From NCBI RefSeq assembly GCF_014396975.1, contig NZ_CP060719.1:1150001-1214000 (forward strand): a stretch of 64,000 nucleotides of DNA. Reading direction: 5' to 3'. The notes under the pieces were generated by a model, which was not told where the DNA came from, searched no databases, and worked only from the letters and a program-made list of their open reading frames with translations. Of this stretch, positions 1 to 64,000 are shown in pieces. Each line of letters starts with the position of its first letter. Position 1 is the stretch's first letter. Made by a program: the position numbers and the translations under genes. The DNA is from Thermomonas carbonis. GTDB taxonomy: Bacteria > Pseudomonadota > Gammaproteobacteria > Xanthomonadales > Xanthomonadaceae.

Positions 1-32
1 AGGCGAGGCTTTGCCGCCCGGTTGAGCGCCGG

Positions 33-1604
33 TCAGTCCGATGCCAACGCCAGTTGCAGGCGCGCCTCGCCGTCGCGGACACGGGTGAGCGTGGCGACCG
101 GTACCTGGCGTGCCGCCAACGCCGCGCGCAATGCCTGCTCCCATGCCTCGGCCTGCGCATCGTCGGCGGTCGCCAACACCGCATCGACCCGGCCGCTGCG
201 CCAGCGTTGCAGTGCCCAGGCCTGCGCATCGAGGATGACCCGCTGCGCGGGATCCGGACCTGCGTCGTCTTTGCGTGGCGTGCCGAGCGCGATCACCGGC
301 AGTGCCTGCAGGGCCGGGACCACCAGCAGTGCGTCGTCGTCTTGCGGGCGTCGTGCGTTGATGTCGGCTTCGATCTGCCGTGCCCGCGCGATCGAGACGC
401 GCGCGTCCGGGGCCAGCCACAACTCCCAGCGGCTGTCGTCGCTGCTGCGTTGCAGGCGACCCAGGTAGGGCAACAGGGCGGCACTGATGCGCGCCTGCTG
501 GGCCTGTGCTGCCTGCAGGCGCTGGTTGCGTGCGCTCTCGGCGTCTTCCAGTGCAAGCACGCTGCGCTTGAGTTGGGCCAGGGTGCCCTGCTGGCGGGCG
601 ATGCTGGCGTCGTCGGCGGTCAGCACCTCGCGCAGGCGCAGCGACACCGGCTGCGCGGTGCGTTCTGCCAACTGGGCCTGCAGGCGCGATTCCAGCCCGC
701 CGACATGGCTCGGCAGCATCATCACCACGTCCACCGCAACGCCGTCCACTGCATTGTCGACGCGCAGCGCCGACACCCGCCCGCCGGCCTGGTTGGCCGC
801 GGTGTCGAGAGTGGCCCGCACCGTCAGCTCGGTTTGCGACTGCAGGGCGATGCGCTTGAGCGCCAGCCCCAGCGGAATGGACAGCAGCACGAAACTGGCG
901 ACGATCATGATCGCCTGCCAGGCGGTCTGCTTGGGCGTGTCGGCACCGCCGAAGCCGTACCAGCGGGCGACGATGGTCACCGACAGGGCGATCGCCAGCA
1001 GGTTGGTCATGAACAGGAACGCGGCACCACCGGCGATCTCCCAGTTGCCGACCGCGATGCCGTAGCCGACGACCGCCAGTGGCGGCATCAGCGCGGTGGC
1101 GATGGCCACGCCGACGATGGTCTCGCCCTTGCGGCTGATCGTGGCGTAGGCACCGGCCAGGCCGGACAGTACCGCCACCAGCAGGTCGAAGAAGGTCGGG
1201 CGCGTGCGTCCCAGGATCTCGCTGGTGGCCTCCTTCAGCGGCGACAGCCACACGATCAGCACCGCGATCGCCAGCGCCAGCAGCATCCCCGCAAAGAGCG
1301 TGCGCAGCGCTTCGCGGATGCTGCGCAATTCGAAGGTCGCCAGGCCCATCCCGAGCTGGATGATCGGCCCCATCAATGGCGAGATCAGCATCGCGCCGAT
1401 GATCACCGCGACCGAGTTCTGCAGCAGTCCGAGCATCGCGATGCCGCAGGCCATCACGATCATGAAGCCGTAGCGCGGCCCCAGCTCGCAGCCCTCGTGG
1501 ACATGCTCGAGCACCGCGATGCGGTCCACCTGGTCGATCAGGTTGTTCTTGCGCCACAAGCGTGCCCAGCGCCACCAGGCAGCGGGCGATGCGATATCGA
1601 GCAT
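33..1604 (-). CDS. DUF389 (TIGR00341-type) inner membrane protein
   Basis: This is a membrane protein of unknown function in the DUF389 family. The first half has about six hydrophobic segments, including the conserved run around VIIGAMLISPLMGPI and a GVAIATALMPPLAVVGY segment. The second half (roughly residues 250 to 523) is soluble and rich in Ala, Arg and Gln, with coiled-coil-like stretches. The family is normally shorter, so the long cytoplasmic tail is notable. I chose the start at 1604 because AAGG lies five bases upstream; two in-frame ATGs at 1616 and 1628 have no clear ribosome site. It is followed upstream by phhA on the same strand. The family assignment is firm; the substrate or role is unknown. 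Confidence 0.88.
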   Translation of the reverse strand: MLDIASPAAWWRWARLWRKNNLIDQVDRIAVLEHVHEGCELGPRYGFMIVMACGIAMLGLLQNSVAVIIGAMLISPLMGPIIQLGMGLATFELRSIREALRTLFAGMLLALAIAVLIVWLSPLKEATSEILGRTRPTFFDLLVAVLSGLAGAYATISRKGETIVGVAIATALMPPLAVVGYGIAVGNWEIAGGAAFLFMTNLLAIALSVTIVARWYGFGGADTPKQTAWQAIMIVASFVLLSIPLGLALKRIALQSQTELTVRATLDTAANQAGGRVSALRVDNAVDGVAVDVVMMLPSHVGGLESRLQAQLAERTAQPVSLRLREVLTADDASIARQQGTLAQLKRSVLALEDAESARNQRLQAAQAQQARISAALLPYLGRLQRSSDDSRWELWLAPDARVSIARARQIEADINARRPQDDDALLVVPALQALPVIALGTPRKDDAGPDPAQRVILDAQAWALQRWRSGRVDAVLATADDAQAEAWEQALRAALAARQVPVATLTRVRDGEARLQLALASD

Positions 1605-1650
1605 GGAAGCCTTCATGCGCGCAAGCATAAACGCCGGCGTATCCGTGCCG

Positions 1651-2547
1651 TCAGACGTCGCCGTCGACGCTCCAGCCTTCGCCGCTGCCGCGCTGGAACA
1701 CGTTGTCCGATTCGAGCACGCTGCCGGCCGGGATCGCCTCCTGTTCGAGCAGGCGTTCGTAGATCGGAGTGAAGTCGGGCAGGGTCGCTTCGATCAGTTC
1801 TTCGTAGCTGTCGATGACGAAATACGTTTGCTGGTAGCTGTCGATCCGGTAGCGGGTGCGCATCACCCGTTCCAGGTCGAAGCCGATCCGGTTGGGCGCC
1901 GCGCTTTCCAGCGAATGGATCGATTCGCCCTTGGAACTGACGATACCGGCACCGTAGATGCGCAGTCCGTCCGGTTGGCGGATCAGGCCGAACTCCACCG
2001 TGTACCAGTACAGCCGCGCCAGCTGCATGAGCGCCTCAGGACCGATGCCATGTGCCTTGACCCCGCCCTTGCCGTAGGCCACCAGGTAATCGGCGAACAT
2101 CGGGTCCATCAGCAGCGGCACGTGGCCGAACAGATCGTGGAAGAGGTCGGGTTCCTCGATGTAATCGATCTGGTCCGGGCGACGGATCCACCAGCTCACC
2201 GGAAAGCGGCGATTGGCGAGGTGGTCGAAGAACACCAACTCGGGCAACAGGCCTTCCACGCCGACGATCTGCCAGCCGGTCGCATCGGCAAGCACGCGGT
2301 TGAGGTCGCTGAATCTCGGGATGCGGTCCGGGGTCATCCCCATCGTGTCCTGCGCGCGCAGGAAAGCATCGCTGGCGCGGCCGGGCAGGATCTCGCGCTG
2401 GCGCTGGTAGAGCTGGCGCCAGACGTCGTGGTCGCTCTCGCTGTAGCTATCCCACGGCTGCTCGACGGTGCCGGTCGCATACACCGGCAGCGAACCCCGA
2501 TCGGTCTGCACGTTCTCGACGCGGCGCGGTGCCTGGTTGCTGTTCAT
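1651..2547 (-). CDS. phhA: Phenylalanine 4-monooxygenase
   Basis: It hydroxylates phenylalanine to tyrosine using iron, O2 and tetrahydrobiopterin, the first step of phenylalanine breakdown. The 298-residue length fits the bacterial single-domain enzyme, with no N-terminal ACT domain. The iron site is visible: the HDLFGHVP motif supplies the two histidines and the Glu of WYTVEFGL is the third ligand. The start at 2547 follows a G-rich GATGGGG site. No carbinolamine dehydratase (phhB) lies next to it, although cofactor recycling normally needs one, so phhB is presumably elsewhere in the genome. Confidence 0.96.
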   Translation of the reverse strand: MNSNQAPRRVENVQTDRGSLPVYATGTVEQPWDSYSESDHDVWRQLYQRQREILPGRASDAFLRAQDTMGMTPDRIPRFSDLNRVLADATGWQIVGVEGLLPELVFFDHLANRRFPVSWWIRRPDQIDYIEEPDLFHDLFGHVPLLMDPMFADYLVAYGKGGVKAHGIGPEALMQLARLYWYTVEFGLIRQPDGLRIYGAGIVSSKGESIHSLESAAPNRIGFDLERVMRTRYRIDSYQQTYFVIDSYEELIEATLPDFTPIYERLLEQEAIPAGSVLESDNVFQRGSGEGWSVDGDV

Positions 2548-2605
2548 GGCCCCATCTTACCCCCGCCGGTTTGCGCGGTTTTTGATGTGGCGCAAACGCC
2601 CCGGT

Positions 2606-3625
2606 TCAGCCCTGCTTGCAGTCTTCGTCTCGGCGCAACGTGTCCATCCAGCCCTGCTGCTGCGCGCAACGCGCCTTGCGTTCGGCCTCGCGCTGGCGAG
2701 CCGCGTCGGCGTCGGCGGCCTGTCGCGCCTTCGCGGTGCGCGCGGCCTGCAGCGCGGCGATCTTCGCGCGGATCTGCAGCAATGCGGCCTGGGCGGCGCG
2801 CTCGCCTTCCAGGATCGCGCGGTTCTTCGCCGCGAAGTCGGCCGGGCCGATGTCGTCCACCCTCGGGCGGATGACGATGTCGGCGCGCGCCAGCTCCTGC
2901 GCCCCCAGCTTCTGTCCCATGATCCGGATGCTCTGGTTCATGTTGCCGAGCATGCTGGTGGTGCTGGCGATGCCGTCGGCCTTGCTGCCGATGTCGACCG
3001 CGATGACGAAGTCGGCGCCGAGTTCGCGCGCGGCATCGACCGGCACCGGGCTGACCACGCCGCCATCGACGTAATGCGCCTTGCCGATCGCGACCGCTTC
3101 GAACACGCCGGGAATCGAACTGGACGCGCGCACCGCCTGGCCGGTATTGCCGCGCACGAACACGGTGCGTTCGCCATTGGCCAGGTTGGTCGCGACCACC
3201 GCGAACGGCTTGCGCATCTTGTCGAGGGTGCGGCCGCCGACCAGGTCGTTGACATAGTCCTGCAGCTTCTGGCCCTTGACCACGCCGCCGGAGAACAGGC
3301 TGACGTCGCGGATCTTCGATTCATCCAGCGCGAAGGCCTTTTCCTGCATCGCGTAGGCATCCATGCCGCTGGCGTAGAGCGCGCCGACCACGCTGCCGGC
3401 GCTGGTGCCGGAGACGAACACGGGCGTGATGCCATTGGCTTCGAGCATCTTGATCACGCCGATGTGGGCGAAACCCTTGGCAGCGCCGCCACCCAAGGCG
3501 ATGCCGACCTTCACCGGCGGCGGTGCGGTGACCGCCACGCTGACCGGCGCGCGGACATCGGGCGTACTGGCGCAGGCGGCGAGCAGGCTGGCGAGCAGGG
3601 CGGTGGCGCAGGCGCGAAGGAACAT
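2606..3625 (-). CDS. Patatin-like phospholipase family lipoprotein (RssA-type)
   Basis: This is a predicted patatin-family serine hydrolase with a Ser-Asp dyad. The oxyanion loop GGGAAKGFAHIG and nucleophile motif GTSAGS are intact, and DGG (in YVDGGVVSPVPV) supplies the catalytic Asp. The start at 3625 was chosen over the upstream ATG at 3655 because it opens directly into a lipoprotein signal, MFLRACATALLASLLAACAS, with lipobox LAAC. The last 70 residues are rich in Ala, Arg and Gln and form a probable coiled coil. The protein is likely lipid-anchored on the periplasmic side. Substrate (phospholipid or other ester) cannot be told from sequence. Confidence 0.9.
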   Translation of the reverse strand: MFLRACATALLASLLAACASTPDVRAPVSVAVTAPPPVKVGIALGGGAAKGFAHIGVIKMLEANGITPVFVSGTSAGSVVGALYASGMDAYAMQEKAFALDESKIRDVSLFSGGVVKGQKLQDYVNDLVGGRTLDKMRKPFAVVATNLANGERTVFVRGNTGQAVRASSSIPGVFEAVAIGKAHYVDGGVVSPVPVDAARELGADFVIAVDIGSKADGIASTTSMLGNMNQSIRIMGQKLGAQELARADIVIRPRVDDIGPADFAAKNRAILEGERAAQAALLQIRAKIAALQAARTAKARQAADADAARQREAERKARCAQQQGWMDTLRRDEDCKQG

Positions 3626-3735
3626 CGAATTTTCGGTCTCGAAGGAGCGAGCCACGGATGGTGGCCGGCGGGGCGAAGGCGAAGCTTAATGCGCACTTCC
3701 GCAACGGCGCCCGAACCGCGCGCTAGCATCGCCGC

Positions 3736-4386
3736 ATGAGCACCCATCGCATCGACATCGCCATCCCGCCCACACGCAGCGAACGCTGGCTGCTGACCGG
3801 CGTCACCGTGCTGGCGCTGGTCGCTTCGTTCTTCATCGCCAAGGATCGACTCACCTGGTTCCTGGAAGTGATCTGGGCGATGGTCGGCCTGGCGCTGATC
3901 GCATGGCGCTGGTCGCGCTTCCCGCTGACCCGGCTGCTGTGCTGGTTGATGGTCTTGCATGCACTCGTGCTGATCCACGGTGGTGCGTACACCTACTCGC
4001 TTACGCCCGGCGGCTTCTGGCTGCAGGAGGTATTGGGCACCGAGCGCAATCCTTGGGATCGGTTGGGTCACTGGATGCAAGGCTTCGTGCCCGCAATCCT
4101 GGCGCGCGAACTGCTGCTGCGGCTCACCCCGCTGCGCCGGGGCGGCTGGCTGGTCTACCTGGTGCTGGCGGCCTGCCTGAGTTTCTCGGCGTTCTTCGAG
4201 CTGATCGAATGGTGGGCGGCGCTCATCTACGGCGCGGATGCCGATGCCTTCTTGGCCACGCAAGGCGACCAGTGGGACACGCAGTGGGACATGTTCCTGT
4301 GCCTGTGCGGCGCGATCACGTCCTTGCTGTTGCTGTCGCGTTGGCACGATCGCCAGCTCGGCGCGGGCGTGCTGACCGGCAAGTAG
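3736..4386 (+). CDS. DUF2238 inner membrane protein (YjdF-like)
   Basis: This is a 216-residue polytopic membrane protein with about six hydrophobic segments. It matches the DUF2238/YjdF family by the conserved core HGGAYTYSLTPGG followed by NPWDRLGHWMQGFVPA and the acidic FFELIEWW segment. Function is unknown in the family. It reads divergently from the patatin gene. It converges on the rhomboid gene with a single base between the two stop codons (4384-4386 and 4388-4390), so no terminator separates them. The start codon lacks a clear ribosome site but is the first ATG before the conserved sequence. Confidence 0.9.
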   Translation: MSTHRIDIAIPPTRSERWLLTGVTVLALVASFFIAKDRLTWFLEVIWAMVGLALIAWRWSRFPLTRLLCWLMVLHALVLIHGGAYTYSLTPGGFWLQEVLGTERNPWDRLGHWMQGFVPAILARELLLRLTPLRRGGWLVYLVLAACLSFSAFFELIEWWAALIYGADADAFLATQGDQWDTQWDMFLCLCGAITSLLLLSRWHDRQLGAGVLTGK

Positions 4387-4387
4387 C

Positions 4388-5152
4388 TCACTCGCCGAGA
4401 CGACGGAACGGCAGCACCTTGCCGCGTTCTGCATCGCTGCCCTCGCGGTTCCACAGCACCGGCACGTCGCGCGCGGCCTCGGTCTCGTACATCGCGCGGT
4501 CGGCATCGCCCTGTTGCCGGGCGAGTTCTTCCTCGATCTCCCAGCTGTATTTCGGCTTCGCAGCTTGCGGGTCCGCGCGCCGGAACAGGAACGCCGCGAT
4601 GACACCACCGATCGCGCCACCCAGGTGCGATTCCCAGGACACGCCGGCTTCGCGCGGCAGGATGGTCATCAGCATGCCGCCGTAGAACAGGAAGGCGAGC
4701 ATGCCGGCGGCGATCGCCGCGCGGTCGCGGCGCAGCAGGCCCAGCACGAATACCAAGAAGCCCAAGCCGTGGGTCACGCCGCTCGCGCCCAGGTGATGTG
4801 AGCCGGCGTTGCCAAGCAACCATGCGCCCAAACCGGAGCCGATCCACAGCAGCGGCAGTGCGCGCACGGTCGCCTTCGGATACACGGTGCCGGCCAGCGT
4901 GCCGAGCATGAGCATGGCGATGCCGTTGGCGACGATGTGCTCCACCGAGCCGTGCAGCAGCGGTGCGGTGAGCACGCCGAGCAGGCCTTCGACGCTGCGC
5001 GGCGTGACGGTGAGGAACCTGAAGTCGAAGCCGTGCTGGGCGGCGAAGCAGACCGCCAGCAGCAGGACGAAGCCGAGGCTGGCGTTCAACGCGCGGCGCA
5101 ACCGCGAACGGTCGGCCAGGCGTTGTTGCTCGGAGGTCAGTGGCGTGGACAT
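4388..5152 (-). CDS. Rhomboid family intramembrane serine protease
   Basis: It is predicted to cleave transmembrane substrates within the inner membrane. The nucleophile motif GASG (in HLGASGVTHGL) and the later membrane His (in SWESHLGGAIGG) form the expected Ser-His dyad, and six hydrophobic segments span the first 200 residues. The C-terminal 45 residues are charged and cytoplasmic. At 254 residues it is a compact GlpG-type rhomboid without an extra N-terminal domain. It lies downstream of the TerC gene but a strong hairpin separates them. The substrate is unknown. Confidence 0.92.
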   Translation of the reverse strand: MSTPLTSEQQRLADRSRLRRALNASLGFVLLLAVCFAAQHGFDFRFLTVTPRSVEGLLGVLTAPLLHGSVEHIVANGIAMLMLGTLAGTVYPKATVRALPLLWIGSGLGAWLLGNAGSHHLGASGVTHGLGFLVFVLGLLRRDRAAIAAGMLAFLFYGGMLMTILPREAGVSWESHLGGAIGGVIAAFLFRRADPQAAKPKYSWEIEEELARQQGDADRAMYETEAARDVPVLWNREGSDAERGKVLPFRRLGE

Positions 5153-5182
5153 TCCATCGAACTGGGGCGCGACCTGTCGAAA

Positions 5183-5212
5183 GCAAGCACCGCCCGGGTG
5201 GGCGGTGCTTGC
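5183..5212 (-). terminator. Hairpin terminator of the TerC gene
   Basis: A perfect 13-bp stem (GCAAGCACCGCCC paired with GGGCGGTGCTTGC) with a four-base loop sits just after the TerC stop. On the minus strand it is followed only by a short T-containing tail (GCTTTC), so termination may be partial and allow some read-through into the rhomboid gene. Confidence 0.65.
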
Positions 5213-5234
5213 ATGGATGGAACCGAGCGTGCCG

Positions 5235-6188
5235 TCAGCGTGCCGGCGGCGGCGGACGCAGCAAGCTCAGGGCGATGGTGGCGGCGATGGTCGTGGCGAC
5301 CACGCCCAGCGAGATCCCGATCGGGATCTTGTAGATATCGACCAGCAGCATCTTCGCGCCGATGAACATCAGCACCATCGCCAGCCCGTAGGGCAGCAGG
5401 TGGAAGCGGTCGGCCATGCCCTGCAGCAGGAAGAACATCGCACGCAGGCCCAGCACCGCGAACACGTTCGAGGTCAGCACGATGAACGGATCGTCGGTGA
5501 TCGCGAAGATCGCCGGGATCGAATCCACCGCGAAGATCACGTCGGTGATGCCGATCATCACGATCACGATGAACAGCGGCGTGTACAGCTTCTTTCCGCC
5601 TTCCAGCACCGACAGAGCGCTGCCGTGATAGCTGCGGGTCATGGGCACGTGCGCGGTCAGCCAGCGCAGCAGCGGGTTCTGTTCCAGGTCGGGGGCCTTG
5701 CCGGCGGCCATGATCATCTTGATGCCGGTCAGCAGCAGGAACGCGCCGAACACGTAGAGGATCCAGTGGAACTTGGCCAGCAGGAACGCGCCGGCGAAGA
5801 TCAGGATCGCGCGCAACACGATGGCCGCAATGATGCCGATCACCAGCACCCGCTGCTTCTGCTCCTCTGGCACCGAGAAGTAGGTGAAGATCATCAGGAA
5901 CACGAAGATGTTGTCGACCGCCAGCGACTTCTCCACCAGGTAGCCGGTGAGGAATTCCATGCCGATGCGTTCGCCTTCGGCCGCGCCGAACTGCTGGCCG
6001 GAGTACCACCAGAGCCAGGCGTTGAACGCCAGCGCCAGCACCACCCAGCCGATGCTCCACCAGGTCGCTTCCTTGAACGTCACCTTGTGCGGACCGCCAT
6101 GGCGCATCAGCACCAGGTCCACCAGCAGCGCGACTACCACAACGCCGGCGAACATCAGCCAGAGGAAAGGGGTACCGATCGACTCCAT
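5235..6188 (-). CDS. TerC/Alx family membrane protein, probable manganese exporter
   Basis: This is a 317-residue integral membrane protein of the TerC family with about nine hydrophobic segments. Family-defining acidic motifs within the membrane are present: EKSLAVDNIFVFLMIF and, later, DVIFAVDSIPAIFAITDDP. Alx/TerC and MneA-type members export Mn2+ (established for the family). That role is strongly supported here by the yybP-ykoY riboswitch in its leader. The start at 6188 was chosen because it begins the conserved sequence and lies just past the riboswitch; the 29 residues encoded upstream are leader RNA, not protein. Confidence 0.93.
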   Translation of the reverse strand: MESIGTPFLWLMFAGVVVVALLVDLVLMRHGGPHKVTFKEATWWSIGWVVLALAFNAWLWWYSGQQFGAAEGERIGMEFLTGYLVEKSLAVDNIFVFLMIFTYFSVPEEQKQRVLVIGIIAAIVLRAILIFAGAFLLAKFHWILYVFGAFLLLTGIKMIMAAGKAPDLEQNPLLRWLTAHVPMTRSYHGSALSVLEGGKKLYTPLFIVIVMIGITDVIFAVDSIPAIFAITDDPFIVLTSNVFAVLGLRAMFFLLQGMADRFHLLPYGLAMVLMFIGAKMLLVDIYKIPIGISLGVVATTIAATIALSLLRPPPPAR

Positions 6189-6248
6189 TGCACACTCCAC
6201 CGTGGGAACCGGCGGACGCGTCCACGCAGGGAGCATGGAAAGGGAGCG

Positions 6249-6356
6249 CGCTTCGCCGTTCGGCGAAGGTCTCACTCACAGGCGTGTTGCCTGCCACGGT
6301 GCCGGGGTCCTGGGACCCGTAATGACGACGGCCGTGCGCGGAGTTACTCCCCTTCT
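6249..6356 (-). promoter_or_regulatory. yybP-ykoY manganese riboswitch
   Basis: The leader of the TerC gene carries the hallmark pieces in order on the minus strand. AAGGGGAGTAACTC lies at 6354-6341. It is followed by the CGTCATTACGGG loop, a C/G-rich arm, TGAGACC, and the closing hairpin CTTCGCCGAACGGCGAAG at 6268-6251. This matches the known E. coli alx and mntP leaders. The class senses Mn2+ and raises expression of exporters. About 60 bases separate the aptamer from the start codon. The promoter should lie near 6365-6410, overlapping the start region of the divergent methyltransferase gene. Confidence 0.92.
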
Positions 6357-6405
6357 TCGGCGACAATACCCGATCTCCGTTAGCCGCATGTCAAAAGGCA
6401 GTCCC

Positions 6406-7575
6406 ATGGCCGAACCGCTCCCCGTCGTCCACCTCAAGAACGCCTGGAACTCCACCCACCCGTGGATCTTCCAGCGCCTGGTCGAGAAACCCGCGCAACG
6501 GCCCAAGCCGGGCAGCATCGTCGACGTGGTCGGGGTGGATGGAGTGTGGATCGGCCGTGGCTTCTACAACGGCCATTCGCGGATCGCCCTGCGCATGCTG
6601 GAGAACGACCCGGACATCGAGATCGATGCCGGCTGGTTCAGCCGCAAGATCGGCGAGGCCATCCAGCTGCGCCGGGAGATCCTCAAGCTCGATGACGTGT
6701 CGAATGCGTGGCGGGTGGTGCATAGCGAGGGCGACGGCATCAGCGGGTTGGTGGTCGACCGCTACGACGATCTCATCGTGGTCGAATTCTTCAGCGCAGG
6801 TGCCTACCGCCATCGCGAATGGATCTTCAACGCATTGCGCGAGCACTTCCCCGGCTGCCGCTTCCACAGCTTCGCCGACGAACACGTGCAGAAGCAGGAA
6901 AGCTTCGACTACAAGCCCACCCTGGGCACCCAGCCGGCGACCGTCACCGAGCACGGCATCCACTTCCGCGCCGATCCCGCGGGCGCGCACAAGACCGGCT
7001 TCTTCGCCGACCAGCGCGAGAACCGCGAATGGCTGTCGCGGCTTTGCGAAGGCAAGCGCGTGCTCGACCTGTGCTGCAACACCGGCGGCTTCGGCGTGTA
7101 TGCGGCGGCGCGCGGTGCCAGCGAGGTGGTCGGCATCGACATCGACGCGGCGGTGATCGAACTGGCGAAAGAGAACTCGCACCTCAACAAGGTCAAACCG
7201 CGCTTCATCCAGGCCGACATCTTCCCGTGGCTGCGCGATGCGGCGGCCAACGGCGAACGTTTCGATGTCGTCATCCTCGACCCCGCCAAGATGACCCGCG
7301 ACCGCGAGCAGGTGATCCCGGCGCTAAAGAAATACCTGGACATGAACAAGGCGGCGCTGGGCGTGGTCAAGCCGGGTGGCCTGTTCGCGACCTTCAGCTG
7401 CACCGGCCTGGTCAGCGAGGAACAGTTCACCGACATGATCCGCCGCGCCGCCTATTACGCCGGCCGCACCGTGCAGGTGCTGAAGGTCTCCGGTGCAGGT
7501 CCCGACCATCCGTGGCTGGCGCAGGTGCAGGAATCGCGTTACCTCAAGGCGGTGTTCTGCCGCGTGCTGGACTGA
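6406..7575 (+). CDS. Class I SAM-dependent rRNA methyltransferase (RlmI-like)
   Basis: It is predicted to methylate 23S rRNA cytosine at C5, as RlmI does in E. coli. An N-terminal PUA-like domain (about residues 1-80) precedes the Rossmann fold. SAM-binding motif DLCCNTGGFGVYAA, motif IV-like LDPAKMTR and the FSCTG motif carrying the expected cysteine are all present. The start at 6406 has AAGG seven bases upstream; an ATG at 6388 is an alternative that adds six residues. The short 5' region is shared with the divergent TerC leader. It is followed one base later by the VIT gene, so the two are probably co-transcribed. Confidence 0.92.
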   Translation: MAEPLPVVHLKNAWNSTHPWIFQRLVEKPAQRPKPGSIVDVVGVDGVWIGRGFYNGHSRIALRMLENDPDIEIDAGWFSRKIGEAIQLRREILKLDDVSNAWRVVHSEGDGISGLVVDRYDDLIVVEFFSAGAYRHREWIFNALREHFPGCRFHSFADEHVQKQESFDYKPTLGTQPATVTEHGIHFRADPAGAHKTGFFADQRENREWLSRLCEGKRVLDLCCNTGGFGVYAAARGASEVVGIDIDAAVIELAKENSHLNKVKPRFIQADIFPWLRDAAANGERFDVVILDPAKMTRDREQVIPALKKYLDMNKAALGVVKPGGLFATFSCTGLVSEEQFTDMIRRAAYYAGRTVQVLKVSGAGPDHPWLAQVQESRYLKAVFCRVLD

Positions 7576-7576
7576 C

Positions 7577-8284
7577 ATGGCCAGGCTCGCCGCCCCGCAC
7601 CACGAACGCCACCGCAGCGAACACATCGGCTGGCTGCGTGCGTCGGTGCTCGGCGCGAACGATGGCCTGATCTCCACCAGCGCGCTGCTGGTCGGCATCG
7701 CGTCGGCCAATGCCACGCCGCAGGTGATCCTGCTGACCGGCGTTGCCGCCCTGACCGCCGGCGCGCTGTCGATGGCGGCGGGCGAGTACGTGTCGGTCAG
7801 TTCCCAGGCCGATACCGAAGCCGCCGATACCGCCAAGGAAAAGCAGGAACTCGAGACCGCACCCGAAGCCGAACTCGCCGAGCTGACCCACATCTACGTC
7901 CAGCGCGGGCTGGACAAGGCGCTCGCGCAACAGGTGGCGCAACAGCTGACCGCGCACGATGCCCTTGGCACCCATTTGCGCGACGAACTCGGGATCAGCC
8001 AGGTGTTCGCGGCGCGTCCGGTGCAGGCGGCGCTGGCGTCGGCCGCGGCGTTCGCCACTGGTGCGTTGCCGCCGCTGCTGCTGGCCTGGCTCTGGCGCGG
8101 CGAGGGGCTGGCGATGGCGATCACCCTGGTTACCCTCGTCCTGCTTGCGGTGCTGGGCGCGCTGGCGGGGCACTTGGGTGGCGCGTCGCTGCGCAAGGGG
8201 GCCTTGCGCGTGCTGTTCTGGGGCGCGGTCGCGCTGGGTGTGACCGCCGGGATCGGCCATCTGTTCGGCGTGTCCATGGGCTGA
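7577..8284 (+). CDS. VIT1/CCC1 family iron/manganese transporter
   Basis: This is a 235-residue membrane protein of the VIT1/CCC1 family, members of which move Fe2+ or Mn2+ out of the cytoplasm. The signature LGANDGLISTSALLVGIA opens the first membrane segment, and about five hydrophobic segments flank a charged, Glu-rich loop (residues 70-140) that in the family binds metal. The start at 7577 lies one base after the previous stop codon, implying translational coupling. Its position near a Mn-riboswitch-controlled exporter makes metal homeostasis a plausible shared theme; that link is inference. Confidence 0.9.
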   Translation: MARLAAPHHERHRSEHIGWLRASVLGANDGLISTSALLVGIASANATPQVILLTGVAALTAGALSMAAGEYVSVSSQADTEAADTAKEKQELETAPEAELAELTHIYVQRGLDKALAQQVAQQLTAHDALGTHLRDELGISQVFAARPVQAALASAAAFATGALPPLLLAWLWRGEGLAMAITLVTLVLLAVLGALAGHLGGASLRKGALRVLFWGAVALGVTAGIGHLFGVSMG

Positions 8285-8323
8285 GGTCGCAGGCGCTGCG
8301 ACGCTCGCCGCTACACTGGCGGG

Positions 8324-9877
8324 ATGGAATCTCAAACCCAATTTTTCGTCGTGCTGCTTGTCGGCTTGTTGGCGGTGGTCCTGCTGTGTGTGCTGTTGTT
8401 TCGCAAGCCGGAAGACCGCATCGAGCATGCCTTGCGTGAAGAGCGTGACCGGCTGGCTTCAGACCTCGAATCCGAACGAGGCGTTGCGCAGGCTCGGGCT
8501 GCCGAAGCGGCCAGGTTGGGCGAGCGTGTCGCTCGCCTCGAACGCACCGAAGCGGAACTTGCGAGTCGCGATGAAGAGCTACGACAGACAAGGCAGGTCG
8601 CCAGCGAACTGCGCGCCGAGTTTTCGGCGAAGACTAGTGTGTCGCAGCAGTTCGAAATGCGTGCGGACAAGGCGGAAGCGCTTGCTGAATCCTTGCGAGG
8701 CAAGCTGCGGGCACTGGAACAGGCGCATGCGGAAGCGCTGGCGAACCTGAGCCACAGCGATCGCACCAACGCGGAAATGAAAGCCTTTCTGGAAACCGCT
8801 CAAGAGCGCTTGTCGGGGGTTTTCGCGGAGCTCGCAGGCAAGACGTTCGAGGAGCGCACGCAGCAGGCGGCGAAGCAGTCTAAGGGCGACATCGAAATGT
8901 TGCTCAAGCCATTCTCGGAGCAGCTGTCCGGATTCCGCAGCCGGGTGGACATGTTGTATGGCGAAGAAGCCAAGGAACGCGCTGCGCTGGTAGGCAAGAT
9001 TGATGAATTGAAAACACTCAACCAGGACATGGCGCAGCGCGCGAACGAACTAACCCGTGCTCTCAAGGGTAGCTCCAAGATCCGCGGTGACTGGGGCGAG
9101 TTGATGCTCGAGAACGTCCTGCAAGGATCAGGCTTGGTGGAGGGCGCGCACTACCATCGGCAGAAGTCCAGCACCACCGAGGATGGGCAGCGCGTGCAGC
9201 CCGACATCGTGGTCAACCTGCCCGACGAGCGTCGCATCGTTGTCGACAGCAAGGTGAACCTCGTTGCCTGGCAGGAAGCGATGAACGCGGCGACACCCGA
9301 GGAACAGCAGGAAGGTTTGCGCCGGCACTCAGTAGCCCTGCGCCAGCACATCAAGGAGCTGGGGGAGAAGAACTATCCAAAAGTCATCGGCGACGGCGCT
9401 CTGGAAGTCACCGTTGCATTCGTGCCGATCGAAGGCGCGTTGTCCGCCGCCTTGGGATTCGATGCATCGTTGCAAACCTACGCCTTTGACCAGAAGATCG
9501 TATTCGCGTCTCCCAATACGCTGATGATGTTGCTTCGCGTAGTTGATCGGTTGTGGACGCGCGACAAGATCCAGCGCGAAGCGCAGGAAATCGCCAGAAC
9601 CGGCGGACTCGTGCTCGATTCGTTGATCAATTTCCTGGCTGATTTCGACAATGTCGGCCGGCAACTGGACGATGCGCGCGCGGCATTCAATGACGCGCGG
9701 CACAAGCTGAGTGATTCGAAGCAGGCATTGATTCCACGTGCGCAGCGTCTTGTGGAACTCGGTGCCAAGGGGAAGAAGGTGCTACCACTGGCATTGCAGG
9801 TCGAGGCGGAATCACTTGTCCAAGTGATTGGCAGCCTCCCGCACGCCGGGCCCGTGCTGTCGCGCGATGAGCCATGA
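8324..9877 (+). CDS. rmuC: DNA recombination protein RmuC
   Basis: RmuC limits DNA inversion at short inverted repeats and carries a predicted PD-(D/E)XK nuclease-like fold. The 517-residue protein begins with a membrane anchor (about residues 6-27), continues into a long Glu/Arg/Ala-rich coiled coil (about 35-230), then the conserved core with GSSKIRGDWGELMLENVL and DERRIVVDSKVNL. Base composition is clearly lower in GC than the flanking genes, with more A- and T-ending codons, though the protein is intact. It stands alone between the VIT gene and a glycine-zipper gene. Confidence 0.95.
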   Translation: MESQTQFFVVLLVGLLAVVLLCVLLFRKPEDRIEHALREERDRLASDLESERGVAQARAAEAARLGERVARLERTEAELASRDEELRQTRQVASELRAEFSAKTSVSQQFEMRADKAEALAESLRGKLRALEQAHAEALANLSHSDRTNAEMKAFLETAQERLSGVFAELAGKTFEERTQQAAKQSKGDIEMLLKPFSEQLSGFRSRVDMLYGEEAKERAALVGKIDELKTLNQDMAQRANELTRALKGSSKIRGDWGELMLENVLQGSGLVEGAHYHRQKSSTTEDGQRVQPDIVVNLPDERRIVVDSKVNLVAWQEAMNAATPEEQQEGLRRHSVALRQHIKELGEKNYPKVIGDGALEVTVAFVPIEGALSAALGFDASLQTYAFDQKIVFASPNTLMMLLRVVDRLWTRDKIQREAQEIARTGGLVLDSLINFLADFDNVGRQLDDARAAFNDARHKLSDSKQALIPRAQRLVELGAKGKKVLPLALQVEAESLVQVIGSLPHAGPVLSRDEP

Positions 9878-10017
9878 CATCGGTTGTTGGCTGACAGCTT
9901 CATGAAGGTGTACGACCTGCTCACGCGCGCTTGACCCTGCGCACACGCCCTCATCGCCATCCTTGGCCCCAGTCCGACGCATGGAGCGCCGGCGAACCCC
10001 ACACCAAGGAGCAACAC

Positions 10018-10476
10018 ATGAACGTCAAGAAGGATCACAGCATCGGTGAAGGCACGGGCGCGGTTGCGGGTGCGATCGCAGGCGCTGCCGTGGGTTCGGC
10101 TGCCGGCCCGGTCGGTACCGTGGTCGGCGCGATCGCCGGCGGTGCGCTGGGTGCGAAGGGCGGCGGCGCGGTCGCCGAAGCGGTCAACCCGACCGAGTAC
10201 GCCACCCACTTCGAGCAGTCCTACAAGACCACGCCGTACTACATCAGCGGCAGCGAGTGGCGCGACTACGAGCCGGCCTACAAGTACGGGTACGACACCT
10301 ACGGCCAGTACCAGGGCAAGAAGTTCGAGGACATCGAGAACGAACTCGAGCGCAACTGGGACAGCACCCGTTCGCAGTCCCGCCTGGCCTGGAACGAAGC
10401 CCGCAGCGCGGTGCGCGACGGCTGGCATCACATCGAACGCCGCATGCCGGGCGATTTCGACAAGGATGGTCGCTGA
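10018..10476 (+). CDS. Glycine-zipper domain protein, hypothetical
   Basis: This 152-residue protein of unknown function has an alternating Gly/Ala segment at residues 12-58 (GAVAGAIAGAAVGSAAGPVG and onward), typical of glycine zippers that pack in membranes. A hydrophilic, Tyr-rich C-terminal half follows (YYISGSEWRDYEPAYKYG). No cleavable signal is evident. AAGGAG lies six bases before the ATG, an optimal ribosome site, and a strong intrinsic terminator follows, so it is a single-gene unit that may be well expressed. Similar proteins in related bacteria are often stress-linked, but I cannot show that here. Confidence 0.85.
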   Translation: MNVKKDHSIGEGTGAVAGAIAGAAVGSAAGPVGTVVGAIAGGALGAKGGGAVAEAVNPTEYATHFEQSYKTTPYYISGSEWRDYEPAYKYGYDTYGQYQGKKFEDIENELERNWDSTRSQSRLAWNEARSAVRDGWHHIERRMPGDFDKDGR

Positions 10477-10517
10477 GCCTGCACAGTCACGCGTGCATCG
10501 ACGCTTGACCAGGATGA

Positions 10518-10547
10518 CGAAGGCCGCCTCAGGGCGGCCTTCGTTTT
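10518..10547 (+). terminator. Rho-independent terminator after the glycine-zipper gene
   Basis: A perfect stem of GAAGGCCGCC with GGCGGCCTTC around a short loop is followed by GTTTTTG on the plus strand. It ends the plus-strand gene and separates it from the converging mlaA gene. There is no T-run on the minus side. Confidence 0.88.
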
Positions 10548-10582
10548 TGCGCATTGCAGATCGCTATCGGGCGATGCGTGGA

Positions 10583-11614
10583 TCAGCCGCCCGGGGTTGC
10601 CGGCGGCACCGTCTCGCCATCTTCCATCAGGTAGGGCGGGACCGCTTCATCCGCTGCGGGTGCGTCCTGGGTGCGTCCGTTCTGGTTGATCTGGTAGTTG
10701 CGTCGCTGCAGCCACATGTCGCGGAACAACGCGTATTCGTCCACCGCGCCCTGGTTCATCAGCCCTTCGATGGGCAGCAACTTGGCACGCAGATCGACCA
10801 GTTGCAGGCCCTGCAGGAACACGCGGGTCTTGTCGTCCTCGACATATTGCACGGGACGCAGGCGCGCATCGCCGACCAGGCCGATCATGTCGCGCACGGT
10901 GCGCGGGCCCAGCATCGGCAGTTCCAGATAGCGCGACCGTTGCCAGCCCCAGACCGCCAGCGTCTGCCCGAAATCCTCGCCGCGCTTCGGCATCTTCGCC
11001 TTGGTGGCAACGTCGAACAGTCCGCCGATGCCGACCGTGCTGTTGAGCAGGAAGCGCCCGAGCGCGTTGCCCGCGCCGCGTGGATTGCCTTGCAGCAGGC
11101 TGTTGACCACGGTGACCGGCTGACCGAGGTTGTCGAAGAAATTGTTCACGCCGATGCGCAGCGGGCGCGGAACCGCGGCAACGTAGGCGCGGGCCAGCGG
11201 CTTGGCCAGGCCGCGGTCGACGGCCATGTTGAACGCATGAACCCGGCGGTTGTATTTCTCCCACGGGTCGAAGGCCGCCGGTGCCGGGTCGCCACCCATC
11301 GCCAAACCGTTGCGGTCGCCGGGCTGGCCGTAGATCGCGGCGAAGTCGGCTTCGGCATCGCCTGGCGTGGCATCGGCGACGTGGCCGGTGGTGTCTTGCG
11401 GCTGGGTGGTGTCCGCGAGGACGGGCGTTGCCGGCACCGGCGGTTCGACATCGGTCGCAACCGATGGCGTGGACGTGTCCGCTGCGGCGACATCGCCCGC
11501 GATCGCCGGCGCATCTTGCGGCGCAGCGGTTTCCGCGGCGCGATCGCCGGTGGTCGCGCAAGCGCTCGCAAGCGCGCATGACAGCAGCAGGACGAGGGAA
11601 CGCAACCGCATCAT
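10583..11614 (-). CDS. mlaA: MlaA (VacJ) outer-membrane lipoprotein
   Basis: MlaA removes misplaced phospholipids from the outer leaflet of the outer membrane and passes them to MlaC. The lipoprotein signal MMRLRSLVLLLSCALASAC ends in a lipobox (ASAC). A low-complexity Ala/Thr/Pro linker follows to about residue 100. The MlaA domain starts at FDPWEKYNRRVHAFN and includes NFFDNLGQP and RFLLNSTVGIGGLFDVA. The start at 11614 has AAGGATGG upstream. An earlier ATG at 11638 overlaps the mlaB stop (TGATG) and could be used by coupling. It is the last gene of the mla operon; in E. coli mlaA is encoded elsewhere. Confidence 0.95.
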   Translation of the reverse strand: MMRLRSLVLLLSCALASACATTGDRAAETAAPQDAPAIAGDVAAADTSTPSVATDVEPPVPATPVLADTTQPQDTTGHVADATPGDAEADFAAIYGQPGDRNGLAMGGDPAPAAFDPWEKYNRRVHAFNMAVDRGLAKPLARAYVAAVPRPLRIGVNNFFDNLGQPVTVVNSLLQGNPRGAGNALGRFLLNSTVGIGGLFDVATKAKMPKRGEDFGQTLAVWGWQRSRYLELPMLGPRTVRDMIGLVGDARLRPVQYVEDDKTRVFLQGLQLVDLRAKLLPIEGLMNQGAVDEYALFRDMWLQRRNYQINQNGRTQDAPAADEAVPPYLMEDGETVPPATPGG

Positions 11615-11637
11615 CGGACCATCCTTATGCAGGGACA

Positions 11638-11931
11638 TCAGCGGCCGTCGTCGAAGGCCAAGGTGGGACGCAGGCGATACGCCGCCAGCAGGTCGGCCAT
11701 GCCGGGGGGCATGCCCGCGATGTGGACATCCTGCATGCGTTCGGCCAGCGCGACCAGCATCGCCAGCCCGGCGCTGTCGATCGTCTGCATCGCGCTCACA
11801 TCCAGCACGCGAGCGCCGGGTATCGCTGCGCTCGCCTGTGGCCACAACGCGGTGGCGGCATCGCGGTCCAGCCTGCCGGACAGCAACAGCCGTTCGCCGT
11901 CGCGATGCACGCTGGCTGCGGCTTCGATCAC
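11638..11931 (-). CDS. mlaB: MlaB, STAS-domain component of the Mla transporter
   Basis: This is a 97-residue STAS-domain protein that in the MlaFEDB complex binds the ATPase MlaF and supports its activity. The STAS core is visible: LLLSGRLDRDAATALWP, then VLDVSAMQTIDSAGLAMLVAL with the characteristic DSAG loop. The proposed start is a GTG at 11931 that overlaps the mlaC stop (GTGA). The same reading frame stays open upstream through all of mlaC into mlaD because of the frameshift described under mlaD, but the domain boundary and the overlap support a separate gene. Confidence 0.88.
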   Translation of the reverse strand: MIEAAASVHRDGERLLLSGRLDRDAATALWPQASAAIPGARVLDVSAMQTIDSAGLAMLVALAERMQDVHIAGMPPGMADLLAAYRLRPTLAFDDGR

Positions 11932-12611
11932 CTGGCCTTCTTGCCCGGTGCGGGGGCGGCCTGCATGCGGCCGGCGCGCAGGTCGGCGGCGACCTGGCGA
12001 ATCGACTTCTGGGTCAGCGGCGCGGCGAACTGGTTCTTGAACGCCTGCACATAGGAAATGCCTTCGACCATCACGTCGAACAATTTCCATTGGCCGTTGA
12101 CGTTGCGCAGCAGGTAATCGACCGGGATCGGCGCGCCACCCTGGCGCAGCATCTGCGTGCTCACGCGCACGCCGCGATTGCCGGGAAGCGGGGTCTCGGA
12201 CTTCACCTTGACCTGCAACTTCGTGTTGAAGTCGAGCAGCGACGCGCCGTAACGCGCGGTCAGGTTGTCGGCCATCGCCGCGGCGAAATCGGCCACGTCG
12301 GCGGGCGCGGCGTTGCGGCCATGCACGCCCAAGACGAGGCGGGCCGCGTAGTCCGAATCGAAGCTGCGGGTGAACTCGGTCTTGATGAACTGGTTGAGCG
12401 CGGCAGGGTTCGCCTTGAACTCGGCGCGGCGGCTGTCCAGCGTGGCCAGCACGCGACCGGCGCTGTCCACCACCACGCGGCTGGCGGCACCCTGTTGGGC
12501 AGTGCTGGCGGGCGGCGTGGCGGAAACCGCGACGGACGATGGCGCGACGGTGAGCAAGGTGCACAGCACGGCGCTGGCAAGCACGGTCTTCATGGCAATC
12601 ATGTTCTTCAT
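11928..12611 (-). CDS. mlaC: MlaC periplasmic phospholipid-binding protein
   Basis: MlaC ferries phospholipids across the periplasm between MlaA and the MlaFEDB complex. The 227-residue protein starts MKNMIAMKTVLASAVLCTLL, a Sec signal peptide. The MlaC domain follows, with FIKTEFTRSFDSDYAARLVLG and NVNGQWKLFDVMVEGISYV, the conserved segment near the C-terminus. The start at 12611 sits in an ATGA overlap with the expected mlaD stop in the third frame. The tail is Lys/Ala/Pro-rich (APAPGKKAR). Confidence 0.95.
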   Translation of the reverse strand: MKNMIAMKTVLASAVLCTLLTVAPSSVAVSATPPASTAQQGAASRVVVDSAGRVLATLDSRRAEFKANPAALNQFIKTEFTRSFDSDYAARLVLGVHGRNAAPADVADFAAAMADNLTARYGASLLDFNTKLQVKVKSETPLPGNRGVRVSTQMLRQGGAPIPVDYLLRNVNGQWKLFDVMVEGISYVQAFKNQFAAPLTQKSIRQVAADLRAGRMQAAPAPGKKAR

Positions 12612-13146
12612 GGGGTCTGTCCCTCGGGGCGGGCAGTGCGGCCGGATCGGCGGGCGCTTCGGTGGCGGCATCGTCGCCCGCGGGCGTGCCACCGCCGCTG
12701 AACATGTACTTGCCGACCAGTTGCAGCAGGTCGACCGCCGGCTGGGTGAAGGCGATCTCGTCGCCCGGCTTGAGCGATTCCGGATCGCCGCCCGGCGACA
12801 GCCCGATGTAGCTTTCGCCGAGCAGGCCGCTGGTGAAGATGCCGGCCGATGTATCGGCGGATAGTTCCTGGTAGCGGCCATCGATCGACAGCGTGACCAC
12901 CGACTGGAACGTCTTCGGGTCCAGGTCGATCTTGCTGACCTGGCCGACCACCACGCCGCCGATCTTCACCGGCGCGTTGGCGCGCAACTGGCCGAGCTGG
13001 GTGAACTTCGCCACCAGCGGGTAGGTGCTGCCGCCGAAGCCGAACTGGCGGTTGGTCGAGGCCAGCGCCAGCACCAGCAGCGAGGCGAGCGCCAGCAATA
13101 GGAAAGCACCGACGGCAAATTCGAGTCGTGGTCCGCGGATGGCCAT
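12608..13146 (-). CDS. mlaD: MlaD substrate-binding (MCE) protein, frameshifted near its C-terminus
   Basis: MlaD is the hexameric MCE-domain protein of the inner-membrane Mla complex. It has one N-terminal membrane anchor (FAVGAFLLLALASLLVLAL), then an MCE domain with VKIGGVVVGQVSKIDLDP and SGLLGESYIGLSPGG. The conserved part is complete to about residue 155 (LLQLVGKYMFSGGG). After that the frame misses its stop: a TGA at 12610-12608, in a perfect ATGA overlap with mlaC, is one frame away. Adding one C to the run at 12629-12626 restores an ending in PAPEGQTP. As written, translation would cross all of mlaC out of frame and rejoin mlaB in frame. The coordinates give the presumed ancestral gene, 539 bases long. 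Confidence 0.85.
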
Positions 13147-13164
13147 GGTCAGGGTCTCACTCGT

Positions 13165-13914
13165 TCAACGGAACAGCAGGGCGGAAAGGATGAAGTTGAA
13201 GACGAGTACCAGCAGCGAGGCATTGACCACCGCGCGGGTGGTCGCCACCGACGTGCCTTCGATGGTCGGCTCGGCGTGGAAGCCGACGTAGGCGGCGACC
13301 AGTGCGGCGATGCCGCCGAACACCGCCGACTTCAGCATCGAAACACCGAAGTCGTCCCAGAAATCGACGCTGCCGCGCAGGCCGGACCAGAAGCTGCCGT
13401 TGTCGATGCCGAGCACCTGCACCGCCTGGAACCAGCCGGCGCTGATCGCCAGCGACACGAAGATGCCGGTCAACAAGGGTACGGTCAGCACCGCGGCCCA
13501 GAAGCGCGGCGCGACGACCTTGGCGACCGGATCGATCGCCATCAGTTCCAGCGCCTTGATCTGGTCGGTGGCGCGCATCAGCCCGAGTTCGGCGGCGATC
13601 GAACTGCCGGCGCGACCAATGAACAGCAGCGCGGTCAGCACCGGTGCCAGCTCGCGATACAGCGACAGGCCGAGCAGGGTCGACAGCGCATCGACTGCGC
13701 CATACGTGCTCAGCGTGCGGTAGCCCTGCAGGGTCAGCACCAGGCCGACGAAGGCGCCGCCGACCGCGATGATCGGCAGCGAACGCGCGCCGACCTTGTA
13801 GATCTCGCGCACCAGTTCGGCGAGGAAGTCGCGGGTCGGCACCGAGCCGCGCAGCATGGTCAGCCCGAACAGGCCGCCACGGCCGACCGAGCGGATCGCC
13901 TCGGCGAAGGCCAT
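13165..13914 (-). CDS. mlaE: MlaE permease of the Mla phospholipid ABC transporter
   Basis: This is a 249-residue integral membrane permease. It shows the MlaE family core: FVGLVLTLQGYRTL, RAGSSIAAELGLMRATDQIKALELMAIDP and GGIAALVAAYVGFHAEPTIEG, with about five hydrophobic segments. It forms the transmembrane dimer with MlaF below and MlaD above. The start overlaps the mlaF stop as TGATG, and mlaD begins 18 bases after its stop, giving tight operon spacing. Confidence 0.96.
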   Translation of the reverse strand: MAFAEAIRSVGRGGLFGLTMLRGSVPTRDFLAELVREIYKVGARSLPIIAVGGAFVGLVLTLQGYRTLSTYGAVDALSTLLGLSLYRELAPVLTALLFIGRAGSSIAAELGLMRATDQIKALELMAIDPVAKVVAPRFWAAVLTVPLLTGIFVSLAISAGWFQAVQVLGIDNGSFWSGLRGSVDFWDDFGVSMLKSAVFGGIAALVAAYVGFHAEPTIEGTSVATTRAVVNASLLVLVFNFILSALLFR

Positions 13915-14705
13915 CAGGCGGCGTCCCGCGTGCGCACTTGCGCGTCGAAAGCAATGGGTCCATCCGGCTGGCCGTCGAGGAACTGCCGCAGCAGCGGATC
14001 GCTAGTGGATTCCAATGCGGCCGGAACACCGGCGAAGACGATCCGTCCGTTCGCGATCACCACCACCTGGTCGCAGATCGGCAGGGTTTCGCGGACGTGG
14101 TGGCTGACGATGATGCTGGTCAGGCCCAGGCTGCGGTTGAGCCGCTGGATCAGGGCGGTGATGACGCCCGATGCGATCGGGTCGAGGCCGGTCAGCGGTT
14201 CGTCGTACAGCATCAGCGGCGGATCCAGTGCCAGTGCGCGGGCCAGAGCGACGCGCCGGGCCATGCCGCCCGACAGTTCGCGCGGCCAGGCATCGGCGGC
14301 GGCCAGCAGGCCCACCGCGTGCAGCTTCATCCGCACCAGCGCCTGCAGCACCGGCTCCGGCAAACGTGTGTGCGTGCGCAGCGGCAGCGCCACGTTCTCG
14401 GCCACGGTCAGGTCGGTCAGCAGGCCATTGCCCTGCAGCAGCACGCCCAGGCTTTTGCGCATCGTGAGCAACGCACGCGCATTGCGCGGTACCGGCGTGC
14501 CGAAGAGTTCCACGCATCCGCTGGTCGGCACCAGTTCACCGGTCAATGCCGACAGCAGCGTGGACTTGCCGCTGCCGGACGGACCCAGCACCGCGGTGAT
14601 GCTGCCTCCCGGTACCAACAAGTCCAGCCCCGACAGGATCGCGCGCCTGCCACGATCGAGACGGACGGCCTGCAGGCGCACGGCGGGAAGGGAGGCATCG
14701 GTCAT
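13914..14705 (-). CDS. mlaF: MlaF ATP-binding protein of the Mla transporter
   Basis: This is a 263-residue ABC ATPase that powers phospholipid transport. Walker A GPSGSGKST, Q-loop region LLQGNGLLTDLTVAENV, signature LSGGM, Walker B LMLYDEPLTGLDP and the switch His (IIVSHH) are all intact. It is the first gene of the minus-strand mla operon. The start at 14705 has no good ribosome site, but the frame carries no other methionine before the conserved strand. The operon promoter should lie in 14706-14927, shared with the divergent recC. Confidence 0.96.
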   Translation of the reverse strand: MTDASLPAVRLQAVRLDRGRRAILSGLDLLVPGGSITAVLGPSGSGKSTLLSALTGELVPTSGCVELFGTPVPRNARALLTMRKSLGVLLQGNGLLTDLTVAENVALPLRTHTRLPEPVLQALVRMKLHAVGLLAAADAWPRELSGGMARRVALARALALDPPLMLYDEPLTGLDPIASGVITALIQRLNRSLGLTSIIVSHHVRETLPICDQVVVIANGRIVFAGVPAALESTSDPLLRQFLDGQPDGPIAFDAQVRTRDAA

Positions 14706-14927
14706 CGGGTAAAGCGGGATCCGTTGGCGGGGTCGGCGCGGCATCGAAACGCACGGGTTCGGCATGCCGGCGTGCGACACGGCTGAACTGATTGGTACAG
14801 GAATGGTACCCGTCCGCGGCACGGCCAGCACCTTCAGCCTGAACGAAGCAGTTCGCCACGGATCCGCATCGCAGGCCTGCACCAGGTCGCAGCCCGCGAG
14901 ACCCGCTCCGGCACAATGCGATGACCG

Positions 14928-17900
14928 ATGAGCCCCGCACCCGACTTCCGCCTCTATCACGGCAACGCGCTGGACGTACTGGCCGGCCTGCTGGCGGAAG
15001 AATTGCGCAGTAACGTGCCCGATCAGTCGCTGCTGGCCCCGGACACCATCCTGATCCCGCAGGTGGCGATGCGGCGCTGGTTGCAGGCCACGCTGGCCGC
15101 GCGCCACGGCATCGCCGCCAATCTCGAATTCCTCACCCCCGGCGAATTCGTCGCGCGCGCGCTGGATTCAAACCTCGGCGCATCGAAAGACGACCTCGAC
15201 CTCGACACCCTGCACTGGCGCCTGCACGCCGCGCTGTCCGATCCCGCGTTGCGCGGGAAGCTGGCGATGGCCCAGCTCGCTGCTTATCTTGCCGATGCGG
15301 ACCCGCTGAAATCCTGGTCGCTCGCCGGCGAACTCGCCAACGTCTTCAACAAATACCAGGCTTGGCGTCGCGACTGGCTGCTGCGCTGGGACGGCGGTGC
15401 CGATCCCGAAGATCCGCAGGCGATCCTGTGGCGCGCGGTCGCCGCGGGCCGCCAGCATCGCGCGCGGCGGATCCAGGATTACCTCGCGCGTTTCAGCGAT
15501 GGCGATGCGCTGCCCGTCGGATTGCCCAGGCGTTTGTTCGCATTCGGTACGCTCAACATCTCGCCAGACGTGCTGCGCGTGCTGGCCACGCAGTCGCGCG
15601 TCGGCACGCTGCACTTTTACCTGCCGACACCGACGAAGCATTACTGGGGCGACCTGCAATCGCTGGGCGCACGCCTGCGCGAGGGCGTCGAACCGTTCGG
15701 CGACGAGGCCCGCGAGAACCCGTTGCTGCGCGACTGGGGCGCGGCGGGCAAGGACTTCATGGCGCTGCTTGGCAGCTACGAGGTCGTGCATCCCTCCGGC
15801 GAGATCGCCGCGTATGCGGATCCCGCGGAAGGCGCGAACGACGGCCTGCTGCAACGCATGCAGGCCGACCTGTTCCATCGCCGCGTGGAACCGTCAGGCA
15901 GCAAACGCGATGGCGTCGATGCCGCTGACGCCAGCCTGCAGTTCCACGCCTGCCACACCCGCCTGCGCGAACTGCAGGTGCTGCACGACCGCCTGCGCGC
16001 ACTACTCGAAGACAATCGCTTCGATCCGCCGCTGCAGCCGCGCGACATCGCGGTGCTGGCACCCGACATCGATCCGTACGTGCCGTATCTCGATGCGGTG
16101 TTCGGCAGCGATGGCCATGCCGGACAGGCGATCCCGTATGCGCTGGCCGATGCCAGCCCGCTGGCCGGCGAGCAACTGGCCGATGTGTTCCTGCGCCTGC
16201 TCGCGCTGCCGGTGTCGCGCTTCGGGCTGGAGGAAGTGCTCGATCTGCTGGCCAGTCCGCCATTGGCCGAAGCCGCCGGCCTGGACGCTGCCGATTTCGA
16301 GCGCCTGCACGGCTGGCTGCATGCGGCCGGCGCGCGTTGGGGCATCGATGCGCGGCATCGCGAACGGCAGGGTGGGCCGCAGGACGATGCCTACACCTGG
16401 CAGTTCGCGTTGGATCGCTTGCTGCTCGGCCATGCCAGTGGCAGTGAGGATCACATCGCAGGCGTTGCGCCCTGGCCCGAGCTCGAAGGCGGCGCGTTGG
16501 CCGCGCTGGATGCGCTGCTGAAAATGCTGCGCACGCTCGCGCGCAACGAACGCGTCCTCGGCGAAGCGATGCCGCCCGCCCAGTGGCGCGAACGCCTGCT
16601 CGGATTGCTCGATGCATTGCTGCCTCGGCCGCCGTCGACGACCAGCGGGCAACGCGCGCTGGATCGCCTGCGCACGCTGGTCGACGACTTCGCGAAACAG
16701 GCGCACAAGGCCGGCTTCGATGCGCCGCTGGCGGCGGAGATCGTGCGCGCGCATTTCACCGCGCGACTGACCGAAGCGGACATCCGCGCGCCGCTGCTGA
16801 CCGGCGGCGTCAGCTTCGCGCGGATGGTGCCGATGCGGTTGTTGCCGTTCCGCGCGATCTGCCTGCTCGGCATGAACGATGGCGACTTCCCGCGGCGCGA
16901 CAGTACGGCCGGGCTCAATCGCCTGACGGCAGATCTCGGCACGGATCGACGTCGCCACGGTGATCGCTCCACCCGTGACGACGACCGCTATCTGTTCCTG
17001 CAACTGTTCTCTGCCGCGCAGGACGTGTTCTACCTGAGCTGGCTCGGTGCCGATCCGCGCGACGGCAGCGCGCGCGAACCTTCCGCGCTGGTGTCCGAGC
17101 TGCTCGCCGCTGCCGGCGACTACCACGCGCAACCGGAAAAAGCCGTCAGCGCATTGGTGCTGCGGCACCCGTTGCAGCCGTTCTCGCCGGCCGCGTTCGG
17201 TGCCGATGACGCGCGGCTCTTCAGCTATCGCGGCCATTGGCATCCGGCAGCCGGGCGACTGTCCGGCTCGCGCGAATCGCTTGCTCCGTGGCTCGAAACG
17301 GCGACTTTGCTCGCATCGCCGCTTGAAGCAGAGACCGACCTCTCGCTCGATGCGCTGCGCCGCTTCCTGCAAGCGCCGGCCGAGCAGTTCCTGCGCCAGC
17401 GCCTGGGCCTGCGCCTGCCGGAACTGGAGGCGGCGGCCGAAGACATCGAACCGTTGCAGGCGGCTGCACGCGGACTCGACCGCATGGCCTTGCAACGCGC
17501 GGTGTTCGACCGGCTGCTGGAAGGCGACGCTGCCACGGCGATGCAGCCCGCATTGCGCGCTCGCGGCTTGCTGCCATCCGGTCCGCTCGGCGCGCGCGCA
17601 TTGGCCGAGGTGATCAAGGAAGTCGCGCCGTATGCGCAGGCCTTTGCGCAGTGGCGTAGCGGCGACGAGCCGACATCGCACGCGTTGCACGTCGACATCG
17701 ACGGTCTGCGCCTGCATGGTCGCCTCGGTGATGTGTGGCCGAACGGCATCGCGCGATTGCGTTTCGGCAAGCCGAACGGCAATTCGTCGATCCGCAATGG
17801 ACTGGACTGGTTGCTGGCATCGGCTGCAGGTTTCGATGTGCCGTTCGTCGAAGTCCGGGACGATGTCGATGCCGGTATCGATGCGCATGTGCGTGCACCA

Positions 17901-18266
17901 CTTTCGCAAGGCGAAGCGATCGACGCATTGCGTAGCCTGATGACCTTGCGCCGCGACGGCTTGCAGCAACCGCTGCCGTTCGCGCCGTGCAGCGGCTGGG
18001 AGTTGTTCTCCGCGGAGGATTCCGAGCGCGGCATCCGCAACGCCGCCGCACGCTGGCGCGGTGGCGACCGGCAATGGGGTGAGGGCGACAGCGACGCGAT
18101 CCGGCTCGCCTTGCGCGGCCGCGATCCATTTGCCGATCCCGCTGCGCTGCGCGACTTCGCGCGCATCACCGGCATCGTGTTCGGCTCGGTCACGCGTGGC
18201 ATTCCGATGGCGATCGAACTCGGTGATGCCATGTTGCCGGATGACGATGCGGAGGACGCCGCATGA
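14928..18266 (+). CDS. recC: RecC, exodeoxyribonuclease V gamma subunit
   Basis: RecC is the scaffold and Chi-recognition subunit of RecBCD, which resects double-strand breaks and degrades linear foreign DNA. The 1112-residue length matches E. coli RecC. It opens with FRLYHGNALDVLAGLLA and has conserved blocks such as VAMRRWLQATLAARHGIAAN and RLLPFRAICLLGMNDGDFPR. It is the first gene of a recC-recB-recD operon; its stop overlaps the recB start as ATGA. No strong ribosome site precedes its ATG, and its promoter shares about 220 bases with the divergent mla operon. Confidence 0.97.
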   Translation: MSPAPDFRLYHGNALDVLAGLLAEELRSNVPDQSLLAPDTILIPQVAMRRWLQATLAARHGIAANLEFLTPGEFVARALDSNLGASKDDLDLDTLHWRLHAALSDPALRGKLAMAQLAAYLADADPLKSWSLAGELANVFNKYQAWRRDWLLRWDGGADPEDPQAILWRAVAAGRQHRARRIQDYLARFSDGDALPVGLPRRLFAFGTLNISPDVLRVLATQSRVGTLHFYLPTPTKHYWGDLQSLGARLREGVEPFGDEARENPLLRDWGAAGKDFMALLGSYEVVHPSGEIAAYADPAEGANDGLLQRMQADLFHRRVEPSGSKRDGVDAADASLQFHACHTRLRELQVLHDRLRALLEDNRFDPPLQPRDIAVLAPDIDPYVPYLDAVFGSDGHAGQAIPYALADASPLAGEQLADVFLRLLALPVSRFGLEEVLDLLASPPLAEAAGLDAADFERLHGWLHAAGARWGIDARHRERQGGPQDDAYTWQFALDRLLLGHASGSEDHIAGVAPWPELEGGALAALDALLKMLRTLARNERVLGEAMPPAQWRERLLGLLDALLPRPPSTTSGQRALDRLRTLVDDFAKQAHKAGFDAPLAAEIVRAHFTARLTEADIRAPLLTGGVSFARMVPMRLLPFRAICLLGMNDGDFPRRDSTAGLNRLTADLGTDRRRHGDRSTRDDDRYLFLQLFSAAQDVFYLSWLGADPRDGSAREPSALVSELLAAAGDYHAQPEKAVSALVLRHPLQPFSPAAFGADDARLFSYRGHWHPAAGRLSGSRESLAPWLETATLLASPLEAETDLSLDALRRFLQAPAEQFLRQRLGLRLPELEAAAEDIEPLQAAARGLDRMALQRAVFDRLLEGDAATAMQPALRARGLLPSGPLGARALAEVIKEVAPYAQAFAQWRSGDEPTSHALHVDIDGLRLHGRLGDVWPNGIARLRFGKPNGNSSIRNGLDWLLASAAGFDVPFVEVRDDVDAGIDAHVRAPLSQGEAIDALRSLMTLRRDGLQQPLPFAPCSGWELFSAEDSERGIRNAAARWRGGDRQWGEGDSDAIRLALRGRDPFADPAALRDFARITGIVFGSVTRGIPMAIELGDAMLPDDDAEDAA

Positions 18267-21200
18267 GCGACATCGCGCGCGATCCGTATCTCGATCTCCC
18301 GCTGGATGGCCTGCAGCTGATCGAAGCCAGCGCCGGTACCGGCAAGACCTTCACCCTGGCCACGCTGGTGACGCGCCTTGTCGTCGAGCGCGGCCTGCGT
18401 ATTGGCCAGATCCTTGCGGTGACCTTCACCGAGGCGGCCACGCAGGAGCTGCGCAAGCGCATCCGCGAACGCCTGCAACTCACGCTCGATTTGCTCGACG
18501 CGCCTGCAGCCGACGACGACAGCGCGGAAGCTTCGCTGACCCGGCAACTTCTGGATGCGCATCGCACGCGCAGTGAAGAGAGTGACGAATCACTGCGTCG
18601 CCGCTTGCGCCAGGCCACGCTGGAAACCGACCTCGCCGCGATCTTCACCATCCACGGTTTCTGTGCGCGCGTGCTGCGCGAACACGCAGTGGAAAGCGGG
18701 CAGGGCTTCGATGCCGCCACGCTCCTGACCAATGACCGCGACCTGCGCGCGGAACTCGCCGCCGACCTGTGGCGCGTGCATGCACAGGACAGCGCAGGCG
18801 CGGACGATTTGGCGATGTTGTGGTCGGGTGGCTTCGAGGATCTGGCCAAAGACCTGCCCGCATTACTGCGCGAACCGGTGCTGTTTCCGCCGCTGGCCGA
18901 TGCCGGGCTCGCCGCAAGCATCGATGCTCTGCAACGCGACGTGCTCCACGCACAAGTCGCGCTGCAGCAGGCGTGGAACGAGTACGGCGAAGACTTCCTG
19001 GATGCCCTCGCCGCTGCGATCGATGCCGACGTGATGCACCGCGGGCAATACAAGCAGACATGGCTGGCCAACCTGCGCCAGTGGCTGCAGGGCTTCGCCT
19101 GCGATCCGTGGCTGGCGGGCGCGCCGCATCCCAAGCTGGAAAAACTGACTGCGACCGCATTGGCGGCGGGCACCAAGAAAGGCAACGCGGACAGGACGCC
19201 CGTATCGGCGCATGTCAGCAACGCGGTGGCGTATTACCTGGATGCCTTGCTGGCACTGGATGGATTGCTCGCGCGCCGTCGCGGCAACCTGCTGCATCGC
19301 ATTCGCGACGATGCGCGCGCACGCCTGGCGCTACTCAAGCAACAGCGCCGCGTGCAGACCTACGACGACCTCATCGACGGCGTCGCCGATGCGCTGGCGC
19401 AGGACGATGCTGGCACGCTGGTGCGGCAACTGCGCACGCAATACGCGGTCGCTTTGGTCGACGAATTCCAGGACACCGACGCACGCCAGTGGGCGATCTT
19501 CAATCGCGTGTTCGGGAGCGATAATGATGCGCCCGCACTGTTTTTGATCGGTGATCCCAAGCAGGCGATCTACGGATTCCGCGGCGGCGACGTCCACACC
19601 TATCTTGCTGCGGCGAACATCGCCGAGCCTGCGCCGCCGCTGTCGCATAACTTCCGTTCGCGTCCTGCGCTGCTCCGCGCCGTTGCCGCGATGTACGACA
19701 ACGCTGGCGATGCGGCCTTCATCGATCCGCGCATCGGTTTCTTCGCGGTTGAAGCCGGCGGCAAGCGTCGCGACGACGGGTTCCTACGCAATGGCGAACC
19801 CGCACCCGCGCTGACGGTCTGGTGCGCACCCAAACCACCGGTCGACGACAAGGGCAAGCAGAAGCCGTGGAGCGCGAGCGAATCGCGCGAACTGGCGACC
19901 CATGCCTGCGTCGCGGCGATCCACGCCGTACTGTCGGAGGCGCGCGCCGGCAAGGCACTGATCGACGGCGAACCCGTGCAGCCCGGCGACATCGCCGTGC
20001 TGGTGCGCAGCCATCGCGAGGCCACGATGATCCAGCAGGCGCTGGCCTTGGTCGGCATCGCCGCGGTGGCGGCCGGCAAGCAGAGCCTGTTCGCCACCGC
20101 CGAAGCGCGCGACCTGCACGCGCTGCTGCTGGCCTTGTTGCACGGCGGCGATGACGGCCGCCTGCGCACCGCGCTGTCGACGGTGCTGGTCGGCGTGGAT
20201 GCGCTCGGCATCGACAACCTCGAGGCAGATGCTGACGCGCACCGCGTCTGGCAGCAACGCGCGATGGGTTGGCGCGAACGCCTGTTGCGCGGCGGCCCGC
20301 TCGCGTTGATCGGCGACCTCTGCGCGACGCATGCGGAACGCCTGCTCGGCCTGCTCGATGGCGAGCGACGCATGAGCAATTACCTGCAGCTCGCCGAACT
20401 ACTGCAGGAAGCGCAGGCCGGCGCGCTCGGGCTGCATGGCCTGGTCGACTGGCTGGGCCAGCGCATCGCCACCGCGGATTCCAACGACGAAACGCAACTG
20501 CTGCGGCTGGAGTCCGACGCGCGCCGCGTACAGATCGTCACCCTGCACAAAAGCAAGGGGCTGGAGTATCCGCTGGTGTTCCTGCCCTTCGTCGGCATCG
20601 GCGGCAAGCCGCCATCGCCCGGTCGCTGTTGCGTGGCGCATGACGCCGCCAGCGGCCAGCGTCGCCTGCACTGGGGTCTGGAGCTGCCGGAAGCGGAATG
20701 GAACACCGCCAGCGAGGCATGGAAGCACGAGCAACTGGCCGAGGATGCGCGCCTGCTCTACGTGGGCCTGACGCGCGCCGAGCACGCGCTGTGGATCGCC
20801 AGCGGAAATTTCTTCAACGCAGTGAAGACGCCGCTGGCGAAGATGCTGGGCGATGTCGATGCGTTGACCAACGCCGGCATCGTGTTCGATGCATCGCGCT
20901 CGCCCGATCAGCTGGCACGGTTGCCCGCCGAATCCGATGCCACGATCCCGCCCGCGCGCAGCGTCACGCGCCGGCTCTCGCACGACTGGTGGGTCTACAG
21001 CTTCAGCCAGTTGGCCAAGGCCGATGCCGGCATCGAGACCGCCAGTGCGTCCACCTTGCCCGCGAGCGGAGGCAACGACGAACCGGACGCCAGCGAAGAC
21101 GCGCCGGTCGACACCGACTTCGACGCACGCTTCGCCGGCAACCGCTACGGCGTGGCCCTGCACGCGGCGCTGGAACATGCGGACTTCGCGGCATGGCGCG

Positions 21201-21877
21201 ACTGGCGCGCGGGCGATGTTGCGCCGAACGACGAGGCCGACGTCATCGTCGACGCGCTCGGCAAGGAAGGCTATGGCGCCGACGTGCTGGAGGACGGCGT
21301 CGCGCTGACCACGCAGTTCGTCGGGCAGACGCTGACCGTCGCGCTGCCGGAAGGCGTTCGCCTGTGCGATGTGCCTGCCTTTGATCGCCGCGCGGAAATC
21401 GAATTCCAGTTCTCGCTGCGCACGACCCAGGTCGATGCGCTGCTGCAACTGCTGCACGCGCATGGCGTGGTGCGCGAGCGCAACGGCTTCGGCCTGCGCC
21501 AGCGGCTGGAAGGCCTGATGACCGGCCTGATCGACCTGACCTATCGCCATGCCGGCAAGTGGTACGTGCTCGACTACAAATCCAACCGCCTGCCCGCGTA
21601 TGACGCCCCCAACCTGCAGCGCGCCATGGCGCACAGCGAATACGACCTGCAGGCGCTGATCTACACGCTCGCCCTTCACCGCTGGCTGCGCTTCCGCCTG
21701 CGCGACGGCTACGACTACGCCCGCGATTTCGGCGGCATCCGCTACGTGTTCTGTCGCGGGCTGGATGCGGATCGAGACGACTCGCCCGGCATCCATGCGC
21801 AACGCTTCACCCCGGAACTCGTCGATGCGCTGGACGCGTTGTTCGGCGGCGGCGATGCCATCGGAGCCGCCGCATGA
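18263..21877 (+). CDS. recB: RecB, exodeoxyribonuclease V beta subunit
   Basis: RecB is the 3'-5' SF1 helicase and the nuclease of RecBCD. The 1204-residue protein has Walker A EASAGTGKTFTLATL near residue 25, the helicase motif VALVDEFQDTDARQW, the motif GDPKQAIYGFRGGDV, and VTLHKSKGLEYPLVFLP. The C-terminal nuclease domain retains LDYKSNRLPAY, the PD-(D/E)XK catalytic core. It is overlapped by ATGA junctions at both ends, consistent with coupled translation of the three subunits. Confidence 0.97.
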   Translation: MSDIARDPYLDLPLDGLQLIEASAGTGKTFTLATLVTRLVVERGLRIGQILAVTFTEAATQELRKRIRERLQLTLDLLDAPAADDDSAEASLTRQLLDAHRTRSEESDESLRRRLRQATLETDLAAIFTIHGFCARVLREHAVESGQGFDAATLLTNDRDLRAELAADLWRVHAQDSAGADDLAMLWSGGFEDLAKDLPALLREPVLFPPLADAGLAASIDALQRDVLHAQVALQQAWNEYGEDFLDALAAAIDADVMHRGQYKQTWLANLRQWLQGFACDPWLAGAPHPKLEKLTATALAAGTKKGNADRTPVSAHVSNAVAYYLDALLALDGLLARRRGNLLHRIRDDARARLALLKQQRRVQTYDDLIDGVADALAQDDAGTLVRQLRTQYAVALVDEFQDTDARQWAIFNRVFGSDNDAPALFLIGDPKQAIYGFRGGDVHTYLAAANIAEPAPPLSHNFRSRPALLRAVAAMYDNAGDAAFIDPRIGFFAVEAGGKRRDDGFLRNGEPAPALTVWCAPKPPVDDKGKQKPWSASESRELATHACVAAIHAVLSEARAGKALIDGEPVQPGDIAVLVRSHREATMIQQALALVGIAAVAAGKQSLFATAEARDLHALLLALLHGGDDGRLRTALSTVLVGVDALGIDNLEADADAHRVWQQRAMGWRERLLRGGPLALIGDLCATHAERLLGLLDGERRMSNYLQLAELLQEAQAGALGLHGLVDWLGQRIATADSNDETQLLRLESDARRVQIVTLHKSKGLEYPLVFLPFVGIGGKPPSPGRCCVAHDAASGQRRLHWGLELPEAEWNTASEAWKHEQLAEDARLLYVGLTRAEHALWIASGNFFNAVKTPLAKMLGDVDALTNAGIVFDASRSPDQLARLPAESDATIPPARSVTRRLSHDWWVYSFSQLAKADAGIETASASTLPASGGNDEPDASEDAPVDTDFDARFAGNRYGVALHAALEHADFAAWRDWRAGDVAPNDEADVIVDALGKEGYGADVLEDGVALTTQFVGQTLTVALPEGVRLCDVPAFDRRAEIEFQFSLRTTQVDALLQLLHAHGVVRERNGFGLRQRLEGLMTGLIDLTYRHAGKWYVLDYKSNRLPAYDAPNLQRAMAHSEYDLQALIYTLALHRWLRFRLRDGYDYARDFGGIRYVFCRGLDADRDDSPGIHAQRFTPELVDALDALFGGGDAIGAAA

Positions 21878-23700
21878 GCCTGCTGCGCGCCCTGCAACAG
21901 GCCGGCGTCTTGCGCACGCTGGACGATGCACTGGCCAACACCATGCGCCGCCTCGATCCGGACACGCCGGACGATGTGCTGGCCGCCGCCGCGTTGGCCT
22001 CGCTCGCTGTCGCGCAGGGACATGCCGGCTTCGATCCTGCATCGCCGCGGCAACTGGTCGATGCCGATATCGCCTGGCCCGATGCCGAGGCATGGCGGCA
22101 GCAACTCGCCGCATCGCGCTTCGTCGCCACGCCGGCATCGCCGATCGATGAAGCGCAGACCGCGCCGCTCGTCCTCGACAACGGCTTGTTGTATTTGCGC
22201 CGCTATCGCGAATACGAACGTCGGTTGGCGATGCAACTCCGGCGCATCGCATCGGCGCCGAATCCGGAGATCGGAATCGAACCGATCGCGCTGTTGTTCG
22301 CGACACTGTTCCCGGACGCACATAGCGGCGACCACCAGGCCCGCGCCGCCGCCCTCGCCCTGCGCCGCGCGTTGCTGCTGGTCACCGGCGGTCCCGGCAC
22401 CGGCAAGACCACCACGATTGCTCGATTGCTCACCCTGCGCGTTGCGCAGGCGAGCCGAGCCGGCACCACGCCGCCGCGGATCGCGCTGGCCGCGCCCACC
22501 GGCCGCGCCGCCGAACGCATGGCGGAAAGCCTGCGTCGCGCCGTCGCGCAGATGGCCGAACAGGGCATCGGCGCCGCCTTGCTCGAAGCGCTGCCCGCGC
22601 AGGCCAGCACCCTGCATCGCCTGCTCGGCACCGTTCCGGACTCGCCGCGCTTTCGCCACAACAAAGACAACCCGCTGCCGTTCGACATCGTGGTGGTCGA
22701 CGAAGCCTCGATGGTCGACTTGCCGCTGATGTGCAAGCTCACCGAAGCGGTGGCCGACGGCGCGCAACTGGTCTTGCTGGGCGACCCCGACCAGTTGCCC
22801 TCGGTCGAAGCCGGCGATGTGCTGGCCGCGATCCTCGGTGCCGCCGGTGCCGGCGATGCGTTGTCGATGGGCGATGCGGCCGCGTTGCATCCATTGCTCG
22901 GCGACGTGCCGGTCGATGCGGGTACGAACCACCTGGTGGGCCATCGCGTCCACCTCCAACACGGCTGGCGCCAAAGCGAAGCCTTGCACCTCGCGCCACT
23001 CGCCGAGGCCGTGCGCAACGGCGATGCCTTGGAAGCGCTCTCGTTGCTGCGCGGCGGCACGCTCTCCAATGTGCATTTCCACGAAGGCGTGGACGATCCG
23101 CTGCAGGCGCGGCCGGATCTGCTCGCGCACTTCCGCACGCTGGCCACGCACACCGATCCCGCGCAGGCGCTGCGGCAGGGCAATCGGCTGCGCCTGCTCA
23201 CCGCGCTGCGCGAAGGCCCGTCAGGCGCGCGCGGCCTCAACGCCCGCATCGAAGTCGCACTCTCCGGCCGCCGCATCGGCACCCCGCCCGCGTGGTTCCC
23301 CGGCCGCCTGCTGCTGATCACCGAGAACAGCTATCGCCACGGCCTGTTCAACGGCGACGTCGGCATCTGCCTGGCCGATGCCGACGGCACGCCGCTGGCC
23401 TGGTTCTCGGGCGAAGGCAGCGACCACGTGCGCGCCTTCCATCCCGCCGCGTTGCCCGCGCACGAATCCGCCTTCGCCATGACCGTGCACAAGGCGCAGG
23501 GCAGCGAGTTCGACGAAGTGTGGTTGCAGCTGCCGCGCGCCGACAGCCGCGTGCTCAGCCGCGAGCTGCTCTACACCGGCCTGACCCGCGCGCGTTCCGC
23601 ATTGCATGTCGCAGGAACTGCGGATGTGATCGCCGCCGCGCTGGCGCGCCATGCGGGGCGGGTGTCGGGGTTGGGCTGGCGGTTGGGCGCTACGGAATGA
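21874..23700 (+). CDS. recD: RecD, exodeoxyribonuclease V alpha subunit
   Basis: RecD is the 5'-3' SF1B helicase of RecBCD. The 608 residues equal E. coli RecD in length. Walker A GGPGTGKTTTIARLL, Walker B VVVDEASMVDLPLM, GDPDQLPSVEAGDVLA and the C-terminal TVHKAQGSEFDEVWLQLP with LLYTGLTRARSAL are all present. The start overlaps recB as ATGA. It converges with hipA, leaving 18 bases between stop codons and no obvious terminator hairpin. Confidence 0.97.
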   Translation: MSLLRALQQAGVLRTLDDALANTMRRLDPDTPDDVLAAAALASLAVAQGHAGFDPASPRQLVDADIAWPDAEAWRQQLAASRFVATPASPIDEAQTAPLVLDNGLLYLRRYREYERRLAMQLRRIASAPNPEIGIEPIALLFATLFPDAHSGDHQARAAALALRRALLLVTGGPGTGKTTTIARLLTLRVAQASRAGTTPPRIALAAPTGRAAERMAESLRRAVAQMAEQGIGAALLEALPAQASTLHRLLGTVPDSPRFRHNKDNPLPFDIVVVDEASMVDLPLMCKLTEAVADGAQLVLLGDPDQLPSVEAGDVLAAILGAAGAGDALSMGDAAALHPLLGDVPVDAGTNHLVGHRVHLQHGWRQSEALHLAPLAEAVRNGDALEALSLLRGGTLSNVHFHEGVDDPLQARPDLLAHFRTLATHTDPAQALRQGNRLRLLTALREGPSGARGLNARIEVALSGRRIGTPPAWFPGRLLLITENSYRHGLFNGDVGICLADADGTPLAWFSGEGSDHVRAFHPAALPAHESAFAMTVHKAQGSEFDEVWLQLPRADSRVLSRELLYTGLTRARSALHVAGTADVIAAALARHAGRVSGLGWRLGATE

Positions 23701-23718
23701 CGATGATCCCGTGATGGT

Positions 23719-25041
23719 TCACGCCTCGGGTTGCATCGCCGCCAGCCGGTCCGCAGCCTGCCTGAGGCCATCGAAGATCGACGTCGCCACGTGGTCGGGA
23801 TAGCCGGGAGGCAACCGCGCTTGCACCTCCGCGATTGCCGGCTCGACGCGGTCCAACAGTTCGATGATCCAGGGCTCGGCACCGTCGGTGATCCCGCAGG
23901 CACGCGCGGTGGCGTTCCAGTGCCGTCGGCGGATCTCGGTGATACGGCGGTGGCGATTCTTGCCCGCCACCGACATCGCCAGCGCTGCGTCGTGAGGGTC
24001 CAGCTGGCCGGGACCGCGGCCGAGGATCGGATACACCGACAGGACATCGTAGATGGGCGTCATGCGGAACCGGCCGCCCTGTTCGATGTGCACGCTGAAG
24101 TTCTTCGCGTGCCCGTCGGTGGCGGCCAGCATCCAGAACAGGAGTTGGGTCCTGAAGAAGGTGGCGCGGTCCTGCGGTTCCAGGGATTGGCGCAACAGAT
24201 CCATGATCTGCACGATGCCGGGACCGCCATCGGCTTCGTACTTGCGCGAAGGCGGCAGGCCGAAGACCTGGCACATGTCCTCCTGCGGCAAGCGCATCCA
24301 CCACGTGCCATCGCGCGCCAGCCTGCGGTCGAAACGCTCCACGATCAGCACGCGTTGCCCGTCGAACGACTCCATCGCCGTGCTCGCAACGGGAATCCCG
24401 AATGCGTCCAGCAGCTGCATGCACAGCCATTCGTTCTCGGCCGAGAGTTCCATGTCGGCGCGCATGTTGCCCACCAGCCCCAACGGAAGCTTGAAGATGT
24501 GGGTGCTCGGTGTGCTGCCGATCGGCAGGCACCACTGTCCGTCATGGCGAAGCAGCCCGGTCTTTTCCTGCGCACCCGCAATCGAGATGCGGAATTCCCC
24601 GTCGTCGCCCGCCGCCTGGCCGGGCAGTGGACGTGCGGTGACGCGCCGAAGCACATCGGCGACCTGGCCCTCGCTCAAGGGTGTGGATCGAATCTCGTGG
24701 AGGTCATCCGGTGCCCGCTCGTCCGGCAACAACTGCACCGCCCCCACGCAATCGCGACCGATTTCCCGCAGCAGTTCGAAGGTGCCGGCCGAGCGCAGGC
24801 GGAAACGGTCGCGGATGCGGTTGCGGATCTCCGCGTTGTCCGGCAGCAGGTTGTCGAAGTAGTCGGAGACCACATGGCCGCGGTGGTCTTCGCCGGAAGG
24901 CAGCAGCGGCAGCGAAAGGGACAGTGGCCGGGCGCGCGGCGAAGCCAGCCACGCGGGCAGGTAGCTCAACCGTGAACCCGACGCGGCCTGTTGCCAGGAA
25001 GCGACGGCTTCACCGTTCATCCAGACGTGCAGCTCGGCCAT
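23719..25041 (-). CDS. hipA: HipA-family serine/threonine kinase toxin
   Basis: HipA toxins phosphorylate glutamyl-tRNA synthetase in E. coli and drive growth arrest and persistence. The 440-residue protein has the N-terminal subdomain (residues 1-110), the ATP/Ser loop SIAGAQEKTGLL, the catalytic loop ATDGHAKNFSV carrying the catalytic Asp and Lys-Asn pair, and the metal-binding Asp of PIYDVLSVYP. All key residues look intact, so the kinase is predicted active. It starts four bases after the hipB stop. This matters because hipB is frameshifted in the sequence as given. Confidence 0.94.
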   Translation of the reverse strand: MAELHVWMNGEAVASWQQAASGSRLSYLPAWLASPRARPLSLSLPLLPSGEDHRGHVVSDYFDNLLPDNAEIRNRIRDRFRLRSAGTFELLREIGRDCVGAVQLLPDERAPDDLHEIRSTPLSEGQVADVLRRVTARPLPGQAAGDDGEFRISIAGAQEKTGLLRHDGQWCLPIGSTPSTHIFKLPLGLVGNMRADMELSAENEWLCMQLLDAFGIPVASTAMESFDGQRVLIVERFDRRLARDGTWWMRLPQEDMCQVFGLPPSRKYEADGGPGIVQIMDLLRQSLEPQDRATFFRTQLLFWMLAATDGHAKNFSVHIEQGGRFRMTPIYDVLSVYPILGRGPGQLDPHDAALAMSVAGKNRHRRITEIRRRHWNATARACGITDGAEPWIIELLDRVEPAIAEVQARLPPGYPDHVATSIFDGLRQAADRLAAMQPEA

Positions 25042-25045
25042 GGCC

Positions 25046-25296
25046 TCACCACTCCGTCGGGTCTGTGGGGACGGCGCGCGCGCGCAGGGACACTTCCAAT
25101 CCGAGCACGGCCCAGACCTTCATCAGTCGCTCGAACGTGGCCGTCTCCGGGCGGCTTTCCAGCGTGGTGACGGCCTGGCGGGTGATGCCCAGCTGCCGGG
25201 CAAGGTCGGCCTGCGTCAGCCCGCGCTGTTTGCGCAGGGCGCGCAGCAAGGGGCCAGCTGCCCTGGCGTATGGATCGTGTAGGCGTTCGTATCCAT
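25046..25296 (-). pseudogene. hipB: HipB-type XRE antitoxin, frameshifted after codon 16
   Basis: This is an XRE helix-turn-helix antitoxin that should bind HipA and repress the operon. The proposed start at 25296 reads MDTNAYTIHTPGQLAP, the usual HipB N-terminus. The homologous continuation LLRALRKQRGLTQADLARQL is in another frame. The C-run at 25253-25250 appears one base short, and one added C joins the two parts into an 83-residue protein. The helix-turn-helix (LTQADLARQLGITRQAVTTLE) is intact. The alternative is a longer frame from 25432, but its N-terminal 40 residues are basic, Cys-rich and unlike any HipB. Either a sequencing error or a true antitoxin loss; the first is more likely beside an intact toxin. 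Confidence 0.75.
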
Positions 25297-25324
25297 GGCA
25301 CCCGCGAGATGTGTCGGAGTGCTG

Positions 25325-25382
25325 GCAATTTATACATTGCCTTTTGCAAATGCAATCTTTAGCTTTCCTTTCGGAAATGCAA
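25325..25382 (-). promoter_or_regulatory. hipBA promoter with inverted-repeat operator array
   Basis: Upstream of hipB lie three short inverted repeats: GCAAT/ATTGC (25325-25340), TTGC/GCAA (25337-25349) and TTTCC/GGAAA (25364-25377). A minus-strand -10-like TATAAA (25334-25329) overlaps the first repeat, and TTGCAT (25355-25350) lies 15 bases further upstream as a weak -35. The stretch is strikingly AT-rich for this genome. Binding by HipB would occlude the promoter, as in E. coli hipBA; this is inferred from layout. Confidence 0.5.
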
Positions 25383-25487
25383 TTGATCGGTTGCTTCTGG
25401 TCGGCTTTCCGACGGCTGGGCCCGCGCGCCATGCCGGTGGTGTCGGGGTTGGGGTGGTGATCGGGACTGTCGGGCGTAGCGCATGCC

Positions 25488-25602
25488 GTTATGGGAGGGG
25501 CTTCATGAAAGGCCAGGCGCTCGATCCCGTGGGACAGGCTTCAGCACGAGTCCGCGAAAGGCGTGGTGCTCGCTCCTGTGGGAGGGGCTTCAGCCCCGAC
25601 TG
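25488..25602. repeat. Three REP-like repeats in tandem
   Basis: Three copies of a REP-like unit begin with GGGAGGGGCTT or GGGACAGGCTT at about 25493, 25531 and 25580. The third is the best preserved and folds back on itself (GGGGCTTCAGCCCC at 25584-25597). The first two are partly degenerate. Such REP elements are common between genes in Pseudomonas and xanthomonads. No RAYT transposase is nearby. With the hip operator region, this is all that is recognisable in the 440-base gap between hipB and the Excalibur gene. Confidence 0.6.
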
Positions 25603-25737
25603 TGCGAAATCGGATCGCGATGGAAACGCACCCGCGATGCCAGTCCAGCAACGCCGCTCATCCCGTGTGAACTATTACCACCCCGCCACGTGAAGCCACT
25701 GGGGCAGAATCGGGCGAAGCATCGGAGTGAGGACTCC

Positions 25738-26103
25738 ATGAAATTCACGAGCTTCATTGCACTGGTCGCCATCGGCGCGATCGGGCTGGTCGGCATCGAC
25801 CGCTACCAGGCGCACGTTGCGAAGGTCGAGGCGATTCCTGTCGCGGCACCGAAACGGCGCGTGCCACCACCCGAACCGGTGGCGATGCCGGTGGAGGATC
25901 GGTCCTGGATCAAGCCACGGGATAACGCACCGATTGCCGCGAGCGCGGCTCCCGCGCCATCCGCGCCATCTCGATGCGATGGGCGTACGCACTGCTCGCA
26001 GATGCGCTCATGCGAGGAAGCGACGTACTTCATCCAGCACTGCCCGAATACGCAGATGGATGGGGATAACGATGGGGTGCCTTGTGAGAGGCAGTGGTGT
26101 TAG
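25738..26103 (+). CDS. Excalibur calcium-binding domain protein
   Basis: This is a 121-residue protein with an N-terminal membrane anchor or uncleaved signal (residues 4-20) and a Pro/Ala-rich linker (about 35-78). A C-terminal Excalibur domain (80-121) has four or more cysteines and the Ca2+-loop motif DGDNDGVPCE. Such domains sit outside the inner membrane and are often joined to nucleases, but no nuclease domain is present here. The start at 25738 has GAG-rich sequence upstream. It lies between the REP-like repeats and the OLD gene. The domain call is firm; function is unknown. Confidence 0.82.
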   Translation: MKFTSFIALVAIGAIGLVGIDRYQAHVAKVEAIPVAAPKRRVPPPEPVAMPVEDRSWIKPRDNAPIAASAAPAPSAPSRCDGRTHCSQMRSCEEATYFIQHCPNTQMDGDNDGVPCERQWC

Positions 26104-26237
26104 ATGCTCAAGGGCCAGCGCTGGATAAGCCGACTCCACCCAATTTCTATGTCTTCGATCACGTAGATCCGCGCTGCGCTTCGTTAATCGGGCGACGCGG
26201 GCTGAATGAAGGCAACTGACTTCGTGAGAGGTAAGCA

Positions 26238-28091
26238 ATGAAACTGCGCCGCTTTGAGATTCGCAACTTCAAATGCATCGAGTATGTGAACCTCAACTGG
26301 GAAGACCTGCTAGTCATAATTGGCGAGAACAATGCAGGAAAGTCATCCGTTTTGTCAGCCCTCGCGCTGTTTCTCAGTGGAAGCGCTGCCAAAGACGCTT
26401 CACTATTTCGAAGGCACCAGATAAATGCCGATAACGCGATCGAACTGATCGGACATTTCTCCGGCATCGGTACCGAAGAGGCAGACCAGATCGCCATCCG
26501 AGGTCGCATGGATGGCGACAAATGGATACTGAAGAAGCGTTTCTGGTACGAACCGGGTGAAGATGGTGAGTCCGGTGGATGGAAAGAGCAGCTCTATTCG
26601 TTTTCAAGCACTGAAACCTTCGTTGGTTGGCCCGATTCGGATTCAGCCTGGACGTCATTTCCGGATGAGTACCAGGGGCTAATCGCGGCCCTTCCCAATC
26701 GTAGCGTCCGGCCCAACGCAGTATCCAAGGAAGCGCTGAGGACTGCCTTGCGAGATCAGCGTCCACATCTGGTCGACGTGGGGGCCGCAAATTGGGTTGC
26801 GAACCCTGGAGGCGGGGGCAACTGGAAGAGCAACGCAAACTCGATTCTTCCTCGAGCAATCTTCGTGAGAGCTGTTCATGAGGCCAGTGATGAGACGAAT
26901 GCAAAAGATGCATCGACCTACGGGAAGCTCGTCAACCTGATCGTTGAGCGCAGTCTGGCGCAACGGCCTGAAATGGCGAGGTTGCGAGAAGCCTTGGACG
27001 AAGTCCTAGCGTTGTTCCGGCCTGATGAAGCTAACCCCCTACGTCAAGCGCAAGAAGTCAGAGATCTTCAAGAAAAGATCAACCAGAGCCTCAATGAGGT
27101 TATTGGCGGACACGCGTTGATCCGAACAGAGCCGCCGGAGTTGCGAGCGATGGTGCTCCCATCGACGTCTCTGGTGATCCGCGATGTTGTGGCTGGCATT
27201 GAAACTGATGTTGGGGATCAAGGTCATGGTCTGCAGCGTACGCTGGTCATGACATTGCTACAGCTATTGGCTGATGCCCAAGGCCAAGCGAATTTTGGAA
27301 TGACCCCAGGATTCCAAAGATCCACAATTCTGCTTTTGGAAGAGCCGGAACTTTACCTTCACCCGCAAATGGAACGCCTTATGCGGGATGTTCTGCATAA
27401 GCTGGCATCCCAGCCGGGCACTCAGGTGGTTTGCTGTACCCACTCACCGTTGTTTCTAGATACTGCGAATAGCTATCGGGCGATAGTCCGGATATTCAAG
27501 ACTGCGACTGGTGATGCCACATCTCATCAAGTGACGCAGGACTTGTTTCCAGGGTCGACTCATCAGGCTGACAAGCAACGACTCAATGCTGTAGCGAAGT
27601 TTGATCCAGCAGTGAACGAACTCTTCTTCGCGAAAAGCGTGGTGCTGATGGAGGAGTTCAGTGCGATCGCTGCGTTCGATCGTGCTGCCGAGGTTCTAGG
27701 CTTTTTTGAGCGACATCGGAGACTACGGCGGGAGTTGACACTAATAGACTGCAATGGAAAGTCAAATATCCCAGCCTTCCTTCGCGTCCTAAATGCTTTC
27801 AATATTCCCTACAGAGTCCTCCACGACGCTGACCCCGGAAATGTTTCTGAGCAGGCCACTAACCAGAAAATACTTGCGGCGCTCCCCAACGGCGCTGCTC
27901 AGCTTCATCTGGTGGATCCGAACTTGGAAGGCCTGCTCGGCTATGTACCACCGAGTAAGGCCAAGCCATACGCAGCAGTGTCTGCAGTGGATAGCCTCCA
28001 CTCTCAAGGACAACTACCTCAAGCTTTCTGTGAGGCAGTGTGCATGGTCTATTTCGGACAGCCGACAGAGCCGGCTGTTAGTACTCCATAG
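26238..28091 (+). CDS. OLD-family ATP-dependent endonuclease-like protein (AAA ATPase + TOPRIM)
   Basis: This is a 617-residue protein of the OLD (overcoming lysogenization defect) family. An SMC/RecF-like ATPase carries Walker A GENNAGKSS (residues 29-37), ABC-type Walker B LLLEEPELYLHP (near 365) and the switch CCTHSPLFLD. The C-terminal TOPRIM-like region starts near 465 with VVLMEEFSAIAAF, then IDCNGKSNIPAFLRVL and HDADPGN. The first TOPRIM motif is non-canonical: the Gly and second acidic residue of the usual EGxxE are replaced, while the later DxD is kept. AGAGG precedes the ATG. GC content is visibly lower than in flanking genes, suggesting transfer. Many OLD proteins are anti-phage nucleases; here that is inference. 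Confidence 0.88.
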   Translation: MKLRRFEIRNFKCIEYVNLNWEDLLVIIGENNAGKSSVLSALALFLSGSAAKDASLFRRHQINADNAIELIGHFSGIGTEEADQIAIRGRMDGDKWILKKRFWYEPGEDGESGGWKEQLYSFSSTETFVGWPDSDSAWTSFPDEYQGLIAALPNRSVRPNAVSKEALRTALRDQRPHLVDVGAANWVANPGGGGNWKSNANSILPRAIFVRAVHEASDETNAKDASTYGKLVNLIVERSLAQRPEMARLREALDEVLALFRPDEANPLRQAQEVRDLQEKINQSLNEVIGGHALIRTEPPELRAMVLPSTSLVIRDVVAGIETDVGDQGHGLQRTLVMTLLQLLADAQGQANFGMTPGFQRSTILLLEEPELYLHPQMERLMRDVLHKLASQPGTQVVCCTHSPLFLDTANSYRAIVRIFKTATGDATSHQVTQDLFPGSTHQADKQRLNAVAKFDPAVNELFFAKSVVLMEEFSAIAAFDRAAEVLGFFERHRRLRRELTLIDCNGKSNIPAFLRVLNAFNIPYRVLHDADPGNVSEQATNQKILAALPNGAAQLHLVDPNLEGLLGYVPPSKAKPYAAVSAVDSLHSQGQLPQAFCEAVCMVYFGQPTEPAVSTP

Positions 28092-28283
28092 AAATGGAAA
28101 CGGTACTAATAAAAAGTCGGAGATGCCTCATCACTTTGTCGACCAATTTTTCGCCACGCCGCTTATAGCTGGAAGCAACGAAGGCATTGCGCAGTGTAAA
28201 TTTGTCGATGAGGCCGGCGGCACGTCACGAAAAATGCAGTTCGCAAGTATGTGGTTAGTTTAGTCATTAGGAAGATAGACAAA

Positions 28284-30413
28284 ATGGCGACCGAGCTACC
28301 AGTAATTGGATCAGACCAACCTCTCCAGCCATCGGACGCTATCGACCACGACAAACTGCAGAGGAAGGGATTCGCAAAATCTGCAGTTGCCGCACTGAAG
28401 CGAGTGTCATCGGCGGCTGGATTTGTCCTGTCGATAGAGGGGCCGTGGGGGAGCGGCAAGACATCGATTCTCTCCATGATGGAGCAACTAATCCGCATGG
28501 ATGACAGCGAAGGAACTGTCATAGTTCATTTCAATCCATGGCTAGTTGGTGAGCGTGATCCTCTCCTTCGTCAGTTTCTGAATTCCATTGCGACAGCCAT
28601 CAAGATCAAAGACAACGCTGAAGTTGCGAAGAAGGCTTCTAAGGAGCTCATCAACTACGCAGATGTTCTCGACTTTGTGAAATGGGTGCCAGGCGCGGAA
28701 CCTTGGGCATCAATCGTCAAAGGTGTTTTGAAATCGGCAGGCAAAGCGACTGGTGGAGTCGCCGATCAAAAATCGAGGGATATAGAGGGTCAAAAGGAGA
28801 GGCTTGAGAAGGCGCTGGAAGAACTTGATAAAAAAATCTACGTGTTCATCGACGATGTAGATCGCTTGTTTCCCGCCGAAGTTTTCGAAATGGTGAGAAT
28901 AATAAAAGCTGTTGGGCACTTACCGAATGTAGGATATGTAGTAGCGTGGGATCCAGAATATGTTCGACGCGCGCTGAAGGCGGCCGCCGTTCCGCAGGCG
29001 GTCAACTACATCGACAAGATTGTTCAAGTGCGCCTTCCCGTGCCAGCCATCTCTGCGCATGCGCGCCTGCAACTATTGAATGAAGGGATCGCTTCCCTTT
29101 CTGTTGAAGCTACTGCAAACCGTTTCGCGAAGCAGGACGAGCGCCTTCAATCTCTTTACTTCCAGGGATTGCGCGATCTCCTCGAGCAGCCAAGAGATGT
29201 AACGCGCGTCATGAACACTGTGAGCGTAATTGAGCCGGGACTTCGGGGCGAGGTGGTATTCGCAGATATTTTAGGATTGTCGTGCTTAATGGTTCGTGCT
29301 CCACGTGTTTACGACGCACTGCGGAGAAATCCGGAGTTGTTTACTTCTGGCATGTCTTCTTACGACGAGAATAAAAAGAAGCATCAAGAAGAGCATCGAG
29401 ATAAAATGGATCGACTTTTCGCAAAGACACCAAACCCAGTCGCGGTTCAGAAGCTGGTTCATCACCTCTTTCCTGCTGCAGCTAAAGCGAGCGGTCATTT
29501 CGCGTTTGGAAACGCAGTCGACGTGGAAGGTCACTTAGCAGCACCGAGTCGTCTCAACATCGCAATGAGCATGGCGATTGGCGTCACAGACGTGAGTCTG
29601 GTCGACGCAAGGCATTACATCCTTGAGCCTCTCAAGCGCGCGCAAATTGAAACGACTCTAACTTCTGACAATTGTCTTGGATTCTTAGACATGCTGGGCG
29701 ATGTCGCGAAGACGATATCAAAAGGAGAGATCGCCGATTTGGAGCGTCTTTGCATAGCAATCGGGCGCTTGATAGATAGAGAGCCGATTTCAAGTTCCAA
29801 GAATCGGCGAGGCTTCTTTACGATCTCCGCAGAAAACTTGGCCAGAACGGCAATTGAAAATCTAACAGCGTCGAATCAGACCCACAGTGCACCTCATATT
29901 GCCCATACGATCGCTATTGATCCAGATGCTTTGACGCTAGCCGCCGACATTATTAGTGACGGCGCAGCTCCAAAACGGAACAATGGTTCTATGATGTGTG
30001 TTTCATCCAAGCAAGATGCGGCGTCAAGAAAGCTGGCTTCTAACACTATAAGTGCGGTCGAAGGAGGCACATTCTGGTCTGTGTGCAACCCGTCTCGTGT
30101 TCTTTGGACGATCATGCGAACGGCACCCAATGCCGCAAAGAGAGTTTTCGCTGCAATCAAGCGCGAAGACCAAAATTTAGACAGGTTTGCATTGAGTTTT
30201 CTAAAACACTCATTCAGTTCAGATGGCGGGCAAAGTTACGGCCTCCCTGACGATCCCGCGGTCAAGAACATGGTTGATCCGCGCGTGCTCTTAACCCACG
30301 CAAAGCGCCGTCTAAAAGACGAAAAGTTGGACTATCCAGCTCGTGCGGCATGGAGATCGGTTGTTGAGAAGAAGCCGCTATATGGATTCGACGGATCTGA
30401 TGCAGGATCTTAA
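28284..30413 (+). CDS. KAP family P-loop NTPase
   Basis: This 709-residue protein has the KAP NTPase hallmarks: Walker A GPWGSGKTS (53-61), the family motif FNPW (83-86), and Walker B VFIDDVDRL (about 187-195). A mildly hydrophobic stretch (125-160) falls where KAP proteins often insert membrane segments. The C-terminal 400 residues match no domain I recognise. The start at 28284 has AGGAAG nine bases upstream; a GTG at 28251 is possible but less likely. It lies 192 bases after the OLD gene on the same strand with the same low GC, so both probably entered together. The KAP protein PifA of F plasmid excludes phage T7, so defence is plausible. Confidence 0.88.
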   Translation: MATELPVIGSDQPLQPSDAIDHDKLQRKGFAKSAVAALKRVSSAAGFVLSIEGPWGSGKTSILSMMEQLIRMDDSEGTVIVHFNPWLVGERDPLLRQFLNSIATAIKIKDNAEVAKKASKELINYADVLDFVKWVPGAEPWASIVKGVLKSAGKATGGVADQKSRDIEGQKERLEKALEELDKKIYVFIDDVDRLFPAEVFEMVRIIKAVGHLPNVGYVVAWDPEYVRRALKAAAVPQAVNYIDKIVQVRLPVPAISAHARLQLLNEGIASLSVEATANRFAKQDERLQSLYFQGLRDLLEQPRDVTRVMNTVSVIEPGLRGEVVFADILGLSCLMVRAPRVYDALRRNPELFTSGMSSYDENKKKHQEEHRDKMDRLFAKTPNPVAVQKLVHHLFPAAAKASGHFAFGNAVDVEGHLAAPSRLNIAMSMAIGVTDVSLVDARHYILEPLKRAQIETTLTSDNCLGFLDMLGDVAKTISKGEIADLERLCIAIGRLIDREPISSSKNRRGFFTISAENLARTAIENLTASNQTHSAPHIAHTIAIDPDALTLAADIISDGAAPKRNNGSMMCVSSKQDAASRKLASNTISAVEGGTFWSVCNPSRVLWTIMRTAPNAAKRVFAAIKREDQNLDRFALSFLKHSFSSDGGQSYGLPDDPAVKNMVDPRVLLTHAKRRLKDEKLDYPARAAWRSVVEKKPLYGFDGSDAGS

Positions 30414-30617
30414 GCGCAAGCGCCAAAGAATTCGGGTCGGAGTGGACTTCTTTAAGCCCTGACGCCGCGCCGACGCTTTCGCCAAGATGGCGTCTCTGAA
30501 ACCAAGGCGTCCGCATCAGTACGCGCCACTGCATCGCCACTGGCCCACGTCATCGTCAGGAAATGTCCTCTCACCCCTTTTCAGCGATGATGGCTCCGTC
30601 TACCACTGGGCCTGTAC

Positions 30618-32039
30618 GTGACCGAAGACTCGATGGCCGCAAGCGCTGCCGGTTGGCCGCGCTGGACTAAGGGACTTGCCCTGGCCATCGCCTGGGTGGG
30701 CCTCTGGGGGCTCGGCCACATCGGCGAGTTCGCCACCCATGCGAGTCTCTGGTACCCGCCCGCGGCACTGACCTTCGCGAGCCTCGCGGTGCTCGGTCCG
30801 CGCGTGATTCCCTACCTGGTGCTGGCCAGCTTCGGCGGCACGCTGTGGTCGCTGTCGATCTACCAGGTCGACATGCACTGGACCCGCGTGGTGGCGTTCG
30901 GCCTGGCCAATGCGATCGCCCACATCGGCTGCTACGCGCTCGGCGCCTTCGTGCTCCGGCGTTTCGCGCGGCAACCGGGCCATCGCCTGCCGAACCAGAT
31001 CATCGCGTTCCTGCTCATCGCCACGCTGTCTTCGGCACTGGCCACCATCGGCGTGGTCACCACCCTGGCCGCCTTCGACCAGCTCGGTCCTGAAGGACCA
31101 TGGACGACGGCATTGGTGTTCTGGATCGGCGATTTCGCCGCGCTCGTTGTGCTGGGGCCTTTGTTCGCCGCAGTGCTCCTGCGCCTGCTTCGCCATAACG
31201 AGCTGTGGGCGCAAGCGCATGCCGTGCTGCGCGGCGGGCGCCTGCGCGACGCGTTCGGCTACAAGCTGCTCTTCAACGTCGTGCTGGTGATCGCGGTCAT
31301 GCTGATCGCCGATCGCGTCCCGAGTTACGAAAGCGCGTTCCTGATCTTCTTCGTGCTGATCCCGCAGCTGTGGCTGACGTACACGGAATCGCCGATGGCG
31401 ACCACGGTCAGCCTGGCGGTGGTCAGCTTCCTGGTGGTCGTGCTGCTCTGGCTGCTGGAACTCACGCAGTTCGTCTACGTTTACCAGCTGGCGATCGCGA
31501 TCATCGCGACGACCGCCTATTTCGGGCTGGCGATCCCCTTGCTCGAGGCCGCCAATCGCCAGCTGCGCCAGCGCCTGATGTTCGATCCGCTGACCGGCGC
31601 CGCATCGCGCGAGTACCTGCTCGAGAAGATCGAACGCGCGGAGCGGGTGGAGAGTGAATCGGCGAGCGCCCTCGCCATCGTCGATATCGACCGGTTCAAG
31701 GCGATCAACGACACCCATGGCCATCGACTGGGCGACCAGGCCTTGATCGCGGTGGCGGAAACGCTGCGCGCGCATGTGCGCGGGGGCGATGTCGTTGCGC
31801 GCTTCGGCGGCGACGAATTCATGATCATGTTGCCGGGCTGCGATCACGACCGCGCAAGCCGACGCATGCAGGCGGCCTTGCGCGCGCTGCGCGATGTGCG
31901 CGTCGGCGACGACGTGCGCCTGACCGCCAGCGTCGGCATCGCCATCCGCGGCCCGGACGAAAGCTTCGATCGCTGGTTCGCGCGCGCCGACGAGGCGCTG
32001 TATCGGGCGAAGCAGGCGGGGCGGGATCGGGTGGTGTGA
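30618..32039 (+). CDS. MASE1-type membrane sensor diguanylate cyclase
   Basis: It is predicted to make cyclic di-GMP. About eight membrane segments resembling MASE1 fill residues 15-315, with LWYPPAALTFASL near the start. The GGDEF domain follows: FDPLTGAASREYLLEKI, active-site GGDEF near residue 396, and an RxxD inhibitory site (RGGD) exactly five residues before it, so product feedback is expected. The start used is GTG at 30618; ATG at 30633 is equally possible and neither has a good ribosome site. It begins the high-GC sequence that returns after the OLD/KAP cassette. Confidence 0.9.
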   Translation: MTEDSMAASAAGWPRWTKGLALAIAWVGLWGLGHIGEFATHASLWYPPAALTFASLAVLGPRVIPYLVLASFGGTLWSLSIYQVDMHWTRVVAFGLANAIAHIGCYALGAFVLRRFARQPGHRLPNQIIAFLLIATLSSALATIGVVTTLAAFDQLGPEGPWTTALVFWIGDFAALVVLGPLFAAVLLRLLRHNELWAQAHAVLRGGRLRDAFGYKLLFNVVLVIAVMLIADRVPSYESAFLIFFVLIPQLWLTYTESPMATTVSLAVVSFLVVVLLWLLELTQFVYVYQLAIAIIATTAYFGLAIPLLEAANRQLRQRLMFDPLTGAASREYLLEKIERAERVESESASALAIVDIDRFKAINDTHGHRLGDQALIAVAETLRAHVRGGDVVARFGGDEFMIMLPGCDHDRASRRMQAALRALRDVRVGDDVRLTASVGIAIRGPDESFDRWFARADEALYRAKQAGRDRVV

Positions 32040-32046
32040 GCTCTTT

Positions 32047-32934
32047 TCAGACGCGCGCCACGATCCACTCCACCATCGCATCGAACCGCTCCTGATCCAG
32101 CGCATGCCCGCGCTCGACGCGCAGCGTGGTGATGAAGTCGCCTGCAACCCTGGCCACGACCGCATCCGCATCCCGCGAATACTTGTCCTGCGTGCCCGAC
32201 ACCACCATCGCCGGCCGCGGGCCGATGGCCGCCAGCAGGTCATGGTGGCCGAGTTGGCGCGCAAGCCCGGGCACGGTCTCGAACAGCAGGATCCCGGTGC
32301 CTTCGCGCAGGCGCGCCTCGAAGCTGCAGACCGCGCCACTGATGCAGGCGAACGTGCATCGCGCATCGATGGCGGCGTGGTAAAGCGCGGTGGTGCCGCC
32401 GTACGAATGACCCGCCACGCCCACGCGGCGCGCATCGATCCCGGTGGTCTGCAGCAGCACGCTCAGCGCGCGCTGCGCGTCGTCCAGGCACTTGCGCATC
32501 AGCAGGTCGCCCTGCAGCAACCGGTAGCTCATGGCGTTGTAGTGCTGCAGCCAGTCGTACATGTCCGGCTCGGTGCCCTGCACCGCGGCGCGGCGGTCCT
32601 CGAAGCTGATCGCATCCGGTGCCAGCACCGCCAGACCCCTGCGCGCGAGCGCCGGGCCGAAGGCCTGGAACGCATCGCCCGTGATCCCCGCAACCTCGCT
32701 CTTGCCGAAGTGGAATTCGCCGTTGTGCTGGTGGAAGACGACCACGCCGCCGCGCGCCGCGTGCCCGCTCGGCGTGAACAGGAAGGCAGGAATGACGTCG
32801 TCTTCGAGTCCGCGGTACTCGATGCGTTCGCGATCGAAGCCCTCGAACGATTCGACCTCGCCTCGCTGGACATCGACCTGCACCGGTTCGGCAAGCCCGA
32901 GGCGTTCCCGAAGGCGCGTGGCGATGTCATCCAT
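32047..32934 (-). CDS. Alpha/beta hydrolase, dienelactone hydrolase-like
   Basis: This is a 295-residue cytosolic serine hydrolase without a signal peptide. The core sheet is recognisable: GGVVVFHQHNGEFHFGKSE supplies the oxyanion strand, GVAGHSYGGTTALYH carries the nucleophile Ser, and ERGHALDQERF near the C-terminus supplies the likely catalytic His. The start at 32934 gives MDDIATRLRERL. The frame remains open far upstream, but that part is antisense to other genes and has no domain. It converges on the diguanylate cyclase with seven bases between stops. Substrate unknown. Confidence 0.87.
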   Translation of the reverse strand: MDDIATRLRERLGLAEPVQVDVQRGEVESFEGFDRERIEYRGLEDDVIPAFLFTPSGHAARGGVVVFHQHNGEFHFGKSEVAGITGDAFQAFGPALARRGLAVLAPDAISFEDRRAAVQGTEPDMYDWLQHYNAMSYRLLQGDLLMRKCLDDAQRALSVLLQTTGIDARRVGVAGHSYGGTTALYHAAIDARCTFACISGAVCSFEARLREGTGILLFETVPGLARQLGHHDLLAAIGPRPAMVVSGTQDKYSRDADAVVARVAGDFITTLRVERGHALDQERFDAMVEWIVARV

Positions 32935-33072
32935 GGGTGGCGATGATAGGCCGTCGGAAACATCAGCGAACTGAGCAGAAAACGTTCCCGTCTGAATTGC
33001 GCCAGGACATGGCACCCCGGCCGCCTGCAACCATCTGCTACGTTGCTTCAACAAACCCAACGAGCGCCGCCC

Positions 33073-34944
33073 ATGCCCTCCGCCGATCGCATCAGCCTCG
33101 CCCTTGCCCTGCTGCTCGCCACCGCCCCAACCCTGGCCGCAGACGCACCCGCCGACCCCGCGCTCGAAGCCCGCATCGCCGCGATGGGCAAGGTCGGCGG
33201 CGCGAGTGCGGCGCAGTATTCGCCGGACGGCAAGCACATCGCCTACATCACCACCCTCAGCGGCTCGCCGCAGGCGTGGATCATCCCGGCGCAGGGCGGT
33301 TACCCGCGGCAGGTGACCAACGGCAGCGATGCGGTCTCCGGGTTGCGCTGGTCGCCCGACGGCAAGCTGGCGTATGCGGTGTCGCCGGGCGGGGGCTACA
33401 ACGCGCAGCTGTTCCTCACCACGGCCAATGGCGTGCAGATGACGCGCATCAACGAAGGCGACGCCAACACCTTCCCCGGCGACTTCGCGCCCGATGGCCG
33501 CTACTACTTCCGCAGCAATGCGCGCAGCCCCGACAGCACCGACACCTGGTTGTACGACCCCGCCACCGGCAAGGCGAAACTCGCGGTGGAGATGGAAACC
33601 GTCGGCAACATCGACGACATGCGCGGTCATCTCGCCGTGGTCAACCGGCTGGTGACGCGCGGCAACAACAACCTGTGGCTGGAAGACCTGCGCACGCATC
33701 GCGGCATGCTGCTCACGCCGCACCAGGGCAGCGCGCAGAGTTCGGGCCTGTTCGGCAGCGACAGCAACACCGTCTACATCGCCCACAACATCGACCGCGA
33801 CCGCATGGCGCTGGCCCGCGTCGACATCTCCACCGACGGCCGAACGTTCAAGCGCAGCGAACTGGCCGCACGCGACGATGCCGAACTCGACGACTTCATC
33901 CTCGACGATGCCAAGACCCACGCCTTGCTGACGTGGAACGTGGCCGGTCGCAACGAGCTGGAACTGCTCGACCTGGCCAGCAACACGCGCCGTCGCCTGC
34001 CCGCCGCGCCTGCAGAATTGGTGGGCGGCACCGATTTCTCGCCCGATGGCAAACGCGTGGTGATGGCCTTGAGTGGCTCGGTCGCGCCTTCGGATTTGTG
34101 GCAACTGGACCTGGCCAGCGGCACGTACACCCGCCTCACCTACAGCCCGTCCGCGGGCGTGGACCTGACGCAACTGGTCACGCCGACCCTGCGCACGTTC
34201 AAGGCGCACGACGGGTTGGAATTGTCGGGCTGGCTGTACCTGCCGAAAGACGTCAAGGCACCCGGTCCGGTGGTGCTGAGTTTCCACGGTGGCCCCGAAG
34301 GCCAGGAGCGCCCTGCGTTCCGCGCCGAGTACCAGGCATTGCTGGCCAGCGGCATCGCCGTGTTCGCGCCGAACATCCGCGGCTCGTCGGGCTTCGGCAA
34401 GAAGTTCATGTCGATGGACAACCACGCCGGCCGCTTCGACGCGAACAAGGACATCAAGGCCGCCGCGGATTTCCTGATCGCCGAACGCATCGGCGCGAAG
34501 GGCCGGCTGGGCATCGTCGGTGGCAGCTACGGCGGCTACGTGGTGATGGTGGCGGTGACCGACTACCCGGACACCTTCGCCGCCGGTGCCAACTTGTTCG
34601 GCATGGTGAATTTCGAAACCTTCTTCGCCCAGAGCACGCCATGGATGGGCGCGATCAGCACCGGCGAATACGGTGATCCCGAGACCCAGCTGCAACTGCT
34701 GCGCGACCTCTCGCCGATCCACAAACTCGATCGCGTCAAAACCCCATTGCTGGTGATGCACGGTGCCAACGACACCAATGTGCCGGTGGTCGAAGCCGAG
34801 CAAGTCGTCGCCGCATTGAAGAAGCGCGGCGTGCCGGTGGAGTACCTGCTGTTCCCCGACGAGGGCCACGGCTGGCGCAAGCAGGCGAACCGGGTGACCT
34901 CCACGGCCACGCTGGCGGCATTCTTCGCGAAGCATCTGAAGTGA
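33073..34944 (+). CDS. S9 family (prolyl oligopeptidase-type) secreted peptidase
   Basis: This is a 623-residue exported serine peptidase. The signal peptide (residues 1-23, ending TLAADA) is followed by a beta-propeller domain built of YSPDGKHIAY-type repeats to about residue 370. A C-terminal alpha/beta hydrolase then shows FHGGPEGQERP, the nucleophile GGSYGGYVVM, the Asp of GANDTNVP and the His of EGHGW. All three catalytic residues are visible. The start at 33073 was chosen over an upstream ATG (33043) because it opens the signal peptide. Such peptidases are abundant in Lysobacteraceae and degrade oligopeptides in the periplasm or outside. Confidence 0.94.
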   Translation: MPSADRISLALALLLATAPTLAADAPADPALEARIAAMGKVGGASAAQYSPDGKHIAYITTLSGSPQAWIIPAQGGYPRQVTNGSDAVSGLRWSPDGKLAYAVSPGGGYNAQLFLTTANGVQMTRINEGDANTFPGDFAPDGRYYFRSNARSPDSTDTWLYDPATGKAKLAVEMETVGNIDDMRGHLAVVNRLVTRGNNNLWLEDLRTHRGMLLTPHQGSAQSSGLFGSDSNTVYIAHNIDRDRMALARVDISTDGRTFKRSELAARDDAELDDFILDDAKTHALLTWNVAGRNELELLDLASNTRRRLPAAPAELVGGTDFSPDGKRVVMALSGSVAPSDLWQLDLASGTYTRLTYSPSAGVDLTQLVTPTLRTFKAHDGLELSGWLYLPKDVKAPGPVVLSFHGGPEGQERPAFRAEYQALLASGIAVFAPNIRGSSGFGKKFMSMDNHAGRFDANKDIKAAADFLIAERIGAKGRLGIVGGSYGGYVVMVAVTDYPDTFAAGANLFGMVNFETFFAQSTPWMGAISTGEYGDPETQLQLLRDLSPIHKLDRVKTPLLVMHGANDTNVPVVEAEQVVAALKKRGVPVEYLLFPDEGHGWRKQANRVTSTATLAAFFAKHLK

Positions 34945-35061
34945 GGCGGTCGCGACGCGGCATCGGCTGACCGCAGAACGAGAAATGTGCCGGGGACAAT
35001 GTGCCTGTCGATTCCGGATGCCCTGCACCGTCGTCAAGACAGATCCACCCGGAGAACAACC

Positions 35062-35433
35062 ATGCAATACCTCGGCCTCGCCTATTTCGCGCCCGAAAAA
35101 TTCGCCGCGCTCGCGCCCGAAGAGGTGAAGGTGATCGTCAGCCAATGCCCGGCGCTGGACGACGCGATGCGCGCGACCGGCAAGGTGCTGGTGTCGGCGT
35201 CGCTCGGCGATCTGGAGCACTGGAAGACATTGCTGCCGGGCGGCGGCAAGACCCGCGTGATCGATGGCCCGTACACCGAGTCGAAGGAAGTGGTCGGCGG
35301 CCTCTTCATCATCGAAGCCGACAGCCACGACGAGGCGCTGCGCATCGCGGCGATGCATCCTGCGGCCACCATCGGCGAAGAGGGCGGTTGGGCGGTGGAG
35401 TTGATTCCGCTGGATTTCTATCTGGCGCGGTGA
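35062..35433 (+). CDS. YciI family protein (YCII-related, DGPF-type)
   Basis: This is a 123-residue ferredoxin-like-fold protein with the family motif IDGPYTESKEVVGGLFIIEA and the terminal VELIPLDF. GGAG lies eight bases before the ATG. YCII-related proteins of this subgroup are often encoded beside sigma factors or with AHSA1/SRPBCC and ArsR genes, as here: it converges on the SRPBCC-ArsR pair with 22 bases between stop codons. Enzymatic role is unknown. Confidence 0.9.
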   Translation: MQYLGLAYFAPEKFAALAPEEVKVIVSQCPALDDAMRATGKVLVSASLGDLEHWKTLLPGGGKTRVIDGPYTESKEVVGGLFIIEADSHDEALRIAAMHPAATIGEEGGWAVELIPLDFYLAR

Positions 35434-35455
35434 GGGCCCGAAAAGGGGCCGCGGC

Positions 35456-35998
35456 TCACGCCGGGATGCGATGCTCGTACTCCGCGCGCAGCCGCGTCCA
35501 GCCATCCCAGAACGGTTCCGGTGCCAAGCCGCTGGCGCGGGCGACGAGGGTGTCGAGGTGCTGGTGCCAACCGGCGCCGATCATCAGCAGGTTGTTGCGG
35601 TCGGAGATGCCGCGATGGGTGACGGTGAGCAGCACCTGCTCGCCGCGCGGTTCAAGTGTGAAGGTGACATCGCCGCCACCCCAGGTGAAGGCGAGCCGAT
35701 GCGGTGGCTCGAAGACGGTGATGGTGCTGTCCATGCGGTGTTCGTCGCCGAAGCCTTCGGGCTTGTGGCCGGGCGGATCGGTGAGCTCGCTGTTGCGCCA
35801 GACCAGGGTGAACGCACTGTCTTCAGCCGCTTGCATGTCGCCGGCGGCCAGCCACTGTCGGCGCAGGTCGCTGTCGGTGAGGTAGTCCCAGATGCGCTCC
35901 ACCGGACCGGGCAGCAGGCGCTGCAGGCGCACGGTCTGGGGTGCGACCACGCTGGCGTAGTCGGTCTCGGTCTGATGGGTCTGGGGATTCGCGTTCAT
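35456..35998 (-). CDS. SRPBCC (AHSA1-like) domain protein
   Basis: This is a 180-residue START/Bet v 1-like fold protein of the AHSA1 family. Typical elements are LPGPVERIWDYLTDSDLRRQW near the start, the strand HRLAFTWGGGDVTFTLEP, and WDGWTRLRAEYE at the end. Its ATG overlaps the stop of the ArsR gene (ATGA), so the two are translationally coupled. In such pairs the regulator represses its own operon; the ligand of the SRPBCC pocket is unknown. Confidence 0.9.
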   Translation of the reverse strand: MNANPQTHQTETDYASVVAPQTVRLQRLLPGPVERIWDYLTDSDLRRQWLAAGDMQAAEDSAFTLVWRNSELTDPPGHKPEGFGDEHRMDSTITVFEPPHRLAFTWGGGDVTFTLEPRGEQVLLTVTHRGISDRNNLLMIGAGWHQHLDTLVARASGLAPEPFWDGWTRLRAEYEHRIPA

Positions 35999-36387
35999 CG
36001 CTTGGTCCTTGTCTTCGCGGAAGGGGTGCGTTTGCGCGCACGTGCAGGTTTCGCCGGTGCATCCGCCGCTCGCAGCAATGCGTCCAATGCATCCAGTCGG
36101 GTGGTCCAGAAGCGTTCGTAGTGGCGCAGCCATTCGACGCCTTCATGCAGCGGCGCGGCCTCGAGCCGGCAGGTATGCACGCGTCCCTGCACCTGGCGAT
36201 CCAGCAGCCCGGCCTGTTCCAGCACCTGGATGTGCTTGGATGCACCGGCCAGCGAGATCGCATGCGGCGCGGCGAGCTCGCCGACCGTGCGCGGGCCGGC
36301 GGCCAGGTCCTGCAACATCGCGCGGCGGGTGGGATCGGCCAGCGCGCGGAACAGGTCGTTCAATCGGGCATCGGAATATTCAACCAT
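35995..36387 (-). CDS. ArsR/SmtB-family transcriptional repressor
   Basis: This is a winged-helix repressor without obvious metal-binding cysteines, so not a metal sensor of the classical type. The helix-turn-helix core spans LFRALADPTRRAMLQDLA through SLAGASKHIQVLEQAGLL. The C-terminus is Lys/Arg-rich. The start at 36387 (MVEYSDARL) is proposed although no ribosome site precedes it; its ATG lies inside an inverted repeat that looks like the operator. Alternative starts lie at 36405 (ATG) and 36423 (TTG). It is the first gene of the pair with the SRPBCC protein. Confidence 0.87.
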   Translation of the reverse strand: MVEYSDARLNDLFRALADPTRRAMLQDLAAGPRTVGELAAPHAISLAGASKHIQVLEQAGLLDRQVQGRVHTCRLEAAPLHEGVEWLRHYERFWTTRLDALDALLRAADAPAKPARARKRTPSAKTRTKR

Positions 36388-36438
36388 GTGGTTGAATGTA
36401 AGCATCGAGAATTCGATTGTCAACCATCGGGTTGAATT
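36379..36438 (-). promoter_or_regulatory. Twin ArsR-type operators over the regulator start codon
   Basis: Two copies of an inverted repeat flank the presumed promoter. ATTCAACCA-TG-TGGTTGAAT at 36379-36398 has perfect 9-bp arms and contains the start codon. TCAACC-ATCG-GGTTGA lies at 36419-36434. Their centres are about 38 bases apart. Both share CAACC/GGTTG arms. Binding would block initiation of the ArsR-SRPBCC operon, giving autorepression (inferred). Confidence 0.7.
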
Positions 36439-36462
36439 TATCTTTTCGCCACGCGCATGGAC

Positions 36463-36746
36463 TCAACGCCAGCGCGCGCACCACCCGTGGATCATCCCCG
36501 CCTGGTGGAAACGCAGCGGCGCATCGAAGCCGGCATCGTCCGGCAGCGTGTCGAGTACGCCGGCATGGAACGCGCAACGGTCGATGAAGCCGTCGCGCTG
36601 CGCACGCGCGCGTCCTCCGGCAGGTCGGCGAACACGGTTTCCAGCAGGAACGGCAGGCTCTCGCGGATCGGTGCCATCCGCACCCGTTGCGCGTCGTAGC
36701 CGGCGGCCTGCGGGTCGAAAAGGGCATCGAGTTCCTGCTGGTGCAT
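36463..36746 (-). pseudogene. Remnant of a class I SAM-dependent methyltransferase
   Basis: The first 45 residues (MHQQELDALFDPQAAGYDAQ, then a stretch ending in LPEDARV) match the N-terminus of a known family of SAM-dependent methyltransferases. The glycine-rich SAM-binding region that should follow is absent. Sequence resembling a later part (DGFIDRCAFHAGVLDTLPDD) follows in another frame and stops at about 36463. The gene has thus lost an internal segment of perhaps 45 codons and its whole C-terminal half. It is upstream of the ArsR operon and non-functional as a methyltransferase. Confidence 0.6.
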
Positions 36747-36924
36747 GGGCGTCTCGGGGGGGCTTCATTCCACGATAAAGACGGTGTCGAGCAGGTCTGC
36801 GCGAGCCTCGACTCGTTGCGCCCGGGCGATGCTTCTGTGCGAGAGATTTCAGCCCGACAGAGGCAGGCATCGGGGCGCATGCGCGGACACGCATGCGCAA
36901 GGCGCGTCCCGCACAATCCGGGCC

Positions 36925-38160
36925 GTGACCCTGCCGTCCACCACCGATCCCGTTGCAACGCCGCGGCCGGCAGGCCGTACGGCCGAGGTCTTCCTTGCCT
37001 TCCTCATGCTGGGCCTCACCTCGTTCGGTGGGCCGATCGCGCATCTGGGTTACCTGCGCGAGGAATTCGTGCGCCGCCGCGGCTGGCTGGACGAGGCGCA
37101 TTACGCGCAATTGCTCGCGGTCTGCCAGTTCCTGCCGGGACCTGCCAGCAGTCAGATGGGCTTCGCCATCGGCCTGTTGCGCGGTGGCTGGCGCGGGGCG
37201 CTGGCGGCGTTCGCTGGGTTCACCTTGCCGTCCGCGTTGCTGATGTTCGGCTTCGCCGCGCTGGCACCCTCGCTGGGCTCCGGCCTGGGTGCTGCCGCGC
37301 TGCATGGGCTGAAACTGGTGGCGGTGGTGGTGGTCGCACATGGCTTGCTGGGGATGTTGCGCCAGCTCGCACCGGACCTGCCGCGCGGGTTCATTGCGGC
37401 CACCGCGCTGGCACTGGTCGCGATGATCGGCAACGCGTGGATGCAACTGCTCGCGATCGCGCTGGGTGGCGTGCTGGGGCACTGGCTGTGCCGGCATGCG
37501 AGTGCGCCTGCGATGGCCATGTTCCCGCTGCGCCACGGGCGTCGCGCAGCAGCGGTGTTGCTGACCCTGTTCGTGGCCGGTCTGGCCGGCGCGCTGCTAT
37601 GGCCGGCCACGCCATCGCCCACCACGCTTGGCCTGGCAGCGGCGTTCTATCAGTCCGGCGCGCTGGTGTTCGGTGGCGGCCACGTGGTCCTGCCGCTGCT
37701 GCAGCAGAGCGTGGTCGATCCCGGCTGGATCGCCGCCGACACCTTCCTTGCCGGCTATGGCGCGGCGCAGGCGATGCCGGGACCGATGTTCTCGCTGGCC
37801 GCGTTCCTGGGTGCCGAGATCCCGCTGGGCCTGCCGCCCGCCGCGGGCGCGGTGCTCGCCTTGCTGGCGCTGTTCCTGCCTGGCTTCCTGCTGCTGCTCG
37901 CGGTGCTGCCGTTCTGGGCGCGCCTGGCACGCCTGCGCCGCGCCGCGCGCACGATGGCCGGCATCAATGCGGCCGTGGTCGGCATGCTCGCCGCCGCATT
38001 CCTCGATCCGGTGCTGGTCGAAGGCGTGCGCGCACCGCTGGACGCGGCGATCGTCGCGATCGGCTTCGCCCTGCTGGCGATGTGGCGGGTTCCTGCCTTG
38101 TGGGTAGTGGCGTGGTGCGTGGTGGCGGCACTCGCCGCGGGATCGCTGGCCGGGGTGTAA
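36925..38160 (+). CDS. chrA: Chromate transporter ChrA family protein
   Basis: This is a 411-residue CHR-family membrane protein with two homologous halves, as in full-length ChrA. The first half shows FGGPIAHLGYLREEFVRRRGWLDE and QFLPGPASSQMG. The second shows the matching FGGGHVVLPLLQQ and GYGAAQAMPGPMFSLAAFLGAEI. About ten hydrophobic segments are present. It is predicted to export chromate, driven by proton motive force. The start is a GTG at 36925; the frame extends further upstream but without family similarity. No chrB regulator is adjacent. Confidence 0.92.
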   Translation: MTLPSTTDPVATPRPAGRTAEVFLAFLMLGLTSFGGPIAHLGYLREEFVRRRGWLDEAHYAQLLAVCQFLPGPASSQMGFAIGLLRGGWRGALAAFAGFTLPSALLMFGFAALAPSLGSGLGAAALHGLKLVAVVVVAHGLLGMLRQLAPDLPRGFIAATALALVAMIGNAWMQLLAIALGGVLGHWLCRHASAPAMAMFPLRHGRRAAAVLLTLFVAGLAGALLWPATPSPTTLGLAAAFYQSGALVFGGGHVVLPLLQQSVVDPGWIAADTFLAGYGAAQAMPGPMFSLAAFLGAEIPLGLPPAAGAVLALLALFLPGFLLLLAVLPFWARLARLRRAARTMAGINAAVVGMLAAAFLDPVLVEGVRAPLDAAIVAIGFALLAMWRVPALWVVAWCVVAALAAGSLAGV

Positions 38161-38264
38161 CGCGTTGCGGCTGCGATGTCACTCGCCGATGCGATGCTGC
38201 GGCCAGTGCCTCTTTCCCCCGCGTTTCGGCAACAATCCGCAGTCCTCGCCCACACCGAGCCGCC

Positions 38265-39107
38265 ATGTTGCATCGCCTGCGCCTGCCTGCTTCGACCCTG
38301 CTCACCCTGATGCTGTTCCAGTCCTCGATGCCGGTCGTCGCGCAGCAGGCGCCCTCGACGCTGTCCACGCCGGACGACATCCAGAAGGATTTCGCCAGCG
38401 TTCCCTGCGACGACAAGGATCGCCTGGTCGCGGTCAGGGCGCTGTACGAAGGCGCAGGCGTTGCGGCATCGGACATCGCGCTGGACCAGCACGACAACGT
38501 CGAGAACCTGGTGGTGGTCAAGCAGGGCGCGTCGCCGGAACGGATCGTGATCGGCGCGCATTACGACAAGACCGCCGAAGGTTGCGGGGCGATCGACAAC
38601 TGGACCGGCCAGGTTGCGCTGACCCATCTGTACCGGACGCTGAAGGACATCCCGCTCGAGAAGACCCTGGTGTTCATCGCCTTCGGGCGCGAGGAAAAAG
38701 GGTTGGTCGGCTCGAAGGCGATGACCAGGGCGATGAGCGAGGATCAGGTCACGCAGACCTGCGCGATGATCAACATCGACAGCCTGGGCCTGGGTCCGCC
38801 GCAGGTCGCCGACAACATGTCCAGCAGGAAACTGGCCGCGTTCACCGGTGAATTGGCGAAGGAGCTGGAGATCCCGTTCGCGCATGCCAGCATCGGGCGC
38901 GCGAATTCGGATTCCAGTTCGTTCGTCGCCAAGAAGATTCCCGCGGTGACGATCCACGGCTTGAACAAGGACTGGTCCCGCATCCTGCACAGCAAGCACG
39001 ACCAGGTGGCGAAGGTGAATCCGGTCAGCGTCTATCTGGGTTACCGGCTGGCGCTGGCGATGATCGTGCGGCTGGATGCATCGGCCTGCGAGGCGTACCG
39101 GCAATGA
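38265..39107 (+). CDS. M28 family zinc peptidase, secreted
   Basis: This is a 280-residue exported aminopeptidase-like protein. The signal peptide (residues 1-26, ending VVAQQA) precedes the M28 domain. The two-zinc site is visible in order: His-Asp in IGAHYDKT, Asp in AIDNWTG, Glu-Glu in GREEKG, Asp in INIDSLG and His in HSKHDQ. All ligands appear intact. The start at 38265 opens the signal peptide. It is short for the family, being a bare catalytic domain without a PA insert. Confidence 0.92.
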   Translation: MLHRLRLPASTLLTLMLFQSSMPVVAQQAPSTLSTPDDIQKDFASVPCDDKDRLVAVRALYEGAGVAASDIALDQHDNVENLVVVKQGASPERIVIGAHYDKTAEGCGAIDNWTGQVALTHLYRTLKDIPLEKTLVFIAFGREEKGLVGSKAMTRAMSEDQVTQTCAMINIDSLGLGPPQVADNMSSRKLAAFTGELAKELEIPFAHASIGRANSDSSSFVAKKIPAVTIHGLNKDWSRILHSKHDQVAKVNPVSVYLGYRLALAMIVRLDASACEAYRQ

Positions 39108-39156
39108 CGCCGGCTGCATCCGCGTGCGCAGGCAGGCGGAGCAGCCAGATCGCGAT

Positions 39157-39792
39157 TCAATCGGCGGCAGGCGGGGCCATCGCTTCGGCAAGCGCCGCGT
39201 CGAGTTCGCCGGCACGGATCACTGCCGGGTGCGCGGACACGCGTTCGATGTAGGCCAGGATCACCGGCAGCCTGGGCACGATGCCGAACTCGGTGGTCCA
39301 GCGCAGGCCGGTGCCCCACAGCAGGTCGGCAGCAGTCAGCGTGTCGCCCAGGAGGTAATCGCCGCGCGACAGTTGCGCCACGAGGGTCTCGATGACGGTG
39401 TCGTAGTCGCGATACGGCGAGGTGGCCGGATCCAGCGGCGCGCGCTGGAACGCATGGTCCATCAACGCCGGCTCGAAACACGCGGCGTAGAACGCCAACC
39501 AGCGCAGGTACGGCCCGCGCAACGGGGCGTCGATGGCCGGTGCCAAGCCTGCAGACGGGAAACGGTCGGCCAGGTAGATCGTGATCGCGACCTGTTCGGT
39601 GATGACCGCGTCGTCATGCACCAGCGTGGGCAACTTGCCGAGCGGATTGATCGCCAGGAATTCGGGCGTGCGGTTCTGGCCGTTGGCGAAGTCGATGGTC
39701 TGCACGTCGTACGGCACGCCGAGCGCTTCCAGCAGCACCCGTGCACTGGCCGAGCGGGACTTGGGGTTGTGATACAGCGAGAGGTGGGGCAT
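39157..39792 (-). CDS. Glutathione S-transferase family protein
   Basis: This is a 211-residue cytosolic GST. The N-terminal thioredoxin-like domain starts LSLYHNPKSRSASARVLLE and includes the conserved cis-Pro and ES-like motif regions (LPTLVHDDAVITEQVAITIYL). The helical C-terminal domain carries DYLLGDTLTAADLLWG. The catalytic residue is probably the Ser or Tyr near position 6-12. It is divergent from the WYL regulator across 80 bases, so that regulator may control it. Confidence 0.9.
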   Translation of the reverse strand: MPHLSLYHNPKSRSASARVLLEALGVPYDVQTIDFANGQNRTPEFLAINPLGKLPTLVHDDAVITEQVAITIYLADRFPSAGLAPAIDAPLRGPYLRWLAFYAACFEPALMDHAFQRAPLDPATSPYRDYDTVIETLVAQLSRGDYLLGDTLTAADLLWGTGLRWTTEFGIVPRLPVILAYIERVSAHPAVIRAGELDAALAEAMAPPAAD

Positions 39793-39872
39793 GGCGGGGT
39801 CCTGCAGAGGCGATGTGTGCGGCCAAGGTAGCGAGCATTGCGGACAGTATTTGTCCTCGATAGGCTGCGCCG

Positions 39873-40844
39873 ATGCTCTCGACCTCGGCCCGTTTGTTGC
39901 GTCTTGCCAGCCTGCTGCAATCGCGCCGGCATTGGCCTGGCAGCGCGCTGGCCGACGAGCTCGGCGTGGATACGCGCACCGTGCGTCGCGACGTGGATCG
40001 CCTGCGCGAGCTGGGTTATCCGGTGCAAGCGTCATCCGGCGTCGGTGGTGGCTACGCGCTGGGCCGTGGTGCCGACCTGCCGCCACTGGTGCTGGACGAT
40101 GAAGAGGCGGTCGCACTCGCGATCGCATTGCGCGCGGCGGGCGCGACCGTGGGCGGCATCGAAGCGACCTCGCTGCGCCTGCTCGGCAAGCTCGACCAGT
40201 TGCTGCCCACGCGGCTGCGGCGTCGCGCCACTGCGTTGCATGCGGTCACCTTGTCGCTGCGTGGCGGCATGCCGCCATTGGTGGATGCCGGCATGCTCAG
40301 CGAGATCGCCACCGCCTGCCGCGATACGCGGGTGTTGCGCTTCGGTTATCGCAGTCATGCCGGCGATCCCAGCCAGCGTCATGTGCAGCCCTCGCGCGTG
40401 GCGAACTATGGCCGCCGCTGGTACCTGATCGCCTGGGACATCGATCGCGGCGACTGGCGCAGCTTCCGCGTCGATCGCATCGACAAGGTGCGCGTCACCG
40501 GCGACACGTTCTTGCCAAGGCCGGTGCCTGCCGATGTCGCGACGCGCCTGGAACGCGGCATCGCCTATGAACCCTTCGCCTGCCGCATCTGCTTGCGACT
40601 GCAGGGCAGCGTGGACGAACTGCAGGCCGTGCTGCCGGTCTGGTGCGGCGTGCTGGAGCCGGAGACCGCCACCCACAGCCTGCTGCACGTGGGTGCCGAA
40701 TCGCCCGAACACCTCTTGGCCCAGGTGCTGATGATCGGCCAGGACGTGGAACTGGTCGAAGCCGAGGCGATGGCGCCGGGATTGCAGCGGGTGCTGGCGC
40801 GGATGGCGGTGCTGTTCGGGGCTGCGGTGGCGGTGCCTGATTAG
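39873..40844 (+). CDS. YafY-type WYL-domain transcriptional regulator
   Basis: This is a 323-residue regulator with an N-terminal winged helix (SALADELGVDTRTVRRDVDRL, residues about 23-50) and the GGGYALGRGADLPPLVLDDEEA linker typical of DeoR-like YafY proteins. A WYL domain follows with GRRWYLIAWDIDRGDWRSFRVDRI, and a WCX C-terminal extension. WYL domains sense nucleic acid or small ligands. Its closeness to the divergent GST gene suggests that gene as target, by inference. Confidence 0.92.
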   Translation: MLSTSARLLRLASLLQSRRHWPGSALADELGVDTRTVRRDVDRLRELGYPVQASSGVGGGYALGRGADLPPLVLDDEEAVALAIALRAAGATVGGIEATSLRLLGKLDQLLPTRLRRRATALHAVTLSLRGGMPPLVDAGMLSEIATACRDTRVLRFGYRSHAGDPSQRHVQPSRVANYGRRWYLIAWDIDRGDWRSFRVDRIDKVRVTGDTFLPRPVPADVATRLERGIAYEPFACRICLRLQGSVDELQAVLPVWCGVLEPETATHSLLHVGAESPEHLLAQVLMIGQDVELVEAEAMAPGLQRVLARMAVLFGAAVAVPD

Positions 40845-40929
40845 CCGTCACCACCGCGCATGTCGTCTGCCAGACTTCCAGCCAGGCCAAGACCCCCGAC
40901 GTCTGTCGGCTCGCCCGAGATGGAGAACG

Positions 40930-43041
40930 GTGATTCCCGCAACGCCAGCAGCGACCAGCGAAACAGTGTGGCCGCATGCCGGCCTGCGCGCAGGCCTTGC
41001 GTTTGGTGTGGCGCTCGCTGCGTGCATGTGGCCGGCGATGCTGCTGGCGCAGGACACGGCGCGGACGCTGGACACCGTGGTGGTCACCGCCGCACCGCTG
41101 CCCAGCGATCGGTTGCGACAACCGAGTGCAACCTCGGTGGTCGATGGCGATGCGCTGCGCGCGCGCAATCCATTGTTCTCCACCGAGGAAGCGCTGCGCG
41201 GCATCCCCGGCGTCTCGGTGCGCGACCGCCAGAACGCCGCGCAGGATCTGCAATTGTCGATCCGCGGAGCCGGTGCGCGGTCCGCGTTCGGGATGCGTGG
41301 GGTACGCGTCATCGTGGATGGCATTCCGGCGACGATGCCGGACGGGCAGTCGCAACTGGGCCACCTCGACCTCGGCACCTTGCAGCGGCTGGAGATCCTG
41401 CGCGGACCGCTGGCGATCCTGCAGGGCAATGCCGCGGCCGGGGTGATCGTGGCCACCACCGAGCGTGGCCGCGAACCCACGGGCTTCGATGCGGACACCG
41501 GCATGGACAGCCTGGGCCAGCGACGTTGGGGTGCCGGCATGTCGACCGCGGCAGGTACCTGGGACCTGCGTGCGGGCATCGGCCGGTTGTGGGGCGACGG
41601 CATGCGTGCGCAGTCGGCGAGCGAGCGCGAGCATGCCAACCTGCGCAGCGGGTTCGAGCACGCCGCGCTCGGCCGCATCGACCTGATCGTCAACCACGTG
41701 CGTCAGTTCGCACAGGATCCACAGGGACTGACCCGCGCCGAGCTGGAACAGGATCCGACGCTGGCAGCACCTGCCGCGCTCGCCTTCGATACGCGCAAGT
41801 ACAGCCGTCAGGACCAGGCGGGGTTCGCCTGGCACAAGGACCTGTCGGCATCGAGCGCGATCAACGTGGCGGTTTACACCGGCAGTCGCGACATCCTCCA
41901 ATTTCAATCGATCCCGGTCGCGACGCAGGCAGCGCCCGGGCATGGCGGTGCTGTGATCGGTTTCGATCGCCGCTACGACGGCGTGGATGCGAACTGGCGC
42001 CATCGCGGGTCGAACGGGTGGCGTGCCAGCGCAGGACTCACCCGGGAGCACATGCGGGAAGACCGGCGCGGTTGGGAGAACTTCGTCCGCGACACGCGCA
42101 GCACCGTGCTGGGCGTGCGCGGCGTGCTGCGACGCGACGAGCGCAACCTGTTGCGCGCGGATGGCGCGTATGTGCAAGTGCAATGGCCGCTCGCGGAGGC
42201 GTGGTCACTGGACGCGGGCCTGCGCCACAGCCGCATCGACGTCGCCAGCCGTGATCGTTTCCTCGGCAATGGCGACGATGGCGGGAGCTTGCGCTTCGTG
42301 CGCAGTTCGCCGGTTGCCGCGCTGCACTGGCATTCGCGCGGCCCGCTGGCCCTGCACCTGGCGTGGGGTCGCGGCTTCGAAACGCCGACCTTGAACGAGC
42401 TTGCGTATGCGCCCGTCGGCGACGGCCCGAATCGCGCGCTGCGTCCGGCGGTGTCATCGCAATGGGAGTTGGCTGGGCGCTGGGTGGATGGCGCGCAAGA
42501 GTGGAACTGGGCGCTGTTCGACGTGCGCAGTCGCGACGAGATCGTGGTCGCTTCCAGCAGTGGCGGCCGCACCACCTATCGCAATGCCGCCAGCGGCGTG
42601 CGTCGGGGCGCGGAGCTGGGGTGGACGCTGCGTGGCGACCGCTGGGACGCGGCGTTGGCGTCGACCTGGCTGGATGCGCGCTTGCAGGACGCGGGCAGTG
42701 TGACGGAGCGCCTGCCGGGTACCGCGCGCGCATGGGGCTCGGCGGAACTGCGTTATCGCCTGGCGAACGATGTGGCGATCGGCATCGGGGTGGACGCCTC
42801 GACCGCGATCGAAGCGGGCGCTGGCGTGCGTGCGCCCGGCTTCGCCAAATGGCACCTGCTGGCCAGTCGTGCGTGGACGTGGCGTGGACGCCACGTCCAG
42901 GGCTTTGCCCGCATCGACAACGTGCTGGATCGACGCTTTGCGGGTTCGGTGATCGTGGCGCAGGCGCAAGGCCGCTATTTCGAGCCAGCGCCGGGTCGCT
43001 CGCTGGTGATCGGGATCGAAGTGGCGACGGGCGAACGTTGA
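40930..43041 (+). CDS. TonB-dependent outer-membrane receptor
   Basis: This is a 703-residue TonB-dependent receptor. A signal peptide (residues 1-41, ending MLLAQD) leads to a TonB-box-like TLDTVVVTAAP. The plug domain (about 60-180) has LRGIPGVSVRDRQNAAQDL and LDLGTLQRLEILRGPLAILQGN. The barrel runs to the end with GRGFETPTLNELAY and FARIDNVLDRRFAGSVIV. The start is GTG at 40930 with GGAG four bases upstream. The last residue is Arg rather than the usual aromatic. The imported ligand (iron or copper chelate, or other) is not evident; no transporter genes adjoin it. Confidence 0.93.
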   Translation: MIPATPAATSETVWPHAGLRAGLAFGVALAACMWPAMLLAQDTARTLDTVVVTAAPLPSDRLRQPSATSVVDGDALRARNPLFSTEEALRGIPGVSVRDRQNAAQDLQLSIRGAGARSAFGMRGVRVIVDGIPATMPDGQSQLGHLDLGTLQRLEILRGPLAILQGNAAAGVIVATTERGREPTGFDADTGMDSLGQRRWGAGMSTAAGTWDLRAGIGRLWGDGMRAQSASEREHANLRSGFEHAALGRIDLIVNHVRQFAQDPQGLTRAELEQDPTLAAPAALAFDTRKYSRQDQAGFAWHKDLSASSAINVAVYTGSRDILQFQSIPVATQAAPGHGGAVIGFDRRYDGVDANWRHRGSNGWRASAGLTREHMREDRRGWENFVRDTRSTVLGVRGVLRRDERNLLRADGAYVQVQWPLAEAWSLDAGLRHSRIDVASRDRFLGNGDDGGSLRFVRSSPVAALHWHSRGPLALHLAWGRGFETPTLNELAYAPVGDGPNRALRPAVSSQWELAGRWVDGAQEWNWALFDVRSRDEIVVASSSGGRTTYRNAASGVRRGAELGWTLRGDRWDAALASTWLDARLQDAGSVTERLPGTARAWGSAELRYRLANDVAIGIGVDASTAIEAGAGVRAPGFAKWHLLASRAWTWRGRHVQGFARIDNVLDRRFAGSVIVAQAQGRYFEPAPGRSLVIGIEVATGER

Positions 43042-43068
43042 TACGGTGCATGCACGAACCGGCGGCGG

Positions 43069-44013
43069 TCAGTGCAATCTGGCGGCCGTCGTTTGCGCGG
43101 GTGCCATCGATGCCGCCACAAACGCACCACGCCGCTTCGCCATGCGCAGCAACCATAGCGTCGCCATGGCCGTGGTCGCGATCACCAGCCATGATGTTTC
43201 CGGGCCGAACATGCCGCCGGTCAGCCAGTCCGGGCCTGCCATGCGGCTTTCCATCGGCGCGAGTGCGCGCCAGTCCTCGATGCCGGACAGCGGCAGGCCG
43301 CTGAGCAGGATGGTGAAGTTCCACGCGGCATGATGTGCGGCCACCACCCACAGATTGCGGGTCAGCACGAACAGGCCGGCCCACAGCACGCCCAGCAGGC
43401 TGACCGACACCAGCATCGCGGCGAGGTCCAGCGCACTGCCTTGCGGCAGGTTTTCCAGATGACCGATGGCGAACACCAGTGCCTGCAGGAACAGCGCCGC
43501 GGTGGTGCCGACGGCACGCTCCAGCAACCGGAACAGCAACCCGCGATAGACCAGTTCCTCCAGCGTGGCGGCGATCACGATCAATGCGGCCACGCCCCAC
43601 AATGCCGATGAGGCCCCACGCACCAGCACCGGTTCGTAGGCATCGATCGCGAACAGCATGGCGATCGGCAGGCCCACCATCAACGCGCCGCCGGCGGCAC
43701 CCAAGGGCATGCCCAGCAGTGGCGGCTTCAATTCGGTCGGAGTGCGTTGTTCGTGCCAGCGCACATAGACCCAATATCCCGCGACCGCAGCCAGCAGGAT
43801 CCCGATGCGCCGGATCGCGCTGAGCGTGTCGGCATCCGGCTGCAACCACGCGGCGATCAGCGGCAACAGCCCTTGGCGGAAAGCGAAGATCGAGCCCAGC
43901 ACCGCCAAGCCACCGAGCAGCAAGGCGAGCAGCGTGCGCGCGGCAAGTCGCAACCGTGGCCAATCTGTCGCTGCGGGCGTGGTGGCATTCGAAGCGAGGG
44001 TCTCGGGCGGCAT
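43069..44013 (-). CDS. CPBP family intramembrane glutamic endopeptidase
   Basis: This is a 314-residue polytopic membrane protein of the CPBP/Rce1/Abi family. The three catalytic motifs are visible: EELVYRG (EExxxR), FAIGH (FxxxH) and HHAAWN (HxxxN). About eight hydrophobic segments are present. The start at 44013 was taken as the likely one; an ATG at 44064 would add 17 mostly polar residues. Family members cleave prenylated proteins or process peptides such as bacteriocins; no peptide gene is seen nearby. It converges on the TonB receptor gene with 27 bases between stops. Confidence 0.9.
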   Translation of the reverse strand: MPPETLASNATTPAATDWPRLRLAARTLLALLLGGLAVLGSIFAFRQGLLPLIAAWLQPDADTLSAIRRIGILLAAVAGYWVYVRWHEQRTPTELKPPLLGMPLGAAGGALMVGLPIAMLFAIDAYEPVLVRGASSALWGVAALIVIAATLEELVYRGLLFRLLERAVGTTAALFLQALVFAIGHLENLPQGSALDLAAMLVSVSLLGVLWAGLFVLTRNLWVVAAHHAAWNFTILLSGLPLSGIEDWRALAPMESRMAGPDWLTGGMFGPETSWLVIATTAMATLWLLRMAKRRGAFVAASMAPAQTTAARLH

Positions 44014-44200
44014 GGTGGCTTGTTCGCGTCTGCACGGTGCAGGGAGCGCAACGGTACGACGCATGCATGCGCCATCGTGGCGGCCTGCGACGAAGAAGGC
44101 GATGCGCGACGTGAATGCCCGCCAATGTGGATCGAGTGGTGAAGCCTGCCCACCGGATTGCGCCTAAGCTTGGTGGCTTCGCCCAGTGAGACTCGCCCGC

Positions 44201-46009
44201 ATGCGCCATTCCCTGCTTGCCGCTGCCCTGCTGACAGCCATCGTTTCCGGCTGCAAGGCCGAAGCGCCCACGACTCCCGTTGCGTCGCCGACGTCCGCGA
44301 CCGCGTCGTCCGCGCAGGCGGATGCGCAGTTCGCGGAACTGTCAAAGCGCTGGCTGGAAGGCTGGCTGCCGTTGAACCCGGTGGCAGCGACCCAGATCGG
44401 CGACCACCGTTTCGATGCCGAGCTCGACGATGTCAGTGCCGCCGGCCGCCAGCGCGCGCTCGACTTCAGCAAGAAGATCCTGGCCGAACTGGATGCGATC
44501 GATGCCGGCACGCTCTCGCGCGAGAACCAGGTCGACGCGTTGATCCTGCGCAACCAGCTGCGCGGCGACATCTGGTCCACCGAAACCCTGCAGGCCTGGG
44601 CGTGGGATCCGCAGGGTTACAACTCGCTGGCCGGCGGCGCGATCTACAACCTGATGGCGCGCGGGTTCGCGCCGCTGCCGGAGCGCCTGAAGTCTGCGAC
44701 CGCGCGCATGGAGAAACTGCCGGCGATGTTCGTGCAGATGCGCGCGGAGATCGTGCCGGCACGGGTTTCGAAGATCCACGCGGAGACCGTGGCCAAGCAG
44801 AACGCCGGCCTGCTCAGCCTGGTCGATACCTTCATCACCCCCAGCGCCGACAAGCTGCAGGGCGACGACCGCACGCGCCTGGATGCGGCAGTTGCCGGCC
44901 TGCGCAAGGCAGTGGCGGAGCATCAAGCGTGGCTGGACAAGACGCTGGTGCCGAATGCGAAGGGCGATTTCCGCATCGGGCAAAAGCTCTATGACGAGAA
45001 GCTGCAGTTCTCGCTGAATTCCGAACTCACCCGCCCCGAGATCCGTCAGCGCGCCGAGGCCGAAATCGCCCGCGTGCGCGACCAGATGTACACCGTCGCG
45101 CGCGGCGTGCTGAAGGACAAGCCGAACGCCCCCGAGCTGCCGGAGAGCCCGACCGAAGAGCAGAAGCAGGAGGCGATCGAAGCTGCGCTGGAACTGGCCT
45201 ACGCCGAGCGTCCGGCGCGCGACAAGGTGGTCGAGTACGCCACCCGGACCACCAAGGACGCCACCGACTTCGTGCGCGCCAAGGACCTGGTCACGGTGCC
45301 GGACGATCCGGTCAAGATCATCCTGATGCCGGAGTTCCAGCGCGGCGTTGCAGTGGCGTATTGCGATTCGCCGGGCCCGCTCGACAAGGGGCTGGACACC
45401 TACTACGCGATCTCGCCGATCCCCGATGAGTGGAGCACCGCGCAGGTCGATTCGTTCCTGCGCGAATACAACAACCGCATGCTGCACCTGCTGTCGATCC
45501 ACGAGGCGATGCCCGGGCATTACCTGGAAGGCGTGCATTCGGCCGACCATCCCTCCGCCCTGCGCGCGGTGCTGCGTTCCGGCCCGTTCGCGGAAGGCTG
45601 GGCGGTCTACACCGAGGACATGCTGGCCGATGCCGGTTACCTGGACAGCGATCCGCTGTTCCGCCTGGTGCAGCTGAAGTTCTACCTGCGCGCGGTGGCC
45701 AACTCGATCCTCGACCAGGGCGTGCACGTCGACAACTGGACGAAGGAACAGGCCATGGACCTGATGGTCAACCAGACCTTCCAGCAGGAGCGCGAAGCCG
45801 CCGGCAAATGGGTGCGCGCACAGCTGACCTCGGCGCAACTGGCCACCTACTTCGTCGGCGCGCAGGAACACTTCGACATGCGCAAGGCGGTCGAGGCCAG
45901 GCAGGGCGCGGCCTTCAGCGCCAGGCAGTACCACGACAAGGTCCTGTCGTATGGCGCACCGCCGGTGCGCTTCGTGCGCCAGCTGATGCTCGACGAGCCG
46001 ATCAAGTAA
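44201..46009 (+). CDS. DUF885 family lipoprotein, putative metallopeptidase
   Basis: This is a 602-residue exported protein with lipoprotein signal MRHSLLAAALLTAIVSGC. The DUF885 core carries IHEAMPGHYLEGVHS, a HExxPGH metal-binding motif, and FAEGWAVYTEDML with the downstream conserved Glu. The length and motif order fit the family, and members are thought to be zinc carboxypeptidases. The start at 44201 was preferred over a GTG at 44186 because it opens the signal. The serine hydrolase gene follows 39 bases later and may be co-transcribed. A paralogue lies at 58907-60789. Confidence 0.92.
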   Translation: MRHSLLAAALLTAIVSGCKAEAPTTPVASPTSATASSAQADAQFAELSKRWLEGWLPLNPVAATQIGDHRFDAELDDVSAAGRQRALDFSKKILAELDAIDAGTLSRENQVDALILRNQLRGDIWSTETLQAWAWDPQGYNSLAGGAIYNLMARGFAPLPERLKSATARMEKLPAMFVQMRAEIVPARVSKIHAETVAKQNAGLLSLVDTFITPSADKLQGDDRTRLDAAVAGLRKAVAEHQAWLDKTLVPNAKGDFRIGQKLYDEKLQFSLNSELTRPEIRQRAEAEIARVRDQMYTVARGVLKDKPNAPELPESPTEEQKQEAIEAALELAYAERPARDKVVEYATRTTKDATDFVRAKDLVTVPDDPVKIILMPEFQRGVAVAYCDSPGPLDKGLDTYYAISPIPDEWSTAQVDSFLREYNNRMLHLLSIHEAMPGHYLEGVHSADHPSALRAVLRSGPFAEGWAVYTEDMLADAGYLDSDPLFRLVQLKFYLRAVANSILDQGVHVDNWTKEQAMDLMVNQTFQQEREAAGKWVRAQLTSAQLATYFVGAQEHFDMRKAVEARQGAAFSARQYHDKVLSYGAPPVRFVRQLMLDEPIK

Positions 46010-46048
46010 TTCGCCGCGACAAACCACGACATCCCATCGGAGCCCGCC

Positions 46049-47719
46049 ATGCACCGTTCGACCCTGTTCGTCGCACTGCTCTTCGCCACCGCACAGGTGT
46101 CGGCCGCCGAGCCACCGAAGGCGGACACCGCGGCTTACGCCGCGCGCGTGCTGGAAGCCAATTGCGACAAGACCGCGCCAGGCATGGCCGTGCTTGTGGC
46201 GCGTGGCGACGAGGTGCTCTACCGCGGTGCCTGCGGCAGCGCCAACGTGGAGTTGGGCGTGCCGCTCTCCGCCGACCAGGTGTTCCGGATCGGTTCGGTC
46301 ACCAAGCAGTTCGCCGCCGCCGCGGCGCTGAAACTGGCCGAGGCCGGCAAGCTGTCGCTGGACGATCCACTGACGAAGTTCGTGCCCGGCTATCCGGGCG
46401 GCGACAAGGTCAACGTGCGCATGCTGCTCAACCATACCTCCGGCTTGCGCAGTTACACCGATATGCCCGGGGTGATGACCGGCACGCCGATCATGCGCGA
46501 CGTCACCACCGCGGAACTCATCGACACCTTCAAGGCCGAGAAGCCCGACTTCGCACCCGGCGAAGGCTGGCACTACAACAATTCCGGCTACGTCCTGCTG
46601 GGCGCAGTGATCGAGGCCGCCAGCGGCAAGCCGTGGCACGTTTACATGGACGACGCCTTCTTCAAGCCGCTGGGCATGACGCACACGCGCTATGGCAACG
46701 TGCAGGATCGTGTGATCCCGGGCCACGTGGACGGCTACAGCCGCAAGGACGATGCATGGGCACGCGCCGGCTATCTCAGCATGACCCAGCCGCATGCGGC
46801 GGGTGCGCTGGTGTCCACGGTCGACGACCTGCTCAAGTGGAACCGCGCACTGCATGAAGGCAAGTTGCTGCAGGACGCCAGCTATCGCGCGATGATCACG
46901 CCAGTCGGCAAGGCGGTGGCGAGCAACTACGGTTTCGGGATTTCCACCGGCACCCTGCGCGGGGTCCCGCAGCTGCAGCACGGTGGCGGCATCCATGGTT
47001 TCAGTTCCTACCTGCTGTACATCCCGGGCAGCGACACCACCGCTGCGGTGCTCTACAACGCCGATGGCGGACGCCCGGGGATGCAGGGCGTTTCCACCAT
47101 CGCCAACGTGCTCGCGGCATACGCGATCGGCAAGCCGTATCCGGAGAAGAAGGCGATCGCGGTCGACGCCGCCACGCTCAAGCAGTACGAGGGCATGTAT
47201 CGGGTCGACAAGGACGTGGCGCGGGCACTGCGGGTGGTCGATGGCAAGCTGACGTCACAACGCACTGGCGGCGAGGCGTTCGTGTTGGTGCCGGTGGCAA
47301 GGGATGTGTTCCTCTTCGAAGAAGGCTACTCGCGGATGGCCTTCGAGCGTGGTGCCGATGGCGGCATCAAGGCGATGCGTTTCTTCCCCGAGGACGAAGG
47401 CCCGGGCGTGCTCGCGCCACGCAGCAACGAACCGCTGCCGTCGGGCCGCACCGCGATCGAATTGCCTGCCGAAGCATTCGCACGCATCGCCGGCGCGTAC
47501 GCGCTGGAAGGCGCAACCCTGACCGTGACCAATGACGGCAGCGCGGCCAAGGCGCAACTGACCGGCCAGCCGGCGTTCGAGATCTTCCCCGAGTCGGCGT
47601 CGCGGTTCTTCCTGAAGGTCGTCGATGCGGTGCTGGTATTCGCGCCGGAAGACGGAAAGCCGGCAACCGTCACCCTGCACCAGGGCGGTCGAGAAATGGT
47701 GTTCAAGCGCGTCGATTGA
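46049..47719 (+). CDS. Class C beta-lactamase-like serine hydrolase (S12 family), secreted
   Basis: This is a 556-residue penicillin-binding-protein-like hydrolase. The signal peptide (1-19, ending QVSAAE) is followed by a beta-lactamase fold with the nucleophile motif SVTK (in FRIGSVTKQFAAA) and the tyrosine motif YNNSGY. HGGGIHGF stands in for the KTG-type third motif. A C-terminal region (about 375-556) resembles the lipocalin-like DUF3471 extension. GGAG lies eight bases before the ATG. It may be an esterase or D-amino acid peptidase rather than a true beta-lactamase. Confidence 0.91.
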   Translation: MHRSTLFVALLFATAQVSAAEPPKADTAAYAARVLEANCDKTAPGMAVLVARGDEVLYRGACGSANVELGVPLSADQVFRIGSVTKQFAAAAALKLAEAGKLSLDDPLTKFVPGYPGGDKVNVRMLLNHTSGLRSYTDMPGVMTGTPIMRDVTTAELIDTFKAEKPDFAPGEGWHYNNSGYVLLGAVIEAASGKPWHVYMDDAFFKPLGMTHTRYGNVQDRVIPGHVDGYSRKDDAWARAGYLSMTQPHAAGALVSTVDDLLKWNRALHEGKLLQDASYRAMITPVGKAVASNYGFGISTGTLRGVPQLQHGGGIHGFSSYLLYIPGSDTTAAVLYNADGGRPGMQGVSTIANVLAAYAIGKPYPEKKAIAVDAATLKQYEGMYRVDKDVARALRVVDGKLTSQRTGGEAFVLVPVARDVFLFEEGYSRMAFERGADGGIKAMRFFPEDEGPGVLAPRSNEPLPSGRTAIELPAEAFARIAGAYALEGATLTVTNDGSAAKAQLTGQPAFEIFPESASRFFLKVVDAVLVFAPEDGKPATVTLHQGGREMVFKRVD

Positions 47720-47846
47720 GGCATGGCGCACATCAGGCGCGGCGCTGGACGCGCGTCCGCGCCGCTGCGCTTCCGTCGGCATCGCGATGCGGTGTTGACA
47801 CGTGGTCGCCGACACTCCGCCATCGCACCATCACCCGGAGCCGCGC

Positions 47847-48110
47847 ATGGACACCACCGAAAGCAACATGACCAACCTGTTCCTGCAGCTGGGCCTGCCG
47901 GCGGAGAAGCACGAGATCGCCGACTTCATCCGCAGCCATCAACTGCCGGAGGACGTGCGCGTCTCCGAGGCGGACTTCCTGAGCGACAGCCAGCGCCAGT
48001 TCCTGCGCGAGGAGTGGGTGGAGGATGCCGACTGGGCGATCATCGTCGATGAATTCAACGAAGCGCTGCACGCCGATGCGGTGACGGCGCGGGTGCAGGC
48101 GTCGAGTTAG
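47847..48110 (+). CDS. DUF2789 domain protein
   Basis: This is an 87-residue acidic cytosolic protein of unknown function matching DUF2789 by MTNLFLQLGLPAEKHEIADFI, then FLSDSQRQFLREEWVEDADWA. GGAG lies six bases before the ATG at 47847. Its 3' end overlaps the 3' end of the convergent ThuA gene by 56 bases. The 127 bases before it contain a GGCGCGG/CCGCGCC hairpin (47736-47763) after the serine hydrolase stop, possibly its terminator though without a T-run. Confidence 0.88.
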   Translation: MDTTESNMTNLFLQLGLPAEKHEIADFIRSHQLPEDVRVSEADFLSDSQRQFLREEWVEDADWAIIVDEFNEALHADAVTARVQASS

Positions 48111-48879
48111 CGTTTTCGGCGTCGATGCCCTTGCCGGTCGCGGCCCACCACAGCCCGCCGTAGAGGTGGTCGAGGTACAGGCGGTCGTCGTATGCGGCAG
48201 GCGTGTGGCCGAGCGCGGTGACGAACACGCGGCCGCCGTCGTAGGCGTGATACCAGGCCACCGGATGCTCCGCGCCCATCCCGCGTGCGACCTGCCCGGG
48301 CCAGATGCGGGTGGGGTCGTAGCTGGCTTCGTCCACCGACAGCACGGTACTCAGGCCGGGAAGCAGCGGCTCGCCGAACTCGTACCACTCGTCGCTCCAG
48401 GTCCAGCGCGCGGGCAGGCCGAACGTGGCCGGGAACGCGGGATCGCGCACGCGCACGGTGGCGGTCTGCACCATCGGGTGGATGCGGAATGCGCGGCCGA
48501 TCAATTTCTCGAACCACGGCCAGTCGCCGGCCGGGTTGAAGATCAGTGCGCGATGCACGGCGACGATGCCGCCGCCGGCACGCACGTAGGCCTGCAATTT
48601 CTCGCGCTGCGGCTTCTGCAGGGCATCGCCTGGCGTGTTGAGCAGCACGATGGCGGCGTAACGGGACAGGTCTCCATCGAACGCGCTGTTGTTCCAGGCC
48701 CAGTCCATGTCGAAGCCGTGCCGTCGCGACATCTGCTCGAACTGCGGCTTGGCGACCACGGTGTAATCGTGGTGGTACTGGTTGGGGATGGCCACCACCA
48801 GCACCTTGAACTGGCCCTGCGCGAACGCGGGCAGGCAGGCGAGCAGGAGCAGCAGAAGGCAGGGCAGCAGGCGTTTCAT
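48055..48879 (-). CDS. ThuA domain protein, secreted
   Basis: This is a 274-residue exported protein with a signal peptide (1-20, ending PAFAQG) and a ThuA-like glutamine-amidotransferase-fold domain. Recognisable parts are IVLLNTPGDALQKPQREKL, GGIVAVHRALIF, the strand DEWYEF and the late AWYHAYDGGRVFVTALGH. ThuA proteins are linked to trehalose and other carbohydrate use (established for ThuA of Sinorhizobium), but function in this group is unclear. The C-terminal 25 residues are low complexity and lie in the overlap with the DUF2789 gene. Confidence 0.9.
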   Translation of the reverse strand: MKRLLPCLLLLLLACLPAFAQGQFKVLVVAIPNQYHHDYTVVAKPQFEQMSRRHGFDMDWAWNNSAFDGDLSRYAAIVLLNTPGDALQKPQREKLQAYVRAGGGIVAVHRALIFNPAGDWPWFEKLIGRAFRIHPMVQTATVRVRDPAFPATFGLPARWTWSDEWYEFGEPLLPGLSTVLSVDEASYDPTRIWPGQVARGMGAEHPVAWYHAYDGGRVFVTALGHTPAAYDDRLYLDHLYGGLWWAATGKGIDAENANSTPAPAPSPHRRAALR

Positions 48880-48917
48880 GGGTCGATGCTAGCCGGGAAC
48901 GGCGCTATCGTGCGCGC

Positions 48918-49469
48918 ATGAGCGAGCCCGAACCCGTCCGCTTCACCGCCACGCTGCTGCGCCCCGCGCAGCCGAAGAACGCGGCGTGGCGGTTCCTGCG
49001 CATGCCGCCGGCCGCCAGCAAGCGACTGCCCTCGCGCGGGATGGTGAGCGTGAGCGGCATGCTGGAAGGCCACGCCTTCAAGGCCACGCTGGAACCCGAT
49101 GGCGAAGGCAGTCACTGGCTGAAGGTGCCGCGCGCGTTGCATGAAGCAGCGGGAGTCGAGGCGGGCAAGAGCGTCGCGCTTGAACTGGTGCCGGTCGACA
49201 AGGACCCGGAACCGAAGCTGCCGCCCGATCTCAAGAAAGCGCTCGCGGCATCGCCCGCGGCGACCGTGCAGTGGAAGGCGATCACGCCCGCCGCCCGCCG
49301 CGATTTCATCCAGTGGATCGCCACCGCGAAGAAAGTGGAAACGCGCGAGCGCCGCATCCGCACCGGTTGCGACATGCTGGAAGTGGGCAAGAAGCGCATC
49401 TGCTGCTTCGATCGCTCCGGCATGTACAGCCGCGGCAACATCGGTGCGCCGGAGCCGGCCGCCGACTGA
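48918..49469 (+). CDS. YdeI/OmpD-associated family protein (DUF1905 + YdeI)
   Basis: This 183-residue cytosolic protein has two modules. An N-terminal DUF1905 barrel (residues 5-95) contains FKATLEPDGEGSHWLKVP. A C-terminal YdeI-like helical region has ITPAARRDFIQWIATAKKVETRERR followed by a Cys pair (RICCFDR). The tail after residue 150 is unusual for the family. The gene is divergent from the ThuA gene (38 bases) and ends exactly one base before the stop of the convergent lipoprotein gene. Role unknown. Confidence 0.85.
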   Translation: MSEPEPVRFTATLLRPAQPKNAAWRFLRMPPAASKRLPSRGMVSVSGMLEGHAFKATLEPDGEGSHWLKVPRALHEAAGVEAGKSVALELVPVDKDPEPKLPPDLKKALAASPAATVQWKAITPAARRDFIQWIATAKKVETRERRIRTGCDMLEVGKKRICCFDRSGMYSRGNIGAPEPAAD

Positions 49470-49928
49470 TCAGTCGAGCGTCGCCTGCACCCGCCGCATC
49501 CTCGAAAACGGATAGCCGTTGCAGCCGGTCTTCGGTGTGTCGCGGCGGGCGATGTCGGCGCGCTCGGCATCGGCCTGCGTCGGTGCGTCCCATGCGCTCA
49601 GGCAGAACGCCCATTCGTACGGCGGCATGCCCGGCAACGCGACCCAGTCGATGCGTGTCCACTTTGCCGCATCGCTGCGGTTGCCGGCATCGTTGCGGGC
49701 GATGAGGAACTGCGCCTCGGGATGCCAGGCGACCACGCGATAGCGGGTGTCGGGACGCTGCAGCCATTCGCCCTCGGTGACGCGATGGCCGATGCCGTAG
49801 TCGTCGACGAAATCCCCGAGCATCGTCGCGGGTGGCGAGTGATGCGTGGTATCGGCATGCAACGCACAGCCGGCCATGCATGCGAGCACCGGCATCAGCG
49901 AGAAGTGGGCAAGGCGCATCGGCAGCAT
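49470..49928 (-). CDS. Putative lipoprotein, hypothetical
   Basis: This is a 152-residue protein with a likely lipoprotein signal (MRLAHFSLMPVLACMAGC). The mature part is soluble and Trp-rich, with RYRVVAWHPEAQFLIARND and TKTGCNGYPFSRMRR-like residues at the end; I do not recognise a family. The ATG at 49928 has AGGA close upstream (three bases); ATG at 49919 would start directly at the signal and is an alternative. The frame stays open upstream, antisense to the AIM24-like gene, but only this part has an export signal and plausible composition. Confidence 0.65.
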   Translation of the reverse strand: MLPMRLAHFSLMPVLACMAGCALHADTTHHSPPATMLGDFVDDYGIGHRVTEGEWLQRPDTRYRVVAWHPEAQFLIARNDAGNRSDAAKWTRIDWVALPGMPPYEWAFCLSAWDAPTQADAERADIARRDTPKTGCNGYPFSRMRRVQATLD

Positions 49929-50045
49929 CGATCCTGCAAAGCAATGGTGGTGATTAAACCGCGGATCAAGCGCGACTTCCGGCACCTTGTCCGTGATCGC
50001 ACGCGCATTAGACTCCGCCGCATCACCCCCGCAATGGAGTTCGCG

Positions 50046-51068
50046 ATGAGCCAGTGGCACCTGCACGATCCCGCCAGCAACAACCGCCTCGGCCCGATGG
50101 ATCTCGACGCCGCCCGCGCATACGCGGCGCGCAATCCGTCGCTGCTGGCGTGGAAGGACGGCATGGGCGACTGGTTGCCGGTGCGCAACATCGCCGAACT
50201 GGTCGATGGCGTGCCCGGCGATCCGGCCGCCGCGCCGCCGCCGCCGCCGCGCAACGGCGGCAAGGGTCGCGCCGACGAGATCGATTTCCGCATCCACGGC
50301 CAGGAAATGCAGTTCGTCGAAATCGAACTCGATCCCGGCGAATCCGCGATCGCCGAAGCGGGCTCGCTGATGTTCAAGGACAGCGCGGTGCAGATGGATA
50401 CCGTGTTCGGCGACGGTTCCGCCAGTGGCCAGTCCGGCGGCTTCATGGACAAGCTGCTGTCCGCCGGCAAGCGCGTGATCACCGGCGAGAGCCTGTTCAC
50501 CACGATGTACACGCACAGTGGCAACGGCAAGGCCAAGGTCGCGTTTGCCGCGCCGTATCCGGGTACGGTGATGGCGATGAAGCTGGACGAGCACGGCGGC
50601 CAGATCATCTGCCAGAAGGACAGCTTCCTGGCCGGCGCGCGTGGCGTGCAGGTCGGCATCCACCTGCAGCGCAAGATCCTCACCGGCCTGTTCGGCGGCG
50701 AGGGTTTCATCATGCAGAAGCTGGAAGGCGACGGCTGGGTATTCATCCATGCCGGCGGCTGCGTGGTGGAGCGCGATCTTGCCGCCGGTGAGCGCATCGA
50801 TGTCGATACCGGTTGCGTGGTCGGCTACCACGCCACGGTCAACATGGACGTGCAGCGGGTGGCTGGCCTGAAGAGCATGTTCTTCGGCGGCGAAGGCGTG
50901 TTCCTGGCCACGCTCACCGGCCCCGGCAAGGTGTGGCTGCAGTCGCTGCCGTTCTCGCGCCTGGCCGGTCGCATGCTCGCCGCCGCGCCGCAGAACGGCG
51001 GCGCGCGTGGCGAAGGCTCGGTGCTGGGCGGAATCGGTCGGATCCTGGACGGCGACAATTCGTTCTGA
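50046..51068 (+). CDS. AIM24/TIGR00266 family protein with N-terminal GYF_2 domain
   Basis: This is a 340-residue protein. Residues 1-60 form a GYF_2-like domain (SQWHLHDPASNNRLGPMDL, then LLAWKDGMGDWLPVRNI). A short Pro-rich hinge leads to a TIGR00266/AIM24 beta-barrel-type domain with VEIELDPGESAIAEAGSLMF, GGEGFIMQKLEGDGWVFIHAGG and the closing LAATLTGPG-like strand. GGAG lies six bases before the ATG. GYF_2 domains bind proline-rich peptides and are often fused to membrane or phage-shock-type proteins. Function of the bacterial family is not established. Confidence 0.88.
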   Translation: MSQWHLHDPASNNRLGPMDLDAARAYAARNPSLLAWKDGMGDWLPVRNIAELVDGVPGDPAAAPPPPPRNGGKGRADEIDFRIHGQEMQFVEIELDPGESAIAEAGSLMFKDSAVQMDTVFGDGSASGQSGGFMDKLLSAGKRVITGESLFTTMYTHSGNGKAKVAFAAPYPGTVMAMKLDEHGGQIICQKDSFLAGARGVQVGIHLQRKILTGLFGGEGFIMQKLEGDGWVFIHAGGCVVERDLAAGERIDVDTGCVVGYHATVNMDVQRVAGLKSMFFGGEGVFLATLTGPGKVWLQSLPFSRLAGRMLAAAPQNGGARGEGSVLGGIGRILDGDNSF

Positions 51069-51079
51069 AGCGGCGTCGC

Positions 51080-51835
51080 TCAGTCGGGTGCGAGGTGCCG
51101 CGCGGCCAGGCGCGCGAAGTCGCGCTGCATCAGTGCATCGAAATCGTGGGCGATGCCCGGATACGCCGAGAGCCTTGCATCGAACCCGATCGTGGCGAGT
51201 CCCGCGATGCCGCGAGAGGTGGCCACCATGGGCACGGTGACATCGTCCTGGCCATGCAGGGCATGGATCGACGGACAACGCATGCCGCATGACCGCGCGC
51301 CCGCCATCCACTCCGGCAGCAGGCGCGCGGCGACCGGGAATGTCGCCGCGAACATGTCCGGGTGCCGCAGCGCCAACAGGAAGGCGAGGTCGCCACCATA
51401 GGAAACGCCGACGGCCAGCGGCTTGCCGCGGGTCGGATACGCCTGCTGCAGTTCGGCGGTGAGCGCTGCCAGTCGATCGGCCATCGCGGTCAACTCGGCC
51501 GACTGCGTCGGCAAGTCGGGCGCGCCGAAACGCGCGCTGACCCAGGAACTGCCGTTGCGACGCGGCTGCGGGCCACGCGGCAGCACGATCCGCGCCGGGA
51601 AAGCGAGCGCGTTGAAGTAGTCGATGCTACCCCCGGGCGTGCCACCCGAATAATGCAGCCCGATGATCAGCGGCAACGTGGCATCGGCCGCCGCACCGCG
51701 GGTCTCGAAGACCAGATACTCGAATCCGCCGGCTGTCCTGATCCGCGCGGGTGGATCGGAGGCCATGACCCGCGGCGCACAAGCAAGTGCGATCAATGCG
51801 AACACCGTCGCCAGCAGGGTTGATCTCGAATGCAT
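51080..51835 (-). CDS. Secreted alpha/beta hydrolase (esterase/PHB depolymerase-like)
   Basis: This is a 251-residue exported esterase-like hydrolase. The signal peptide covers residues 1-24 (STLLATVFALIALACAP). The fold shows LPLIIGLHYSGGTPGG, the nucleophile GVSYGGDLAFLLA, the Asp of GQDDVTVP and the His of GIAHDFD. GGAGG precedes the ATG at 51835 by five bases, favouring it over a GTG at 51850. Substrate cannot be deduced. It converges with the AIM24-like gene (11 bases between stops). Confidence 0.86.
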   Translation of the reverse strand: MHSRSTLLATVFALIALACAPRVMASDPPARIRTAGGFEYLVFETRGAAADATLPLIIGLHYSGGTPGGSIDYFNALAFPARIVLPRGPQPRRNGSSWVSARFGAPDLPTQSAELTAMADRLAALTAELQQAYPTRGKPLAVGVSYGGDLAFLLALRHPDMFAATFPVAARLLPEWMAGARSCGMRCPSIHALHGQDDVTVPMVATSRGIAGLATIGFDARLSAYPGIAHDFDALMQRDFARLAARHLAPD

Positions 51836-52001
51836 GCACGCCTCCGCCACGTGGAAGCCGTCGCCATGTGGCGCGGCTGTTACCCCCAGAGTATCCGGGC
51901 ATCGGCGCGCGGGCCTGTGCCGGTCGTTGGCATGGCACCACGCGGCGACTGCATGTGCAGCGACGATTGATGCGGATCAAGCACGCTGTCGACGCCCGCG
52001 A

Positions 52002-53252
52002 TCACCGACCGAAGCCCGCTTGCGGCAACGGCAACGACAGGATGCGATGTCCGTGCCGACCCTGCGGCGCTTCGCTGATCTTGCCGTTCGCGAAGACCTG
52101 CAAGTTCGGATCGGCGACGAACAGGAAACGCCGCCCGACCATCACGCCGGTGGTCGGGTTGCGCAGGTCGGGATGCTGGCGCAGCAGCAGTTGCAGGTCC
52201 TCGACATGAGCAGAGGTCGGGTCGATGCGGAACCGCCACACCCGCCCGCGCCCGACCAGGTTCTGGATCGCGACGATGTGCTCGCCATCGCGGGTCAGTC
52301 CGTCCATGCCGCCGAGGTAGCGGCCACCGGGGGTGGTGATCCGGCGCTTGCGCATCGGTGCCGGTGCCGACGGATCGACGAGCCACAACGCATGGAAATC
52401 GGTGACGACGAGTTGCCCATCGGGCAGCGCGACGATGCCGTTCGGGCCTTCGAAACTCCCGGTAGGCAGGAGCGCATGCAACACGGGCGATGCGGCGGAG
52501 GGATCGAGCAGGTACACCGTGCCGGCGATGCTGTCGGTCACCGCGATGCGTCCATCGGGCAAGAGGTCCAGATCGTTGAGCAGGCCGGGTGCCGGCGGTG
52601 CGAACGACGCCACCACCCGACCGCTAGCGAGGTCGATCCGGGACAGGTATGTCTCGCCTTGGGTGGCGGAACCTGGATCGCGCATGAAGGGTGCAGCGCC
52701 GCTGGCGACCCACAACGCGTCGCGAGTGGCGTCCACGTCCATGCCGAGGACCGCCAGCAACGTGTCATCGCCTGACGGCAACAGCTCACTGCAATGGCCA
52801 TCGGCAGCGACCGCGATGACGTTGCGTCGGCGGCCGCTGGACATCAGGAAACGGTCGCGCGCTGAATCGAACGCCGCGCCTTCGGGCAACACGTCGAGGC
52901 ACTGCGTCTCGGCGTGCAGCGTGGTCGTGCCTACCGCGCTGACGGCTTCCAGGCGTCGCGCGATCTCGCGGTAATCAGCGCGATCCGCCAACGACGCGAA
53001 GTCGGCGGGCTCCAGCGCGTCGTCGAAGCCTGCATCGGCCAATGCACGCAAGTAGGCGACGGCACGATCGCCATCGCCCGCGTTCGCCGCAGTGCGCGCG
53101 GCATGGTGGATCGCACCGATGTGCACCGGTTCGCGCGCAATCAATGCATCGAGTTCGGCGTAGCGATCATCGCCGTTGCGCCGCGCGTGGCCCATGCCCG
53201 CGAAACAGAGCAGCAGGAACAATGCAGCACGGGGAAGCGTCGACGGAGGCAT
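52002..53252 (-). CDS. Secreted beta-propeller (SMP-30/NHL-like) protein, hypothetical
   Basis: This is a 416-residue exported protein. A signal peptide (1-23) is followed by a helical TPR-like stretch (about 30-105: GDGDRAVAYLRALADAGFDD). A six-bladed propeller-like region with repeated PDG turns follows (LLPDGRIAVTDSIAGTVYLLD; GIVALPDGQLVVTDFHALW). It resembles SMP-30/gluconolactonase-type propellers in layout, but I see no clear metal-ligand set, so enzymatic activity is uncertain. It stands alone; the 150 bases downstream hold nothing recognisable. Confidence 0.78.
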   Translation of the reverse strand: MPPSTLPRAALFLLLCFAGMGHARRNGDDRYAELDALIAREPVHIGAIHHAARTAANAGDGDRAVAYLRALADAGFDDALEPADFASLADRADYREIARRLEAVSAVGTTTLHAETQCLDVLPEGAAFDSARDRFLMSSGRRRNVIAVAADGHCSELLPSGDDTLLAVLGMDVDATRDALWVASGAAPFMRDPGSATQGETYLSRIDLASGRVVASFAPPAPGLLNDLDLLPDGRIAVTDSIAGTVYLLDPSAASPVLHALLPTGSFEGPNGIVALPDGQLVVTDFHALWLVDPSAPAPMRKRRITTPGGRYLGGMDGLTRDGEHIVAIQNLVGRGRVWRFRIDPTSAHVEDLQLLLRQHPDLRNPTTGVMVGRRFLFVADPNLQVFANGKISEAPQGRHGHRILSLPLPQAGFGR

Positions 53253-53389
53253 GTGCGTTTCCGCGAGTGAAGCGGGGATTGTTCGCGCTGGCCGAGCCTG
53301 CGACCAGTAGCGTGAGGCTTTCCGACGATGCCCGCGACCCGATTGATTCGATTCGGCAAAGCGTGCCGGTAACGCGCTTGTATCGCGCG

Positions 53390-54037
53390 TCAGTGCCGCT
53401 CCAGCGCGCGTGCGCCGACCAGGATCATCCGCACCATCTGCGAGAGCTGTTCGACGACTTCGGCGTCGCGGTCGGCCGGTCGATCCAGCGCGGCGGCACC
53501 CATCGCGAACGCGAGGCGAGTGATCGCCTTCGCGGCCAGCGCCGGTTCGTGCAGGGTCACGCCGTCGGCCTTGGCGAAGCGGATCAGGTCGATCCGCAGT
53601 TCTTCCTCGAAGAACCCGAGTTCGCGGTCGACCGCGCTCTTGAAGGCGTCCGAGCCGACCGTGCCCTCGCGCAGCAGGACGTGCAGCAGGCGGTCGTCGG
53701 CGCGCAGCTGTTCCATGAAGGCCTCGACCGAGCCATGCACCAGGCTGCGCCCGCTGGTGGCGCGATGCCGGGCGGCCCCGACGATCCGTCGCAGCGATTG
53801 CCCGGCCAGGTCGATCAGCGCGACCGCCAGTTCATCGATGTCGCGGAACTGCCGGTAGAAGCTGTTGGGGGCGATGCCGGCCTCGCGGGCGACCTCGCGC
53901 AGGCTGAGGCTGGACACGCTGCGATGCGGGCCGATCAGGCGCAGCGCCGCGGCCAGCAGGTCCTCGCGGGAAATCGCGGCCTTGCGACCGACGTGGCCGC
54001 TGTCGTCGCTGGTGTCGGGGATGGCGGCTTGAGTCAA
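53390..54037 (-). CDS. desT: TetR-family fatty acid regulator DesT/FabR-like
   Basis: This TetR-family repressor of unsaturated fatty acid genes closely follows FabR/DesT sequence: SVSSLSLREVAREAGIAPNSFYRQFRDIDELAVALIDLAG is the helix-turn-helix and start of the ligand domain. In Pseudomonas aeruginosa DesT controls the divergent desCB operon according to the unsaturated-to-saturated acyl-CoA ratio; the same arrangement is seen here. The start is uncertain: TTG at 54037 gives a normal 215 residues, while ATG at 54103 lies within the operator. No good ribosome site precedes either. Confidence 0.88.
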   Translation of the reverse strand: MTQAAIPDTSDDSGHVGRKAAISREDLLAAALRLIGPHRSVSSLSLREVAREAGIAPNSFYRQFRDIDELAVALIDLAGQSLRRIVGAARHRATSGRSLVHGSVEAFMEQLRADDRLLHVLLREGTVGSDAFKSAVDRELGFFEEELRIDLIRFAKADGVTLHEPALAAKAITRLAFAMGAAALDRPADRDAEVVEQLSQMVRMILVGARALERH

Positions 54038-54084
54038 GGCAGGCGTCGCGAGAGGCAGTGCCGGATCATATCGGCAATCGTCAA

Positions 54085-54122
54085 TGCACAACTGTATACA
54101 CATGTGTGCATTCACGTGTATA
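54085..54122. promoter_or_regulatory. desT-desCB palindromic operator and promoter region
   Basis: Nested inverted repeats lie between the divergent genes: TGCACA at 54085-54090 with TGTGCA at 54105-54110, ACACATGTGT at 54098-54107, and TATACAC at 54095-54101 with GTGTATA at 54116-54122. The stretch is AT-rich compared with its surroundings and sits 10 bases before the desC start, so bound DesT would block desCB transcription. The assignment to DesT is inferred from position and symmetry. Confidence 0.55.
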
Positions 54123-54131
54123 TTGCCCGCC

Positions 54132-55247
54132 ATGAGCACTGGAATGACCGCCCGACCCCGTTCCGCCCGCCGTCTTGCGCGTGGCCTTGTGCGGCGCGTG
54201 GCGGACGTGATGGCACCGCCGCAGGCGCTGGCGTTCTGGGCCGACCGGTTGGTGCCGGGAATGGATGCAGGCCGCGCCCGCGTGCTGGAGCGCCGCCGGG
54301 CATCCGCCGATGCGGTCACCCTGGTGCTGCAGCCCGGCCGGGGCTGGGGCGGGTGCCGGCCCGGCCGGCACGTCAGCATCGGCGCCGAGATCGAGGGCCG
54401 CCGGGTGCGGCGCAGCTACAGTCCGACCGCCATTCGCGCGGATGGCCGCATCGAGATCACCGTGAAGCGCGTGGCAGGCGGCAAGCTGAGTGCATTCCTG
54501 TGCGATGACGTGGCGGTCGGGGCGTGGCTCGACATCGGCCCGGCCTTCGGCGAGATGACCTTGCCGGCGCAGCGGGATGCGCCGCTGCTGTTCCTCGCCG
54601 CCGGCAGCGGCATCACCCCGCTGATGTCGATGACTCGCGCATTGGCGGAGCGCGGCATGCCGGTGCGGCTGACCTTGCTGGTCTGGGCGCGGCGTCGCGA
54701 CGAGTTGTGCTTCGTCGATGAGTTGCGCGGGTTCGCGCGCGACATGCCTGGCTTCGACGTGCGATTCATGCTGACCGGCGATACCGCGACGGAGGACGAT
54801 GAAGGCATCGGTCGCATCGATGCTGCGCTGCTCGCGAAGCATGTGCCTGATATCGAGACGCGTCGCGTGCTTGCTTGCGGGCCGAACGACTTCGTCGACG
54901 TTGCTCGCAGGCTCGCGGCATCGCAGGCACTGGCGTTCGACAGCGAAGCGTTCACCCCGCCGCGCATCGCCGACGACATCGACACCAGCGGCAGCGTGCA
55001 GGTCACCCTGGCCGCCAGCCAGCGCGTGCTGACCTTGCCGCGCAGCAGTTCGCTGCTGGAAGCGCTCGAGGCCGCAGGGCTGGCGCCGGCGCACGGCTGC
55101 CGCATGGGCATCTGCAATACCTGCGCCTGCGGGAAGCGTTCCGGCAGTACCCGCCACCTGCACACCGGCGCGCTCGAACACGAGCCGGTGACCGCGCTGC
55201 GCCTGTGCGTGACCCGCGCCGCCAGCGACCTTGTCCTCGACCTGTGA
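54132..55247 (+). CDS. desC: Ferredoxin reductase-ferredoxin fusion, desaturase electron donor (DesC-like)
   Basis: This 371-residue oxidoreductase supplies electrons to the downstream desaturase. An FNR-type module has the FAD motif RRSYSPTA and NAD(P)-binding LAAGSGITPLMSM. It is followed by a C-terminal plant-type [2Fe-2S] ferredoxin with CRMGICNTCACG and the fourth Cys in LRLCVTRA. Order and fusion match DesC (PA4889) of P. aeruginosa. The ATG at 54132 lies 10 bases past the operator, so the transcript is nearly leaderless or starts inside the operator; ATG at 54144 is an alternative. The desB start is six bases after its stop. Confidence 0.92.
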   Translation: MSTGMTARPRSARRLARGLVRRVADVMAPPQALAFWADRLVPGMDAGRARVLERRRASADAVTLVLQPGRGWGGCRPGRHVSIGAEIEGRRVRRSYSPTAIRADGRIEITVKRVAGGKLSAFLCDDVAVGAWLDIGPAFGEMTLPAQRDAPLLFLAAGSGITPLMSMTRALAERGMPVRLTLLVWARRRDELCFVDELRGFARDMPGFDVRFMLTGDTATEDDEGIGRIDAALLAKHVPDIETRRVLACGPNDFVDVARRLAASQALAFDSEAFTPPRIADDIDTSGSVQVTLAASQRVLTLPRSSSLLEALEAAGLAPAHGCRMGICNTCACGKRSGSTRHLHTGALEHEPVTALRLCVTRAASDLVLDL

Positions 55248-55252
55248 CCGCC

Positions 55253-56383
55253 ATGACTTCGACCATCCGCAACCGCGTCCTGAGTGCCGCCGAACTCGAG
55301 CGCTTCGGCAACGAGATCGACGCCGTGCGTGCACGCACCGTCGCCACCCTCGGCCAGGGCGACGCCGACTACATCCGCGCCGTCGCCGCATCCGTGCGCT
55401 GGATCGGCCTGGCCGGGCGTCTGCTGTTGATGGTCGGCGCGATCGCAGGTGCATTGGTGCCCGCGCTGCTGTGGCCGGTGTGCATCGCCGGCACCTTGCT
55501 GCTGGCGCTGTCGAAGATCCTCGAGAACATGGAGCTCGGCCACAACGTCATGCATGGCCAGTTCGACTGGACCGGCGATCCGCAGCTCAACGGCCAGGCC
55601 TACGAATGGGACATCGCCGGCACCAGCGACAACTGGCGCAAGACCCACAACCACCATCACCACACCTGGACCAATGTGCGCGGGATGGACGACGACATCG
55701 GCTACGGCCTGTTGCGGCTGTTCCCCGAGCAGCGCTGGAAGCCGTTCCACCTGTTCCAGCCGGTCATCGCGGTGGTGTTCGCGGTCCTGTTCGAATGGGG
55801 CATCGCGATCCAGGACCTGCGCCTGGGGCGGTGGTTCGCCGGCAAGCTGCGTTTCGCCCAGCTGCGCGAACAGTTCCGTCCGGTCGGCCGCAAGATGGGC
55901 CGGCAGGTGCTGCGCGACTACGTGTTGTGGCCGCTGCTGGCCGGGCCGTTCTTCCTGCCGGTCCTGCTGGGCAACGTGGTCGCCAACGTCCTGCGCAACC
56001 TGTGGACTTACATCGTGATCTTCTGCGGTCATTTCACTGCGGATGCCGAGACCTTCCCGCGCGAGTCGGTGCGCAACGAATCGCGCGGCCAGTGGTACCT
56101 GCGCCAGCTGCGCGGGTCATCCAACCTCACCGGCGGCCGCCTGATGAACCTGATGACCGGCAACCTCAGCCACCAGATCGAACATCACTTCTTCCCCGAC
56201 ATCCCGGCCAACCGCTACGCGGCGATGGCGGTGGAAGTGCGCGAGATCTGCGCGCGGCATGGGCAGCACTACAACACCGGCTCGATGCCCGTGCAGTTCG
56301 GCCAGGTGGTCTGGCGGATCCTGCGCCACGCATTCCCGAGCAAGCCGCGTGCCGCGTCACTGGCGTTGCAAGCAAGCGCATGA
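55253..56383 (+). CDS. desB: Fatty acid (acyl-CoA) desaturase, DesB-like
   Basis: This is a 376-residue membrane di-iron desaturase that introduces a double bond into acyl chains. The three histidine boxes are present: HNVMH (HxxxH), HNHHHH (HxxHH type) and HQIEHHFFPD (QxxHH). Hydrophobic pairs lie around residues 45-85 and 165-245. It follows desC by five bases and shares its DesT control. Membrane-fluidity adjustment using exogenous or recycled acyl-CoA is the expected role, by analogy with P. aeruginosa. Confidence 0.94.
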   Translation: MTSTIRNRVLSAAELERFGNEIDAVRARTVATLGQGDADYIRAVAASVRWIGLAGRLLLMVGAIAGALVPALLWPVCIAGTLLLALSKILENMELGHNVMHGQFDWTGDPQLNGQAYEWDIAGTSDNWRKTHNHHHHTWTNVRGMDDDIGYGLLRLFPEQRWKPFHLFQPVIAVVFAVLFEWGIAIQDLRLGRWFAGKLRFAQLREQFRPVGRKMGRQVLRDYVLWPLLAGPFFLPVLLGNVVANVLRNLWTYIVIFCGHFTADAETFPRESVRNESRGQWYLRQLRGSSNLTGGRLMNLMTGNLSHQIEHHFFPDIPANRYAAMAVEVREICARHGQHYNTGSMPVQFGQVVWRILRHAFPSKPRAASLALQASA

Positions 56384-56511
56384 GTGACTGACGCGCATAC
56401 GTCCGTCGCCGCATCCCGCGTTTCGTCGCAAACGTCTTGCATGCAGCGACCGCAGATTGCGATGGTGCGATCGCTGCGCGTGCAGCGCCGACATCGCGAG
56501 ACCCGGAGCCC

Positions 56512-56739
56512 ATGAAGACGTTGATCGCCCTGATGCTGTGGTGCGTGCTGCTGGTTCTGTGCTGGCCGCTCGCGTTTCTCGCACTGGTGCTGTGGCCGAT
56601 CGCGTGGCTGGTCTCGCTGCCGTTCCGCCTGGTCGGGATCACGTTCTCCGCGCTGTTCGCGTTCCTGCATGCGTTGTTGATGCTGCCGGCGCGCCTGCTT
56701 GGCTGGAAGCCGGCACCGTCGAATTCCGCGATGGCGTAA
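56512..56739 (+). CDS. Small hydrophobic membrane protein, hypothetical
   Basis: This is a 75-residue protein made almost wholly of two membrane helices (LIALMLWCVLLVLCWPLAFL and onward to about residue 60), with a short polar tail (GWKPAPSNSAMA). GGAG lies just upstream of the ATG. It sits 128 bases after desB on the same strand. No family recognised; small bi-helical proteins like this occur widely in xanthomonads. Confidence 0.65.
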   Translation: MKTLIALMLWCVLLVLCWPLAFLALVLWPIAWLVSLPFRLVGITFSALFAFLHALLMLPARLLGWKPAPSNSAMA

Positions 56740-56794
56740 CGCAGATGCGTGCAGGGCAGGCCTGAGCCTGCCCTGTTGCCATGAGTGGATGTCG

Positions 56795-56968
56795 TCAGTT
56801 GCGGTCGCCGGGCTCGCGTCCGGGCGATTGCTTCGCATTGCCGCCCTTGTCCATATCCTTCTGATCCCGAGCCTGCTTCGACGGATTGTTGCCAGCGAGT
56901 TGCTGGTCGCGTCCGTGCTGGTTCTGGTCCTTGTTGGTCTGCGGATTGTTCTGCGGGTTTGTGGGCAT
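56795..56968 (-). CDS. Small Asn/Gln/Asp-rich hydrophilic protein
   Basis: This 57-residue, fully hydrophilic and probably disordered protein starts MPTNPQNNPQTNKDQNQ and ends GREPGDRN. AGGAG lies nine bases upstream of its ATG. Its composition (about half N, Q, D, K and P) recalls small stress-inducible proteins of other proteobacteria, but I cannot assign a family. It converges with the small membrane protein. The 160 bases between it and the GH43 gene contain only an A-rich patch. Confidence 0.6.
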   Translation of the reverse strand: MPTNPQNNPQTNKDQNQHGRDQQLAGNNPSKQARDQKDMDKGGNAKQSPGREPGDRN

Positions 56969-57128
56969 CGATTGCACTCCTGTGATGTGGGGGGCGTGGC
57001 CATCCTGACCACGTGTGCAGGATGCATTCCCGTGCATTCGAGATACGCGAAAAAAACGCAAAGATCGTATGAAGCGCCAGTCAGCTTGGTGATGGCGTTC
57101 GCGTTCCGGTGACGCTTGCGCGTCGTGG

Positions 57129-58757
57129 TCAGCCTTCGACGGATTCAGCCACTGCGCGGTAACGGAAGTCGTGCAGGCGCACCGCGCCCTTGCCCACCGC
57201 AAACAGGCCGACGCGCAGGCTGAGGAAACCGCCGAAGACGTTGTGGTGCATGCCCGAGACTTCCATGCGCGTGCCATGCACGGTCCAGCTGCGGCCGTCA
57301 TCGTGCGAATACTCGAAGGTGACGACGTGTGCGTTGTTGGTCATGCGCACGCGCGGCGTCTTGTTCGCACGCGGGACGCGCGCCCACGGCAATTCCTCGG
57401 CGTACTGCCAGGTCCTGACGGTGTCGCTGGTGAAACCGAGGCCGATGAAGGCCTTGTGGTTGTAGAACAGCAGCAGGCCGGCTTCGACATCGCTGCCATC
57501 GAGCTCCATCGCCACCTCGACCTGGTAGGCGCGGTCGCCGACCAGGCAGACCAGCGGCGCGCTGTTGGCGGGTGACGTGCCTGAGGCGGCTAGGATCAAT
57601 GCATCGCCATCGCGCGAGAGGCGTTTGTCTTCATCCGGGCCGGGTTGATGGAAGCACCATTGCACGCCGAAGCGCTCGGCCTCGAAGCCGCCGGACAATG
57701 CAAAACCGGCCACTCCGGCTTTTCCACCTGAGGGCTTGCGCAACGGCTTCGACAGGTCGCCGCCGGTCGCGCGGAACCAGCCGTCATCGGTCCACTCGAC
57801 CGATTCCAGCAGGGCCTGGCGACCCAGTGTGCGGTAGCCGTTTTCGTAGCCGTGGTAGACCATCCACCAGTCGCCTGCCGGGCCTTCGACCAGCGTGGCG
57901 TGGCCGCGCGACCACCACGGTTCGTCGGCGGTCTGCGTGCGCACCAGCGGGTTGCGCGGGCAGTGTTCCCACGGGCCATGCACCGAGCGCGAACGCGCGG
58001 CGATCACCATGTGGCCGGTCGCGGGACCGGCGGTGCCGCCAACCGCGGTGACCAGGTACAGCCAGCCATCGCGCCACAACAGCTTGGGGCCTTCGGGCGC
58101 GAAGTTCTCGGTGATCCAGTGCTCGGGATAGCGCCACGGCTGGTACGCGTCTTCGAGTTCGCCATCGGTGGCCAGGCCGTCGTCGCGCAGGCGGATCTTG
58201 CGGATGCCGTTGACGAACAGATAGCGCCTGCCGTCCTCGCCGACCACGTGGCCGGGATCGATGCAGCCGCGGATATTCAGATCGACGGGCTCGCTCCACG
58301 GGCCGCGGATGTCGTCGGCCCAGATCACGAAGATCGACCAGCCATTTCCGGTGGGATTGGCCGGGAGGTAGATGAAGTAGCGGGCACCGTGCTTGCACAG
58401 GTCGACCGCCCAGATGTCGCCCAGATTCTTGTGCAACGCGGGGCCGATCGGCGCCCAGTTGACCAGGTCGGTGGAGTGCCAGAGCACCAGCCCCGGGTAC
58501 GACAGGAACGACGAGAACGTCATGTAGTAGTCGTCGCCATCCTTGAGGATGCTCGGATCCGGATGGTCGCCGGCGATGATCGGATTGCGGTAAGTGCCGT
58601 CGCCAAGGTCGGCCTTGCGCTGGCCTTCGATGCCGCGCCCCCAGCCGGGCACGCGCGATGTGCAGGTGTCGGTCGATGCGGTGCCGGCAAGACCTTGCAG
58701 CGGTGCCGCGAGTGCGCCGACGGCCATGGCCTTGAACAGGTCCCTGCGGGTGGTCAT
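57129..58757 (-). CDS. Glycoside hydrolase family 43 protein with Tat-like signal
   Basis: This 542-residue exported enzyme is of the GH43 five-bladed propeller family (beta-xylosidase or alpha-L-arabinofuranosidase). The N-terminus MTTRRDLFKAMAVGALAAPL has the twin-Arg pattern of a Tat signal. The catalytic domain opens with NPIIAGDHPDPSIL (catalytic Asp) and includes LWRDGWLYLVTAVGG, WSRGHATLVEGPAGDWWMVYHG. A C-terminal concanavalin-like module (about 345-542) follows. The start at 58757 has GGAA upstream; ATG at 58763 adds two residues. It stands alone, with no sugar transporter or other glycosidase nearby. Confidence 0.9.
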   Translation of the reverse strand: MTTRRDLFKAMAVGALAAPLQGLAGTASTDTCTSRVPGWGRGIEGQRKADLGDGTYRNPIIAGDHPDPSILKDGDDYYMTFSSFLSYPGLVLWHSTDLVNWAPIGPALHKNLGDIWAVDLCKHGARYFIYLPANPTGNGWSIFVIWADDIRGPWSEPVDLNIRGCIDPGHVVGEDGRRYLFVNGIRKIRLRDDGLATDGELEDAYQPWRYPEHWITENFAPEGPKLLWRDGWLYLVTAVGGTAGPATGHMVIAARSRSVHGPWEHCPRNPLVRTQTADEPWWSRGHATLVEGPAGDWWMVYHGYENGYRTLGRQALLESVEWTDDGWFRATGGDLSKPLRKPSGGKAGVAGFALSGGFEAERFGVQWCFHQPGPDEDKRLSRDGDALILAASGTSPANSAPLVCLVGDRAYQVEVAMELDGSDVEAGLLLFYNHKAFIGLGFTSDTVRTWQYAEELPWARVPRANKTPRVRMTNNAHVVTFEYSHDDGRSWTVHGTRMEVSGMHHNVFGGFLSLRVGLFAVGKGAVRLHDFRYRAVAESVEG

Positions 58758-58856
58758 CGGCATTTCCGTGCGAGCGTGGATCGCATCTATCCACGGGACC
58801 GCATCGGCATACCAGTCATGCGCTGGTGGAATAGTCGGGGAAGGCGACGGCGACGT

Positions 58857-58886
58857 GAAAAAGCCGGGCAATGCCCGGCTTTTTCA
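58857..58886 (-). terminator. Rho-independent terminator of the second DUF885 gene
   Basis: A stem of AAAAAGCCGGGCA with TGCCCGGCTTTTT forms a strong hairpin ending in a T-run on the minus strand, 21 bases after the DUF885 stop. The A/T symmetry makes it potentially bidirectional. It separates DUF885 from the GH43 gene. Confidence 0.88.
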
Positions 58887-58906
58887 CGCGCTGCGCGCTG
58901 TCGAAA

Positions 58907-60789
58907 TCAGCTTGCCTTCTTGCTCGCGATCCAGCTGTCCACGCGCCGTTCCAGCAAGTCGAGCGGCAGCGCGCCGCCACCCAGCACCGCATCATGGAAG
59001 CCGCGGATGTCGAAGTTCGCGCCGAGTTCGGTTTCCGCCTTCTTGCGCAGGTGCTGGATGCGGATCATGCCGACCTTGTACGCGGTGGCTTGGCCGGGCA
59101 TCACCAGGTAGCGCTGGATCTCGGACTTGATCGCCGCGTCGGGCACCGAACTGTTCGCGCGGAAATAATCGACCGCCTGCTGCTCGGTCCAGCCCTTCGC
59201 ATGCATGCCGGTGTCGACGACAAGGCGGATCGCGCGCCACATCTCCGACATCAACCGGCCGTATTCGGAGTACGGGGTCTGGTAGGTGCCAGGCATCTCC
59301 TTCGCCAGCCACTCGGAATACAGGCCCCAACCTTCAGCGTAGGCGGTGTCGAACGCCTGGGTGCGGAAGGTCGGCACGCCGGTGAGTTCCTGCGCGATCG
59401 AGATCTGCATGTGATGGCCCGGCAGGCCCTCGTGATACGCGATGACTTCGAGCTCGGTCTTCGGCATCGAGTTCATGTCGACCAGGTGCGCGTAGTACAC
59501 GCCGGGACGCGAGCCGTCCGGGGTGCCGGGGTAGTAATGCTGGGCCGCGCCGGGCTGTTCGCGGAAGGCCTCGACGCGCTTCACCACCAGGTCGGCCTTG
59601 GGCAGCAGGCCGAAGTAGTCCGGCAGGTGCTCCTTGATGTTGGCGATGTCGGCGGTGGCTTCGTCGATGTAGGCCTGGCGGCCGGCATCGGTGTTCGGGA
59701 ACAGCCGCTCCGGATCGGCCTGCACGTGCTTGAAGAACGCCGGCAGGTCGCCCTCGACGCCCATCGTCTTCTGCACCTTCTCCAGTTCGCCACGCAGGCG
59801 CGCGACTTCCGACAGGCCGAGCTGGTGGATCTCGTCGGCGCTCATGCCGGTCGAGGTGTTCATCTTCAACTGATGGGTGTAGTACGCCGCGCCATTGGAC
59901 TGTGTGGTGCCCACGCCGCCGGGATTGACCGCGGCCTTCGGCAGTTCCTCGCGAGCGAACGCGATGATCCTCTCGTAGGCCGGCTTGATGTCGTTGAGCA
60001 GCGCCTTGCGCGCCTCCGCCTTGAGGGCTATGGCGCGTTTGGCGGTGACCTTGCCGTCCTTCGCCAGGGCGTCGGCCTTGGCCTGCGCATCGGCCCACAG
60101 CGCACTGTCCTTGCCACCGTCGAACGGTGCGCCGGCGATGATCTTGCTCGATTGGTCGATCACGCCCTCGAATGCGAATTTCGGTGGACGGATGCCCCCG
60201 CGGCCGATGCGCGCGCGCGTTCCAGCGCCTGATCGAACGCCGTGCCCAGCTTCTGCAGGCGCCCGATATAGGCGATGTAATCGTTTTCGTCCGCGACCTT
60301 GTGGAAATTGATCATGAAGGTGGGCGCGAAGCTCTGCATGCCACCCATCTGCTCGAACGGATAGCCGTTGCCCAGGAATGCCATGCCGTCGCGGGCGTTC
60401 TCGTACTGCTTCTTCCACAGGTCCCAGGACAGCTGCGTTTCCGGATCCAGCGCCTTGTAATCGAAGCCGGCTTCCATCTCTTTCACCGAGACCTCCTGCC
60501 AAGCCAGTTGCCTGCGCATGCCGGCTTCCGACATGTCGTCGATCTGGTTGTACAGCTCCTTGCGGCCGAGCATGGTCAGCTGGATCGGGCTGAATTGCAG
60601 TTGTTCCTCGTACTTTTTCTCGAACCAGGCATTCAGCCGCGCGGATTCGGCCTTGATTTGCTCGGCGCTTGGCGCGGCGGCGACGGTCGTTGCCGCGGCA
60701 GTGTCGGTCGCCGGCTTCGAGCAGGCGGACAGGCCCACGCCCAAAGCGACGGCAAGGGCGAGGGCAGTGCGGGACAGGACGGGCGGCAT
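58907..60789 (-). pseudogene. Second DUF885 family lipoprotein, with one-base frameshift
   Basis: This is a putative metallopeptidase related to the protein at 44201-46009. The first part (from 60789) has a lipoprotein signal (VALGVGLSAC) and runs to about residue 198, ending FDQALERARASAAG. The rest continues in another frame from GIRPPKFAFEGVIDQ to the stop at 58907, with the metal motif YHEGLPGHHMQ and AYAEGWGLYSEWL. Adding one base to the C-run at 60195-60199 joins both into a normal protein of about 627 residues. Every expected motif is present, so a sequencing error is more likely than a true mutation. Confidence 0.85.
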
Positions 60790-60924
60790 CGGAGGTTCCT
60801 TGGGGGAATAGGCAGCCCGATTGTGTGGCCTATGGACGGGCGATGCGTATGCGGATCGTCACCCGGCGCGGTCAACCGCATCGAAATGCGGGCTGCGCCA
60901 CGTTTCGCCGCGGCACTGCGCGGC

Positions 60925-61980
60925 TCAGGCGAGTACGGTTTGCCTGTGCGCGATGTCGTCGTCGTGCAGGTCGTCGCCGATGCGCGACGCCCGCTCGAGT
61001 TCCGCGCGCGCGGCGTCGGCGGCGCGGTGTTGCGCCTGCTGGCATTCGCGGCGCTTGTCCGGGCATTGCAGCTGCATGTAGTCGGCGTCGTAGTCGAAGC
61101 GTTCCATCAGGAAATCGATGAACGCACGCACCTTCGGCGACTGCACGCGGCCGCGCGGGAAGACCGCGTTGAGTTCGTATTCCGGGCCGTTCCACGCCGG
61201 CAGCACGCGGCGCAGGTAGCCGCGTTCGACGAACGGCTTGACCATCACGTCGTTGGCAAGCATCAGGCCTTCGCCGCACAGCAGCGCGCCGCGCAGGCCG
61301 GCCGGATCGTTGGCCACGAACACCGGGTCGATGCGGAACTCGCTCATGCCCGCACCATCGTCCAGCGGCCAGCAGAAGCCGCCGTTGCGGCGCTGCTTGG
61401 TCATCGCCAGGGTGCGGTGGTGCTGCAGGTCGTCGGGATGCAGCGGTTCGCCGTGGCGTTCCAGGTAGGCGACGCTGGCGAACACCTGCGTGCGCAGCGT
61501 GGCCAGCGACCGCGCGATGAAGGTCGAATCCGGCAACGGCCCGACCCGCAGCGCGATGTCGAGTTCCTTGTCGATGATGTCGACGGTCTCGTTGGTCAGC
61601 AGCATCTCCACGCGCACGTCGGGATGCAACGTGTGGAACTCGCCGAGCAGTGGCGCGATGCGTTCGATGCCGAGCGAATACGGCGCGGTGATCCGCAGCC
61701 AGCCGCGCGGTCCCTGCTGCAACTGGCCGACCGCGCTTTCCGCTTCGTCGAGTTCGCGGGCGATGCGCTGGCAATGTTCGAAATAGATGTTGCCGGCCTC
61801 GGTCAGGCCGAGCTTGCGGGTCGTGCGATGCAGGAGTTGCGCGCCGAGGCGCGTCTCCAGGTCCTGCACCTTGCGGCTGACCGTGGTCTTGGGCAGCTGC
61901 AGCGAACGCGCGGCGGCGATGAAGCTGCCGTGTTCCACCACCCGGACGAAGACGAGGGTGTCGTTGAGATCGCGTGACAT
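60925..61980 (-). CDS. LysR-family transcriptional regulator
   Basis: This is a 351-residue LysR regulator with the N-terminal winged helix (FVRVVEHGSFIAAARSLQLPKTTVSRKVQDLE compressed at residues 9-40) and the periplasmic-binding-like effector domain (about 88-300, starting RGWLRITAPYSLG). The last 50 residues form a charged, Arg/Ala-rich helix unusual for the family. The start at 61980 was chosen over one ten residues upstream because it matches the family. It is divergent from the small membrane protein, SDR and RND adaptor genes, which it probably controls. Confidence 0.93.
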   Translation of the reverse strand: MSRDLNDTLVFVRVVEHGSFIAAARSLQLPKTTVSRKVQDLETRLGAQLLHRTTRKLGLTEAGNIYFEHCQRIARELDEAESAVGQLQQGPRGWLRITAPYSLGIERIAPLLGEFHTLHPDVRVEMLLTNETVDIIDKELDIALRVGPLPDSTFIARSLATLRTQVFASVAYLERHGEPLHPDDLQHHRTLAMTKQRRNGGFCWPLDDGAGMSEFRIDPVFVANDPAGLRGALLCGEGLMLANDVMVKPFVERGYLRRVLPAWNGPEYELNAVFPRGRVQSPKVRAFIDFLMERFDYDADYMQLQCPDKRRECQQAQHRAADAARAELERASRIGDDLHDDDIAHRQTVLA

Positions 61981-62006
61981 GGCAGACGCCTTTGGAGGGT
62001 GGCAGG

Positions 62007-62021
62007 GCATTGGACCAATGC
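62007..62021. promoter_or_regulatory. Palindrome in LysR/efflux divergent promoter
   Basis: GCATTGG-A-CCAATGC is a perfect 7-bp-arm palindrome 27 bases upstream of the lysR start. Ten bases further, GGGA and TCCC arms flank an AT-rich centre (about 62023-62037). LysR sites usually show a T-N11-A pattern with dyad symmetry, and this is the only such element in the 127-base gap. Assignment is by position and symmetry. Confidence 0.45.
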
Positions 62022-62107
62022 AGGGACAATTATTCCCCGATTCAGTGGCTAATCAAGTGCCGCGTCGGCGCGTACCTTGGCGCCACTCCTCCCCGACGAG
62101 CCGTGTC

Positions 62108-62353
62108 ATGCGTTCCACTTTTTCCTCCCGCCTGCGTCGCCACGCCCTGCTCGGCTTCCTCGCCATCGACATGCTTGGCCTGGTCGCTCTCGTTGTGGAT
62201 CAAGTGTTTAGCACCGATCCGGTGTACCCGTGGATCATCGCGATGGGGCTGGTGATCGCCGCCCTGCCGCTGCTGGCGCAGGCGGTCGACTACGTGTTGA
62301 GCACCCCCGCCGACGCCGCCATCGTCCCGGATACGGGAGAAAAAATCCCGTGA
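62108..62353 (+). CDS. Small two-helix membrane protein, hypothetical
   Basis: This is an 81-residue protein with a basic N-terminus (MRSTFSSRLRRHALLG), then two membrane helices (LAIDMLGLVALVVDQVF and WIIAMGLVIAALPLLAQAV) and a polar tail. No family recognised. It has no strong ribosome site. It is the first gene after the divergent promoter; its stop overlaps a GTG (GTGA at 62350) that could serve as an alternative start of the next gene. Confidence 0.6.
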   Translation: MRSTFSSRLRRHALLGFLAIDMLGLVALVVDQVFSTDPVYPWIIAMGLVIAALPLLAQAVDYVLSTPADAAIVPDTGEKIP

Positions 62354-62361
62354 ACGGGATA

Positions 62362-63177
62362 ATGGCAAACGGGACAATGCCGCTCGAGACCCGCCGCCTC
62401 GCGGTGGTCGTGCTGGACGCCACCGGCGTGATCGGCCGTGGCCTGCTGGCGGCGGCGCTGGATGCCGGCCACCCGGTGATCGCGGTGGATCGCAACCCGG
62501 CCATGTTGGCGACGCTGGCGGCCGAGCATCCACGCGGCAGCCTGTCGGTGCTGGCGGGCTCCGCCGCGGGCGAGGCCGATGTACGCGCGCTTGCCACCGC
62601 ATTGCGCGGGTTGGGCATGCCGTTGGCGGCGGTGATGTCGGCGGTCGATGCCAGCAATCTGCGCGGCCGCCTGATCGACCAGCCGGCCGACGCCACCTGC
62701 AATGCCTTGCAGTGCGCGTTGGCTCCACAACTCGCAGCGGTCCGCCACCTGCTGCCACTGCTCCGCCATGGCGGTCGCTACGTGCTGGTCGGCGGGCCCG
62801 GCGGCCAGCATCCGTGGGCCGGCCAGGGCCAGCGTTCGCTGGTCGAAGCCGCGCTGCGGATGCTCGCCCGCGTCCTGCACGACGAAGCCCGTGCCGTCGG
62901 CACCCGCCTGCAACTGTTGTCGGTGGCCACCCCGACCTGCGGCCTGCATGCCGGCGCGCCGCGCCCGCATTGGCCGACCGCGCTGCAGATCGGCCAGCGC
63001 GCGGTGCAACTGCTCGCGGAACGCCATGGCGATCCCGTCGTTGATTTCGCCCTCGCGCCGATCGATCCCCCGGTCGTCGCCAATACCTCTCCCGCAGGTT
63101 GCCTGCGCGATGCACGCGCCCTGCTCGGCCGCCTGACCGCGGCGGCCACTCATTCGTACAAGGAAGCTTCCCCATGA
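62362..63177 (+). CDS. Atypical short-chain dehydrogenase/reductase family protein
   Basis: This is a 271-residue Rossmann-fold protein. The nucleotide-binding loop is DATGVIGRGLLAAAL, followed by the second-strand VIAVDRNP. GGRYVLVGGPGGQHPW fits the catalytic-strand region. The usual YxxxK pair is not seen where GQRSLVEAALRMLA occupies the expected helix, so it may bind a nucleotide without being a normal dehydrogenase. Three starts are possible: GTG 62350, ATG 62362 and ATG 62377, the last two each preceded by CGGGA. Its stop overlaps the RND adaptor start (ATGA). Confidence 0.75.
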   Translation: MANGTMPLETRRLAVVVLDATGVIGRGLLAAALDAGHPVIAVDRNPAMLATLAAEHPRGSLSVLAGSAAGEADVRALATALRGLGMPLAAVMSAVDASNLRGRLIDQPADATCNALQCALAPQLAAVRHLLPLLRHGGRYVLVGGPGGQHPWAGQGQRSLVEAALRMLARVLHDEARAVGTRLQLLSVATPTCGLHAGAPRPHWPTALQIGQRAVQLLAERHGDPVVDFALAPIDPPVVANTSPAGCLRDARALLGRLTAAATHSYKEASP

Positions 63178-64000
63178 TGACCCGACGTGTTCCCGCCTTC
63201 CCCGAGGCGATCCGTTCCGGCGTGCCGCAGGCACCCGCGCAACGCGCTTCGATGCCGCCACTGCTCGCCGGTCTGGCGGTCGCGGTGCTGGTCGCGCTGG
63301 CGGCCTCCGCTTGCAGCAGCCAAGCCGCACCCGCCGCCGGCCCGCCGCCGCCGGACGTCAGCGTGGCCAGCGTGCTGACCAAAAACGTGAGCCAGTGGGA
63401 CGACTTCACCGGCCGCGTCGCCGCGGTGGAAAGCGTGGAGCTGCGGCCGCGGGTCAGCGGTTACGTGCAGCGCGTGGCGTATGCCGAGGGCGAGGAAGTC
63501 CACAAGGGCGACCTGCTGTTCGTGGTCGATCCGCGCCCGTACCAGGCCACGCTGGATCGCGCACTGGCCGAGCTGGCCCGTGCGCAAGCCGAATCCCGCC
63601 TGGCCGGCGCGCAGGACGCGCGTGCGCAATCGCTGATCGAAGTGAAGGCGATTTCGCGCGAGGAGTTCGAGCAGCGCAAGGCCAACAGCGCCGGCGCGAG
63701 TGCCGCGGTCCGTGCCGCCGAGGCCGCGGTCGCCGCCGCGCGCCTGGACCTGCAGTTCACCCAGGTGCGCTCGCCGATCGATGGCCGTGCCGGTCGCGCG
63801 CTGGTCACCCAGGGCAACCTCGCCCAGGCCGACGCCACCCTGCTGACCACGGTGGTTTCGCAGGACCCGGTGTTCGTCTACTTCGAAACCGACGAGCAGA
63901 CCTGGCTGCGCTACGCCGAGCTGGCCCGCAAGGACGGGCGCAGCGCCGGCGACCACCCGGTACGCGTCGGCCTGTCGAGCGAGACCGGCTATCCGCACGC
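63174..64000 (+). CDS. RND efflux periplasmic adaptor (MexA/AcrA-type), partial
   Basis: This membrane-fusion protein of a tripartite efflux pump is cut by the window end after about 275 residues. An N-terminal segment (about 27-47) ends in SAC, a lipoprotein-type site. The barrel-sandwich part has SVELRPRVSGYVQRVAYAEG and GDLLFVVDPRPYQATL. The coiled-coil hairpin (about 120-190) and DLQFTQVRSPIDGRAGRALV follow. AAGGAAG precedes the ATG; a second ATG lies three bases later. The pump protein should follow outside the window. LysR control is inferred from the divergent gene. Confidence 0.92.
   Translation, partial: MMTRRVPAFPEAIRSGVPQAPAQRASMPPLLAGLAVAVLVALAASACSSQAAPAAGPPPPDVSVASVLTKNVSQWDDFTGRVAAVESVELRPRVSGYVQRVAYAEGEEVHKGDLLFVVDPRPYQATLDRALAELARAQAESRLAGAQDARAQSLIEVKAISREEFEQRKANSAGASAAVRAAEAAVAAARLDLQFTQVRSPIDGRAGRALVTQGNLAQADATLLTTVVSQDPVFVYFETDEQTWLRYAELARKDGRSAGDHPVRVGLSSETGYPH

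Follow-up and report, generated by a model that had tools for sequence, protein, structure and literature searches.

Two adjacent genes of low GC content, encoding an OLD-family ATPase and a KAP P-loop NTPase, raise the question whether they form one defence system or two. Both are located in a 64,000-nucleotide stretch of Thermomonas carbonis DNA (the window), and an earlier note made from the sequence alone had proposed them as a candidate undescribed system, with KAP as the sensor or a partner and OLD as the effector. Our analysis suggests that OLD and KAP are anti-phage genes of known types here, not halves of one new defence system. Since each gene has relatives unaccompanied by the other, the two are probably independent single-gene modules captured as neighbours in a defence hotspot immediately 3' of recCBD. 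A candidate new two-gene system gives way to a testable picture, in which a hotspot linked to recCBD has taken up two defence genes that each stand alone.

The variable interval downstream of recCBD

The following features were identified (positions in the window):

14928-18266, + strand: recC, in the recCBD operon (14928-23700)
18263-21877, + strand: recB, same operon
21874-23700, + strand: recD, same operon; its 3' end bounds the hotspot
23688-32050: variable interval from recD to the esterase-like gene, with hipA, hipB, Excalibur, OLD, KAP and GGDEF genes, defined by comparison with sister species
23719-25041, - strand: hipA-like gene (HipA_C, 3e-53)
25046-25432, - strand: hipB-like helix-turn-helix gene (HTH_3, 8.7e-11)
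25414-25465, + strand: partial second copy, beyond hipBA, of the recD end (final ~53 bases, 23635-23687); local score 28, next best in the window 23
25738-26103, + strand: small Excalibur-domain protein (Excalibur, 3.4e-11), scanned from the longer ORF 25483-26103
26238-28091, + strand: OLD-family protein of 617 aa, ABC ATPase with C-terminal TOPRIM (Pfam, PADLOC, alignments)
28123-28263, + strand: ORF of 46 aa in the gap between OLD and KAP, without convincing homologue in the loci compared
28284-30413, + strand: KAP P-loop NTPase of 709 aa from ATG 28284, or 720 aa from GTG 28251 (Pfam, PADLOC, alignments)
30618-32039, + strand: GGDEF protein with a weak MASE1 match and normal GC, within the variable interval
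32053-32934, - strand: conserved esterase-like gene, of dienelactone-hydrolase type by its homologue in locus L086; right border of the hotspot

The GC content of the OLD-KAP pair was 51.4% as compared to a mean of 67.1% (sd 1.16, minimum 63.9%) for segments of 4176 bases elsewhere in the window, in agreement with the earlier estimate by eye of about half against two thirds. The pair lies far below this distribution; therefore, its low GC is not due to chance. Values for the single genes were 53.2% (GC3 55%) for OLD and 50.3% (GC3 50%) for KAP. The genes are spaced by 192 bases on one strand and co-transcription is possible; a scan for promoters and terminators did not separate them. For KAP, the ATG start appears likelier than the GTG start. 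The neighbours named in the earlier note were recovered as well, namely hipBA with a helix-turn-helix gene in the place of hipB, the Excalibur protein, and the REP-like repeats, which correspond to a 33-nt repeat present in two copies (at 25473 and 25560, 76% alike). The recCBD operon directly 5' of this block is absent from that note.

Similarity to six sister species ends at 23687/23688; two of the six become similar again from 32051/32052 onwards. All six carry different cargo at this site, which is defence-like in three of them (DarTG, a defence-type reverse transcriptase, and DUF3800/PDC-M04A). Possibly, the partial recD copy was left behind when DNA inserted at the 3' end of recD. A comparison with sister genomes had been recommended in the earlier note. 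Among 24 same-genus genomes, KAP gave no match at 1e-3, OLD gave weak matches only, in four genomes (best E 3.6e-5), and the GGDEF protein gave none at E ≤ 1e-60. Both OLD and KAP look horizontally acquired. In Pseudoxanthomonas helianthi, an 85%-identical OLD is located 1.3 kb downstream of recD together with restriction-modification genes and without KAP. Neither OLD nor KAP was detected at 1e-5 in 40 further recD 3' regions of the family; thus, the hotspot is demonstrated just for the genus of the window and this one other species.

The OLD protein and its neighbourhood

The OLD protein matched the Pfam families AAA_15 (1.4e-36) and OLD-like_TOPRIM (4.2e-9, residues 463-532), as the earlier note had read it, and the PADLOC profile Old (1.7e-72). 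Its ATPase contains a Walker A motif (G29-E-N-N-A-G-K-S36), a Walker B motif (L-E368-E369-P) and H402; the TOPRIM residues are E472, D530-x-D532 and E564. The best match of known structure was the Thermus Class 1 OLD 6p74 (8.3e-37), which also ranked first by Foldseek, and P2 Old aligned by hhalign over residues 1-534 (8.8e-22). GajA of Gabija is likewise an OLD-type ATPase/TOPRIM protein, but its best match was far weaker (1.1e-6). The subfamily comprises at least 120 homologues at 58% identity or more, and an alignment of 16 sequences gave an average column identity of 75%.

Class 1 OLDs such as P2 Old and Thermus scotoductus (Ts) OLD are likewise encoded by a single gene with ABC ATPase and C-terminal TOPRIM, and the window protein has both the Walker motifs and the TOPRIM. 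The metal-A residues of Ts OLD, given as E377, D431 and D433 in the sections of PMC7049728 used here, correspond to E472, D530 and D532, present in 120 of 120 homologues among the matches listed. Of the metal-B residues D381, S478 and E480, only the last is kept, as E564 (again in 120 of 120 among the matches listed). The position of D381 is A476 in the window protein (A in 118 and T in 2 of the 120 homologues listed), with an extra invariant E473; at that of S478, 106 of these homologues have D and 12 have N, and the window protein with N562 is one of the 12. According to the alignments, this family lacks the metal-B ligand that D381 provides in Class 1 OLDs. The protein also exceeds Ts OLD in length by about 90 residues, and while Class 1 proteins are on average ~50 aa shorter than those of Class 2, its 617 aa compare with 575-598 for the GajA chains among the matches listed and 675 for one of them.

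The protein is probably a stand-alone nuclease of the type of P2 Old and Thermus OLD. By analogy to these two, its ATPase lobe would gate the metal-dependent DNase of the TOPRIM, which would attack DNA when DNA ends become exposed or altered through phage infection. For the six relatives that gave a long alignment, similarity on the DNA level begins at 26238-26250 and never extends beyond 28073. It is confined to the OLD gene, which apparently travels as a single gene.

Two multi-gene systems with similar ATPases were rejected. The gene following OLD encodes KAP and not the UvrD-like helicase GajB expected for Gabija. The AriA profile of PARIS (1e-40) matches just the ATPase part, residues 1-406; furthermore, the PARIS TOPRIM belongs to a separate partner, AriB, whereas here it sits in OLD itself and the neighbour is KAP.

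The window OLD is flanked by KAP downstream and the Excalibur gene upstream; the end of recB, inside recCBD, lies 4.4 kb upstream. Nine loci with OLD relatives were compared (48-85% identity; flanks up to 8 kb, shorter at contig ends). Other defence genes flank OLD in five of the nine, with L037, L039, L042 and L044 outside the PADLOC scan: type III restriction-modification (L036), PDC-S37/Hhe-like (L038, L041), nSTAND3-Mrr/PDC-S73 (L043) and type II restriction-modification (L040/L053). In contrast, the part of a review used here describes Class 1 genes as having no other candidate defence genes nearby (PMC10568477). The subfamily is a good candidate for further work on Class 1 OLDs. Most interesting in the window OLD are the location of its gene next to recBCD and the changed metal-B site.

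Inhibition of RecBCD is the presumed trigger of P2 Old, and a role in restricting RecBCD-antagonising phages has been proposed for Gabija. Given these precedents and the location of OLD, which closely follows recCBD in two genera, we considered that OLD may be a guard of RecBCD, its site being functional beyond a hotspot effect; we regard this as unlikely. If true, the shared location would hold guard and guarded complex together, and a stand-alone chromosomal OLD with rearranged metal B would be the missing bacterial Class 1 OLD that is sufficient for defence.

The same location, together with the similarity of the ATPase to RecF/RecN/Rad50-like ATPases, could also point to a non-defence role of OLD in DNA repair beside RecBCD, with KAP serving some cellular role. 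However, the genes are sporadic, of foreign composition and without close homologue in the 24 same-genus genomes; sister species carry other cargo including DarTG and the reverse transcriptase, and five of the nine OLD loci have defence neighbours. These roles are thus improbable.

The KAP protein

The KAP protein matched KAP_NTPase (2e-42) at residues 38-329 and no Pfam family beyond, in line with the earlier note, which could not assign its C-terminal part. It contains Walker A (G53-P-W-G-S-G-K-T60) and Walker B (V-F-I-D-D-V-D-R) motifs; on the sequence level, the ATPase motifs of both KAP and OLD are intact. The PADLOC profile PifA matched at 3e-69 (residues 21-392), so that both genes passed the PADLOC search suggested in the earlier note with a match to a defence family. 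With PifA of F-type plasmids the KAP NTPase module is shared (28% identity over residues 27-344 by BLASTP; residues 26-346 at 4.5e-23 by hhalign), but the C-terminal half of PifA, compared by sequence only, does not align, the alignments ending at residues 344 and 346, respectively. Directly upstream of KAP, OLD is found instead of a pifC-type gene. No match to KAP was obtained at E ≤ 1e-50 on 72,556 plasmid records.

KAP is probably a stand-alone NTPase of the PifA type. As an AAA+/STAND-like switch, it would sense an infection product and act via the helical half at its own C-terminus, presumably by abortive infection. This half is conserved and mostly helical and makes the family (at least 120 homologues, 45-69% identity) a second target for further work.

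RdrA of RADAR and QatABCD were rejected. KAP adjoins OLD and the GGDEF gene and not the RdrB deaminase, nor QatB, the QueC-like QatC and the TatD-like QatD. The AAA+ fold shared with RdrA indicates no function, and confidence of the predicted model is moderate (pLDDT 72.5, pTM 0.47); the QatA model reached 50.3 bits, with 600 needed.

Occurrence of OLD and KAP in other genomes

The earlier note had named the absence of recurrent OLD-KAP linkage as refuting its proposal, and no such linkage was found. The KAP family was present in the flanks of none of the nine OLD loci and, at 1e-10, nowhere in the nine genomes, a search without internal positive control. Conversely, none of the three loci of the nearest KAP relatives (35-49% identity; two at a contig end) had a close OLD relative beside KAP, and the close OLD family was absent from the two genomes searched, again without internal positive control. 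Among 348 genomes of the order, KAP was found in three and OLD in two at E ≤ 1e-60, and close homologues of both occurred together only in the window's own genome. A literature search covering papers outside subscription gave no OLD-KAP pair treated as a system among the matches listed.

A single two-gene system with KAP as sensor and OLD as nuclease effector would fit the adjacency, common strand and similarly low GC of the genes, and multi-gene OLD systems exist, namely Gabija and retrons in the part of the review considered (PMC10568477). Furthermore, an OLD-type gene adjoins the KAP gene in one of five more distant KAP loci (L054 among L054-L058, in genome G046), though this pair is divergent, with 124 bits to the window OLD and 46 bits to the window KAP. 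Nevertheless, OLD is conserved although its nine loci lack KAP, and the nearest KAP loci lack close OLD, which makes such a system very improbable. The division into sensor and effector is unsupported since the families are not linked in relatives, in samples that are small. Of the earlier proposal, an apparent foreign origin and matches to defence families are supported, and a system built from the pair is not.

Alternatively, OLD or KAP might be decaying and no longer functional here, as N562 and the orphan 46-aa ORF, probably not a gene, might indicate; this is hardly to be expected, as both reading frames are full-length, the Walker and metal-A positions inspected show no loss, and N at this site is shared by the 12 homologues, the window protein included.

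The two genes and the site downstream of recCBD

OLD (an OLD-family ATPase/TOPRIM protein) and KAP (a KAP P-loop NTPase) are new examples of already known kinds of genes, stacked in a recCBD-linked hotspot.

Features of the window, with Pfam matches in parentheses
14928-23700: recC, recB and recD, upstream of the OLD/KAP block
26238-28091, + strand: OLD ORF, 617 aa (AAA_15, 1.4e-36; OLD-like_TOPRIM, 4.2e-9)
28251-30413, + strand: KAP ORF, 720 aa, or 709 aa from the ATG at 28284 (KAP_NTPase, 2e-42)

The C-terminal half of KAP matched no Pfam family. PADLOC assigned OLD to Old (1.7e-72), followed by AriA (1e-40) and GajA (1.7e-29), and KAP to PifA (3e-69), with the best stretch covering residues 21-392. 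Each gene is likely to be a defence gene. The earlier note's description of two large GC-poor genes on the same strand was confirmed: GC content is 53.2% for OLD, 50.3% for KAP and 51.4% for both together, whereas equal-sized stretches elsewhere in the window average 67.1% (sd 1.16, minimum 63.9%). The KAP protein of the window is absent from its homologue table (best rows 68-69% identity), and the neighbouring OLD is listed at 100%.

DNA similarity between the window and six genomes of its genus, compared over their recD regions (L085-L090), ended at 23687 or 23688 every time and returned in two of the genomes at 32051/32052, inside an esterase-like gene. Hence, the interval 23688-32050 is variable; besides OLD and KAP, it harbors hipA, hipB and genes for an Excalibur protein and a GGDEF protein. 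The GGDEF gene (30618-32039) has normal GC content and no match at E ≤ 1e-60 among 24 same-genus genomes. A partial copy of the recD end of about 53 bases, located at 25414-25465 on the far side of hipBA, may be an insertion scar; by eye, one stretch of it is nearer to sister-species recD ends than to the window's own recD.

Cargo at the recD 3' site and a possible link to RecBCD

The cargo found after recD in the six sisters by Pfam and PADLOC differed from that of the window. One sister carried a DUF3800 protein (PADLOC PDC-M04A, 5.5e-39); genome G010 a reverse transcriptase of 561 aa (L086:15149-16834), which matched PADLOC RT-TIR_XII over most of its length (6.5e-129); and G012 DarT and DarG (L090:15438-17257; 2.1e-72 and 7.1e-124) in the place of hipBA, OLD and KAP. 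In Pfam, the reverse transcriptase matched RVT_1 alone, and the remainder, the putative effector part, matched no family. The post-recD proteins of three sisters (L087:3177-3917, L088:4051-4635 and L089:3024-4376) had no Pfam or PADLOC match and are candidate undescribed defence genes by position only.

In Pseudoxanthomonas helianthi (L040; L053 appears to be the same record), an OLD gene 85% identical to that of the window lies 1.3 kb after recD. Next come genes for a type II restriction enzyme (1.2e-57) and for a D12 methyltransferase (5.4e-71); no KAP was found at this locus. Across the family, 40 further regions 3' of recD were found to contain neither OLD nor KAP; the hotspot is therefore shown for Thermomonas, the genus of the window, and P. 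helianthi only. AT-rich ORFs a few kb 3' of recD in other genera (L131:3647-5317, L105:3071-4771, L130:5083-6230) are possible further cargo; by eye, the start of the first resembles a RecF/SMC-type ATPase.

OLD would act as an ATP-gated TOPRIM nuclease let loose on DNA in infected cells, and KAP as an abortive-infection switch resembling PifA, in which KAP's own C-terminal half would be the effector or sensor. The BASEL paper describes P2 Old as possibly sensing RecBCD inhibition (PMC8594841), recB and recC mutants are described as killed by P2 old+ lysogens in another study (PMC7049728), and a 2025 preprint proposes that RecBCD-antagonising phage proteins sensitise phages to Gabija (PMC12407980). 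A role of OLD as a RecBCD guard is worth testing, since its gene lies near recCBD in two genera. A mere hotspot effect explains this position too, because DarTG and reverse transcriptase cargo occupy the same recD 3' site.

Occurrence of OLD and KAP in other genomes

Scanning the species-genome collection with A1, the OLD alignment (16 sequences), yielded nine OLD loci with 48-85% identity; the scan rested on only two peptide patterns and is not a census. KAP, searched with its profile A2 (18 sequences), was present in none of the nine; one of the two flanks is short in L037, L039, L042 and L044. A KAP protein search of the nine OLD-relative genomes, which contained no positive control, gave nothing at 1e-10; the query recovers itself in the window's own genome in separate searches. 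The nearest KAP relatives were found in G351 (49%), G293 (44%) and G683 (35%). None of these three genes has a member of the close OLD family beside it; those of G293 and G683 sit at contig ends. A1 had no match at 1e-10 in the G351 and G293 genomes, likewise without a positive control inside the search. G351 contains a gene with 38.7 bits to A1 about 10 kb from KAP.

Of 348 genomes of the order (E ≤ 1e-60), three contained KAP and two contained OLD; only the window's own had both. Within the class (E ≤ 1e-40), 3 of 274 genomes contained KAP, two of them distant, and OLD occurred only in the window's own. In a family draw of 369 genomes, overlapping the earlier sets, G351 and G683 contained KAP at 1e-100. 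Furthermore, for the six OLD relatives that could be aligned over a long stretch of DNA, similarity started at 26238-26250 and passed 28073 in none; judging from these alignments, the OLD gene therefore seems to move alone.

The earlier note had proposed that the pair forms an undescribed two-gene system; the two genes are adjacent on one strand, where co-transcription is possible, and in one of five more distant KAP loci (L054-L058) two divergent neighbours are distantly related to OLD and KAP, with 124 bits to A1 and 46 bits to A2, respectively (L054:7488-11695, G046). This proposal is not supported: adjacency of the two families was found at 0/9 OLD and 0/3 nearest KAP loci.

Relationships and predicted active site of OLD

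The best solved match of A1 was the Class 1 OLD of Thermus scotoductus (Ts OLD, 6p74; 8.3e-37), the best GajA match reaching 1.1e-6, and hhalign aligned residues 1-534 with P2 Old (8.8e-22). With an AlphaFold model of moderate quality (pLDDT 69.7, pTM 0.56), Foldseek placed 6p74 first (8.2e-22) and GajA close behind (1.7e-17).

Catalytic residues were compared using those given in PMC7049728. Among the 120 OLD homologues listed, including that of the window, the metal-A set E472, D530 and D532 is invariant, as are E473, S475 and E564. Unlike Ts OLD, 118 of these 120 have A476 at the D381 position; position 562 is occupied by D in 106 homologues and by N in 12, the window's own protein being one of these 12. 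The metal-B acid may have shifted to position 562 or to E473; N562 of the window would therefore be without one form of it.

Defence genes flank five of the nine OLD loci in a PADLOC neighbour scan that covered all but L037, L039, L042 and L044. In Comamonas testosteroni, a gene encoding an nSTAND3 NTPase with an Mrr-type nuclease domain (L043:9952-12294; PADLOC candidate PDC-S73) directly adjoins the OLD gene. One OLD homologue of 928 aa (P0136) also contains PF09983, which we take to be a JetD-type domain, and is either a fusion or a gene-prediction artefact.
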